A stretch of DNA of 64,000 nucleotides from Loxodes magnus (taxonomy: Eukaryota; Ciliophora; Karyorelictea; Loxodida; Loxodidae). The stretch spans positions 1,302,001-1,366,000 of the forward strand of contig CAMPDV010000006.1 in NCBI GenBank assembly GCA_946699065.1, in the 5' to 3' direction. The notes beneath the pieces are model-generated. The model did not search any database. It was not told the origin of the DNA and saw nothing but the letters and a program-made list of their open reading frames with translations. Below, piece by piece: positions 1 through 64,000 of this stretch. The translations under genes and the position numbers were made by a program. Every line of letters begins with the position of its first letter. Within the stretch, counting starts at the first letter, position 1.

Positions 1-3000
1 GCTTATACTTAGTTCACACAGATTAGGGGTTAAGTATTTTTAGAAAAAAAGAAGAAATTAAAATGTTGAAATTAGAAACTTCTATTAGAATAGTTAAATT
101 GGCCCATAACAATATGGAAGATTCATATTTTGTTATTCATTCTAATAATAGTATAGATTATGCTAAATTTAACTAAAATTAACTTGAACTTTAGACTTTA
201 CAAAGTATAAAAGTGAAAACATTTCCTCTTTGTTCCTTAATTTGAAATAAATCTTATGTATTTGTTGATTAAAAATAGTCTATTTATGAAATAAATATAA
301 ATGATGCTTATTAAGCAAAGTAACCCAATTATTATAAAAATTTCGAATTGATAAAATTAAACTTTAAACTAGATCCTGATCCTAATGATATTATCCAAGT
401 AGAATTCTTTGTGGTAGTAACCTACTTAAACGGAAACTTAATATTTTTAAACCTTGATCTTGAATATTAATTTAATATTCAGCTCTGCGTTTAAAATTTG
501 ACTCTCTTCGCTTAGATATAAAATTTCTGAATTTTAGAAGATTCAAAAGAATAAGCTTTTCTTTAGATTTAATCTCCTTTAAACTAAGAAGCAAGAAGCA
601 GTATATTCAATGATTTATTTGGCTAAGGTCATTACTACTACCAAAATTTTAGATAAAATCTTTTATTTTCAAATTTCAGTGTCGATCCAGTTATACTTCC
701 TCATATTTGAAATATTTTACAAATAATCGCATATAAAGGTACTTCGGAAGATCTAAAATTAGTATTAACAAAAGATTGCTAATTAATAAGACATCCAAAT
801 AGTTATTCTGCTTTATGAATAAGTTGCCATTTAAAAAAATATGATGTTGCTAACGTATTGATAGAGCACTTTTTAGGATTCTCTGATGAGAATAAAGTAA
901 GAAAATTCTACAAATATGTTTAAAATGATCTAATCGATATCATTCAATGTCCTGATGATTCTATCATTACATTTTTCTAAATTGCATTTCAATAGTAGAA
1001 AGATTTACCATTACAATTAAGGATTAAGAGTAACTAGTTATATACATTTTCTTAAGATTAAAATATTCAGCAATAAGAATTCAAAAACTAAAGAACTAGT
1101 TAATTTACTCCAGTACTTTATTTCAAATCCAGATTTAAATTAGAATCAATACCTGGAAGCAAAGAAAGTCTAAATTTTAATGAAAACTTGAAAAACTGCT
1201 TAGTAAAATAAATTCTTACTACAGAAGTCATAATCGCTTATTTATAAATTCGCATACATTCAGTCTTCGCTTTTCACTTAATAATGGCTTTACTTTTGGT
1301 AATACTGATAGTAGCATTTAGTTTACTATCTATATGATTTGACAACAAAACTCTTTAAATAGTCTGCATTATTTTTTCTATTCTGTAAATATTCATGAAA
1401 TTGATTAGTTTCTTTATAACCGGAAACTTCAAATGAATAAAGAGCCAACACTTAATAGATATAGTGTTGAATACTTAAATTTTAGCAATAAATATATTAA
1501 TATTGGAGTAGAAAGGAAGCTAATATTCTGTAGAAAAATGATATTTGTTTACTTTATGAATTGTATGGATACGAGGCTTCACTTTGTTTAAACTATGCAA
1601 GCAGACTCGCATCTTTTATATCATTTTATGCGAAATTTTGAAGCAAGGGGTCGGTTTAGGATTAATATTGACATATAGTGTCATATAAATAAGTTTTCTA
1701 TATTAAGCAAGCGGAGAAAAGCAGAACTTTGAATAGAATTTACTAGCTTCTCTATTAAATAGTATAGGATAATGAGACACTGATAATGTAAAGAATTTTA
1801 TGTGACTAGCATTTATTCTTGCTATCATTGTAAATTTACTTATTATACTTAACTTGCTAATAGCTTTTATATGTGACCTTTTTTAAAAAACCTACTAAAT
1901 TCTAGAGATTAAGAACGCTGAAATCTTAATTGATTTAATACAAGAAGCTGAACTTTACTTCATCTGAAATAGAAATCGTTCTTCTAAATAATACCTACAT
2001 ACTTGCATTAAGCAAAATTAGGCAAGGGGTTTTAACGCTAAATAAGTCTCTTCCTTTAAGCAAAATCAAATATAAACTAAAATTAAGGAAATCTAAATTA
2101 AATCGAAAGAAATCCCTATTTAAGCATAAGAGAATCAGCCTACCTAATCAGAAATCTTTACTTACTTGAAAAGCTAATTCTAGTACTTGGTATAAAATTT
2201 ATAGAAATTGAAAAAGGAAGACTTATAAAAGCTAGTCCCAATAAATTAATTAGATAATTAATAATTTAATTAGCAGAGTGATAATTCTAATCAACAGCAA
2301 CTCTTTGCTTAGCTTAATTATTTATAGTTACAAGCAAATGAAAACTAATAAAAGTTGGAATTTAAAATTGAATAACTATAAAGACAATTAGAGTCAAATT
2401 AAAACTCTCAAATTAATAGATACAAATCTGAAGAAAAATTAGTTATAGATAAAAAATAAGAGTAAAAAAACTTTCCTTTGAGTAATAATTCTTAGGAATT
2501 AGATTAAATGAAGTAAAAAATTTAAGCGTTAGAAAGAAATGCGGAGTTAAAAGAAAGTTTGCTCAAAAGGCAAATTGAACAGTTAAAACAATAACTTGAT
2601 TAATGCAAAGAAATACACGAAAAAGCAAATAATTGTGATAGACTGCATAGCTAAAAATAAGAAAAACAGGAAATATAAAAGCAAAATAGTAACTAAGAAA
2701 ATGAAGCAGAAAGGAACAAATTAATAGAAGAAGCTTAGTAATGAAAGTTAAAATATGAAAAAATTCAAGGTAAAATAACTGATTATGATGAGATTGCCAT
2801 AAAATTAGTGAAAGAACAAGAAAATGGTAGAAAATAGAATGCTATTATTGAAGAACTTAAAGAAAGATTAGCTATTTATGAATCTGGAGAGATACCTTCA
2901 CCTAGAAAAACACTTTAAAATTAAACTCCATAGTTAGATGCATTTGACAATATAGATATTTCACATTTTGAAGAAGAAATATAAAAAAGAAAGTAAAAAA

Positions 3001-4441
3001 CTTTAAAAGAGAACGGTCTCTTAAAATAAGCATTAAAGTTTAAAGACGAAAAGCCTATGCAATAATTTAATGTTTGGAAATTATTCGAAATGTTAATGGA
3101 TAAAAAATATGATCAAGATATGAAAGATATATAGCTTGGAGTAACTCCAAAGCAAATGACTTCTTATATTAATGATTATCTACTTTAGACTTATGGTGTA
3201 AAATCTTTGGCACAAAAGACTCTATCTTAACTACTAATAGCTTTAGAGGAACTTTACCAGCAAAATCATATTTATGGAAATTTGTTTTGCAGGTTTTTAT
3301 AGATCTATCATCCAAATCCCATTGACAACTTACTAGCCACATTTCTTGTGCAAGCAAGAATGGAATTTAACAAGATACTGGAAAGATATCCTAATGCCAA
3401 AAAAAATTCAAGAGATATGCCTAAAAAGCCTTAGAAATAATAAGGATAAGAAAGCAACGAATAAGCTTCAATAGGAAACACTATTCCTTTAATTGACGCT
3501 TTTGATCTTGTTTATAAATATTTCGAATAAGATAAGGAACTTTGCTCTAATATAATGACTAGACTTTGTCCTAATGAAGAAGCGAAAAATGACTTTTATC
3601 ACTAGCTCGTAACTTATAAAATACAAAAAACAGGAAAAAAAGTTTAGGAAATATTCTAAATGGTTGACTAATAAAACTAAGGAGAAATATAAATAAAAGA
3701 GTTTGTCTAAATACTCAAAGCTAATTTAGGATTATATCTAAGTGAAGAAGAACAATTTAATATTTCCTATTCACTTGATGAAAATGGAACTGGAAATATA
3801 ACAAAGGAAGATTTTATTCAAAAAATGAAGGAATTTTCACAAAAAAGTAAGGAAAAAGATATTTGAATTTGCTCTAAAGCTTAGTTTCTTACTGCAATAA
3901 GTGATGAGTATGATGCCAAAAGAGTATACGATTTCTATAAATTAAAGGCTATTTTTTAGGAATACAACAAAAGCAACTAAGAAATTATGGATTTGAAGAC
4001 TTTCAAATTATTATGCAAAAAGATAGATAAAAATATGAATAAATCTAGATTATTTGATATTTACAATGATGCTTTAACTATTACAAAAGCAGAAAATCCA
4101 GACACTATTTGTTCTGAAGCTTTTGCTGTAACGATTTAGAAGTATAACTTGGGAAAATTTGGCACAGGAATTTTCAGTAATTTTTATAAAATTTAGATGT
4201 TTCCAACGTTGTTCCTTTCACTGCTTTAAAAAGTTCAGAAAAAAGAAAACCAAGTCTACCTAGACCAAAAAAAGAAGAAACTTAAGACTTATTTAAAGTT
4301 AGAATTATATAAAATATTCATTCTTTATTGAGATATAAAGTAAAACTTTATAAATAAAAGCATAATTATATGCCTTTAACTTTAAATCGATAAATGCTAA
4401 TTACTTTAATGGCTTCGTCCGCAATTTTATAATTTACTTGA
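1..4441 (+). CDS. TRP-like cation channel with C-terminal coiled coil and EF-hands (5' end outside window)
   Basis: Probable cation channel of the TRP/polycystin superfamily, acting in a membrane. The frame is open from the window edge, so the true start lies upstream; the first in-frame ATG is at 63. An ankyrin-like stretch lies near 690-880. About six hydrophobic segments follow between 1258 and 1885; the last reads NLLIILNLLIAFICDLF, which resembles the TRP S6 segment. A long Gln-rich coiled coil spans about 2200-2900. Two EF-hand loops (DQQNQGEIQIKEF and DENGTGNITKED) lie near 3665-3830, suggesting Ca2+ control. Many TAA/TAG codons read as Gln, and TGA as Trp at several sites. A 20-nt intron at 4177-4196 gives a more credible tail ending at TGA 4439-4441; unspliced, the stop would be 4329-4331. 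Other frames are also open near 1970-2200, so the junction to the coiled coil deserves RNA support. Confidence 0.7.
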
Positions 4442-5590
4442 AATTCTACCTATTTAAAATAATTAAGCATAAGCATTCAATACTTTAAAATTTATTTATG
4501 AAGGGAGGCTCAATGATAAGTTTGAAAGGAAGATCTATCTGTAGACAAATATAATATAAAATCATTTATTCCTTTAAGCTACAATTAATTAATCCAATAG
4601 CACATTCACTTAATTTCTTAATGATAAGTAATTATAGCTTTTAATTTATTTATTTAGAAGCATTAAAATAAAATCCTTTATTTAGCCTTAAATTCAAATA
4701 AAGTTTGATTTTCTTTAAAATAAAATAGTGAATTAAAATTGTTTAAAAGAAGGCTTTCTACAAAGTTTTTCCGTTTTAATATAAAAATTTAGACTTTTTT
4801 AAGTAAAATAAGTTTAGTAATTTTGAGAGTAATGAAGAGTTTTATTTTTACAAAGAGAAAATATAAAAAAGTTGAAAATGATATTTAATGCTATATTAAA
4901 ATATAATTTAAGCTCCTCTTTAAAAATTAAACTAGACTATTTACTTACTCTGAAGCATAGTACAACTTAAACATTTATTGCTACTTAAGCCTAAATATAG
5001 ATCATTTTAATTAACTATATTTGTAAATAGATTCAAAATTATACTTAAAATCTGCTATCCTTATCTAATAATAGCTTTTAACTTATTCATATAATAAGTC
5101 AAACCTTAATAGTCTTTTATTTCCGCTATCTCATATCTTTTATAATTTCAATAATAAGTAGCATTTACTAGTTTACCCCTTTGACTGATTGCTAATTGTT
5201 GATGAGAAGGTAAATTTATTAATTTTAATTTAAAGTAAAAGTTAAAATCAGAATATAAAGCATAAAAATCTATCAGATTAAGTAGGGAAATAAATGTAAA
5301 GGTAACAAGTGCTGTATTCCTTAATAATCTTATTTATATTATAATTTTTTATTTCTATTATCTATTATTTTACTTATTCAAATTCTATCAATCTGCTTTT
5401 CGTTCTAAATAGCCTAAAATTATGTATCAGGTAGCACTGGTAAATAATAAGCAAACTTATGTAGTAAAGGAGTTGGATGAGGGATTAATATAGTGTAATG
5501 GGGCTATGTGACAAATTGATTCTATATTCTTAATTTGAAATTAAAGTTTATTCCTTTATTTTTTCTTTTTACTTATAAATCACTTAAATT
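4442..5590. other. Intergenic, AT-rich
   Basis: Very AT-rich DNA between two genes on the same strand. I see no conserved motif, RNA-like GC island or repeat. It presumably carries the 3' end of the channel gene and the promoter of the cyclin-like gene. Confidence 0.5.
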
Positions 5591-7402
5591 ATGTAAAAGT
5601 GGGAAGAAAAACGTAAATAAAAAGCTCACAATAATAGAGTTAAAACAGCAAAACCTTCAATTCCTCTTCCTAAATAAAATAAAGTAGAGCTCAATTCTGA
5701 TCCTAATCGCTAAACTATTCCACCTTTAGTCAGCATTTTAAAGACTTTTGGACTTTAATAATATACTAAAAAACTTACTGAGCTTGGATTTGCCTAATCT
5801 CCTCACCGCTTAGCATTATTTGATAATGATGAATTAGATGAAATAAAGAAAATTCTTAAGCTGCTTCCTGGGCATGGATAAAGATTTAAGTAATTAGTTG
5901 ATTTAATTAGATAAATTTATAATTCAACTGAAGAAAATAGGAGAAGACGAAGTGCTGATCCTCGTAGAAAGCCAAAGTCTTCTCAAGCTCATAATAGAAA
6001 ATGAAGCTCTAATGAGCATGAAAATGAAGAAGGAGTATAAGAATATGTCTAAAACTACCAAAGCTTTTTAAAAAAATACCAAGGAATTGACATTGCATCT
6101 AACAGCGAACTTTATAAGCTTAGTAATTAATTTGACACTGATATACTTGATATGGTCACTTAACAAACTCCATAAAATTAAACTGAAATTAATTATCTGG
6201 TATAGCAACTTGAATCAGCTCAATAACGAATTAAGGAACTCTAAGAAGAACTTCAGAGGAAAGAATAACCATATTAAAGAGAACACAGCACAAATTAATA
6301 ACAAACGCAAGTTGAAAATTAAATAAGCGAAGATGAAGAAGATTTAAATCAATAGCATAGTCCATTAACTCTTGCAAAACGTATACCAGCTTATGTTTAA
6401 CCTTCATTAGAGGAAAATTTTTTTGAAAATAAAGAGCAACTAAAAGAATTAATTGAATCAGTGTAACTTTTAAAAGGCCAAATTTATCAGCAAACTGCTA
6501 AATAAAACTCAATTATGGAATAAAGTCATTCTTCAGTTGCTCTTTCTTCTCCTTAAATCAATCATTAGACTCCTTAAAGTTTTGATTTTGAAAAAATTTC
6601 AGAAGTTAGTAACACTCAGACCAATAAATTATAGGAAGAAACTAAAGTTTTTAGAGAATCAGAAGACAAACCTGTACTTGATATGAAAAAACCTGAATGC
6701 GGAGTTTCTATAGATTCTTATTAGATGCGATCAACTTTAGTTAATATGGATATTGAAGAAATGAGCCATTGTTTAGCATCTACATTAGAGAAAAAAATAA
6801 AGGATAAGGTATAGGTATAAATACCTATGGTAGTTTAAGAATTCATCAAAATTTTTGAAGAAGAGGTTTCCGAAAAGGCAAAAAAACCGGACAAAATGAC
6901 AATTTATAATTTCTGTAAAAATATCATTATGAGAGCAAAGATGGAGAAGGAATGCTCTGTTATTTGTCCCATTTACGTAGATAGATTAATTAATTAGGGC
7001 GTTGAAATAAACGTAAAAAATTGAAAAAAGATAGTATTTTGCTCTCTTATTTTAGCTAGTAAAGTATGGGATGATGACTCATATGAAAATGTACATTTTG
7101 CAAAAGCTTTTACAGCTTATAGTATTAAAGAAATAAATGCAATTGAAAGAAATTTTCTGGCAATAATTGAATTTAATGTTCATATAAAGTAATCTGACTA
7201 TGCTTAATCATATTTTAATCTCAGAACTTTAGCTGAAAAAAGAAAAAAAAGCTTTCCTTTGAGACCTCTAGATGTGGCTACTGTTTTACAACTATAGAAA
7301 AAAGCAGATAATGCTGAATCAAATTTAAAATAGATTCATGGAGAAGCGTTATTCAAGACAATGTGAAATAAAAACTTTCCTTAATTCATTTTAAATCTTT
7401 GA
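5591..7402 (+). CDS. SAM-like domain plus cyclin Y/PHO80-type cyclin
   Basis: A 603-aa protein in one exon. The N-terminus (about residues 45-120) looks like a SAM-type helical domain, with the spaced motif LLPGHGQRF. The middle is charged and Gln-rich. A cyclin box starts near residue 415 and contains CPIYVDRL, ILASKVWDDDSYENV and IERNFLAIIEFNV, which match the cyclin Y / PHO80 family. Such cyclins partner CDK14/16 or PHO85-type kinases. TGA at 7022-7024 encodes a Trp conserved in this family (motif NWKKIV). I place the stop at TGA 7400-7402; TGA 7364-7366 would end it 12 codons earlier. The 3' end is convergent with the next gene, 148 bp away. The cyclin call is firm; the SAM call is probable. 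Confidence 0.82.
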
Positions 7403-7550
7403 CGTTTCTTTAATAATCGAAAATATTTTATTTATTATTTCGATTCATTAAAGCTGATAATAATCGAATTATCAAGGCTTATATAAAATAATTAAAGGAA
7501 GTAAGTATTTATTGGACAATAGATGCTTTATAATTTAAATAGCAATTAAA

Positions 7551-9158
7551 TCAAAGTAATTTGTATTTTTCGGTGTTTTCTTCTTCCTAAGCATTTTCTT
7601 CATTTTGCTATATTTCTAAATCTTGATTTTATTAAAATTCTTAGATATTACTTTCCTATGTTTATTGTTCTTCAATATCATTTTGCGTTTCTTCTTCTGC
7701 ATTTGTAGCTAGATCTTCGTAAGCAGCAGCAATACATTACAAATAAAATACCATATTTTGATAGTCTTCATTTTATTTAAATGGGTCTTAAAAAAAGGGA
7801 TTCATACTTTCAAGATTCGTTATTTTACTTTAAGGAGCTATGTTTAAATTTGGGTGCCCTCTTGATCTCTATTCTAAATCTTAAATAATGTATTTTAAAT
7901 CAGAGTTTTCTTTAACTGCATCGCTAGTCAAATTCTTAAGTTTTAGCAAATCTTATTAAATCATTTTTTGATTGTCTTTCTATTATCTAAGTGTTTCTTA
8001 TAGTTCATTTATTTGAGCCTAAGCAAATACTAATTATGATTCTTTTTCTAGTAAATTTTCAATTTCATATTTCATAGTTTAAATCCTTTGCTATAGCTAC
8101 TAAATTTACACTTCCTTTTCTATTAGTAACTTCTTATCTTCAGATTCCGGAATTATAGATTTAGTTTTGAAGAGTGAAGGATTAAAACCAGAGTCATACA
8201 TTTATCTTCCAGAATGTTCAAATTCGTTACCCGATTCAATTTCCTATCCTAAATCTTAAATTAACTCATCAAATTGATTGCTGAATTGCTAAAAGTTAGA
8301 AGCATACATACTTTTATGCATTTTTATTTATTCCTTTAGAATAGAGAGACTAGGAGACAATTGTTCTTCTTACTCAATTAGCTCTGCTCATTGAAGGTGT
8401 TACTCCATAAGCTCAACTAAGTATTTTAAAGATCCTACATAATTTTGCTTCTAATTTTCTGCTTACATTCTGGCTTATTCAAGTTATAATTAAAGTTTTT
8501 TTCTTCTTTTTTCATATTTTTCCAAATTATTAGCGAATTGAGGTCCAAATGTTTATTTAACAAATAACTTTGTATTTTCATCTAAGCTTTTCTCTTTAGA
8601 AAGAATAATCATTGATAATTACGAAATAGCTTCTTAATTAAACTATAGGTTTACTAAATCTCCTTTGCTGTTAAGTTAAAAATGCATCTAATCACATTCT
8701 TCTTTTTTACTTTTCAATTTTTAAATTAAGCTTTCACTTTACTATTCTAGTTTTTCTGTACGTACTTTGTTTTTTTCTAATTAAGTGAAGCAATGATCAA
8801 GTTAATCCTAAAGAGAATTATTGATTTATATTTCTTATTTATATCTAAAGCAAATTCTTTGAAAATCTCTTTAAACTCTCTCATATTAAAACATTAGTGC
8901 ATTCATTGCTAATTAAATCTCCTAAATTTTAGTTTCTTTTTATTGTACTCTAAGCATAAGTTCTTTACGTTCATTTCTTGCTAACGACAGTTATTTTTCT
9001 ATATCTTCACTATATTCTATCATTCTAAATAAAAGAGAACGAGCAGATATTCATTAAGCTGGCTCCTATCCTTATTATTTCAATTTTTTCCTTAACAATT
9101 CAATTTCTTCTTAAGTAGCTGGATTTTCTTCAAGATTAGCAGGTTCGAATTTTTTCAT
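7551..9158 (-). CDS. Coiled-coil protein of unknown function
   Basis: A 535-aa protein in a single frame from ATG 9158 to TGA 7551. It is almost entirely alpha-helical heptad-like sequence rich in Glu, Lys, Gln and Leu (for instance ARNERKELMLRVQQKETKI), with one Asn/Ser-rich break near the middle and an acidic Gln-rich tail. I recognise no catalytic motif. Such proteins in ciliates are often centriolar, cortical or axonemal, but that is inference. It is divergent from the pseudokinase gene starting at 9603. TGA is used as Trp twice near the N-terminus and middle. Confidence is high that it is coding, low for its role. Confidence 0.72.
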
Positions 9159-9602
9159 GATAAATTAAATAAATTTAGAGTTAATAGCTGGTTAATATTA
9201 TTAGCCTTTAAATAGATTATTACTATTCTAAATCACTCATTTAGCTATATTTACCTGACTATCTCCTAATATTATCGCATTCTTCGCATCTAACTTCTAT
9301 TTATATGCTACTTCATCTTATGACCTCTTTCTTAGTAAATCTTTTAGCCAGAAAATTGTCTTTTCTTGTTAAACCAATTTTAGTTTTGAATAAACTGTGT
9401 TGTATGCTTGTATTATTATGAAGTAATATTAAACCTTGTACAAGTAAAGGAAGTACAGATTAGAAGATAGAAAGTTGAGGAGAAGATGAAATATAATATG
9501 AATAATGGTTAGAAAAGGGAAATAAAACTCCCTTTATTAGTAGCTTATATTTAAATATTATCATTTAATAACATTAGCCTTATTATTTACCTAAACGTAT
9601 AA
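9159..9602. promoter_or_regulatory. Divergent intergenic region
   Basis: 444 bp between the starts of the coiled-coil gene (minus) and the pseudokinase gene (plus); it probably holds both promoters. It is AT-rich, and I see no recognisable conserved site. Confidence 0.4.
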
Positions 9603-11112
9603 ATGGGAGCTTGCAATTTCAACTGTTATGAAAGAAGTAAACCCTTTTTAGACTAGAACCTTAATGATTCAATTAGGAAAAAGATAACGAAGAATCCAAG
9701 GCCTTTTAATGAATATTATGAAGAATTGGAAGAAGTTTGGTAAAGAGAAGATGTAACTTAACTTATTGTTGAGTAAAAGCTTATTAAAAAGATTTATTCA
9801 GCAAAAAAATTTATAAAATCCACATTACAGTAAACTTAGCAATGAGCCTAGTAATTAGACTCTTTAGTAAAGTATGACGATCCAGGATTACTAAGAATAA
9901 TTGAATATTTTGAAGAAAAAGATGCCTTTTATTTGATCTTAGAGTTTGTTGAAGGAGGATCTCTAAACTATGAATTTCTAGTTAGGAAAAAAAATGAAGA
10001 GAAGTTTACTGAGGAAGAATTAATATCCCTATCAAGATAATTATTGCAGTCTTGTGCTTACCTAAATAACAAAAAAATAGTTCATCAAAGAATCAACCTT
10101 AAAAACATCTTATTAGCAAGATAAGGGAATCTTAACTGTGTTAAACTCTAGTAAGTATAATAAATTGACAGTTTCGAAACAGATAAAAATATCTAAAACT
10201 ATATCTCCTTATTTTAGTTCTAAGCTCCTGAAGCTATTTCTTAGACTAAATAATCTTTTACTAACGAAATAAAATAAGATATCTGGTCTATTGGGATCGT
10301 TCTTTTATAATTAGTTATATAAAGAGAGCCTTTCTAAGATGTTGAAAAAGCTGAAGATTTGAAGATTTATTTTAGTTAAAACGTGTCAATAATAAATAGC
10401 TTTCGTGACAGTTTTAATCATATAAGTCAGGATTTCATTTAATTTTTGGATTAGTTGCTTAAATAGAATCCTAATTAAAGACCAACTGCTGAAAAAGCTT
10501 TATTAAGCCCTATATTTAGTAGAGTTCCTGAGATAAAAGATTCTTTCACTTCACCAAAGGCATAAAAGATAATATTTGATAAGATTTAAATAAATGAATG
10601 GTAGTCTATGATTAAAAACTATTTAGTTACCAATGTAATTCTACCTCATCAGACTAAAAAACTGGAGCATGCTTTAAAGCAGATGAAAAAGTGAAATAAT
10701 AAATAATATGTATAAAAATAAGATCTCATTATAGCACTGACATGTATTGACTACCACTTAGACTAAGAGAACATTGATAAAATTACTAATTTAATGTTCC
10801 TTAATAAAGAAGAAATCAGCTTTCAAGGTAATTTGAGTCTTAAATTTTAGATGTTGTCAGTTCAAGGTTTTATAAAAAGATTTATTCAACAAATGAATAA
10901 GCAATTTGCTAATAAGCTTTCGAAATAGTTGACCAAGTAATTCCATAATTCAGGAAAATAAAGGAATTCTTACAATTGAAGAGCTTAGAAGAGGCTGTGA
11001 ATTTGATCAGACTTGCTCAAGTGCTTTTAGTGAGTTGGCTAGGTATCATAATTGCAAAGAAAAGGATGTAGTAAACTCCACTGATTTCTATACTTTTATT
11101 ACTCAGATCTGA
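9603..11112 (+). CDS. N-myristoylated CDPK-like pseudokinase with EF-hand
   Basis: A protein kinase-like domain followed by calmodulin-like sequence, 489 aa after splicing. Exons are 9603-10827, 10851-10936 and 10954-11112; the introns are 23 and 17 nt. The start MGAC supplies Gly2 and Cys4, typical for N-myristoylation and palmitoylation. The beta-3 Lys (YSAKKF) remains, but the HRD loop reads VHQRINLKNILL, so the catalytic Asp is replaced, and no DFG is visible after VKLQQV. Glu of APE (FQAPEA) and the Asp of DIWSIGIVLLQL are present. Splicing produces the EF-hand loop DQENKGILTIEEL. The stop is TGA. It is likely a Ca2+-responsive scaffold or regulator rather than an active kinase; that is inference from the missing residues. 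Confidence 0.83.
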
Positions 11113-11306
11113 CTTAATTTATTTAATTTTGTATTTAAAGCTGCAAGTTCTTATTTATTTAATAACCGCGCCATTTTATATATAGTCTAGTTAATAATCT
11201 CTACATCAAATAATAGTAAAGCAGAATAAAGTAATTTAAATTTATTAAAGAAAGTAATAAAAGGAACAAATGCTTTGCGCTTCTAACGTTAAATTTAGTA
11301 AATAGC

Positions 11307-11564
11307 ATGATATCTAATTAAAAGAATGATAGAATCTTTATGATTTAGAAATAAATATTAGAGTAATTATTATTGCTCTTTTTTAACTTATAAACTAAAG
11401 ATTATGCAACTGTTAATGAAGGAATTAATATCATTAAAATATAAAGTTAGATAGGATAGGCAAATATAGAAAATTAAAGGTAGGCTTTATTAGGTATTAA
11501 AGAGGTAGTAAGAAATTATTACAATCATCTAGCAAGTAACCTAAGTTTTCTTACTGCTAAATGA
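11307..11564 (+). CDS. Small helical protein, 85 aa or longer
   Basis: Unrecognised. The frame runs from ATG 11307 to TGA 11562 and stays protein-like upstream to about 11190 without an ATG, so an unseen 5' exon is possible. The C-terminal part is helical and moderately charged, with motifs such as VNEGINIIKIQSQIGQ and LLGIKEVVRNYYNHLA. It sits between the pseudokinase and the acidic protein on the same strand. Support is composition and a clean TGA end only. Confidence 0.4.
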
Positions 11565-11640
11565 TTTCTAATACTTTTTGTCTATAATACGATTGACTTT
11601 GAACTAATTACATTTGAATATATAATTTAATAGTAATAAA

Positions 11641-12246
11641 ATGGAAGAAATTGATTAAGAGTAGCCAGAGGAAATAATACATAAATTTTTAGAAGACTAA
11701 TTATAAGGTATAGATGTTGATTAGATTGTCTAATTCTAACTTGACAAACTAAATGCTGAATATTATTAAACTCAAGTTTAAAAAAATTTAGCTGCTCAAG
11801 AGGAAATAAAAGAAGAGAAGGATCAATAACAAAGCGAAAATGAAATAGAGAAAAATTAATCTTTTAATGAAGCTTATTAAGATTTTGATAATGTTGAATA
11901 CCAGGCAATTAATTATGAAATGCTAGATAGTGACTCAGAGGAAGAGTAGAAGTAGAATAAAGAAGAAAACCCATAACTATAAAGCTAAGAAGAGAATAAT
12001 TAATAGAACTCATTTGATTTTGAAGAGTTTTCACCTCAATAATAAAATTAGTAATCTGACGGAGTTTTTGAATGTGTACCTCAATTTAAGGAAAACTATT
12101 AAGAAATCAGAAGTAATTCAATTTAGATGAATGAAAATAAGAAAACTCTAATAAAGAATTGCATGGCTAAAATTCAAATAAATATAGAAAAAAACAGATA
12201 GTTTTGTGATGCAAATATCTCAAAAATTCTAGCTAAGCTTAAGTGA
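11641..12246 (+). CDS. Acidic Gln/Glu-rich protein
   Basis: A 201-aa protein from ATG 11641 to TGA 12244-12246. It is strongly acidic and Gln-rich, with clusters such as MLDSDSEEEQKQN, and a short basic C-terminal helix ending KILAKLK. No known domain is visible. Over twenty TAA/TAG codons must be read as Gln, which agrees with neighbouring genes. It is convergent with the aspartic protease gene 288 bp away. It is probably disordered; its function is unknown. Confidence 0.6.
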
Positions 12247-12534
12247 AGAATAGTTAAACATTATAATTAATTTATATAACTTTTCTAATATAAATTCATA
12301 TAAGCATAATTATTAAGAAATATAAACCTTTAATAGTGTAAATATTAATTATTTACATGAGCCATAGCTTTATAAATTTGGCTAACTTATATTCTTCAAG
12401 CATTTAATTATATTAAAAGCTGCGCTTAGTTATTTCATAAGAGATTTTGATATAATTATTTGATTGCTTTTTAAATTTTTACAAAAGAAAGCTCTAAGAT
12501 AATAGAAAACAATTAGGCATATATTAAAAAATAA

Positions 12535-13939
12535 TCAAAACCTCCTAGCTGTAGCCAAGCCTACTTTATCATTTTCTCTATCATAAACGGAATAATATTT
12601 CATTAAAAATATATCTCCTAAAACCCAAAGTGGTCCTCTATAAATAATAAATTTTACTGAGGTGGAGGAACATCAAGTGGCATTATAGCTGCTTTGCAAT
12701 CTTGTATAAAGAATTAATTTGAATGCTCCCATGGATTTTCTTCTGTGCCATCGTATTTAACAGTAATAATATATTCTTCTGGCTTTAATGAAAACTTTTT
12801 TCCTGATATAATGAATCTAATTTATTAAAATAGCTTACGTAAGCACTGGCAATTCATGAAAATTCGAACATCTTTCGTCAACTTAAATATATTCTAATAC
12901 TTAGTCTATAATTTCTGGAGGAGCTGTAATTAAACTTGTGCCTGAATCTACAGCTGCATTACAGGGACATACACCTAAACTTTTACCATCATATAAAATA
13001 TCATCAATTTTAATTAGCCAATAGTATTTATCTATTACATCAGTTCAAAATATATCACCTTCAAATAAATCACTATCATAACCTCCAAAAGTTAGTGTTG
13101 AATCTTCGAACTCATTTATTGCAAAATAAAAAGCAAACATATTTTTGCCCAATATATCTTATGACATCATACTATCAAACACTGGCTCAAAACCAAATGC
13201 AGACATTTCAGGAAAAGCGAGTCCTAGTATACCAGAGAACTTTCCATCTAAGAAAACTTCTCCTTTTTCGTCTGTAATTTCTCCAAACTCTTGATCTTTA
13301 ATTTTAATGTCTCCAATAGTAACTGTATCCTTATTTATGATTCCATCTATTGTTCCTGTTCCAAATTCCACTGATAATTAATAACCAATTTCTTCATAGT
13401 CTCTAGATTTTGTATGATCATATGCAGTATGAAGTCCACATGGAAGATCAAAACACAACTTAGAATTTACCCAAAAGTTTGTAGAGCCAGTGTCAAAAAC
13501 AACATCTAAAAATTGAGGAGGATTACCGACTCCTACTTCTCCTACATATTAAGTGTTATCAAAATTTTTTAAATATATTGAGGATTTTTATTGTAAAAGT
13601 ACGTTTGAATTATTCAAAGTTTAGATTTAATGCTTTTTAGCCTGAAACTTATTTGATTACCTTTCAGCTATGAAATTTATGAAGTTTAGTTTATCTTATC
13701 TGCTCTAATTTATTTTCTTTAGCTTAATCGTATGCTAATTTTTCTTTGTCTTTGTTGCCTATTCTTATGACTTAACTTTTTTAAGGAAATGCTATTCAGA
13801 CTCAATACTGTTAAAAGCAGTAAACAAAACGAAGAGTAGAACCACTCTTTACAATTGCATTTTAAGAGCAACCAAGCCAGAGTATAAATAGTAATAACAA
13901 AACGATTATTAAAACGAAAAACGAATAAAACTATTTCAT
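12535..13939 (-). CDS. Pepsin/cathepsin D-type aspartic protease
   Basis: A secreted or lysosomal aspartic endopeptidase (family A1), 447 aa after splicing. Exons (minus) are 13939-13661, 13641-12839, 12816-12658 and 12637-12535; introns are 19, 22 and 20 nt, all GTAA..AG, and each restores the conserved frame. The N-terminus has a hydrophobic signal-like segment, then a basic propeptide-like stretch. Catalytic motifs are FDTGS (Asp about residue 143) and VDSGTS (Asp about 325). Other hallmarks are the flap region [18 protein letters not shown], and the C-terminal [14 protein letters not shown]. The last codons give a natural A1 ending at TGA. The exact start is the least certain part. Confidence 0.93.
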
Positions 13940-14740
13940 TTTATTAGATATCGCAGCAATAGTAAGTGTGCTTATTTAATTTATTTAGTTTTTATATTTT
14001 TAGTACAGCAAATTAATTCTCTTTTTATGTGATTATGCGTATATTATAAATTCTGTATAAACATTAGCAGAGATTAAGCTATTATGAGAAAAACGTAAAT
14101 TACAGTTGATAATAATTTCAAATTAAACAAAGCTTAATTTATTTCATCCTTATTAATTTGAACTTCCTTTTTTCACTAATCTATTTATGTCTGGTATTTA
14201 AATAATAAGTCTTCCGCAAATTAAAAATTCTACTATGTTCTAATTTTTGAATAAAGCAGTTGATATTTCTTGAATGTAAAGTATTAATATATTAAATATT
14301 GGTAGTTAATTAGGAATTAATTAGATATTACAGCTATCATTTAAATTTGGTATAAGTAAAATTAAAATAAGCTGTCTAAATAGTTAATTAGTTCATTCAT
14401 ACTTTAAGCTTTCAATTGCTAGCTATATTTATTTAAAATTACTAGATATAATCCTGAGCTATTAGAATGAACTACAGATACTCTAGCTTTTAGTTCTAGA
14501 ATATTAAATGTAATTATTCTTTATAGCATTAAAGGAAATAATGATTGCATAATCTAATTATTGGGAGTTAAAGGCTAGAAAGAGTGTAACTATTTGCTAT
14601 ATGTTGATAGTTTAGTTTGAATTGAATAGCTAGAATAAGTTTTGCTTTTAAGGTTTATTGCTAAAGCTCTATTAAGAAGTATATGAGATATGATAATAGT
14701 AATTTAAGCATTTATTTTGTTTAAACAATTACAAACATAT
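13940..14740. promoter_or_regulatory. Divergent intergenic region
   Basis: About 800 bp of AT-rich DNA between the starts of the protease (minus) and the coiled-coil gene (plus). No gene, RNA-like island or repeat is evident; it presumably holds two promoters. Confidence 0.4.
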
Positions 14741-16417
14741 ATGAATTCCCTTAAGATTCATAACTGTAATGCTCTCAAGTAAGAGATATATCAGCTCAAG
14801 GCGTAACTTAAAAGTATAATAAATACTGAGTAATGCTTCAATGACTCTAAAACAGATACATAGCAATTTCAAGATACTGTTGATTAATATTCTGAAGAAG
14901 TGAATGAAAATAGCTTTTATAAAATCTAAATCATTTAATAAAAGAAAAACCATAATAATCTTTAATAGTCTTCAAAGAACATACTTTCTAGTCAATCTTG
15001 CTAAAGAAAACTATCAGATCATTAGGAAAAATAGCAATCTATTTAAATTTAAAGCATAGATTCATCAAAACAATAATAAGAACATTTTGCTGAAGTTTAA
15101 TAAAAAGAACTTAAATATAGAAGCATTTCTAAAGATACATTTAATAGAGAACGCTATTAAAAGTAATCTAATTAGCTTTAGAGTTACTCCAATTTATAAT
15201 CAACAGAGCTAAAAAGTGAAAACGATAAAAATTTCTAAACTTACCAAATAAAGAAAAGAAATGCAGTAGAAAAAGAAATAGAATAGCTATATGAGGATAT
15301 TGACTTATTGAAAAGTAAAAATAGAAAATTAATTTAAAAATTTTATGATAAAAATGTTTGATAATAAAGCTTTGACAATTAAGATATGGAATAGGAAATC
15401 AAAAGTTCATAAAAGAAAGGATTTAAAGCATAATAAAAAATAAATGCAAATTAAAAGCCTCATATCTAAGATATTAATACACTTAAATATTAAGCGAAAG
15501 CATCGCAAAAGCCCTATATCAGTATTTATAAAGATAAATAAAAACGATAATAAGAATAAAAACTAAAATAAAGAAGCGAAGATTTTGATAATTTTAATTA
15601 AAGAGTTTCTGAAAAAGTTAATTCTTATTTTGCAAGCTAAAATAATAAAAATTAAAAGCAAACTAATAAGGTTGATGGACATATTAAATTAGGTTATACC
15701 TAAAGAGAACTTTAAAATAAAGAAAAAATAAACTTCAGCCAAGGATTTCAGAAAGAAAGGTAAAATGATTACTATAAAGAAAATAAAGATATGATGTAAT
15801 AATAATTTCAAAAAGAGAAATATATTTATCCATTAGATATAAGAGAAATATATATTCAAAATTAAAATATACTTGAAAGTAGCTTGCTTTTAAAAAATAA
15901 CTTATTAAAGCAAGAAAATGAAAAACTAAAGCTAAAACTTAAATAGCTATTAAATTCTTCTAAATAATCAGATGAAAGTTAGAATAGTCCATTAAAAAAT
16001 CTTAATTATAGAAATTCTAGTTAAAAGCTATTATATATGAGTGACAGTGAAACTGAAGAAATTTAAAAAGAAAATAATAAAAGACTATAGAGATCTAGAT
16101 CAAAATCTCCTATCTTTTAGAAATCATAACAAGTTATAAAGTAATTAAATAATGAAAAAATGGATAAAATCTAAAGAAATAATGAAAAATTGAAGTATTC
16201 TAGTAGTTATCTTTCTTTTTAAAAAGACAGGTAATATTTTATGCATTACAGACATTGTAAATTTTGTGACTTCTTATTAAGTAAAGGCTTTTCTACTGAA
16301 AGTTGCAAATTTCATGGAAAGTACGAAGATATTGCTCCTTAAATTACTTTCATAAGTTAAATAATTCTTATTCTTATTAAGTTTCTAATTATTCCTTATT
16401 TAAAGCAGCCAAAATGA
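14741..16417 (+). CDS. Coiled-coil protein with Cys/His-rich C-terminus
   Basis: A 558-aa frame from ATG 14741 to TGA 16415-16417. The first 480 residues are Gln/Ser/Lys-rich and largely helical, with leucine-rich coiled coil near 15840-15960. Near the C-terminus lies a compact Cys/His cluster, YRHCKFCDFLLSKGF...ESCKFHG (spacing C-x2-C, then C-x2-H), which could bind zinc. Beyond the cluster the sequence becomes AT-driven and hydrophobic, so the real end may be the TAA around 16339 or an unseen intron may intervene. No family is recognised. It is convergent with calpain at 18360. Confidence 0.6.
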
Positions 16418-16834
16418 ATGATAAGTAAATCCCTAATATCTCTTGCTAAATTTATTAAAGTCATCTTAGCATTTAATTTCTAAATAATAATCAAGTTAAA
16501 TGATTTCTGTCTAGTACAGAAATACTTAAAAACCTTCATATAAATAAATTAGTTATTTTAAATAAAAAGTAAATCCTCGTTATCTATATCAATTGATAGT
16601 CTTGTTCAAGTACAAAACTAAAGAAATTAATTTAATTACTAAGCTAGCAAGTCTAGTTAGATTATAGTTGAAATAGGTTTTAGAGTAAATTATTAAAGTT
16701 AAACTCTTAAATAATAAAATACCTTTTAATTTATCGTTTAAATATTGCCTTCTTAGCAATAAGTAGCATTTGGAATTATTAAGTATTATTATTTTCATAA
16801 ATTTAAAGTTAAAAAGTATATAAATAAAGGAATA
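16418..16834. other. Intergenic, AT-rich
   Basis: AT-rich sequence after the coiled-coil gene. I see nothing supportable; a 69-codon open stretch on the minus strand has no protein-like features. Confidence 0.4.
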
Positions 16835-17100
16835 ACTGGAGATTTAATTTTTAACTGCTCTATTATATCTCCAATCCTAAAAGAGTTTTCTGCTTGGATC
16901 CAAAATCTTGAAAAAAAATGTATATGGAAATTATTCGGCTTTGGTAAGGGCTTGAAATTTATGATTATGGAGTATTCATTCGATACATATGGATGTTTCT
17001 GTTTGCAGAAACTAATCAGCAGAATTCCCTCTTTATATCCATTAATAGGCTATTCAGAGACGTCAGCACGGTGAGAACTAGGATTTACTAAATTCTGAAA
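16835..17100. ncRNA. GC-elevated island, candidate structured RNA (strand unclear)
   Basis: About 265 bp stands out from the surrounding AT desert by higher GC. It contains a perfect hairpin near 16993-17010 (GTTTCTG, loop TTTG, CAGAAAC) and pairing blocks GGAGAT/ATCTCC near its 5' side. Plus frames 1 and 2 and one minus frame are all open and equally protein-like, with similar third-position GC, which argues against any one being coding. In AT-rich genomes such islands are often functional RNAs. I could not match it to SRP, RNase P/MRP, U1-U6 or U3 by eye. A short conserved protein remains possible. Confidence 0.35.
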
Positions 17101-18359
17101 GTTATAATAAATGACATAATTAAATTTAGAAGTAATAATTTTAATTAATGAAGAAATAAGTTAAATGCTAAGGATTTTAGTTATATTCTTTAATTATATT
17201 TCTTATTTTACTATTTCAACTTAAATTTATGTTTAAAACCTTTCTAAGAAAATCCAAATATATAAAGGTAAATTTTATGAGATTGTTAATTACAAATATC
17301 CAAAAAAATAATAATTAACTAAACTAATTAAAAATGAGAATTAAATATAATAAAAGATAAATAGTTCCTTTAGTATCTACATAGATAAGAAAGGAAGCAA
17401 GACTAAGCAAACTAAATTATTAATATTAAAGCTAAAATTATATAACTTTACTAATTAAAATATAAGCATATTAAAGCTTAATATATTAAATCAAACTTAA
17501 TAAAATAAAATATTTAATGATGATTATGAACTTGAAAATTAATGCAAATAGATTTCAAATTTCTTTTTTTAAATAGTCTTCTAAATTTAATTTAAAGCTA
17601 AAAATACATAAAGCAAAGATAATAGATCGTGAAGGTAATTAGGATCTTGAGATTTAGCTTGGCTTGAAAATAGTAAATGATTAAATAATAATTTAAAGAA
17701 ATTTTTGCTTATAGAAAATAAGTAAAATAACTATAAGAAGGAAATTTCTTACTTTCAATAAAAATATATATGATAATAATATAAGAGCTAAAGTTAACTT
17801 TTACATTTTTTAAGTAAGAAACTCTATTATCTTTTATTTTAAGTAGTATCCTTCTTAATATACTACTTAAGTTCATTAACCAGTGTATTTGTTCTAGAGA
17901 TAAAGCTAAATTAGTCCTACACTAGTTTATAATTTAAAATAATAAAGTCTAGCTATGATATCTAAAATATCCGAAATCTACTAAATTTAGTGACATAATT
18001 TTAGTATAAAATAGCAGATTTGTAATGCTATAAATAGAATTAATTCAAAAAGATGCAAGGCCATATAAATAAACTTTAATAATAATGTGGATTTTTTGGT
18101 AAAGTTTAAATAAATGGAAATCATATAATAATCATCAATGAACTACTATTAATTACTATATATAGTCAAATAATTTAAAACAAATACTAAAAATTTGTTG
18201 ATATTATAAAGGATAAAAATAATAATGAAAGAGTTTTTTGAAAAAAGTAAAAGAAATTCAAACAGTAGCATAAAAGATGGTTTTATTTTATGAGTTTATA
18301 TTAGAATAAAATAGTAATTATTTTATTGATATTTTAAGTAAATTGTAAAAGTTTATGTC
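17101..18359. other. Intergenic, AT-rich
   Basis: Long AT-rich gap between convergent genes. A plus-strand stretch near 17600-17800 is mildly protein-like, but no start, stop or motif supports a gene. Confidence 0.4.
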
Positions 18360-20139
18360 TCATTCTATTTTTTTCTTAAATATCAAAGTCAAATCAAATC
18401 CTTTATATAAGTCAATCTGCTTCTTAACAATAGTAACAATTTGGCCTGGTTTTACAGTAACTTCATAATCATGTCCCTAAAAAGGAGGAACCAAAGCAAG
18501 GTTATCAAAACTTTTATGAATTATTTTGACCCAAATAGATTTTCCTTCAGTATTTTTATTCTCAATTATGTCATATAAAAATCCTTCATAGTTTTAATCT
18601 CTCTCGTTGCTACCACAACGAGCTCCAGTGTAGAATCGCATATCTGGTCCGATTAATGTACTTTGTCCTTCACCAGGTCTATTTGCAAGCTCGATATTAT
18701 AGCATCTATTCAAAAAGACTTGATTAACATCATCAGAAAGTTCATCAAATTCGGATTTAGATTTTGAGTAAACTTAGAATCCAAATTTTTTTCCAGACTC
18801 AATTTCCACGTAACATAAATATGATCCTTATTAAGCTTTAAACTAAATCCATCCATCTCTTTCATAAAAGAATGTTCTTCCTGCTATGAAAACTAGTTCA
18901 TTGCCTTATTCCCTTACCAAGATAAGTCTTATTGTACTATATTCATAAGAAGCAGAATAATGACGTTTGTCTCTTTGGCAAACTGAGATATATGCGTTTG
19001 CTGTTTTCTCAAAATTAACTCTTATTAAATTTTCTCTTCTGGCCCCTCCTACATATCTACATGTAGTCAAATAGTCATCATGCATTTTACAGATTGAAAC
19101 CTCTGAAAATTTCGTGGCAAAATCTTCCAAACACATCCAAAAAGAGCCATCGTCTGCAGCAATCCAATTGCATTCTTTTTTGAGTTCTGGAGTCCATCTT
19201 GTATCATTATCACCCCAAGCTCCTTACCATTCTTTCATTCCCCATGGATTACGTAGATGCACAAGTTTAACTATTTATCCCTAATATGTTACTTCTTTTA
19301 CATCAATTAAAGAATAAGCATGGAGGGCTACTAGTCCTAATTCATCTACTTAATCCTAAGCTGATTATGATCCTAAAGAAGAGCAGCACATAATATATTT
19401 TTTTTTGTCGCCAAACAAGACATTTTCCCATAAAATAGGGTTACTTGTTTCTATTACATCGACAGGTGCTCCTGTTAAATCAGTTAAAGAGTTTTTGGTG
19501 AATCCTCCTTCTAATTTTTAATAGCTACCATAAACTTTAGCCCAGGCTTTTTCCATTAGCACAACCCATTATTCACTTATTCCATGTTCAAGTCTTGGAC
19601 CGGAAAAGGTTATCTTATTGCTGTTTGGATGAACTGGAATAAAATCATCAATAACTATATTTCTCCAGATACCCATATCGCATATTCTTACTTCATAAAC
19701 ACCAACTTTTGAAACATTTTTAGTTACAAACAAGGCTTTAATTCTGTAATCAAATTCAGCAACTGCAGATAAAGCAGATAGAAGCCAGCAATCACCCAAT
19801 CCTCCTTACAAAATATCATTTGGATCGATGCCTTCAAAAACTGCTATCTATTGGCCTTTATAAATTTCGCTTATTCTTTTCCATTCGTAATTTCTCCATT
19901 TATTTGCCTTATTTGGGTGAAGAAGAACCCAATCTTCACAAAGGCATTTCTTATCTGGCATAAATACTGGATCAGAATATAAAACATTGTTTTTAAGACA
20001 CTCTGCTTCATTTTACTCAGCGTTCTCTATATATTAAAAAATCCTTACTTTCAAGTTAAGCTCCCTTTATAGAATTTTTAAACAGTTTTGCAGGAACTAC
20101 TTTTTCCTTTCCTTGCTAGAGTTGCTTCCAAACAGACAT
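18360..20139 (-). CDS. Calpain-family cysteine protease
   Basis: A cytosolic papain-fold protease (family C2), 585 aa after splicing. Exons (minus) are 20139-20049 and 20026-18360, with a 22-nt intron at 20027-20048. The catalytic triad is visible: Cys about residue 110 in QGGLGDCWLLSALS, His about 266 in GLVALHAYS, and Asn about 290 in LRNPWGMKEWQGAWGD. The region after about residue 330 resembles the calpain beta-sandwich (C2L) domains, and a second such region may follow. No EF-hand domain is present, as in many protist calpains. It ends at TGA 18362-18360. The short N-terminal exon is basic and amphipathic. Confidence 0.93.
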
Positions 20140-20269
20140 TTTAAATTTATTAGTAAAAAGGATTAAACACCTTTTAAAGCCTTTCAAATTAATAATACTT
20201 TAAATCCGTAAATAATTTTAAACGTTCTTTTCAAAAGCTCTCAACAATATAATTTAATTAATAAAAGAA

Positions 20270-21154
20270 TCATTTCATTTTACCCTTCTTGTAACACTCA
20301 TTACCAATCTCTTTACATACTTCAATTCTTTGCTTAATTAAACTTTATTCTACTATATATTTTAACTCTCTAAGCTTTTGGTAAGAGTAAAGAGCTATTA
20401 TAATTGAGCATGGCTATATGCATTTAAATACTCTTGCAATCAATTTTTGCTCTAAAATTAATTATAAGAAGTGTATTCTATTATCCCTTTGCTGTTTATC
20501 ACAAATAAGAAATGATTAAGTTATGTAAGCAAATCAATTTATATCAAAAAGCTGTTTATATAATACCCTATCATCTAAAATTAAAAACTTAAAAGAAAGT
20601 GTACTGCAAGCAATGCAACCCTTCCTAGAATAAAAATACTTAAGCGTTGAATTAAATCCAATAATTATACTTAATTATTAATTGCATTCTTAGTTAGCTT
20701 TATTTCTATTTTCATACTCTATTCTCAGTATATTTCCTTGATTATGATCATTTACTATTTTTATTTGATGGAGCTTATTTAGATTCAATTATAGAGATTT
20801 CTCCTTAGGATGTTTTAATATCTTTATAAATATTATCAACTTTCTTAGCTTAGCTTGAACAGATCTTAATAGAAAATAAAAAAGCAGTTAATATTAAAAC
20901 TTTATCCAAAATAGCAACAATTAAGCTAATATACCTCTGGACTATAAATTCCTTATAAAGGCATCAATTGATTGCTATAATTGTATATTTCATACTATAT
21001 TTGATGATAGCTAACCTTACAAATTACTAAGAGGGCTATGATATAATTTAGTAAATAGCTTCTAATTTTAGCATTTATCTTTAAAATAATGAAAAGCTTA
21101 GATATAGTAGCCACTTAATATAAAAATTGAATACAATAGCAAAATATCCATCAT
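20270..21154 (-). CDS. Possible helical (TPR-like) protein, 294 aa
   Basis: Unrecognised. One minus frame is continuous from ATG 21154 to TGA 20272-20270, with only two internal TGA (as Trp). The C-terminal half is well-mixed helical sequence, for example FLQLILEQKLIARVFKCIQP and RIEVCKEIGNECYKKGKMK; the last resembles the start of a TPR-type helix pair. Part of the middle (about 20820-21000) is also open and protein-like in another frame, so an unseen intron or error is possible. It lies 130 bp upstream of calpain on the same strand. Confidence 0.35.
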
Positions 21155-22310
21155 TTACTTACTTAACTTTAAGATTATTATCTTTATTTCTTGTTGAAAT
21201 TTAAGAAAAAATCCTATTTTCAATCTTTTCTTTTACTTAATTTTCAAGTATTCTGAAGAATTAAATGCATTAAATTAATGATTAATCTGCTATCATTAAA
21301 TAAAAACTTAATTTCCTATTTATATCAGTGAATTTGTAATTAAAGAAGCTTGCTCTTTCAAGAGTAAAATTAAGATAAATATTAAATAATTGCATAACTG
21401 ATTTAGACATTTGAATTCATTTTATATGTATGCTTCTTTATAAAATTAACACTAGAGAAACATTCAGTGCTTTGCTTTAAATGCTTTGTTGTTTTTAAAT
21501 TTAAAATACCTGAAAAAATAGTTAATATTTATAACTATTTTTAGTCTAAATGAAGTTATTTTAGAATATTAAAATACCTATTTTAAATTTTAAGCTTTTT
21601 CTTAACTAAGCAAACTTTTGCTTATCCAATTAAAAGTTATATCCCAGCAGCACTTAAATAACTATTATTAGAATTTAAATTAAAATAATCAGATACATTT
21701 ACTACATTCTTGTAGTTTAGTATTAAAATAGAAGCCTAGAGGATATATAATAAGCTTAATCTACTTCGAAAAGACTTAAAAAGAAGATTAAAGTAAACTT
21801 AAAATAAAAGCTATCTAATGAGATTATTAATTAAGATTAATTAATTAGTTTAAATGAAATTATTTATTTAAATAAGTTAAACTAGGAACTCTCAGTTAAT
21901 ATTGTTATATTCTTTTTCAAAGGATAGTGTCTATAATTATATTTAGCTTCTAAAGTTATTTCATCTTTTAAGTGAATTAATTCTTATTACCAGGGATATG
22001 ACTTTCTGTTTAATTATTAAATGGTTAAATTTATAAAAGATAATAAAGCTTCATAGTAATTACATTTTTTGCTATTTCTAGTTGCTTAATTTAAAGAAAA
22101 TTTTATAATTAATCTATTCTCTATAGAGCTTATTTTAGAATAAGCTACTTAAATTAATGATATTACTATAACTGATATAAAGAATAACTTTGAGAATCTA
22201 GTTAGCTATTAATAAGGATATTTACTTAATTAGACTACAAGCTATAAATGGGAAATGGTTATATCTGTATATAAGAATTAATTATTTAGATGTTTGTAAA
22301 ATGTTTTATT
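21155..22310. other. Intergenic, AT-rich
   Basis: AT-rich gap with no recognisable motif on either strand. Small genes could be hidden, since stop codons give no guidance here. Confidence 0.4.
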
Positions 22311-24134
22311 TCACTCAAATTTGTTGTGTCTTATTTTCGCACCTTCAATTTCTTCTTCATTTACCATGCATCTCAAGAATTTATCGAATTTATTCACTAC
22401 AAAAATTTCTGCCAATGCTGAGCATTCAAAAACAACAGATCCATTTTCTAAGGATTAAATATTTTCTCTTAAGTTATTAAGTATTTCGTTTTGAGATAAG
22501 TCTTCTATACTCAGGCTTTTTTTGAGAAGTATAGTTCAGAACAAAAACTCTTCAGCTTCTTTATTATTTAATCTAATGATTCTTGAAGATTTTTACATAA
22601 AGGGCAGGATTTGCATTATACCGTCTTAACATATTCTATATCCTTTAATCTTTTCCTTTGCGAATAATTTAACTCCCATATTCAAAAGATTAATTTTTAT
22701 TTTAGGATCTTCTTAAATCTATTTTCAAATTTGGTATAAATCTTCTTTTATTATTACTATATTTTTCAACTTTTGAGTACAACAAGTAAAGAGTCTGTGG
22801 ATAGGGAAATTTTCAAGCTAGTAAAAATCAATTATTCATTAAACTTCAGGACTATCTTGTTTTAGCTGCATATATGGAGATTGATCTTAAAAATTTTTCG
22901 AATAAGCACCAGTTAAAGGTATTTATGGCATTAAACTTGTTTTTCTTAGTAAAGAAATATAAAATCCTCCTGTATTTTAGTCCATTGGTAAGATTCTGAT
23001 AGTTCTCTTAAGTATGTCAGATTAATCGTTTTGTTTAGGAGGAAAAATACCTGCAGAAATGGAATTATTTTTTTCCCAAAATTTTTCATTTGCATTAATA
23101 TATCCTTATTTCTTATCAAAAATTTTCCATGTAGTTATTCCTTCTCTATATTTTAGTTATGGCATTAAGTCTTTACAAATTTATCTCAGATCTACTACCT
23201 CGAAATACTGGCCATATTCTTTTCACATCTATCATATAATTGCTTCATTTTCAACAGGATTTAAAGAGCAAGTACTATAGATTACCAATCCACCAATTTT
23301 ACAGCAAAATAAGGCTCTTTTTAATAAGCTCATTTAAATTTTATGAATTGAGTATGCTGGTTTAAAGCTTCAGTTTGACCATTTTATGGGAAGCTTTCTA
23401 ATAGCACCATCTCCAGTGCAAGGAACATCACAAAGAACTCTATCAAAGAATTCTTAAGGAAACGTAAGATCTTAACCTTCATGTTGAATTGTCATAGTTC
23501 CAGAGGTGTCGAGTCTATGTAATTAGTGAATAAGCATAAATGCTCTTTTATAGTCCGCATCGTTTGCTATTATTGATAAATTTGATTTTGACTCAATCAT
23601 TTAAGCTGTTTTGCTTCCAGGAGCAGCACATACATCTAATATTCTTTAGTTATCTTATATGTCTAAGAAAATAATAGGCAGCATTGATACAATTTCCTAT
23701 CTTGTTATTATTCCAGTTTCATTTGCTTACTTTATTCATTCATGTAATTCTTTATAATTTTCTGACTTTTTTAACGTAACTCTATCTAAACTTTCAAGCT
23801 AGTAAACTAATGGACATTATTCAACTGGTTTGATAACATCACTCCATTAATTAATTTTAGCTTATATATTTTAAAGATGACTTATATTTCTATTTATTCT
23901 AAAAGTAGTTGGAAGTTTCTTCTTCATATACTAAAACATAGATTCCAATTCTTATTAAGTTAATAAATCCTTGAACTGTACGCTATAATAACTTTCCAAG
24001 AATTCATTCTTGTATTATCAATCACTTCATTTCTATTTCTTTTAAACATAATTTTATCCTTCTTCGTTCTTAAATTATTCTTTATTTTTATTTTTCTTAT
24101 TGTTTTTATCATTTCTACGACGCTTTTTTCCCAT
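22311..24134 (-). CDS. NSUN2/Trm4-type RNA cytosine-5 methyltransferase
   Basis: A SAM-dependent enzyme making 5-methylcytosine in tRNA, 607 aa in one exon. The start MGKKRRRN at 24134 gives the basic nuclear-type N-terminus usual for this family; the ATG at 23927 would remove it. The SAM motif LDVCAAPGSKTAQMIE, motif IV VLCDVPCTGDGAIRK (Cys about 239) and motif VI YSTCSLNPVENEA (Cys about 289) are clear; the two catalytic Cys are 50 residues apart, the spacing usual in NSUN2. The C-terminal half matches the NSUN2 layout, with GGFYISLL. TGA reads as Trp many times, for example in NEAIIWQMWKEY. It ends at TGA 22313-22311. Confidence 0.94.
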
Positions 24135-25998
24135 TTTTTATATATTAATCTAATAATTTTCAATTTATCTTTTGCTAAATCCGTTAGTTACTTTTAAATA
24201 GGCCTAAAGGATAATATTAGTTATAATACCTTACTAACAAAGATTTATTATCTGATAAACAACTTATTTGTCTAACTAGCCTATAAGCAGCCTCTTATTT
24301 CTAAGCAAACTTATAAAATTAATAAATATAATAAATATATTTAAGAACCTAACTACTACAATTTGATATTTATGCTTATATAACTAAATACATGCTATGC
24401 TATAACTTATTCTTCTATTAATATCTATAAATTAAGAGATGTATATCAGTTAGTATCATATTACTGTTAATTCTAATAAATACTTTGCTAGTCTTAATAT
24501 AGCTATTTAAAATAAGCATCATAATCATTATTTCATCTTTTCCCTTTTTTAGCACATCAAATTATTTTTTACCCTCTTTTAGGAGCCAAAACTACTATAT
24601 TTATCTTTTTTTAAAGAGAAAATTGAATAATGAAGCAGATAACTATTATAGCTGCTATTCAATTAATAGATTTACGCAAGGATAATAATTAAATTTAAGC
24701 TGCAAAGATTTCCTTCTTTATGACTCAAATTTCCCAGTATAATATAATATTTATTAACAGATAGCTATTTGCAATTATATATTCTAAAATGCTAAAACAA
24801 TTAGATTTTAACCCTTTTTAATAATACTATTATATTAGCCCAGCTAATAATCTCTAATGTAATATAGAAGCAAATATTTAGCAAGTAAATCTAAGTTTAT
24901 TTATCTTTTCTATTCTAATAACTTCTTTAAATTAAATATTCTAATTACAGTAAAAAGACAGTACAGTTACCTATAAACTTCTTTTAATTACATTTATCTC
25001 ATTAAAACAATAAAGAAGCTTAGAACAAATAAGAGTAGACTTCTACATTGCTTTGCAATGTAAAATAATTATACAAAGCTAAATATCTAATTAATAAGCA
25101 TTTTGACTGCTATAATTAACCTGTAATTTATTTACTTTCTTATGCACTTTTTAATTCCTTTCTTCTCTCTTTAATGGTAATTATTTTTTAAAAATCGACT
25201 TTCTTTATTTTGCCCTTTATATTTTAAAGATCTTTAGTTACTAAAGTAAGTTTAGAAAATGACTTAAAGTTAAATGAGATAAATAAAGTAAAGCTTTAGC
25301 ATAGCAAAGGAAGCAAATATTCTATGAAGTTGACTTTTTCTAGTAAAAATAATGAACTTAAATTAATTAAATAGCATTAAAAGGGATTTCCTAATTATAT
25401 GTAGACAATTAATATTTAGCATTTCATAACCTTTAGATTTAATAAAATATGTAATTACTACAATGATTTAATCAGATTATTATAAAACTGAACCATAAGA
25501 AGAATTAAGTTAGAAACAGGTAAATTAATAGCCAGTTTAAAAAAGAATGAGCAATTATTTTAAATCAAAAGTGGTGATAAGTTACAGATAAATAGCTTTT
25601 ATCTATTAGCTGAAGGGGTTTATATAGTTAATTGAAATTAGTAAAATTTGAGAATATAAAGAAAAATACATGAGATTTGCATTGTTTATATAATTCGAAA
25701 AATTAAACAAACAAACAATCTTGTTGAAGTAGAAGAAGTTATAACAGCCAAAAATAAAATAAATATTATATTTCATTATTAGGAGTTCTAATTAGGCAGA
25801 AAGTTCTTGACTAGAATCGTATATGTAATTGAGAAACTCTCAAGAGGTATTATTTATAGCTTTTGGCTGATAAAATTATATCAAATAATTTTAAAATGAT
25901 AATGTTTTAATAAGTTATGAGTGTTCTTTGAAATTAAAATATTCTAAATTATTATATTAAAAGGAAATCTTGATAAAAAATGTCCAATTATACGAGTT
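24135..25998. other. Intergenic, AT-rich, with one palindrome
   Basis: Long AT-rich gap. The only structure seen is an 8-bp perfect hairpin at 25044-25062 (TACATTGC, loop TTT, GCAATGTA). A plus-strand frame from ATG 25463 is open, but nothing supports it as a gene. Confidence 0.45.
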
Positions 25999-26520
25999 TC
26001 AATTTTCATTTTTGCCTATATAATAAAAAGCATTCTTCTCACTATCTTCTACATTATATCTTTTCTCTAGTTGTTGAGTTAGTATATCCAGGTCATGTTC
26101 GTTAGTATTTGGATTTTATCTTTACTTGATATAAGTATGTTATAAGATAAACTGTGGCTGCTTTAATTTGTTTAACTATTTCAACTTGAAGTTTAACATT
26201 TTGAATGTATAGCCAGGAAATTCCCATTTCATCTTGTTCAAGAATTTTCTTCCTAAATGCGAATTCAATCGAGCTTAGTCACAAAATTTAAGTGCCTAAA
26301 GTCTTGTCCATTAATTCATTAAAGTAGGTTGTAGCACTTTAATTCATCTTCGTTTAATTTATTTGAAGTGTTTTATCTGCTTCCCCTTGTTCACCACATT
26401 GTTGAGAATCTAAGCAAATTAAGTTCAGATAACAATTGGACTGTTTTCCAGATATTCTATTATATATTTGTCTTCCTCATAAGTTCAGTTGTGATTATAA
26501 TTACTGCGCATTTCCTTCAT
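25999..26520 (-). CDS. Myb/SANT-like DNA-binding protein
   Basis: A frame of 173 aa from ATG 26520 to TGA 26001-25999. The N-terminal third resembles a Myb repeat: NWTYEEDKYIIEYLE, then IWTQFAQILN, then FKQIKRRWIKVLQP. The three tryptophans at Myb-like spacing are all encoded by TGA (N-W-T, I-W-T, R-W-I), which is hard to explain unless TGA is Trp. The spacing between the second and third Trp is longer than usual. A possible upstream exon begins at ATG 26944, joined by a 19-nt intron (GTAAG..AAG), extending the N-terminus; that model is uncertain because several frames look plausible there. It could act in transcription or chromatin. Confidence 0.55.
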
Positions 26521-29467
26521 TTTATTTACAGTGAAGTTTAATTATAATAAATAAGTTATTTAAACATTTATAATTAGCAGATTAAAGTTTATTTATAATT
26601 GAATTCTTTAAATATTAATGGAGTTATACTAAAGCTTCATTTAAATATTATAATACATGTAAAAGTAATAATCCAGCACTTCCTTCTATTAAAATTTTTT
26701 AGCACGCTTGTTTAGTAATCTTTGCTGTCCAATCCACTATTTTTTAATTGTTAGATAAGAGGTTGCTAATACCTTTTAAAACTTTCTTATCTTTATATCA
26801 GTTAATCAGTACACTACAATGCTAATTAATTATTTAAAAAACCTTTTAAAGTTCTTATGAAGCGCATCTTACTTTCAATAGTGATGCCAATTTTAAGTTC
26901 TTAAATGAAGTCTTAGACCAGTAAGATGTTTCTTTGAAATACATGAATTAAAGATTTCTTAATTAATTTGCCTTTTATTTATAATATTGCATTATAATTT
27001 ATAAGAAAATTCTTTATTACAATGTATATTAGCCCTCTATATCATATAATCAATTATCTAAGGATTATTATCACTATCTCATATGTGCAGATTTTTAAAT
27101 CGATTTTTTGATTCACCAACTTTAAGATTCTATCCATTCTAGCAGCTTAAAGTAAAAAAATAAAAAGCCTGAGATTTTATAAATATAAAGTTGTTTATTC
27201 TATAAAGAGAATAAGCAAATATACTTAAAAAGCACTTGATTTATACTAAATTATTATTTGAGATTAATAAAATCTCTACTTATATATCTGTTAATGAGAA
27301 ATTCCCTTTAGAAAATTCCATATAAGATAGAAAGTTAAAATATACACTATTCAAACCTATAAAGGTAATTATATTGATGTTTATTTAGCCTTTTCTTTTT
27401 AATATTTTGAAGCTACCAAAGTGTATATTTAATCTTTAGTACATTATTTTTATTTACTTAGTAAATAAAAATATATTAAAACATATTTTTAAAGCTTGAG
27501 AATCTATATCTGCATTATTGACTTTTCTAGTGAAGATAGTTGTTTCACAACGAAAAACTTTTGTAAGTGTACTGTTATAAGTTATACCTTTATGAAAATT
27601 TAAAGAATAAAGAAATCAAGAAGTAGCCATCAAAGTTAATAAAATGAATTAAATAAATTGCATGGAAGCATGTGCTACTTTAAACTTCTATAGATCGATA
27701 ATAAAGAACATGTTATTATAATTTCCTATTCTATCAATCATATAATGCATGCAAAAGCTTTGCCTTTTATAGTATCATCGTTTCTACTGTGTAATATTTC
27801 CTCAATACATGGTCTAAGCAAAATCTAATTATCCTTTTATTATACATTTTAATATATTACAAATTAATTTCTTTGCTTGTTAAGTTTAAATTCTAAGATT
27901 ATTTTACCTTAAATTAACTATAAATTAAGCAAATTTTGCAAGTTGATTAGAAATATCATTTTGTTGAATATTTAAAATATGGATTGAGTGTAAAAGAGCT
28001 AATCATATTTAATTTTGCATTCTTTAATATGAAATAAGATCTTACAGAATTACTAAGAAGCTTTAATATCAAATAAAATATCCAAATTTACGCAAAGCAG
28101 CAGAACTAATGACAAAAGTAGCACTTCTTAGTTAATCAAGCAAATGCTAATATCAAACATTTTTCATTCTTTTATCATAAAAGTTCTATTGCGAATATTA
28201 AAAAACTAAAGATAATCTCACAAATTAAAAGTAAGAAATTTAAATATATGGTAAAAAATTTGATATTTCTATGCTTTTCAGCTTATCTTCCTTCTCTATA
28301 ATCCCAATTTATTTGCAAATTTATGAAATAATATTATCAGAATGGAATTTACATTGCATTAAATAAAGTTAAAAAATAAAAAGGGCAATGAAGTATATTA
28401 TTTGTGTAGTGGCCTTAATTTATGCTAAAAATAAATATTTGAAAACACTTTTTTTAGTAATTATTTTATCTAGATAAATAAAAAAATAACTTATAAGCAT
28501 AAATAATTTATAAATGCTTCTATTACTTTAATGCTTTAGATTCTTAGTTACTAGCATAACTTTAACTAAAAGAATATTTTTTCTTTTTTTGTAGACAAAC
28601 TTTCTACTTATTTATTTATTTATCTTCTTTTTCTATTCCATTTAGTAAAGTTTTTATATTCTCTTTTTATTTTAAAGGAAAAATAATTAAAAAATCGAAA
28701 TAAAATAAATATATTTCCTATTTATCTCAATAAAGTAAATTAAGAATTAAATAAAATTTTAATTTTATTTATAGCGAAAATTTGCCAATTATGAGTTATC
28801 TCAATGCAAGTTCAGTTATAAATGACGATTATTTAATTATAATTTCATCCATTTATTTGAAATCCTTATATTTAAATGAATAGGTTATAGAACAGTGGTA
28901 GTTATCTTTTTAATTTAAATAGCTAACTTATTTTTATCTTAAGCTTATAATTTTTAATTTACCTAGTTGCTATTTTATAAATGATTCTGTTAAAAGCGAT
29001 AAAACTAAATAATAAAAATGGCATAAAATTTAAATTTTGATTACTAATAAAGTTATCTAGCTAAAATTTAGCCTAATATAATTATAACTTTAAAAAAGGA
29101 GCCACATAGTTTTAAAGTATTAACTTATGAACATTTAATGAATGAAGTATTTAAAATAACTACTACTGGCTTAATTAATAAAATGCTATGCTTTATATCC
29201 AATTTATTTCAATTTAACTCTTTATTTAGTTTTAGTTTTTATCTTTTGAAACATCTTGATTCATAACTTTATTTTGACATCCACTTACCTTGCAAATGTA
29301 AATGGAAAATAAGAAATAAAAAAGAGCACAGGCAGTTTCTAAATTACTATAGATGAATTAGACTCTTACTTAATGTTAATAATTTAAATATTCTTCTCAG
29401 TCTGTAAAATTTTTAGAGTCAAAAAACTTAAAGCACATATTTGAAATAGAAAGATTACTATTTGGCA
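26521..29467. other. Long AT-rich region, no confident gene
   Basis: Nearly 3 kb without a recognisable motif. Minus frames near 26477-26944 and 27079-27810 are open with TGA as Trp, but several overlapping frames look equally protein-like, so I do not call genes beyond the possible 5' exon of the Myb-like protein. Confidence 0.4.
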
Positions 29468-29886
29468 TCACTAAAATAAAAATTTACCAAAAAAGCTTAA
29501 ATCTTTAGCTTAATTTTCTTAAAAATGATTACAACTACAATCATAATAAAAATTAAATGAATTAGAAGTTAAATAACTTTGGTAAATATATAAGCAGAGT
29601 GCAAGTTACTTATTATTTGTTTATCCTGTAAATCGTCATTTTTCTAATCATAATTTACTGTTTTTGAATTAAATTTTCTTTGGTAATCCTATTCTTAGTA
29701 CTGAACCTGATATTTTAAGTCTAATTTCTAATTGTTCCAAAAATCGTACATAGAAATTAAGAAGAATATTACATTAATCAAAATAATTATAAACAAAAGT
29801 CTTCTTTTTTTACGATTCTTTGCATTTTCTTAATCTTTATCTTCATTATCATTGCTCAACTCTTATTCAGAATTAGACTTTTCCAT
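29468..29886 (-). CDS. Small two-TM membrane protein
   Basis: A 133-aa protein. Exon one runs from 29886 to 29488; a 17-nt intron (29471-29487, GTAAA..TTTTAG) is followed at once by TGA 29470-29468. Without splicing the frame would run to TGA 29421-29419. It has an acidic N-terminus (NSEQELSNDNEDKDQ), a basic KNRKKRR, a hydrophobic segment (LLFIIILINVIFFLIS), a Gln/Asp-rich linker and a second hydrophobic segment (LIHLIFIMIVVVIIF). The N-terminus is probably cytosolic by the positive-inside rule. No family is recognised. It is divergent from the PITH gene. Confidence 0.55.
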
Positions 29887-30534
29887 TTTAATATAATCAG
29901 GTTAAGTATATCTTGTAATTTGTTCCTTTGAGTTTTTATTATTTGAAAATCTATGAAAGAAAAGATTCTTTATTATCATTTTTAATTTACTTTTTATATT
30001 TGTTAATTTCAATAACAAGCAGCTAGATGCAATACATTCTATTACTCAGCTTATAATAAAACCATAAAGAAACAAAAGTGAAGCAAAGGATAATTCGAGT
30101 TAAGGAAGCTGCATCTATAGCTATTATGTGACTTCTTTATAGATAGTAAGATTAATAGTTAAATATATTTAAAGTATGCTATATAGTTCAATCTAATATA
30201 AATTACTATTTCTGATTTCCATTATATTTTAAAAGAGTATACAGATATCTACTTTGGTAGATTCATTCATTATATCTAACCTATTATAATTTCTTTTTCT
30301 AGAAAAAGATAGAATTTCAGATAAGTAATGGTACAATTTAAAGAGTTTAAAGGAATTTATTCTTAATTAAATGAAGTTAAAGAGAATGGTAATGATATAT
30401 CAGAATAGTTCATAGTTGATTATAGAAAGAAATGGAAGGAGAATAAGTTAAAGAAAATTATTATATAATTTAAATGAAATAATTCTTAAGCTACTATTTA
30501 AAGATACTTCAGTGCTTTTTATTTAATTTAATAA
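29887..30534. promoter_or_regulatory. Divergent intergenic region
   Basis: About 650 bp between the small membrane protein (minus) and the PITH gene (plus). An in-frame upstream ATG at 30328 would extend the PITH protein by 69 residues, but the extension is low-complexity and unlike the family. Confidence 0.4.
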
Positions 30535-31065
30535 ATGGTGTCTTGTCGAGATCCTTAATCACAGATACCTATGCCTGTACAATCTAGCTAAGTAACACTA
30601 TTAAACACTAGCATTGATATGAAAAACTCCGAAGTTCTAAACTCCATTTTACCATTGACAAACATTTTAGAAATGATAAGAGACGATTCTTTCTGTGTTA
30701 TCTCAGATGAAGATGATCCCTAGCTACTAATAAATATCTAATTTACTCAGTAAGTAAGAATAAAGCACATTATTATAACAGCACCTTAAACTGATTAAGC
30801 TCCTAAATTACTCAAACTATATGTTAATTAATTTGGAATGGGATTTGAAGATACTGAAAAGTTGACTTGCACTTAAGAAATATCAAATTTAGAAACAAAT
30901 GGAAACAAGGCTGAACTTAAATATGTTAAATTTTAAACTGTAAACTTTCTTACTTTATTCTTCGAAAAGAACAAAGGAAACGACCAAACAAGGATCAATT
31001 CAATTGAAATTTGGGGAACCATCGTGCAAGATTTTGATGTGAATAAAATAAAGAAATCAGGGTGA
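30535..31065 (+). CDS. PITH-domain protein (PITHD1/TXNL1 C-terminal type)
   Basis: A 176-aa protein made almost wholly of a PITH domain, the proteasome-interacting jelly-roll domain of TXNL1 and PITHD1. Family features are CVISDEDDPQLLINIQFTQ, the core QVRIKHIIITAP, KLLKLYVNQFGMGFED, ELKYVKFQTVNFLTLFFE and the end INSIEIWGTIVQDFDVN. The stop TGA 31063-31065 falls where the family normally ends. No thioredoxin domain precedes it. Expected role: binding to the 26S proteasome or redox-linked quality control, inferred from family. Confidence 0.9.
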
Positions 31066-31646
31066 GGAAGGTGAGACTGAACCTTTAAAAGAACGGAACA
31101 AGTGACATTACTTCTTAAAATAAAGGAGTAGTTGAGTTCTGTTCACTAAACCTTTATTCATTTTTTCATTAAAGCTAGACTCATTCTTTCAATATACCTT
31201 TATAAAAAGCGTAATGCATTACAATAAAATAAATACCTATTAAAATTTAAGAAGACTATGCTTGTATAAGCTATATTTCACCAATTAAAAGTTAAATGAT
31301 GTTACTCCCAAATATATCAAAGCAAGCTAAATATTTAAGTCTCTATACGTTTTCATTAAATTTACAGTCTCTATTTGAAACATTAATTACTATAATCTTA
31401 AGCTTTTCTCTTGTTAAAGTTACTAAATTTCATAATATTAAATTAAAATTTAGAAAAGGAATAAAGTTTAACTAAATAGAATTAAAGCAAGGACACGGAA
31501 ATATAATGTTACTTGTAATGATTAGCTATTAAATTTTAATTTCTCTAGTATTAAATAAATAAAGCAAATTAGAAAGTAAAGATAGACTATTAGAAGATTC
31601 TAGAACGGAAATATTTTTAAAGCTAATTGAAATTAATAAATTAAAA
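31066..31646. other. Intergenic, AT-rich
   Basis: AT-rich gap between same-strand genes. The downstream frame is open back to an ATG at 31295, adding about 117 hydrophobic, low-complexity residues that I do not believe belong to the protein. Confidence 0.4.
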
Positions 31647-33386
31647 ATGTAACAGTAACTTCAATAAAATCCTTATTTCTCTAACTAACCCTAAACAATT
31701 CCAACTTAAACTTAGCAGCCTTACTATGCTAGTCTAAAACCATATTCGGAATTTACGGATTTATTGACTTAAAAGTAAAGGCAGCTAGCATATGCTTAAC
31801 AGCTAGCTGAGTAATAAAAATGAAATGATCTTTAATTTTAGCAATAGAAACGTTTAAAAGAGATGGAAGCTCAATAGAATGAGCTAAAGCAGAAATATTA
31901 TTTACTAGAGCAAGAGTAGAAAAAGTAAAAAGAATACTAAATGAAATAGATGTTTGGATAGGTAAACTTATAATAATTCATCCAAATTCAAGAAAAGGAT
32001 TAGCAATTAATATAATAGGAAAAATAGCTTAGCTAAATTGCTAATCAGTAACTATTACAGTAAACCCAAAATGAAATTATTTAAAAACAAAAACTAAGAG
32101 AAAATTTGCAAATGATTAATAAGCAAATGCAAGAAGAATAATCTTAAAAAATTTAATAAGCTAATTAGTTTTATTAGTTGGAAAAATAAGCAGATAAATA
32201 AATGCTAGGCTAATGATTTTAATTATAATCAGATGAGAGAAAGAAAAGATAATAATTTTATGATTCCATACTTTAGAAACCTAATAATACGCAAGAATAA
32301 TTGCATACATTAAAAAACGAAGAAAGCAAACCTATTTAATAATATTTTTAAAATACAGATTAATATTACAAAAATTTTGACTAGCGAGGTAGTGAAGAAC
32401 AATAGTAAAAATAAATGATTCAATAGCAATTTTATTAGTAAAATGAGTCAGGCTAATAATATAGTCGATAGAGCTAAGGTTTAACGCATAGTGTATAGCA
32501 AAATTATTTCTAACCAAATTCAAGATAAAACTTACGAGCATCTTTTCAAGGAAATTAAAAAGAAAACGAAAAATAAGAAAATCCTCTTTATTATAATCAA
32601 ACTCTTGAGTAGTTTAAACAGCCAAATAAGTCATCAATCTTAAGACATTCTGCAGAACTCCAATTAAAAGGTTAATAGTATCAAACCTAAGAAGGAAATG
32701 AATTTTAAATGAGAAGAACATATTAAGAAAACATGAACAAATTTTTTGGTGATGAAAATTCATACGATGAAAATACTAGGAGATTCTATGGTATTTCTAA
32801 TCCTCCATCAAGAGCTTCTTAACTTTCCAACAGATTTTAGAATTAAACACAATAGAATCTATATTAGTAGCAAAATTATCAGAAAAGTCAATAAAGATAT
32901 AGAAACGAATTTTCTCCAAATTAAGGTCTATCTTATTAATAATAAAAAGAACTTCCTCAAGATAATTTAAGATTAAATGACGTATTTTAGCAAAACTATA
33001 ACCAGAAGTATAACTAAGATAAACCTTAAGAAGCATCTAATTAAAATAAAGATTAAGAGAAAGATTAAATGAATTTAGATTAACCCACAAATAATCAAAT
33101 TTATAGCAGGAGATAAAATAAAACACCATTACAACAAAACGTTTAACAAAATTTACAGATTTAAAACCAAGATAAATAAAATCTTTCCAGGTAATCTGAA
33201 CCTACATAAAACTTTTAGTAAGGTAGATTTTCCTAAGATAAGTTGAAAATGTTATATAAGCATAATCCAATTATTAATCCTATTGGAGCCCCTAGAATCT
33301 TTTTGGATGGATCTTAAAGAATTTATAAAGGTTCTGGATTAGCTTAGAAAGTAGATAATGATCTTCTAAGTTATATTAATAGATGA
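31647..33386 (+). CDS. Gln-rich coiled-coil protein
   Basis: A 579-aa protein from ATG 31647 to TGA 33384-33386. Roughly a quarter of residues are Gln, nearly all encoded by TAA/TAG; a standard-code reader would see only noise. Residues about 40-230 form a long Glu/Gln/Lys/Leu coiled coil, and the rest is Asn/Gln/Tyr/Ser-rich. Two ordered-looking islands occur: NKFFGDENSYDENTRRFYG, and a C-terminal block with NPIINPIGAPRIFLDG ending SYINR. These islands are the best probes for homologues. It may be cytoskeletal or ciliary; function unknown. Confidence 0.65.
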
Positions 33387-34746
33387 AAACTCTTATTTAT
33401 TAATCTGAAACCAATTATTATAATATAACTAACTTATTTAAAATACTTTATAGAAAATAGAGAATATATCTTTTTCATATATAAGTATATTAAAGACAAT
33501 GTATTTTTAAATACAGAGATAAATTTTATTTAGAAATCCTGAGATATTAAAGTTTAGATTAATTTATTTATTGTAATTCAAAAATGCTATCTAAATAGCA
33601 TAATTCTATGCTTTTACTTGAGTCAAAATGTTTTTATAAAATGAAGAATTTTATGAAATTTTACAATTTTTTGATTTAATTTAGTTAATGTAAGACTTTT
33701 TTAAACTCAGTTTCCTTTATAAGGAAAACATGTTATATTGAGATTGTGGAAATAAGGCAAACTTTTATGCAGTAGTTTATTAGATGAATTAAGAATTATA
33801 ATCTACTAATATAAAATTCTTTTAAATAATTAATCTTCTTATTATATATTCTTATAATATCAATCTTTACTACTCAGATTCTTTATTTCACTGCTTTATT
33901 TTAATCTTTAAGCGTGTTTTTATGATAAAAGGATTTCATTGTTTCTAAATATTAGCTTTGTCTTAATGAAGACTCTTTATTTTTTTATTAAGGATTTGAA
34001 AAAAATAATATAAAAATTAATATATTTTGAAAGTAATTATTCAAAATTAGTAAGCTTAAGAAAGTATCTGATTATTAAAAAATTATTCCTTGTTATATTT
34101 CTTCTTCATTTAGAAAATCGAATGAGTGATAAAATAAAGCAAATAATCTTGCTTTAAATAAAAATAAAAGTTATATTAATTTAATACACTTGCTTATCTA
34201 GCACTTTTAATCTAAAGATTAATAAATATAATAGCTCTAATGATAATCCTATCAAAAACTCATTTTAATTTAATTAAAATATTTTATTTAAGTATATCTT
34301 AAAGCTTTTTAAAAGCCTGAACGATGGGTTATAAAAATGACAGATTCTATCAATCATAAAGATATAAATAATAAGTAAAATATTTTATATAAAAGTCATA
34401 TAAAGATCAATCATTAGATTATTACTTTTGAATATTAAGAAAATTTATTATTTATACAATTCTGATAGCTAACTTTAGTTTTTAACTACATTTTATTTAT
34501 TATAATATTAGTATTAGTTTTACTTAAATCAACAAACCTCAATAATGTTTATAAGTTATATAAATGAATAAAATGAGAATCTAATTTAAAGGGAAATAGT
34601 ATATCTAATGTATAAGATTAGTGATCATATATAGTTAAAATTAAAAAGGTTGATATATATGATATCTAAATGATCTTAATGATTAAGCATTAAATTAAGT
34701 GAGTAAAGTTTAAAATTTTTAAATACTTATTATTCTAAAGATTTAA
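33387..34746. other. Intergenic, AT-rich
   Basis: AT-rich gap upstream of the Hsp70-like gene. No motif or GC island seen. Confidence 0.45.
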
Positions 34747-36512
34747 ATGGCTCTTCAATTAGAAGATTCTGGATTTACGCATGTTATTGCTATTGATTTT
34801 GGAACAGGCGCTTCAGGCTATGCTATTGCCCCAAAATAGTTAGAGGCAGGTCGTATGAGGATTGAAGTATTTAATCCGAACGATGAATCTGATGATTAAA
34901 AAACAGTGACAGCGATTTTGTTTGATAATGATGGAAATTTCAAAGCGTTTGGTAGCTCAGCTTTAACTTAATATGCAGAAATTTTGGATGACGAAGAATC
35001 AGCATTACTTTTTACTGGATATAAAATGTTTTTGTATCATATGCAATCTATGGCTGTCAGCTAAGATGGTAGAGAGTTATCTTTGATGACCGTCATTTCT
35101 CAAAGTCTTAAGTTTATAGCTGAAAAAGCAATGGAAAAATTAATAAATTAGGTTGGAAAGGTTGTAAAGACAAAAATTAGATGGGTGTTGACAGTTCCTG
35201 CTTTATGGCAAGAAGAACATAAATAATTTATGAGAAGAGCTGCAGTTGAAGCTGGAATAATAGATTAACTGAATTCTCCAAATCTTCTTCTTTGCTTAGA
35301 ACCAGAAGGGGCGTCTATTTCAGTTCGAGAAGACGCTGAAGAAACTGTCAAAAGCTAATTATTTAAAAACTCAGTAATTATGGTTCTTGACTGCGGAGGT
35401 GGAACTGTTGATATAACTGTACATAAACTGCTTTGCGATCCAACTGAGAAATTTCTATGCGAAGAAATAGTACCATCATCAGGAGGATGTGAATGAGGAA
35501 GCAAATTCGTAGATAAATATTTTGAAGAATTTTTAGAAGAATTTTTTGGCTTTGAGCTATTTAAAGTTTACCAGAAAAATGCAATGGCAAGATTGGATAT
35601 TTTAAAATATTTTGAAATGCTTAAAAGAAAATTCAATCCAGGTGTCGATGAGCGTTCTAGGTTACAGCTTTCTTATTTAAGTGAAGATTTATCTGCTAAT
35701 AAATTACAAGATCTGGTTAAATCTTACAATGCTAAATATTCTTCAGAATATCATCTAAAACTTAGAGGGACTTCTTCAGTTGATATTACACCTGCCTTAA
35801 TGAAAAAATTTTTTCTTCCACTATTTGACAATATTACTTCTAAAGTTGATGAAATGATTTAGCAAGTAAATTAAAAAAATGAAGAAGTCTAATTTATTTT
35901 TATGGTTGGAGGATTTAGTGAGTCTCCGTTTTTAAAAAGCGAAATAAAGAAATTTTTAAATTAAAAAAATATTCAAATACTTGTTCCAAGAAGACCTTAA
36001 GTAGCTGTAGTGAGAGGAGCTTGCATGTTTGGACTAAATCCAAGGTCTATTACTAGTAGAATTACAAAAAAAACTTATGGGATTAATACTCTAACAACAT
36101 TCGATCCTAATAATCATCCAGAAGAAAAGAAAGTAATTATTTATTTTAGGTAGTTATTGAAGGTGAAGATTTTTGTGAAGATGTGTTTGATGCCTTTGTT
36201 AAATCAGGAGAATCAGTAGGTGTAGATGAAGTTCATTGTAAAACATACTGCCCTGTAAGATCGAGATAAACAGTAATGAAAATAATTTTTTATTGCTCAG
36301 AAAAAAGTCATGTAGATTTTGTAGATGAAGAAGGAGTTAGTCAATTAGGAGAACTTAGTGTTGATATAGGTAGACCATTTTAAGGAATTGAAGATAAAAC
36401 TGTAAAAGTAACATTATAATTTGGAAGCACTCATATTTATGCGAGTGCATCAAATAAAGATGGAAGTGAAATAAGAAATTGTGAATTCAAATTTGAGAAT
36501 TCAGGATTTTGA
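34747..36512 (+). CDS. HSPA12-type Hsp70-like protein
   Basis: A 582-aa member of the divergent Hsp70/actin ATPase family represented by HSPA12A/B. Exons are 34747-36132 and 36150-36512 with a 17-nt intron (GTAAT..TTTTAG). The nucleotide-binding signatures are visible: phosphate 1 (AIDFGTGASGYA, near residue 17), phosphate 2 (VMVLDCGGGTVDIT), FMVGGFSESP in the adenosine region, and LLLCLEPEGASI, typical of HSPA12. TGA 35494-35496 encodes Trp in SGGCEWGSKFVD, a conserved position. As in HSPA12 there is no canonical C-terminal substrate-binding lid. Expected to act in the cytosol; its client is unknown. Confidence 0.93.
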
Positions 36513-36905
36513 TGTAATTTTTATTATCTCTAAACTTATTTAAATCTTAATGATTATCTTACCAAAGACAGAATTTCATATATTTTAATTTAACATTCAT
36601 TAATAATTTAAGATAAACTAACTAATATTCCAAGAGTTTAAAGTTTACTTTTCAGTTATGATTAATAAGTTACTAATCTATTTTAGTTTTTTATAGTATT
36701 TTAAACTCTTAATTAAATATAATGACTATTTATTTATATTTTCTTAACTAAATATATTACTTTTATTATTACTAAAAGATATTTATTTTTAGATGTTCCA
36801 TGTTTATACAATTTAGATAAATCATTTTAAATTGAAATCTTTATAAAAAACTTAAATTAAAGAATTAATATTATGCTATTAAAATGAAATTAAAAATAAA
36901 CAATT

Positions 36906-39900
36906 TCAATTATCTTGAAGAGGCTTTACATCTTAAAAGTAATTATTTTAAGACTAAGGTATCTCTATATTTTCATTTACGTTTAAGTTTTGGATATTCG
37001 AAGATTAATTATCTTCCTCTTACTTTACAGCTAAACTTTCATCTTCTAATTTATTTTCGTTTTACTAATTTCTTATTTAATTATTATAATTTTCATTAGA
37101 ATTAGTAAGATTGCTTAATTCTTAATTTTATTCATCTTCTTAAATGTTTCTTTATTTATAATTAGATGAAGGCTGAATTTAATTTTCTATCTCACTAGCA
37201 ATTACAACTTCTTAGGTTTTATTCTCTTCTTTAATAGGTTCTTCTATTATTTGAGCCTGATTTTAAGTTTGAGGCTTTTTATTACCTAGAAAAGCACTCA
37301 TTAGAGACAATTTTTTTAATGGTTTCTCGATTTTTTATTACTTAGATATATTTTAAAGCTTTTCCAGATCATTTTATTACGCTTCAGTTTATTCAATAAA
37401 AGTTTCTATTTCTTAATCTTAATCTTCGATTTCCAATCTGGATTAGATATTGAAAAGCCCATGCTCAATTGATAAGGCAATAAGGCTGTCTAATTACAAA
37501 GTTTCATCTTCATCTTGTTTATCTACATAAAAATTCTTAAACTGTTCCTAGGAAAATTTGGAATAGTTATCAGTGCAGTTAATCAAATTAGTGTATTTTT
37601 AGAAGTTAATAGGAATTTCTTCAAAATTATCGTTTATAATATTTCTAAATCAGTTTTCTGTTCTTTTTTTTAGAAATTTGAAGCCTTGCAACATTAAATT
37701 AAGAAATATTTCTCTGTCTATATTTCTACCTTTCAATGTCTGCCTATCAATCTAAATAAAACATATTACATATTTTAATAGAAGATCAAATCGTTTCTTG
37801 CTCAATTTTTCTTCGAAAAACTATCTTGAAAGTTAATTTGCTCTGACTGATGACATTAAAGTAATTTAAGTATACTCCTCTTAGGTTTTTGCTTCCATTC
37901 CAGTTTTTTTAATGTTAGTTAAATCTCAATAATTAAGGTAAAATTAGAAATCTTCATTGGTATGCAATTCTCCTCCCAGTATATTGAGAAATTTAACTAA
38001 ATTTTCCACTTTTTATGATCAATTTTTATTGACGAAGGAACTTAAAATAAATTCTTTATATCTTCTTTCACATATTTTTTTTACTCCTCTTTTATTCTAT
38101 ATAAGAGTACTTACAAGAATAGAGTCATAAATAAACTCAGATAAAAAGCGCCTTTTAAAAATGTTTTATTGCTTACCTAAAATCATTTTTTCAGTATAAA
38201 ACTCTTGTATCATTTTTAGTAGACTTTTTCCACCTAGACTTGCACTAAATTTTCTAGTTTCTAAATGTTATTAAATTTCTTACATTGAGTAATTTTCTAA
38301 ATATCTTGTAAAATTTTAGTACTTGGATGTATTTTTTTAACTTATATTTTCTTTTAAATTGCTTCTTGCTATCTCTTTATTAAATTTCTAAGAGCTTATT
38401 TTCCCTTATTATTACTCTTTTAAGTTTCTTCTTCGTTTATAACATTTTCTGCTACTGACTCTTCTTATACATCTTGATTAAATTCAGACCTGTTCGCTTA
38501 TTTAGATTGTATTCTAGAGTGGCACTATGAACTAACTCTAGATCTAGATAATTATGATTACGGAGTTCTGGATCTATGTGATGAAGCATTTTCTAATTTT
38601 TGCCCATGAATTGATTCAGAATTATCAACTTGGTCAAAGCTATTTCTAAATAAATAGCTAATGTAATCATAAAATTCATAAGAAAGATCAGTTTAAGCTC
38701 ATTGCTCAGCTAAGAGAATATGAGTGCTTTGATCTTTTTCATCCTTTCTTATGCATAGTTTATCTAACAAAGCTCTCATTTTTTATGCTTTTTTTTGAAA
38801 ATGCTCAAAACTAGTTAAATTGAGTAATTAATCTTCTTCAGCAGCCATTTATATTGATAATATCAAACTATCTAAACTTTTTGCTATTTAATAGACAAAA
38901 ACATCTTAAAGTTGATCTTCATCTTCTTCCTATTCTTGTAAATCATTTTATTTTTATTAAAGGCTTTCAAACATTTATTTAATTTACTCAAATTCTTTAG
39001 AAAAGTGTTCTAACACGGAAAACTTTGATTAAGTAAACTTCTATATTGTTTGAATTTGAATTTAAGAGTTTTACTCTTCTTGTCCATTAAATTGAGAATC
39101 CAGCTAATTTCCTACTTATGATTATTTTTATATTTATTATGAGTTTTAAACGTTTGAAGAAGGTTAATTGTGCTTATTTTAATTTTAGTTTAGATTTTAC
39201 TATTAATTTACATTGTTTTCATTATCTACTTATTATTTTACTTCTTAATTTTAGCTTTATTATTTTACTTCGTTTTCTTTTTTAGCTAATTCTTCTTCCT
39301 ATTTTGCTTTTTCCTCTTAAATTCTTTATTGTTCTTCTAACTGCTTTAAATATTTCTAAAGCATATAATACTCCTAATAATCTTTGTATATGTATATATT
39401 GTCAGTTTAAATTATTTCATCTTCAAATTTTTTAGCAATTTGCATCTTCTTTTCTGCTAGCTTTTACTTTCTTTCTAGCATTTATTGCTTTTTTTTAGTA
39501 GATTAAGCATCTCATTTTTCTAATAACTTATCCATGCATCCCATTAAAAATTAATTAATTCTATCTTATAAGTTTGCTTTTTCTTAATTAATTCCCATAA
39601 ATTCAGTTTAAGATTAAGAATCTCTATTTTTCTTTATCTTTTTAGGAAAATATATTTAATTGAATCTATAAATATAAAAACTTACACATTAGTACTTGAA
39701 TTTCTTATTTCGCTTAGTTTAAAAGATTATGACAGCGCCTCCTCTAAAGTTTATAATTATGAATCGTCAGTATCTTTCATTATTTTTTCTGAATTCATTC
39801 TTTCATATTAAATTACAGCATCGTTTTATATCTTTAATTTACTTTGCACTATTAGTTTTTCGCATATGTTAGAAAATTTTTGAAGCCTATTCAAATCTTC

Positions 39901-41220
39901 CAATCTTTTTATTTCAATTTTTTTAATTTTAAGTTCTAACTCTTTTATTATATCAAGTTTCTTAGATATTATAAAATCTTTAGATAGTAATTCTTATTCA
40001 TACTTATTGATAATGTTTAGTTTTGAATCTCATTTATTTATTTTTATACTTTCTTACAATCCTCCCTTTCTTCCCTCTATTCTTTCTGAATTTCTTTATT
40101 TCTTCTAATCTTTTTCTACACTTTATTCTTATTTTTCGCTCATAGGCGTTTAAATTCTGCTTTTTTAACCACATTGATATGTTAAGTCCTCAATTTAAAC
40201 TAAAAGCTGCTACGTTTTTTTCTATAAAATTTGTTCAGTTTATCTAAAAACTTCTTGTTGACATCATCAAACTTCCTCAAGCAAGTCTCCTCTATCTTCG
40301 CATTAGACTTTAACTTATCTAACTAACTCTTTTTAAGTTAGTATAAGGATTATTTATATTCACTATAGTTTCTTTTCCTTACTATAATTTTTGGAATAGA
40401 TATATTTATTCATCATTAAATCAACCCAATTCTTAAGTAGTATAATCTCTTATCTACCTGCTGGAGGTCCAAAATTTTACTAGTTAGATTTGTTAAGGAA
40501 GACATTCTACCACTTTTGAGATTTAGTTTTAATGATTCCATTCTCTTACATTTTTTCTATTCTTATTTTCTTTTCTGCTTTATGAAGTATCTGTATTGGA
40601 TCAAAAACTTTTTTCCCTGATTTTTAAAAAATTGGTATGCTTGAATTTTAAAAAATACTCTAAATTAATTAGAAATCAAAATTTTCGGATAAATTTATTT
40701 CTTCACCTTAAACTTACTCAGTTTATTGAGTAAGAAATGCATTTTCCAAATCTATATTATTTAATAATCTTTTAGCTGCTTTAATGTCAGTTGGATATAA
40801 ATATGATTATTCAATTTGCCTTTGTGTTAGAGGCTTTTGCTCAACTTTTTCCATTAAATAAGAAACATCCACAGAGTTGTTATGGACCTTTTAAATTCCT
40901 TGCTTTTTATTGACGCTTATGAATTCTTAGCAGATATTAGCCTACTATCTCTCATTTTTGAACTCTGAAAAATCTACCGTATAGTTTTTTAAGTCTTGCA
41001 CTGATTTATTCATAGTATCTTCTTCAATCTTTTTGAACTAATTAGGTTCCTTAGTTTAATTTCGCTGGATTTAAGTAGTTAATTTAGGTAAAGAAATATT
41101 CATTTAATTTATAACTTAATTCAATGCTTTACTGTTTATTTTCAATAATCCTTCTCTATCTTTATTTCCTTCCTTTTACTATTTATATCAATCTATCTAA
41201 TCTAAACTTGTCTGTTACAT
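36906..41220 (-). CDS. Large axonemal dynein light chain-domain protein (AXDND1-like)
   Basis: A 1,423-aa protein, probably ciliary. Exons (minus) are 41220-39686, 39665-38284 and 38260-36906; introns are 20 nt (39666-39685) and 23 nt (38261-38283), and each restores a clean frame. An N-terminal region with GPPAGRQEIILLKNWVDLMM and LVRQVKVQCEDRGDLLEEVW resembles the axonemal dynein light chain (p28) domain seen in AXDND1. Coiled coils, a Gln-rich spacer and an Arg/Ser patch follow. The C-terminal third is globular and helical (ICERRYKEFILSSFV, KVENLVKFLNILGGELH), then an acidic Gln-rich tail ending at TGA 36908-36906. The start at 41220 (MQQTSLDQ) is chosen over ATG 41103, as the extra 39 residues look real. 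Confidence 0.75.
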
Positions 41221-41653
41221 CTTTGCTCATAAATTATTTTAGGATAGCAATAGTTCTTTAAGAATTATAGGAGAGTAGATAGATTTATAAATACTTTTAT
41301 TATACCATATATAAGATTTTTTACTCTTTTAGGTAATTCTATTAGTTAAAGAGAAGATGATCAAGCAAAGTTCAAAATAGCAAGTTTTAAATGGAAGACA
41401 TAGAAGATGATAGTTAATTCTTAAAGAAAATAATCAGTTTGTGTACCTAATAAATTAATAGTAAGCTGCTTTATTATAATTAAGTAGTATTTATAATTCT
41501 ATCTTATAAAATATACTGTGAAATAAACATTTATTAGCATTTTATTAGCTAATAGAAGGTATTTAGACATTAGTATCTTATTGATAGATTGTTTTAAAGT
41601 TATATAATCATTAAATTAAGGAGACTATTTTAGAAGTTTATCTAGTTTAAGAA
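41221..41653. other. Intergenic between same-strand genes
   Basis: AT-rich. A plus-strand open frame (ATG 41391 to TGA 41747) looks mildly protein-like but overlaps the better-supported minus gene, so it is not called. Confidence 0.4.
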
Positions 41654-42092
41654 TCAAAAAGGAGTTATTTTATTTTTAAGGGATTCTCTGAATTTAATTA
41701 ATTCATTATATATTTCGCTAAGCTGTTCATAGTTATTATCCCCATGATAAAATTTTTACTTTAACTAATCTAATTTCTAAGAGACAAGTTCATTATTACT
41801 ATTCTAAATAAAGCTCTATATAAATCTAAATTACTTAATAAAATTACCTTAACGAGCCATCTATTTTACCTGTTAAAACTCCAAGCTAATAGAATGTTGA
41901 TTAATAGCTTTAAACTTATTCGTTATTGTTTAAAATTTAAGTTTAAATAAGTTACTATTTTTCTTCTTTGGAGTAATGCTTTTCTTTAGCCTCTATAAAT
42001 CCTTAGTTATAGTATAGCTTCTTTATTCTTTCTGCTTCTTAGTTAGAGTCTTATTACATAATATCAACTTCATTTGAATAATCTAGCTCCAT
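41654..42092 (-). CDS. Small helical protein, possibly Yae1/Lto1-like
   Basis: A 138-aa protein. Exons (minus) are 42092-41848 and 41825-41654, with a 22-nt intron at 41826-41847 (GTAAT..TTTAG). The frame after splicing ends at TGA, and both exons have the same composition. Motifs: YYNQGFIEAKEKHYSKEE, then YQLGVLTGKIDGSL, then a helical C-terminus EQLSEIYNELIKFRESL. The Gly-spaced pattern recalls Yae1/Lto1 proteins, which help load Fe-S clusters onto ABCE1, but the match is only suggestive. It is divergent from the four-TM gene at 43122. Confidence 0.55.
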
Positions 42093-43121
42093 TAATTAAT
42101 AAGATTATTAAATGCAAGTATACACTTTTATTAAATAAACTAAGACTAAATTATAAAAGCTTCAGTATAGCACTTCTTAAATATTACTACTACACTAGTT
42201 AAAAAAGCTTAATTTAACCTAAAAGTTAATTAAGCTTATTATGCTAAATTAATATTTATAGTTCTAAACACTCTTGAAAAAGAACATGAGATAATTTTCT
42301 ATTTGAATGAAATAAACTAATTAATGTATTTTATATATGAAGCTAGTCAAATTACAGCATTTTTAATAAAAGATAAACTAGTTTAAGTGTATTCAATCTT
42401 TTTATAATCAATATTAAACTATATAAGCCACTTACTTAGAAAAAGGATTAGTGTATTTATAATTTCTAGATGGAATATATTTTAAGCATCTAATAGTCAT
42501 TAAATCTAAATCTTTTGTACATGGTTAATATTAATAGTAAATTTGATATTATTAAGCATTCCAATATGATACTTTTTGCTAAATATTTAGTTTACTGAGA
42601 GATTTATTTAAAGTAGCTTTACAAATTAAAAAGATTATTTTCTATTATGATTTTCTTAAATTCTAGTTAAGTTATTAAATAATTTGAAGTTAAGACAAAT
42701 TAAGATAGATGCTATAGATTAATATACTCTAGATTTATATTTTTGGTTTTTGATATTAAAGCAATTTATTTAATTTGTTATTTCACTATAATTTGGTTTA
42801 ATATTAATCCTTATGTTCATTTAGTTAAGTTAAAAAGTATTATGCTTTTTATTTGAGAGTATTGTTGATTAAATTAATAGAATTTAATTAAAATGATGGT
42901 TATTTAGCGTAATGATTCCAAATGGATATTCCTTTCAGAATAAATAGAAGAATAGTATTTTAAAGGAATTTTTCTGATTTAAAATTAAATTTAAATGACT
43001 AATTAAATGTTTATTTAAATCTATTCTAAAATCAACTTATTTATTGGTTTTTTCATGGAATTTCTAGTTTAAAAGTTTAAATTATTATTTAAATTTATTC
43101 TTACCATTTTATTTGCTAAAA
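42093..43121. promoter_or_regulatory. Divergent intergenic region, AT-rich
   Basis: About 1 kb of AT-rich DNA between divergent genes. No motif seen; presumably promoter-bearing near both ends. Confidence 0.4.
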
Positions 43122-43748
43122 ATGACGGAAGGCTAGAATTATTAGTAAATAGCAAATAAAGAAACAACTGAATTATTATAGCAGTAGTAGCAAATTGGAT
43201 TAGCATTAAATGCTGGCATGCAGAATTTAACTAAAGCCCTTGCTATTATGGTTTGCTCAGTATGACTATTTGTAGCTATAAACTTAACTTTAATTATTTT
43301 AGCAATTATAGCATTAACAAAAGATTATCAATGCTCAAGGTATGATTCTAATGATGACATAGAAGATATTCATTCTAAGTTAAAAGTTTGATTTTCAGTA
43401 TTCATTGCGACTTTTTCTGTCAATTAAGTTTTAGGAATTGTTTAGACATTTTAGAAAACAAATCAAATGAAAAATTTTTAACTACAGTAATCTAAGAACT
43501 AAGGAAATTGTTTAGTTTGTTTCAACTGTCTAATTTCGTTGTTTACTCTAGCATGGATGATTTATGGAAGCGAACTTAGATGGGGAAAAGATAATTTTGA
43601 ATGTAATGATGATTTAGTAGCTGATCTGTTTTACGCAATTTGTCTAATATTTTGGATAGAAATAGGAATTGTATGTTGCGTTTGCTGGATGGTTTTATGT
43701 TTGTTAAAAGAAACAATGTAGGCGATGCAAAGCTCTGCAAAGTTTTGA
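43122..43748 (+). CDS. Four-TM membrane protein with Cys-rich loops
   Basis: A 208-aa protein from ATG 43122 to TGA 43746-43748. The N-terminus is Gln-rich and cytosolic-looking. Four hydrophobic segments are seen: MVCSVWLFVAINLTLIILAI, FSVFIATFSVNQVLGIV, CLISLFTLAWMIYG and LFYAICLIFWIEIGIVCCVCW. Between segments three and four a loop with LRWGKDNFECND carries a Cys that may pair. TGA is Trp twice (CSVWLF and KVWFSV). The topology recalls ciliate four-TM proteins with tetraspan-like folds, but I cannot name a family. Confidence 0.68.
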
Positions 43749-44160
43749 GCCTAAAAATTATAATCTTAAATATTATTTTATCCTAATTTAAACTTTTTGA
43801 TTAGCTACTACATTTACTTTTGGCATATATCAGAAAATCTCTTTATGTTATTTTTGCTATATATTTCTAGTGATAAAGCTCGTTTATCCTTTATAGACAA
43901 TTAAAAGTTCATATTTTTAATAAATAATGAAATCAACACTAAAATACTAACATACATGTTGCATTTATAATTTTTCACAGCTGCATTACTTATAATTCTA
44001 GCTTATAATGTTTTGCATTAATAATTTAATAATTTAGGGCTTAAAATTTATATAATAGAAGATAAGAAGAATAAATTAACTGCTAACATCAAACTTGCTA
44101 TTTTTTATTATATATATATTATTTTTAAATAATTGCTCGAAGGTGAACAACAAGGGACAT
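43749..44160. other. Intergenic, AT-rich
   Basis: AT-rich leader to the GC-elevated repeat block that starts at about 44135. Nothing else seen. Confidence 0.4.
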
Positions 44161-44220
44161 CTTCATCAGAGGTTGGGGAACCTAAGTACCCTTAATCGAC
44201 TTTATGTCTTCCTCTGCTTT
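44161..44220 (+). repeat. 60-nt hairpin block, copy 1
   Basis: Starts CTTCATCAGAGG and ends CCTCTGCTTT. CAGAGG near the start pairs with CCTCTG near the end, and an inner GGGG/CCC pair flanks AACCTAAGTA. It stands in a GC-elevated stretch (about 44135-44420) that contrasts with its surroundings. A second copy begins 152 bp downstream. A structured RNA is the likeliest reading; strand is assigned only by convention. Confidence 0.55.
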
Positions 44221-44312
44221 GACTTGGCCTCGAGATATCTGCTAATTCGACCTTCGGCAGTGGCTTACTTTAGTTCTTAATTCGGGAAATAAAAGGAAAT
44301 TATGTTTGCGAG

Positions 44313-44370
44313 CTTCATCAGAGGTGGGGAATTTAAGTACCCATAATTGATACATGTCGTCCTCTGCTTT
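44313..44370 (+). repeat. 58-nt hairpin block, copy 2
   Basis: Roughly 80 per cent identical to the block at 44161. The outer stem CAGAGG/CCTCTG and the inner GGGG..AAGTACCC are kept while loop positions vary, as expected for selection on structure. Here the outer stem can lengthen: CATCAGAGG upstream can meet CCTCTG and then TGATG downstream. Confidence 0.55.
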
Positions 44371-44431
44371 GGTGATGCAATGAGAAGCAATTCTGCCATG
44401 TCCTTGAACCTCCAACAAGTATTAAAGATTA

Positions 44432-44526
44432 CGAGTATTCTGAAATTATATCAGTATTGAACAAGGTTATCAGTATCTGACAATTTTTTCAGTAGCAAAC
44501 ATTCTTGTCAGTATGAAACATTTTTT
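44432..44526. repeat. Five 19-bp tandem repeats (TCAGTATNNRAC)
   Basis: Five units start at 44432, 44451, 44470, 44489 and 44508, exactly 19 bp apart. Units two to five begin TCAGTAT or TCAGTAG followed by a two-base variable step and AAC or GAC, then a T-rich end. The first unit is more diverged (CGAGTATTCTGA). The repeat lies just downstream of the two hairpin blocks. Just beyond lies AGAGCTACGC...GCTACGCGCTCT (44534-44563), a further short inverted repeat. Function unknown. Confidence 0.7.
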
Positions 44527-45394
44527 AAAGAGCTACGCACCAACGAGAGTGCTACGCGCTCTATAATCAAATTTGTTTATTTATAGCGATTTAAAATATT
44601 TAAAATCCTTTATCTTTACTTACTTAATCTGGCATCTATCTTCAGAATAAATATCATTATAGTCTGGCAATGCATTAACAATATCAAAAAATTGCGTATT
44701 ATATAAATAAACTCTACTGATGCTATTGAACCTAGTTACTATATGACTTCTTTTTTCTTATTAATATTAATATATGCAAAAATTTTTATCCTTCAATTCA
44801 TATCTTTAAAAAGAAAAATTTAAAGTGCAGGAATAAAACTAACATAATATAAGTGTAATTTATAGTAGTTGCTTAATTAAAATAACATCCTGATATTCAG
44901 AAAAATGCTTACTTATTTAGAAAATATTATTATTATTCCTATACTATTATTTTAAATTATATTAACATCTAGCTTTAGTAGATATTATTAAAGTTAGACA
45001 TATAAGCTTTATCAAAGAATGTAAAATGGATCTAAATATTTTTAATTTATTAGCGAAAAGGGATTTTGTTAAACTAAATTAAGTTAAAACTTAATAAACA
45101 GCTATTTTACGATCTAAGTTTATTAATTTTAGGTTTTATTGCAATCTAGATTATAAAAGTAAATGTAACTCTAAAATTAATTTAGATTTAATAAATTTAA
45201 ACTATTTAAATATTTTACTAGCTATTTAGCATATTTTAATAACTCAATTCAATTGAGAAAGCATGCTATAATTTTTAACTTTAAGAGTTGCTATTTTATA
45301 CAACAAAATTTTAGATAGTAGAATTAAGATATAAAGCTAAAAAGTAATAGCTAAGTCTTACTAAAATAAGTAAGGGATATAAAATATTAATTTA
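44527..45394. other. Intergenic, AT-rich
   Basis: AT-rich DNA downstream of the RINGv-FHA gene. The frame of that gene has no TGA until 44899-44897, but its sequence here is low-complexity and not protein-like. Confidence 0.4.
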
Positions 45395-47397
45395 CTAATC
45401 ATAGCAAGAGTCTTTTTCTTTATTGATACTTTCATTCTTTTCTTCGTTTTAAAAGAATTATTCTTGTACTTCTTGTTCCATCATTTTTTAGTAGATGCCA
45501 TAAATTTCTATATTATTTTCTTTTGACTCTAATTCTTATTCTTGACTATTTTAATTTTCAACGAACTTTTAAGAGTATAGTAGATTTTGAGGAATTGGTA
45601 CATGGGAAAATGCTGGAATTTTTTGAGGAATTTGCTCATAATGTGCAATTTCAGAGGATTAAACAGGTCGAGAATTGGAAAATCTGAGTTCATTAATATG
45701 ATTTTCTTAAGCTGATATTTCTAAAACATTACGCGAGTATAAAAGATTGCTTTGTCTTTCAGCTATTTATTCAGATCTTGAATTTTATTAAGCCAATTAG
45801 GTATATGACATATTCTGAGATATACTCATACTCCTAAAGTGCTAGTTCATTTAAGATCAATTCTCAAAAATGGTTTAATTTAAGTTTTATTAGGAAAGTA
45901 AACTAAATGAGTTAATCATACTGTTTGGAAAGTACAAGTTAGTTTCTTACTATTAATTTTGCTGTTAAAACTAATTTTAATCTCTTCCTATTTGTGAAAT
46001 TTCTTAATTATCATTATTTTGTCTTCTTGGCTAAATTTGAGATACTTAAGAGACTTGTTAAGCTTAATTATTTTCTTCCTCTTAATCTTAATATTGCTCT
46101 TAATAATCTTCGTTATAATCTTGCATCAAATGTTCCGCTCCTTGGAATGAAGAATCATTACTGAACATTATTTAGTTCTAAGATTATTCGGAATTGCTCT
46201 TTAAGCAAGGACAGCAGAAATGCAAAATTTTGCATTCTTTTTTAAGAATAAAAGTCACAAGATTTCTTCCTATTTACACTAAAAAATTAAATCTTACATG
46301 AAAAATCACTATTTTCATCTAAGATAATGGCTTTTTGTATTTATACTAATGTACCAAACTTACTCATACGATCTTCTAAGTAGAAATTTCCTTTGCTTAA
46401 ATTTATGCTGGCATGAGTTCTACTAACACTAATATCTGGAATTCTTATTTCACTTTCGTGACCTCTTCCCATCTTAATACAACCTTGTTCTGATAAAGAA
46501 ATTAAGTGAAGAGCTTTTGATTACAGTCTATCTCTATTAAGTGCTTCTAAAATTAAAAAATTTGAATTTGGTTTTGGAATTTTTATGAGATCAACTTCCT
46601 TTTCATCTAAGCGAATAGAAGCTGGATAGGTCTCTTTGCATAGTTCACAAAGTAAGATTTTTCAGTAAAAACTAAGAGAACTACCATTCTATTTCACTAT
46701 CAATTTGTTTAGAAGTCATTACTAAAGACATTTTAAATGAGTATATCTCATAGTTCCTGAACACTTGCATGGATTAATTAATGGATTTCCTTTAGTTTAT
46801 TTTTCATAAAGACATATTCTACAAGGGTATTAAGATAACTTATTTTATTAACTTGAGCAAACTGAAAATCTATTAATTATAAACTTACTCTTCTTCTGAA
46901 TTTTATTATAGATTTTACTAAATCTACTTGCTTATGTTTCTTAACTCTTGCTATCTATTTCTATTTAAGCTTTAACTCGTTTCGGACTTTTAAAATTAAT
47001 TTTCTAATCCAATTTACTTTACCTTAAATAAAATTCTTCCTAGCCTTATTATATCCCCTTCACAAAGTTTAAATCCTTTAATATTGTCAATGGGTTTCAA
47101 TTCTCTTACAGCAAGTCACAGTTTTTCAATTCTTCCTTAAGTTTCACATGAAAAAATTTGAAATTTTCCTTTAAATAAATAATTACCTTAAAGATTGATT
47201 CTTAATTCGCATAAAACCTTTATTTGTTCTTTCTTATCTTTTAGTTCTGGAAATTCTTAATTATCTAGAGAAATTTAATTTTCTATTTGTATAATTTTGC
47301 AATTTCTTTTAGTAACTATCTATGTTTTATTTACACTTCTGCTTTCATAATCAAATAAACCATGTGAATCTCTTTACCATGTTATCGCCTTTATCAT
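45395..47397 (-). CDS. RINGv (MARCH-type) plus FHA domain protein
   Basis: Probably a ubiquitin ligase that reads phosphothreonine, about 654 aa. Exons (minus) are 47397-46889, 46869-46298 and 46278-45395; both introns are 19 nt (46870-46888 and 46279-46297). The N-terminal part has DSHGLFDYESRSV and CEGDIIRLGRILFKVK. A C4HC3 RINGv follows at about residues 186-245: CRIC, CKCSG, HLKC, CELC. An FHA domain then covers about 285-380: GRGHESEIRI, VSRTHASI, DRMSKFGTLV, LQIGRNLVTFIL. The tail is Gln/Ser-rich. The end is uncertain: protein-like sequence stops at TAG 45397-45395, whereas the first in-frame TGA is at 44899-44897, beyond 165 codons of AT-driven sequence. It is divergent, by 224 bp, from the next gene. 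Confidence 0.85.
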
Positions 47398-47621
47398 TAC
47401 ACTTTATAATATTTAAATAACTTACGATTTCGAATTTTACTGCTAATTAGTTTTCTTCATTTTAGTAATTAGTTAATTTGATTTATATTAAATATATTTA
47501 AGCTATATTATGCATTTATGCAATATTAATTACCTAGAACTAATCTAAAAGCTAGTTTTATCAATTGTATTAAAATTATAAATCTTAGCTAATTTAATTT
47601 TGATTCTTATAAATCCTATCA

Positions 47622-48494
47622 ATGCTGCATTCAATTTATTCTTCTTTTTCATTAAAGATTATACCAGCATATTATAAATTAAATTAGCCATAAATAAAAA
47701 ACTTCTACCACTAAACCTTATAATTCCTTGTCAAGTGTTAATTCAATATTCTCCTTCTTTAATGGAGAAATAAAATTAACAAAGCTAATTAGTGATCTTT
47801 ATTAACTAACTAAAGTATTAACAAACTCCAAGGAAATTTAAAAATCCGAAAACTCAATAATAAAATAGAAATTAACTCTAAACCCGTTCTTTCAGCAAGT
47901 TTAAGGAAGAATTTCATAAACAGAATAGATAATAAAGAAAATCTAAAATAATAGAAAATATTTGCCAGAACCATCTTAAATATTCAAGATTTAGTGAAAG
48001 TAGAACAATAAACTTAGAAAAATATTTTTTCTACCGAAGAATAACTATCTACTGATATTGAAGCAAGATATAGAATACGAAATCGCTACCAATTAAAGCC
48101 AAAAGAAAAGGCAATAATAGAAAATTAAAGGAAACTTTAAAACAATTATAATAACTCTCTTTTAAAAAGAATAATATACTCTCGAGATAAAAAATTAAAT
48201 GAAATAGAAGAATAGTTAACTTTAATAATAAATACAAATACCGGTATTTTATTTTTAGCAGAGCCAATCAATACTAATGCAAATAGGAAATGGACATAAA
48301 TTAATAGAGAGATCTAAACTTAAAATAGTAATTATACATAAACTTAAATTAATAATTAATTCTAAGCTTAAGTATCGGGTATAATAATACAAATAAGCAA
48401 GAAGAACAAAGATTCAATATTATATTTGTTATTAATCACTCCATCGAGAATGTAATAAGTTATTAACCACAATTATTAAAAATAATTAAAATGA
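47622..48494 (+). CDS. Unknown protein sharing a 466-bp duplicated segment (left copy)
   Basis: A 290-aa frame from ATG 47622 to TGA 48492-48494. Its residues about 17-170 lie in the left inverted-repeat arm and are almost identical to the protein encoded on the opposite strand at 51538-50990. Outside the arm the two differ at both ends. The best-looking part includes EINSKPVLSASLRKNFINRI and EARYRIRNRYQLKPKEKAII. The basic, amphipathic N-terminus could be a mitochondrial presequence. Other frames are open in the first half, so the reading frame is probable rather than proven. No family is recognised. Confidence 0.45.
47669..48134. repeat. Inverted duplication, left arm (466 bp)
   Basis: Reverse complement of 51053-51518. 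I found one clear difference along the arm, TTA versus CTA at a Leu codon of the favoured frame. Similarity continues for a few bases beyond the outer end with small gaps, then is lost; the inner ends diverge abruptly after AAAGGAAA. Confidence 0.93.
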
Positions 48495-48825
48495 TATTAA
48501 TAGAAATCTGATAGGAATAATCCAACTTTAAGTATAAAATATAAGGAAAAAATTCTATAACTTAACTTGTAATATTTGACTTTAAAAAAGCTGTGAATAC
48601 TCAAAGTTTTAAAATAACTATATAATTCTCTAGAGGATGGTGCACTTGTGTAGTGCTACACAGTCTATTAAAGTCAAGTAGGATTTTCAACCAAATTATT
48701 GAGGTATGCTGAAAATATAGATCAGAATACAAATTACTAAGGATTTAAGAATTAATTTTAACACCTTAATTTTTTATTTAAATATTTAAATATTTGAATA
48801 TTTCTTTTATAAGCTATAAACTCTA
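48495..48825 (+). pseudogene. Diverged fragment of the Gag-like ORF
   Basis: A block at about 48633-48760 encodes LEDGALVQCYTVYQSQVGF followed by STKLL and, further on, NYQGFKNQF. It matches LKDDALMKCYTAQLSLVGI, QDKLI and DYQGFNKAF from the ORF near 50315-50450, with about 70 per cent DNA identity over the first 60 bases. I see no start or zinc knuckle here, so it is best read as a relic or separate exon of a related element. Confidence 0.5.
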
Positions 48826-49305
48826 ATGTTCAAAAAAAATCAGAATACAATACAACGTAGACAGCAACAAAAATAGAATAAAAAATTTTTTGAGACAGAA
48901 TTTTGTTTAAATACAATATATTATTATTAAATAGTAAAAGTAATTAACAATATTTTTGAACTATTTACTAAAAACTATCAATCTAAAATTTTTCAATTTA
49001 TTTTAAATTTTATAGCTTCAAATTTTCAAATATTTGATGCTTATATTAAATTTCCTGATTTCTACTATAATAGAAAAATTAATTTTTAGTTATAAACGAA
49101 AAGAGACAAATTTCCTTTAATTAATCAAATTATTGAGATTAATTATAATATAAAATAATAATACGAAATAATAAAATAGTAATAGCTTAATTTTATAATT
49201 ATAGAAAAAGTATGCATATTATTATATTATTTTTATTAATGTTTAAAATTTTAATATATAATTTTAAATCTCTCTTTTCACATGCGTCCCCTATATTTAG
49301 GTTGA
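48826..49305 (+). CDS. Open frame of 159 aa inside the inverted-repeat region (weak)
   Basis: From ATG 48826 to TGA 49303-49305. The first 25 residues are Gln/Lys/Arg-rich, followed by Phe/Ile/Asn-rich helical sequence. The latter part is low-complexity. It lies between the Gag-like fragment and the Gag-like ORF and could be part of the same element, but nothing beyond an open frame supports it. Confidence 0.2.
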
Positions 49306-49600
49306 CAGAAACTCCAGATGTCAAAGGAATTCTCCTTGGAATCAAAGCAATCTAAAGTTTATTTTCAGAATTACCAATTGTTCTCCAAGGTATCAATGCA
49401 GTTTCAACTTTTTTTTCAAGATTTACAATCATTCTCACTGACTAAAAGAAATGATACTTTCCATCACAATCTCATTGGAATTCGGCTAAACTTTCTTGAA
49501 AATAACATTTTATTCTTATCAAAACTATTAAAATCTCCTTTAAAAAACTGAAACTTATAATTCTCTGACATTTTCGATATTATTACTTACAATATATAAA
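49306..49600. other. GC-elevated block, open on both strands
   Basis: Richer in GC than its surroundings. The plus strand is open without a single TAA/TAG from ATG 49318 to TGA 49551, unlike other genes here. The minus strand reads as a protein-like frame with two similar pieces, TALIPWRTIGNSENKLQ and IALIPRRIPLTSGV. I cannot decide between a minus-strand coding remnant of the element and a repeat. Confidence 0.35.
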
Positions 49601-50398
49601 ATGGCTTCTAAGAAATAACAGAACTTTGAACAAAACATTTAAACAGGAAAATTCTCTAAAAAATAAAAAAACGAAATAATTACAATGAGTGAAAGTGAGA
49701 AATATGATTGATATGACGAACATTAACCACTTGGAAATCCAGAATTATAAAAACTTCCGACACAAACTCAAATAGAAATATTATCTAAGTCATTAAAAGA
49801 GTTTATGTTTAAAAATAGATACCTCACTGATAAAGTAGAAAAATTAGAAAAACTAATAACGTCTTTACTTGAGAAACAATATTAATCATCATAAGAAATA
49901 GAAAACAAACGGGAACAAAGAATTCTTTATATTTAATAATAAATTCAGGTAACGCCATTTTCGTCTTAACAGAATTAATCAGATCCTATGGAAATAGAAA
50001 ATGAAGCCTCAAATTAAAATAAACAGTAAACGTTTATTTAAAATAAGTAGTAAATTTAAATTAAATAAGTCTTATAGGAATAATAGTTTAAAAGAAGAAT
50101 AAAATGCTACGTGTGCAATAAATAACATCAATGAAAATACTGCTACTAACTAAGCGAAATTTAAAGAAAGAATAAATAAGATATTTTTAGAAAACTATTT
50201 ATGATATATCCAACATAAAGGAAAAATTTATAGAAAAAAATTCTTTAATTCAAATCTTAATCCTTGGATAAATAATTAGGAACGCAAAGTGCAAGAACAA
50301 AATTATTCCGAATATTAAAGGATGATGCACTAATGAAGTGCTACACCGCCTAACTAAGCCTAGTAGGAATTCAAGACAAACTAATAGAGACAAGCTGA
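49601..50398 (+). CDS. Gag-like protein with CCHC-type zinc knuckle
   Basis: A 265-aa frame from ATG 49601 to TGA 50396-50398. The N-terminus is Gln/Lys-rich, followed by a leucine-rich coiled coil (LTDKVEKLEKLITSLLEKQ), a Gln-rich linker, then KCYVCNKQHQWKYC, a zinc knuckle with one residue fewer between the second Cys and His than the usual spacing. The coiled coil plus knuckle layout recalls retroelement ORF1/Gag proteins. C-terminal to it is the conserved block DDALMKCYTAQLSLVGI that recurs at 48633. After TGA the similarity to that block continues in another frame (DYQGFNKAF), implying a frameshift or intron near 50385. No reverse transcriptase or integrase is seen. Confidence 0.5.
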
Positions 50399-50989
50399 TA
50401 GAATAGTTCAGATGGCTGACTACTAAGGCTTTAACAAAGCATTTTAACTTTTTTTAACTTTAACTTAAAAAATTATTTTAATTTAAAGATTTATCTAATA
50501 AAAACTTTAACAGAATAAGAAAATGCTTATTCGTAATTTATAAAATAATAAATATCAACTATTTTATTTTTTTAATATAGCTATTAATTGTTTATTGTAT
50601 TAAATAAACTCATTTGTTATTAAAAGGAATATCCTATAGAAACTTCATTTTTATAGGAGATTAACATTTTAATCTTTAATATCAAGAAATAGCCTAAATT
50701 TTAGAAGTTTATTAAATTAAAACTATAAAAACAAAGATTTAAGACAGTATACTTTGAAAGAATGCTATATTAGCAGCATAATCAAATTTATTATTATAGT
50801 ATCACCTTTATTTCGTTTACCATATCTTAGCTTATTGTCTAAAATAAATATTCTCTTAAAATTTGTTTGAAGCTTTAGTATCTTTATTTTCATAATTTTT
50901 AAATTATTTTTTATTATTTTTTTCTATAAATAAAATCTCGAGAATTTATTATTTAATTCATTCATTGTTTTTAAAAATAGAGAACTTCT
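50399..50989. other. Spacer inside the inverted-repeat region
   Basis: AT-rich. Its first 80 bases carry the frame-shifted continuation of the Gag-like conserved block; the rest has no visible feature. Confidence 0.4.
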
Positions 50990-51538
50990 TCATTTACTTT
51001 AAATATTTTTTCCTGCAAAGCAAGCCTTCTTGAATGCAATAAATTCGAAGTTTTTCCTTTAATTTTCTATTATTGCCTTTTCTTTTGGCTTTAATTGGTA
51101 GCGATTTCGTATTCTATATCTTGCTTCAATATCAGTAGATAGCTATTCTTCGGTAGAAAAAATATTTTTCTAAGTTTATTGTTCTACTTTCACTAAATCT
51201 TGAATATTTAGGATGGTTCTGGCAAATATTTTCTATTATTTTAGATTTTCTTTATTATCTATTCTGTTTATGAAATTCTTCCTTAAACTTGCTGAAAGAA
51301 CGGGTTTAGAGTTAATTTCTATTTTATTATTGAGTTTTCGGATTTTTAAATTTCCTTGGAGTTTGTTAATACTTTAGTTAGTTAATAAAGATCACTAATT
51401 AGCTTTGTTAATTTTATTTCTCCATTAAAGAAGGAGAATATTGAATTAACACTTGACAAGGAATTATAAGGTTTAGTGGTAGAAGTTTTTTATTTATGGC
51501 TAATTTAATTTATAATATAATAATCTTAATAAATTCAT
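50990..51538 (-). CDS. Unknown protein, right copy of the duplicated segment
   Basis: A 182-aa frame from ATG 51538 to TGA 50992-50990. The central 155 residues equal those of the left copy at 47622. Its own start reads MNLLRLLYYKLNQPQ and its own end is KNFEFIAFKKACFAGKNI, so each copy has a different start and tail. The intact frame across the whole arm and the synonymous nature of the one difference I saw suggest both may be coding or very recently duplicated. Confidence 0.4.
51053..51518. repeat. Inverted duplication, right arm (466 bp)
   Basis: Reverse complement of 47669-48134, with the same length and near-perfect identity. The two arms enclose about 2.9 kb holding the Gag-like sequences. 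No convincing target-site duplication flanks the structure. Confidence 0.93.
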
Positions 51539-51662
51539 CACCAAATTTTATTAAATGATTGTTTAAAATATTTAAAAAAGAAATTTCTAAAAGTATTATT
51601 TATAAAATGGAAATTCATAAAATAATACCAAATAAATTATTAAGATTAATAAGATATCAAAG

Positions 51663-52460
51663 TCAAGAAAGCTTGAAAGCTTTCTGATTCTTCTTTTTTA
51701 TATTTAACCTGCTTTAAGTTAGGTTTTTACTGGTTTTTCATCCAGCATTTAGTATGATGCATAGAATGAGACGAGAATATATCAGTGTTCATTATTCCAA
51801 TATAATATTAATATTATTCTTAATAATTTTTATATTTTTCCTTCTTTAATTTTCAGAATATCTTACTATTCTTAACAAAATAAAAGATTGAATCTCGATG
51901 AATGTATTTTTTCAAAAAGTTTTTATATTTAAAAATTCTTTTGCTTTTTTTAATTTCCTCAGTTTCTCTGATTAATTTTATTGCTATTTTTCAGATCCAT
52001 CGATATCCATTTTATCTATAATTTCCTATCATTCTCTTATATTAGAATCTGATTTTTGCGAATACTCTGTTACTTTAGTAACTGAGATTAAATCTTTTCT
52101 ATTTCTAATTTCGATTTTTCTAGCATTCTTTTTATTATACCATTAAGTTTAAAGATATCTTTCTTAATTCATAATTTTTTTTAGAATATTTAACAGATCT
52201 TCTTTAACTTTAATTTTCTTCCTATAAAGGAAAAATTTTCTTTAATTTTTTATACAATAGTGTTAATTTCCTACGTTAATCTGTTTTTTAGCTCAATAAT
52301 CATTTTTATTTATTTATTATCAATTTTTTAATATTGCTATAACTTTAATATTTTGGTTTTATACAAATTTTATATCAAATTATTTTTAATGTAAGTTCTC
52401 TATAATTCTTACACATTTTACTGGAAAGCCTTCTCTATTTTTAAAGGATATAAAAATCAT
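51663..52460 (-). CDS. Basic protein of unknown function
   Basis: A 265-aa frame from ATG 52460 to TGA 51665-51663; an earlier TGA (51791-51789) would give 223 aa. It is Lys/Asn/Gln-rich with many charged helices, such as KVKEDLLNILKKIMNQERYL and NIREWQEIIDKMDIDGSE. No family is recognised. Just upstream another frame also looks protein-like (RLDRVFDYLFDTKIKLGFYV), so the true 5' exon may lie between 52460 and 52560. A perfect 8-bp hairpin sits at 51666-51685 at its 3' end. Confidence 0.4.
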
Positions 52461-52798
52461 TTTTTAACTTTTACTTTTTCCATAAATTTCTACTTTGTTA
52501 CATAAAAACCTAGTTTAATTTTTGTATCAAATAAATAATCGAAGACACGATCCAGTCTAGTTTATAATAAGATATGCAAATTGATAATGTTTTTATTTTA
52601 AAACCTTTTGATTTATAATAATTCTTTTAAATTTGTATATATGCTTATATAACTTTAATAAAGATAAAAATTGTAAAAATATAGTATATTTTAGTTTTAA
52701 AACTAGAAAAGAAGAGTATTTTTTTATATTAGCTAAATAAGATAATAAAGAGTTAATTTTCTTTACTCAATAATAATTTAAAATTTAAGTTAATCTAA
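52461..52798. other. Gap between same-strand genes
   Basis: AT-rich. The RING-H2 frame stays free of TGA across this gap until 52459-52457, but the sequence is not protein-like except near 52465-52560, which may belong to the downstream gene. Confidence 0.35.
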
Positions 52799-53556
52799 TT
52801 ATCTATTGAATTAAGACCCATTTTAATTGCTTGATTCTCTTATACTACTTTAAAGAGATTCTTCTCTTTGATCTTTCCTACATATAGGACATAAAGGGGA
52901 GATTTATAATCATTTATCTGCACATTCTTAATGAAAGATGTGTTTACATCTGAGTTCTCTAATTAAATCATTTTATACAATTTGTCAAGTGCAAATCGCA
53001 CAAATTTCTTCTTAATTGCTGCTTTAAGAAGTTGAAGAAACTGATTTTTTTCTTAGCTTTAACTATTACATTTCATCTTCTGTCATTCCTTACAATCTAA
53101 ATAAAGAACTTACGTATATTAACCTAAAAGTCGATTTTGTAAATTATTTTCAATGAGAGATTATCAAAAAGATCATTCCTATTAAACGGGTATCAATGCA
53201 AAAAGCAAAATTACTGAAGTAACTAGCTCAAAAGCAATCATAAAAATAATAAGGTTGCCAATACTTTCCCTTCATTGTGAATATAAATCATTTTTTTCCA
53301 GAACGAAAAAAAAAATTCATCCAGTTAATAAATAGCTCAAATATTTAGAAATAAGGTGTAATTTTAGCTTGTCAGGATTAAAAGGAGGCATTCAAATATC
53401 TACAGCAAACTTAAAATGTAATGATAAAATCAAATAGCAAAATCATGCCTATCAATAAATATAAAAATTCGCTAATCGTATAATAGTCTCTATTGCCAAA
53501 ACAACATCTATCATTCCTTAAACTGAAATAAAAATTTCTAATTTTCAATCTACCAT
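52799..53556 (-). CDS. Multi-TM RING-H2 protein (ubiquitin ligase)
   Basis: A membrane-anchored RING E3, about 246 aa. Exons (minus) are 53556-53114 and 53096-52799, with a 17-nt intron at 53097-53113. About four hydrophobic segments fill residues 1-140, for example WQAWFCYLILSLHFKF, YLSYLLTGWIFFFVL and IIFMIAFELVTSVILLFALI. A Ser/Gln linker follows, then a RING-H2 from about residue 180: CAIC, LRCKHIFHQECADKWL, PLCPIC, with all eight ligands. At least seven TGA codons read as Trp. The 3' end is uncertain: recognisable protein ends near TAA 52801-52799, while the first in-frame TGA is 52459-52457. It is divergent, by 365 bp, from GDT1. Confidence 0.8.
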
Positions 53557-53921
53557 CTTATTATATTTATTAATATTTTAATAGCTATAAAGTTTTTATA
53601 TTCTTTCCTAACTTTTAGCGTATTTTTAAAGGCTTTTTTAAATCTAAAATATCTTACAGTTGAATATTAGATTATTCCTTTTACTCCTGTATAATATGCT
53701 CTGCATAGTTATTTACTTTAATCATATTCTCTTATATTAAATCCTTTATTTTATTTAATTCTAATAATGCTCTTTAAAATAAGAGTGATTTGCTATTAAA
53801 TAAATTTGGCTAGATAGCTTAGTTTATTGGGCTATGAATTAAGTATATAAATATATGTTTTTAGTAGCCTTTAATAAATAAAAGAAGAACTGATAAATAT
53901 TTTATATTTCCAAGTCTTAAA
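53557..53921. promoter_or_regulatory. Divergent intergenic region
   Basis: 365 bp between the starts of the RING-H2 and GDT1 genes; likely a shared promoter region. No defined site is visible. Confidence 0.4.
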
Positions 53922-54768
53922 ATGGAACTTGATGGTTAAATTTAATAAATCGAAGAATAAGCAGTGTAATATACTACAGTAACAGCAGATATTTCTACTT
54001 TTTTGCCAAAAAAAGAAGGATTTTAAGGAGAATATTGGGATTGGGAGGATTGAATGAAAGAAGGAACTATGGGTGCTGGCTTTATGGCTTCGTTTTTATT
54101 AAATGTAGCTTCAGAACTTGGTGATAAGGTAATTTTTTTAAATCCAGACTTGGTTTATTGCTGCTATTTTAGCAATGAAATATTCAAGAACTCTAATCTA
54201 TACAGGAGCAATGATAGCTCTTGCTTTTATGACATTTCTATCTACTTCTATGGGTTACGCTGCACCTTACCTATTACCAAAAGAAGTTACAAACCTTATT
54301 GCTGTCGTTTTATTCATGATATTCGGGTTAAAACTACTCTATGAAGCTTGAACTAATAAAGTAAGAATTAAATTGTAGGATGAAGGACCTAACGAAGAAA
54401 TGATAGAAGCGGAAAAAGAAATAGCAAAAAAGGATAGTGGAATTAGGTGCTAAGAAGAACAAAAAGACAAAGATCTTTCTGAATCTAAAGTTATTAAAAG
54501 TAAAAGGAAAATTTTGTTCTAGGCGTTTACTCTTACTTTTTTCGCAGAATGGGGAGATCGCTCCTAAATCACTACTATTTCAATTGCAACAGTAAATTAA
54601 CCTATTGGGGTATTTTTAGGTGGAACTCTAGGACATGCTTTGTGTACTGGATTGGCAGTCATTGGAGGAAAAATGCTTGGAGAGAAAATATAAGAAAAAA
54701 CAATGAACTTGATTGGAGGAATTCTATTTTTGTTCTTTGCAGCATATACTTTCTTGATGCCAAATTGA
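53922..54768 (+). CDS. GDT1/TMEM165-family cation transporter (UPF0016)
   Basis: A Golgi-type Ca2+/Mn2+:H+ exchanger, 275 aa after splicing. Exons are 53922-54128 and 54148-54768, with a 19-nt intron at 54129-54147 that falls inside the first signature. The two family signatures E-x-G-D-[KR]-[ST] are complete: SELGDKT (Glu about 65) and AEWGDRS (Glu about 203), each opening a three-TM half: IAAILAMKY, LIAVVLFMIFGLKLL, then ITTISIAT and GGTLGHALCTGLAVIGG. A charged cytosolic linker separates the halves. There is no obvious signal peptide, only an acidic N-terminus with Trp encoded by TGA. It ends at TGA. Confidence 0.94.
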
Positions 54769-56440
54769 AAAAATTAACAAAAAAATTTCCAAAATTTTAA
54801 TTTTAAACCTATATATATAAAATAAAAATAATTATATGAAGCAATAAAATCCATGAACAGCAAAAATTCTCAAATTTGCAATAAGTAACATTTAAATATT
54901 ATCCTATATAATAAAACTTTAATGGCATATATTTTTTCAGATATAGATAAAAATATTACTTTAATTTAGATTTGTTTTATATGTATATAATTATTTAACG
55001 TTAAGAATTAAAGCAAAGAAATAAAAAACTCTTATGATTGCTATTTTAATATAAGCAAATAAAAATGCTTATAAATTTAGTATTTTTATTCAAAGCAATA
55101 CTCTAAAAAATTATTACAATCAATAAGATGAAATAAACTTAAATAACTAAGATTTAATATCTCTATTCTATATAAATTATTCTGAATTTGAATTTTTAAA
55201 TAATTATATATAATTATTAAGCTAAAATCATAACTTACTCTATAAAGTAGTTTAACAATTATTTGATATGAATTATTATTTTAAAAATAAATCTAAAATT
55301 AATTTTATTTACTAATATATTTTATATATAAAAATTATATAATCTTAACTTTGAGTTTTAGATTTATTAGATAGACATATTATTTAATATATTTAAACAT
55401 ATAAGCTAATTTACATAAATTTTTTAAGATATTAGATTATATGTTCAAATAATAAATAATTATTATTAATTTAAATTAATTCATATAATATACCATGAAT
55501 CATTTTAATTTATCTATTTATATGTATTTTTAAATAATTTTCTTAGTAATTATTAAGATTGTATCAATAAGTTAAGTTTAAATGCTAGTCAATTATTTTA
55601 AAATAATAAATAAAATTTAAAAAATCAGGAGAATTTAATCTATTTTAATTTGAGCTTATTAAAAATATCAGAAGCATTTACCTCTTAATTTTATAAATCT
55701 TTTGTGACTACTTATTATTGCCTAAAGCTTTTTAAATTGGCTTTATTTTTTTATTTGAGCTAATGCATTTTTAATTAATTATTTATATCTAAAATAACTT
55801 CTTATCAAATCCTTAATTCATTTTATCCTTTATAAAATCTAAAGCAAATTCATTACATTACTTTAGGTATTTGGAAATATTTTATAAGGTATAAATGTTT
55901 CTTCAATTATATTCTAGGATTATTTAATATTAAAGCAAGCTTATATTTTTAAATAGAATATGAATTATTTAATCTATTTAAATGTGATATTATATTATAT
56001 TTAATTTATTTTATATTTATGAATGTTTAATATTTAAATTGCTATCTAACAGTAGTTTAAAGACAATTAGTTTTATATTTAGAATAAACTACAATCATCT
56101 TTTTAAATTTTAAATAATCAGATTATTTGAAATCCTGATGTCTCAATATCTGCTATTATAATAAGCTATGATGGTTTAATTTAAATAATGCCGTTTTTAA
56201 AGCTGAATTATTATACTTTAATAGTGATACTTTAATGAATATTGCTTTTTTCAGTATTTTATTTATTTCAATTCTTAAATACTTACCTATATCAATTTTT
56301 TTCTCTTTAAAAGTCTAGTTTTTCCATAACTTTAAAATTATAATTTTGATAAAATAGTTTATTTTAGAGAAGTTTGATATGTTTTGTTTGTTTTATAGAA
56401 AATTTCAATTATATTTTGAAAAAAGTTGCTATTCTGCATA
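54769..56440. other. AT-rich desert
   Basis: About 1.7 kb of extreme AT richness between convergent genes. Nothing resembling a gene, RNA or repeat is visible. Confidence 0.5.
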
Positions 56441-59041
56441 TCAATTGACTGATAAATCTATTTTCTCAATTTTTTCCTTATATTATGGAAATGCAATTTT
56501 GAAAACTTAGAGATATTCCTAAACAAAGTGAACATCAAATGATTATTTCAGTTGATCGTCTAATTCTTCATAATTATCTTTATTACCTTCTGGTAAACAT
56601 AGAATGCTTACACCTTCTCTTTTTGCAGCAACTAATTTTTCCTTTAATCCTCCAATTCTCAATACCTTACCCGTAAGGCTTAGTTCTCCCGTCATTGCAA
56701 AATTTTAAATTGTAGGTTGTTTTAAAGCAAACGATAGCAGAGCAGTAGTTATTGTAATTCCAGCTGATGGTCCATCTTTCGGTATTGCTCCTTCAGGTAC
56801 ATGCAAATGAATCATACTTTTTTCTAATTCATCTGTTCCAAGTAAATTAGCTATTTTTCTTGCGTATGTATAAGCAATTTAGATACTTTCTTCCATTACT
56901 TATTTTATATTTCCTGTTATTTTTATAGAAGGATTTTCTGATTATTTTATTTTTTGAACTTCAATATATAAAACCGAACCTCCCATTTCTGTGTAAGCTA
57001 GTCCCATTACAACTCCTTTTGGAGTTTATTCATACATTTTCTCTCGTGGGAAATGAGAATGTCCCAAAAATTTCAAAAGATTAGAAGGTTAAACAACATT
57101 TACTTCTTCTCCAGATACTTATTTCTTTGCTAAAATTTCCCAAATTCTATTGATATATTTTTGCAAACTTCTAACTCCAGCTTCTCTACAATATTCTCTT
57201 ATCATTACTTCTTTAGTTTCTTATGAAACTAGCTATCCTTTGTCATGCATTCCTGACTTTATCTTTGCTTCAGGTTCTAGATATTTATTTAAAATATGTA
57301 TTTTTTCTAGTTCAGTATATCCTGGAATTCTTATGATATCCATCCTATCATATAAAGGTTTGCTAATTTCATCAGCCCAATTAGCAGTACATATAAAAAG
57401 AATTTTAGATAAATCAACTGAAGTATCCAAGTAATTATCATTAAATGCTTTATTTTATTCAGGATCTAAAATTTCTAATAATGCATTTTCGGGAGAACCT
57501 TAATTAATTCTTCTACCCACTTTATCAATTTCATCAATTAAAATAACAGGATTTTCTGTTTATGTAAGTTTCAATGCATGTACTATCTTTCCTGGTAAAG
57601 CACCAATATAAGTTCTTCTATGACCTTTTAATTCAGCTACATCATCTAATCCTCCTAAAGAAATTCTGTAAAATTCTCGATTCAAAGCTTTGGCAATAGA
57701 TCTACCAATACTAGTTTTTCCTACACCTGGTGGACCTACAAAACAAAGAATTTTTCCGTGTACATTTTCTCTTAATTTCGTTACAGCAATGAATTCTAAA
57801 ATTCTTTCTTTGATATCTTTCATTCCATAATGATCTTCATCAAGAATTTTTTAAGCTTATTGTAAATCTAAGTTTTCCTTGCTTTAAACTCCTCAAGGTA
57901 AAGCTGTTAGCCAGTCTAGATATGCCCTAATTACTTAAAATTCACTAGAATTTTTATCTGATGAAGATAATCGATCCATCTCTTCGTTGTAAATTTTTGT
58001 TACATATTCTGGAACTATTTTACCTTCTAAATTTTTGTTATATTTTTGCTTCAGGGTTTCTTTTTCATCTTTATCCATTCCTAATCTTGTTTAAACTGTT
58101 TTTAAAATTTCCTTTAATACAATCTCTTCACTATGCTTTTGTAATTTTGCTTATGCATCTTGTTACAAATTCCTCATTCCTTTTCTCATTTCAATATGTT
58201 CATCAAGTAATTCGCAAAGTTTCTTAATTCTTTTAGAAATACTTATTTCTTCGAAAACGGTCTAAATTTTATGACTATCAATCATATAACTCAAGGAAAC
58301 TGAAGCAAAATCTAGAAAATCTGTGTCATGTCTCATATCGTACTACATAGAAAATGCATCCATGCCTTATCTTTCGTACATTGTAAGCAATTACTTCAAT
58401 TCTTCCAATTTTTGCACTAAAATTTCCAAAAATTGCTTATCTTCTTGCTTCTAAGCTTCATCTTATGCAGAGATATCTTTTAAATGTTCTATTTTGTATA
58501 AAGGGAAGAAAATGTTTTGCTCCTTTTCTTGAACTTAATCTAAAAGTTTAATTTTATGCAAAGGCCTTAGTAAGATGGTTCTTTCAAGTCTATTAAAAAT
58601 GGTTTTGCAATAAGAACCTATATTAAACACATCTTCAATAGATTTCAAGGAAGAAATTCCTGCAATATGCTTTCTTTTATCTTCTATCTCTGAAGATTCA
58701 TCTTTTGGTTTTAAAAGAAAAGCTCCGACAGCTTCTGTAGAGGGATCTCTCATTAAAAATTGGAAGTGCTCCTCTGCCAATCTAAATTTAATCAAATGTT
58801 TTGGAAATAGTGGGTGTCGTTATATAGGTAAAATTCTAAGTTAATTTTACTTTTTATCTTCCTTTTTAGATCCACTTTCAAATTTAGATTCATCAAAAAA
58901 TTCTTCAATTAAGGAATCAGTTTCTTCAACTTCTTCAAACTCACCTTCTGGTTTATTTCTATTTCCATCTCCGAAAAAACTTATCATTCTTTACTAGTTT
59001 CGATTGAAAAAAAAGTTTTTTTTAAAGAAGACCTTAAGCAT
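56441..59041 (-). CDS. LON1: Mitochondrial Lon protease
   Basis: An ATP-dependent serine protease that clears damaged proteins and maintains mtDNA, 866 aa, intron-free. The start at 59041 supplies [18 protein letters not shown], a basic, Phe-rich mitochondrial presequence; ATG 58987 would lose it. The N-terminal substrate domain begins at [14 protein letters not shown]. The AAA+ part has Walker A GPPGVGKT (Lys about 442) and [10 protein letters not shown]. The protease part has KDGPSAG (Ser about 759) and GGLKEK (Lys about 802), 43 residues apart as usual. TGA 57895-57893 encodes the invariant Trp of LPWG. It ends at TGA 56443-56441. Confidence 0.97.
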
Positions 59042-61440
59042 GAATTAAAATAAAGTAAAAAGTGTCTTTAAATGAAAGAATATCATAATTATAATAATTA
59101 ATTTTCTAATTTAAAAATGGAAATTTTAACTAAAATATGCAGACTATTATGTCACTTTCATAAATATACTTTAAATTATAAACCCTCACTAAAAATCAAT
59201 ATCATTCACTTTATTAATATTTTTAATAAAATATTTAAATAAATGGTACAATTATAAGTAAATAATCATTATTACTAATTAAATATAAAAGTTGTTCTAC
59301 TAATAATCATAATTATCTTTCTTACTTTAAAATGTTTATGATTTAATTTAGTACTCTTTTCTTTTAATTTTCAGATATTTAATATTCATGCAAGCATATT
59401 AAATAAATTATTGCTAAATAATATTAAACCTGATACTCTGCTTGATATTAAAAGGATAAATTAATAAATATTAGTCAAATAATGTCTACATGCTGCATTT
59501 ATAATAGATATCATAAAAGGTTTAATTATTTCTATTAAAATTAAATTATTTATTAATATTTTATATTATTCATTTGCTATCTATAATTTTTATTATTAGC
59601 CACACTTCCACTGCTTCTCTATCTCTTTTTACTAATAAAATTTGCTTTAAATTAATATAACATAATTTATTTTTGAAGGGATGAGCTAAGTCTTTAAAAA
59701 ATTAAAAAATGCCAAATTAAAAGCATAATGATTTAATATATTTGTATTTAGTTTAATAAATAGAGAAGTTACTTTATTATTAGATAGTGATAAATTTCCT
59801 AATTTTAATGAATTGCAGCTTAAATAAAATTTAGCCTAAATAAAATACTTTATACGCAATTCTAACTTTATTTATATCAATTAATACTTTAGCCTAGCTT
59901 TTAATAAAGGCTATTAATAGCATTATATTTATTAGCTTATTTCTAAATGGCTTTATTTAATCTTAAATTTATAAACATTTATTTCTTATAGCTTAGTTAA
60001 AATTTTAGTTATATCAAACATAAAAATACAAATGAACTTAATAATTCTAATAATTACATAACTTTTTCCTATAAAATAATTAAATAAGATAATAGGTCTT
60101 TAAAGAGGTAAATGTAGTTAAACATAATGCATATAAACTTATTTTAAGAAAAGTTGTTATAATTGTAGCTATCGTCATCTATACATTTCTAGTTATGTTT
60201 AATGAAGTTTTATCTATTTATGCCTTAATATTAATTTTATATTTGCATGCTTAATGCATTCATATTTAAAATAGTGATAATTTTATTTCAATTATGCAAA
60301 TGGTGAAATTTTATTTCGAAATTAATTATTAATAAACGCTTTTTATAATGATAAATATTTAAAATCCCATTTTTAGAGCAAATAATTCTTCAAATAAATG
60401 CATAGTTTAAGATTTTTAAATGAATAGGCTTTTCTGGATTTATGAGTGTTTTATAAGAACCTTATAAATTAACCTATGTGATTTATTTTATTAATAGTAT
60501 CAAGCTTAATCTTAATTATTACATTCCTTTGATTATATACCCAAAGCTTTAAAATTTATGTTTGCATTATTTTAAGAGCATTCAAATTTTAATTATTCAT
60601 ATAAAAATTAAAACTTAGACTCATATTTATAAATTTATAGCTAAATACAGCTCTTCATTTGCTATATTTATTAAAATGAGAAATTTAAGTTAAATAATGG
60701 ATAAATATTAAGTTTTAAACAACTTAGCAAGTTTTAGAAAGTCAATAATATTTGTTTCATAATCCTTCTAGAACTTACTTACTTTTATTTAAGTTAAATA
60801 TTTGGAATAAATAAAAGATTGGTTGAACTGTAATATGTAAAGCTTAATTAAAAGCTTTAATAGATGCTATTAACTAAGCCTTTATTTTATTTAATTAGAC
60901 TAACATTTATTATAATTTTTTATTTTAATTGGTGCTTTTATAGTGCTAATTATTTTTCCATATATTCAGTCAAATTTCAGTTTGACTTAGATTTTAAAAA
61001 TTATCTTGCTAATCTGACAAAAAATGCATACTTATTAAAAATAGTGCTAATAATAAGCATTTCTAAGCATATAATTTTTAATTTCCCTAAATTTAAAAGA
61101 AAAATACTCTGAATTATTGGTTAAACTATTAGTAATTCCTAGCCTTTAGATTTATGAATTATTTAGCCTAGCTATAATTTTAAAGTTATCTTTTTAATAG
61201 CTTTATGATACCCATTACTCTTATAAACTACTAAACCTATTGTTATATTACAATATACTCTAAATTAATTGCCCCTTTAAGCACTCACATCTTATTTTTC
61301 TGACATTTCTTTATATAATACCCATTTTATTAAGCTTTTATTTAATATAGAGACAAACTAATTAGATTTCTATAATAAATAGAAGTCTATATGAAGAAAT
61401 TAAAAGTGAAGCATTAAAAAGTATAGTAGAGTATAATAAA
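59042..61440. other. AT-rich desert
   Basis: About 2.4 kb with no recognised gene, RNA or repeat. The part next to 59041 probably holds the Lon promoter. A plus frame near 60864-61110 is open but purely AT-driven. Confidence 0.5.
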
Positions 61441-61862
61441 ATGGTAGATAGTTTAATTAAATACATATTTTTAACTATCTTAATTGTAAAGAATAATTAA
61501 TTCAGTCTATAGTAATTATTGAAATTATTAAATAGAGTAAGGCAGATAAGAGTGAACTTTATAGAATCAAAATAGATGAATTAAATAACTTAAATAATAA
61601 TAAAAGAGATAATTAGATTATGCTTAATATTTAAATGGCTAATCTGTTTATCTTATAAATAGCATACATAAGAAAATAGAGTATTATTATGATAATGATA
61701 TTATTAGGCGTTTTAATTGTTTATATTTATATAATAGATTTTCTTGGAGAGATAAATTTAAAAATATAATAAGATAAGAAAAATACTGAGATAAGAAAAA
61801 AGTCAGAGATTAATAAGTTAAAATTTAAAATTGTTTTATTCGTTAAAATATGGATTATCTGA
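61441..61862 (+). CDS. Small two-TM protein
   Basis: A 133-aa protein. Exons are 61441-61485 and 61506-61862, joined across a 20-nt intron (61486-61505, GTAAA..TTCAG) that restores a coherent frame. Hydrophobic segment one spans the intron (IFLTILISIVIIEII); segment two is IIMIMILLGVLIVYIYIIDF; between them is a charged Asn-rich helix. It ends at TGA 61860-61862, which overlaps the next ATG. The frame is open further 5' without an ATG, so the start may be upstream. Confidence 0.4.
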
Positions 61863-62818
61863 AAGTGGCTTAGGGTAATATATATAACGTAAATTCGACT
61901 ACTAATAGTTGTGAGGTGATAAAATTTAAAAGTTACAATGAATTTCCTTAAAAGTTTTAAATAAATGCCTCAAGAACATTCGAAGACCTCAATGCCAAAA
62001 CTACTAAAAAAGAAATTTAAAATTCGAAAGATGCAGATAATTGATTTCTTCCTCCTTTATTCCAAGGTTAAAATCACGTTTGCCTGACTCATTCTTGACT
62101 TCCATAAGTTGTTTAGAAATAAAGCAATTAGGAAATTAACTTGAAATAGAATAAAATTTTATAATCTAAACAAACGAACTCAATAGCAGTCAATTAAAGA
62201 AATATAAATTAGATTGCAAAAGAAAGTACGGCAAGCTCTTCTTAAAACTCCAAAAAATGCTCTTATAATTCAAGTCCGAAGCGTCAAATAAGCCCTTTCT
62301 ATAATAATGATTACAAGATAATAGAAAACTTTAATTTAGGCTAAATGTATTAAATTATCAGATAGAAGAAAGACTTAAATGAAATAAAAGCACTGTATCC
62401 TGACTTAAGGTCTAAGGATTTTCCTAAAAGAAGAGCTCTGCAAAGTTCTCTTGTTAAATAAAAACATGGAACTAAGGCTTATGAAAATATCTAAAATTAA
62501 AACTAATTACTATTATAGCCAAGTATTAATATTTCTAAATTTTAGCCTGAAGAAAATTAAACAGCTTAAAGAAAGGAATCTGAAAAAAGGAAAAAATATA
62601 AATATAATAAAAAAATCTAAATTAAAGTAAACTAAGAATAAAGAAACATTCACGCTATAGTGGAGCCTCAAACAACAAGAAACTATTAAGATAAAGATTT
62701 CGATTTAAAATGTTGGACTCCTTATTCATCTAGCGATGACTCGTTCTCTAATTAACTCCAAATTAATTGTATGCTTAATTTATTAATTAAATACCTTTAA
62801 TTGTTATTTTATTATTGA
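61850..62818 (+). CDS. Ser/Gln/Lys-rich protein of unknown function
   Basis: A 322-aa frame from ATG 61850 to TGA 62816-62818. The N-terminus (NIYNVNSTTNSCEVIKFKSY) and a middle block (RSKDFPKRRALQSSLV) look ordered; the rest is basic and rich in Ser, Gln and Asn. The last 20 residues are hydrophobic and may be artefactual if the true end is earlier. The first 13 bases overlap the preceding frame, unusual in a nuclear genome, so this start or the neighbour's end is probably wrong. Confidence 0.5.
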
Positions 62819-64000
62819 CATTAAGAATCAAATCTAAACATCGTTTTATTATATTTTCTAGAATATTTATTTAATTATTTTAACATATATAAGATTAAGC
62901 AAACTATCCTCAATATTAGATGCTCTATTTTTTTATAAGTATAATACATTTTTAAATAATAAAATTTAAATAATTTCATTAATTACAAAGCTATCATTAT
63001 ATAGATCTAAGCATATGTAGTATTATAATCAATAATTTAATTGAAATTTTATTCTTTATATTTCTAATACTTTACCTATTTTAAATTTAACAAAGAACAT
63101 TTGCTATTTTAATCTAAGACCTGAAATAAGGCTTTTACTTAATTTGAATAATTAATTTTAGTTGATAAACATGATTAAAAAAAAGAAGAATTTTAGATAG
63201 AAACTAAGGGAAGGTTATTATTTAATCAAAAAATAGTGATTTTGCCTTAAGTAACTCAATAAAAAGAATTTATATTTACTAAGAAAGTTTTGAATAAATC
63301 TCATATAAATTGTACTCATTAAGTTCACTTTTTATATTTTCCTTATATAATCTAAATATTAAAAATTTAATTATAAACTATATTAAAAAAATAAAATTTA
63401 TTTGCTCTAGTTACTTCATTTTATCATTTTAAATTTAAATGATAAAAGTAAAAATATTAAAGTAAGTATTAAGAAAATAAATATCTAAAAACTATTTGAA
63501 TAACCATAAGAAGTATAATTAAGACTTTTAAATTTTTACCCTATTTAATAAAATTTTGTTTCTTTGCTAATTAGCAAGAATTTTAATTTGAAAGAAAAAA
63601 TCTTTTTAATAAAGAAAAAGATGAATAATTGTATTAAATCTAAACATTTTTAAATAAAATAACATAAATAATAGTTCATTATAAAAATGCTTTAATTATA
63701 AATAATAAAGCTTATAGATTTAGTATTATATTTGTATATTTACATTATTCTTTTTTTATATTGTTTAATCTGGAATTATATTAAACTTAATTTCAATTAA
63801 ATTTCAATTAAATTTCAATTTAAATTTAAAAATCTAAATTGAAAGCAAGTACCTGCTTTTAGTACTTTAAATATATTTTATCAAAAATAAATTTTTTTAT
63901 TTAACAAACGCAAAAGTAATAAATTTATAAATTTCTCCAGATTAAGAAATTAGATCTTCTATTATTCAAATAAGGTTTTATTTTATTCTTTATCAAATAT
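62819..64000. other. AT-rich region with short tandem repeat
   Basis: AT-rich to the window end. At 63791-63822 the 11-bp unit TTTCAATTAAA repeats almost three times. A plus frame from ATG 63172 is open but low-complexity and not called. Confidence 0.45.

Follow-up and report, generated by a model that had tools for sequence, protein, structure and literature searches.

TGA as both tryptophan and stop codon in a 64-kb stretch of Loxodes magnus nuclear DNA, with evidence favouring NCBI code 27

The genetic code described for the karyorelicts Parduczia and Loxodes (NCBI code 27) reads TAA and TAG as Gln and gives TGA two meanings, Trp and stop (excerpts of PMC4967479 and PMC11441545). A code whose sole stop codon doubles as a sense codon departs from the usual rule and is relevant to how the ribosome chooses between stop and sense; for karyorelicts this situation is established. 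In Condylostoma magnum (code 28), all three stop codons likewise also serve as sense codons and context decides, but TAA and TAG terminate too. Blastocrithidia nonstop also has a stop codon with two meanings, but there UAR is Glu, UAA is the stop and eRF1 carries Ser70Gly, where the Loxodes protein described below has Ala70. In Blepharisma, UGA is Trp as it is here and, in excerpted accounts, a tRNA-Trp with a 4-bp stem has been reported, whereas UAR codons are stops.

According to the literature, a short-stem tRNA-Trp(CCA) would decode internal UGA as Trp, an eRF1 with altered recognition motifs of the UGA-only type would terminate at UGA, and termination at UGA would be favoured near the 3' end of the mRNA, a step that we infer for the present genome. 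Excerpts of PMC13092985 and PMC12005148 describe UGA as being read in Condylostoma and Blastocrithidia by a tRNA-Trp(CCA) whose anticodon stem is reduced from five to four pairs, and cite a short-stem tRNA-Trp already reported for Loxodes. A nuclear tRNA-Trp(UCA) was not detected in Condylostoma, according to an excerpt of PMC4967479. In the excerpted texts of PMC4967479 and PMC11441545, nearness to the 3' end tips UGA toward stop, and that of PMC4695839 states that the altered Loxodes eRF1 motifs must act jointly for UGA-only termination. The code, the organism, the eRF1 motifs (for L. striatus) and the short-stem tRNA are already in print; what this case adds is a comparison of three Lon genes, an amplified short-stem tRNA-Trp and an eRF1 of the Loxodes type.

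We analysed a 64-kb stretch of Loxodes magnus nuclear DNA (hereafter, the window), and ran genome-wide searches on the assembly of 705,730,643 bases. We are highly confident that this DNA uses code 27, with TAA and TAG as Gln and TGA as Trp within genes and as stop where they end, and that the mechanism would be the one proposed above; codon meanings (by alignment), terminal TGAs, eRF1 motifs and tRNA stem mismatches are the parts observed in this genome. We found no clear difference from code 27 systems, which in their excerpted descriptions also share with the window AT-rich DNA after the stop, introns of about 17-20 nt and a scarcity of TAA before the stop. TGA makes up 0.120% of codons in Parduczia (excerpt of PMC4967479) versus 0.46% in 16 unvalidated gene models of the window (32 TGA, 45 TGG). 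The GC content of the window is 20-26% in 4-kb steps. Under the standard code no frame of at least 200 codons between stops exists anywhere in the 64 kb, and that code was rejected on this ground; once TAA and TAG are read as Gln, 121 such frames appear. The features discussed here are collected in Table 1.

Table 1. Coordinates of genes, TGA codons and tRNA arrays (window positions unless a contig is named)
Feature	Position	Strand	Details or basis
Lon protease gene, mitochondrial-type, one internal TGA	56441..58987	-	alignment to homologues
Internal TGA of Lon, predicted Trp of LPWG	57893..57895	-	faces Trp of mitochondrial Lon 8oka
Terminal TGA of Lon, predicted stop	56441..56443	-	homologue C-termini; paralogue ends
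HSPA12/HSP70-like gene	34747..36512	+	exons 34747-36132, 36150-36512; predicted 17-nt intron 36133-36149
Internal TGA of HSPA12-like gene, predicted Trp of GGCEWG	35494..35496	+	Trp in DnaK 5obw
Terminal TGA of HSPA12-like gene, predicted stop	36510..36512	+	homologue C-termini
NSUN2-type RNA methyltransferase gene, nine internal TGA	22311..24134	-	homologue alignment
Internal TGA of NSUN2, predicted Trp of KWSNW	23370..23372	-	Trp in NSUN2 9z2p
Terminal TGA of NSUN2, predicted stop	22311..22313	-	homologue C-termini
Cyclin-Y-like gene	5591..7366	+	internal TGA 7022-7024, predicted Trp in NWKKIV
Myb-type repeat	26277..26520	-	three predicted Trp as TGA: 26485-26487, 26425-26427, 26344-26346
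RING-H2 finger	52700..53086	-	TGA 52910-52912 at the RING Trp
GDT1 cation antiporter gene	53922..54768	+	intron 54129-54147 (predicted, 19 nt); TGA twice inside and once at the end
Aspartyl protease gene, one internal TGA	12535..13860	-	predicted introns 12638-12657 (20 nt), 12817-12838 (22 nt)
Calpain-like gene model	18360-20139	-	ab initio model
Tandem tRNA-Trp array, A.C top pair in listed copies	contig C67:482318-491183
Tandem tRNA-Trp array, U.C top pair in listed copies	contig C148:155459 onward

The meaning of each codon was scored in three families, Lon, NSUN2 and the HSPA12-like gene, each aligned with 120 homologues and with TAA, TAG and TGA masked as X (the homologues had been searched for with TGA as W in the Lon query and with X in the other two). 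As a control of the method, 56 of the 59 sense codons with data recovered their own residue, the failures being ATC, CGT and TCC. Columns facing TAA favoured Gln (+54.4, runner-up Lys -36.6, n=70), as did those facing TAG (+9.2, runner-up Ser -7.4, n=15), while TGA columns favoured Trp (+15.7 nats, runner-up Tyr -2.5, n=11) and Cys was outside their top four residues. The mean Trp frequency was 0.293 in TGA columns, 0.542 in TGG columns and 0.0028 in the 1,936 columns of other codons, and the TGA mean was not reached in any of 20,000 random samplings of 11 columns. Among the 11 TGA columns scored, Trp is the majority residue in three and absent from four; once those three are set aside, W keeps a small lead at TGA (1.51 vs 0.37 for F). 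In all three proteins, the alignment runs on past the internal TGAs on both sides.

These scores agree with the initial annotation, made from the letters of the window, in its assignments of TAA and TAG to Gln and of internal TGA to Trp. In-frame TGA was also found at every site that it had named, but its description of these sites as invariant Trp is too strong: eight of the 11 scored TGA columns fall short of a Trp majority, although Trp is still the top residue over all 11 together. Likewise, TAA and TAG are abundant, but not by the dozen in every gene as claimed, the HSPA12-like segment 34747-36126 having 10 TAA and 3 TAG.

The individual sites differ accordingly in their homologues. Trp fills 100% of the GGCEWG column of the HSPA12-like gene (120 homologues, weighted) and 96% of the KWSNW column of NSUN2. 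The LPWG column of Lon has 78% Trp and 22% Tyr, and since Tyr is present in all six nearest relatives among those listed, this Trp site is not invariant. In the RING-H2 finger, the TGA at 52910-52912 stands at a RING position that we assume to be usually Trp; zf-RING_2 scored highest with W (48.5 bits, vs 43.2 for K and 40.1 for C, with both TGA replaced at once), and the weaker RING models disagreed, K giving the higher score in zf-RING_11 and zf-RING_5. The cyclin-Y of PDB 9r2i reads NWKRIV, with Trp at the TGA site of the cyclin, and Pfam Cyclin gave 49.4 bits with TGA as W and 45.7-46.8 with Q, C or R. The three Myb-type TGA proposed earlier are indeed in frame on the minus strand. With TGA as W the repeat reached 19.7 bits (E 9.7e-4), under the Pfam cut-off of 22.9, and with TGA as K or C, the sole alternatives tried, Pfam reported no Myb family. 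Its alignment to Myb chains of the PDB is weak (E 0.0078-0.45), and a six-frame Pfam scan of 24134-29133 at E 0.05 missed the repeat, which a focused scan recovered. Changing the exon-2 TGA of GDT1 left its Pfam score unmoved. Genes differ widely in their use of TGA, from 17 TGG and no internal TGA in the calpain-like model to nine TGA and four TGG in NSUN2. A search of viral contigs for relatives returned none.

Genome-wide, the Lon C-terminal family has three matches, and the copy in the window has Blepharisma as its nearest named homologue (57% identity). Over 532 aligned columns, the LPWG codon, TGA in the window copy, is TGG in the other two; at another Trp, six codons before it, one of the other copies has TGA while the window copy and the third have TGG, and a further two Trp columns show TGG throughout. 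Each of the three copies ends at TGA. In ordered pairs of copies, TAA stands opposite TAA (26), Glu (18), CAA (11), TAG (9), Pro (6), CAG (2) and others. In our view this interchange of TGA and TGG among paralogues settles, as far as comparison of sequences can, the reading of TGA as Trp. Three Lon copies that trade TGA for TGG, all of them TGA-ended, make a clean natural experiment within one genome.

The same codon is found where these genes finish. Lon, NSUN2 and the HSPA12-like gene, the three genes of the window whose ends were compared with homologue C-termini, each have internal TGA besides a terminal TGA, and the comparison placed the terminal TGA near the end that the family predicts, in line with the initial annotation. 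The C-termini of the 12 nearest NSUN2 homologues fall -3 to +1 residues from the terminal TGA, 73 of the 120 HSPA12 homologues (all 12 nearest included) stop two residues before it, and the 12 nearest Lon homologues stop 6-14 residues short of it. In nine of nine histone H4 genes, searched genome-wide, TGA comes straight after YGFGG. No TAA or TAG end was found among those compared by homology (Lon, NSUN2, HSPA12, the three Lon copies and the nine H4 genes). Judging from these alignments, we regard the double meaning of TGA in this DNA, Trp inside genes and stop at gene ends, as real.

Ab initio gene models in the window point the same way with less force. Starting from equal stop frequencies, 25 models ended in 20 TGA, 3 TAA and 2 TAG; with equal frequencies held fixed, 24 models ended in 13, 6 and 5. 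When a single codon served as sole stop, the score was 1264 with TGA, 1251 with TAA and 1250 with TTA, a sense control (the 20 sense controls had fewer training rounds than the stops). Since a sense codon scored nearly as high as TAA, the sole-stop likelihood is too weak to decide, and these barely different scores, together with the 13/6/5 split, make this line of evidence on stops a weak one. Frames and ends can go wrong when composition is the only guide: the model at 26039-26944 lies in a frame different from that of the Myb repeat, and the model of the RING (52910-53086) ended at the RING's own Trp TGA. Three models, 14741-16342, 2508-4285 and 61850-62755 (+), have TAA as their best end by composition; either UAA may serve there as an infrequent stop, or the models misplace the ends. 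Seah et al. 2022 reportedly leave room, in their abstract, for a small share of UAA stops among karyorelicts.

Codon context was counted in 16 of the 25 ab initio models, all TGA-ended, leaving out the five that end in TAA or TAG and the doubtful or tiny ones at 16989-17114, 26039-26944, 51912-52172 and 52910-53086. In the last 20 codons of these models, TAA occurs 7 times vs 17.7 expected (Poisson 0.0035) and TAG 10 times vs 5.7 expected. TGA, with two occurrences vs 1.5 expected, shows no depletion as modelled, on numbers too small to judge by; both cases belong to models carrying a second TGA at a distance of 3 or 7 codons from the end. For Loxodes magnus, an excerpt of PMC11441545 describes UGA and UAA, and not UAG, as depleted just before the stop. 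The scarcity of TAA near the ends is consistent with position-dependent termination. The DNA after the stop is AT-rich, its GC staying at or below 0.20 across 60 nt in 14 of the 16 models. At the end of a PITH gene (31063-31074, +), in-frame TGAs are spaced as SG-TGA-GR-TGA-D-TGA, and one eRF1 gene (locus L044) ends FL-TGA-VG-TGA-V-TGA; such clustered TGAs are perhaps reserve stops.

Two copies of eRF1 (loci L044 and L045) have RAQNIKS, FLCENTF and Ala70. Compared with 1dt9, which we take to be the human protein, they show E55A, T58R, S60Q, S70A and Y125F and keep GTS and NIKS (numbering counted on the alignment). The best PF03463 match (locus L043) was rejected as an eRF1, as it reads Pelota-like, an identity that we assume from its Pelota features; upstream of it lies a presumably aminotransferase-like frame, and both genes have in-frame TGA. 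The motifs of the two eRF1 copies are letter for letter those of the Loxodes striatus row in the published table, as excerpted from PMC4695839.

The initial annotation had left the choice between codes 27 and 28 open, and our data favour the former. Under code 28, TAA and TAG would also be stops at gene ends, as the five of 25 ab initio models that end in TAA (three) or TAG (two) by composition might suggest; with TGA as sole stop, however, four of these five loci were remodelled to a nearby TGA. We prefer code 27 because the ends checked by homology include neither TAA nor TAG and because eight of nine predicted introns are 17-22 nt long (the ninth has 44 nt, and none has 15-16 nt, in a model that imposed GT-AG and allowed lengths from 14 nt up). 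An excerpt of PMC11441545 gives a modal intron length of 17 in Loxodes magnus and 15-16 nt in heterotrichs. In an HSPA12 tree of 40 rows, Blepharisma and Stentor, the only two rows named as heterotrichs, group together (100/99) and the window falls outside them; it also falls outside a clade of Paramecium and Ichthyophthirius, its own placement not being firm. The Loxodes-type eRF1 motifs add to this, and we consider code 28 very unlikely for this DNA.

Less probable again is code 6, under which TAR is Gln, TGA is a stop only, and in-frame TGAs would be assembly errors, pseudogenes or missed introns. The Trp majority in just three of 11 scored TGA columns would be in keeping with it, but homologue alignment is unbroken across the internal TGAs, TGA and TGG replace each other among the Lon paralogues, and the Trp enrichment was never equalled in the random draws, so that we give code 6 hardly any credence. 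We give still less to a reading of internal TGA as selenocysteine, known from selenoproteins, or as cysteine, known from Euplotes, and found nothing in its favour: besides the low rank of Cys in the column scoring, the Myb, RING and cyclin scores drop or vanish with Cys, and eRF1 has FLCENTF here vs YICDNKF in Euplotes (excerpt of PMC4695839).

A tRNA-Trp pattern that allowed either anticodon and covered one stem type gave 126 matches genome-wide; all those listed (about 100) have CCA, and none of these has UCA. A first, stricter pattern had given no match. A pattern for broken-stem tRNA-Trp(CCA), in which C43 is unable to pair with base 27, gave 124 matches genome-wide, which we infer to lie within the 126, because the strand counts are 52 and 72 vs 54 and 72. 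Among the matches listed (about 100 of the 124), the top pair is A27.C43 on contig C67 and U27.C43 on contig C148, in arrays whose repeat units measure about 187 and 241 bp, respectively; the stems read (loci L046-L075, L078 and L079) have this top anticodon-stem pair broken. Full-stem tRNA-Trp is represented by two single copies on contig C110. These copy numbers are gene counts from tandem arrays in an assembly, with no bearing yet on expression, and tRNA-Lys, too, is present in many copies.

It is conceivable, though we rather doubt it, that the Loxodes tRNA-Trp gene pool is dominated by the short-stem CCA arrays, and that the UGA-reading tRNA has been amplified in place of a cognate anticodon. 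If this were true and expression followed, amplification of the short-stem tRNA would explain why TGA can be about as common as TGG, and termination at gene ends would have to compete with a tRNA of unusual abundance. Among other tRNAs, tRNA-Lys(TTT) was found in nine of nine tRNA loci scanned (L004-L030; contigs C103 and C158), with same-score matches recurring at 527-base steps on C103 and at 1752-base steps on C158.
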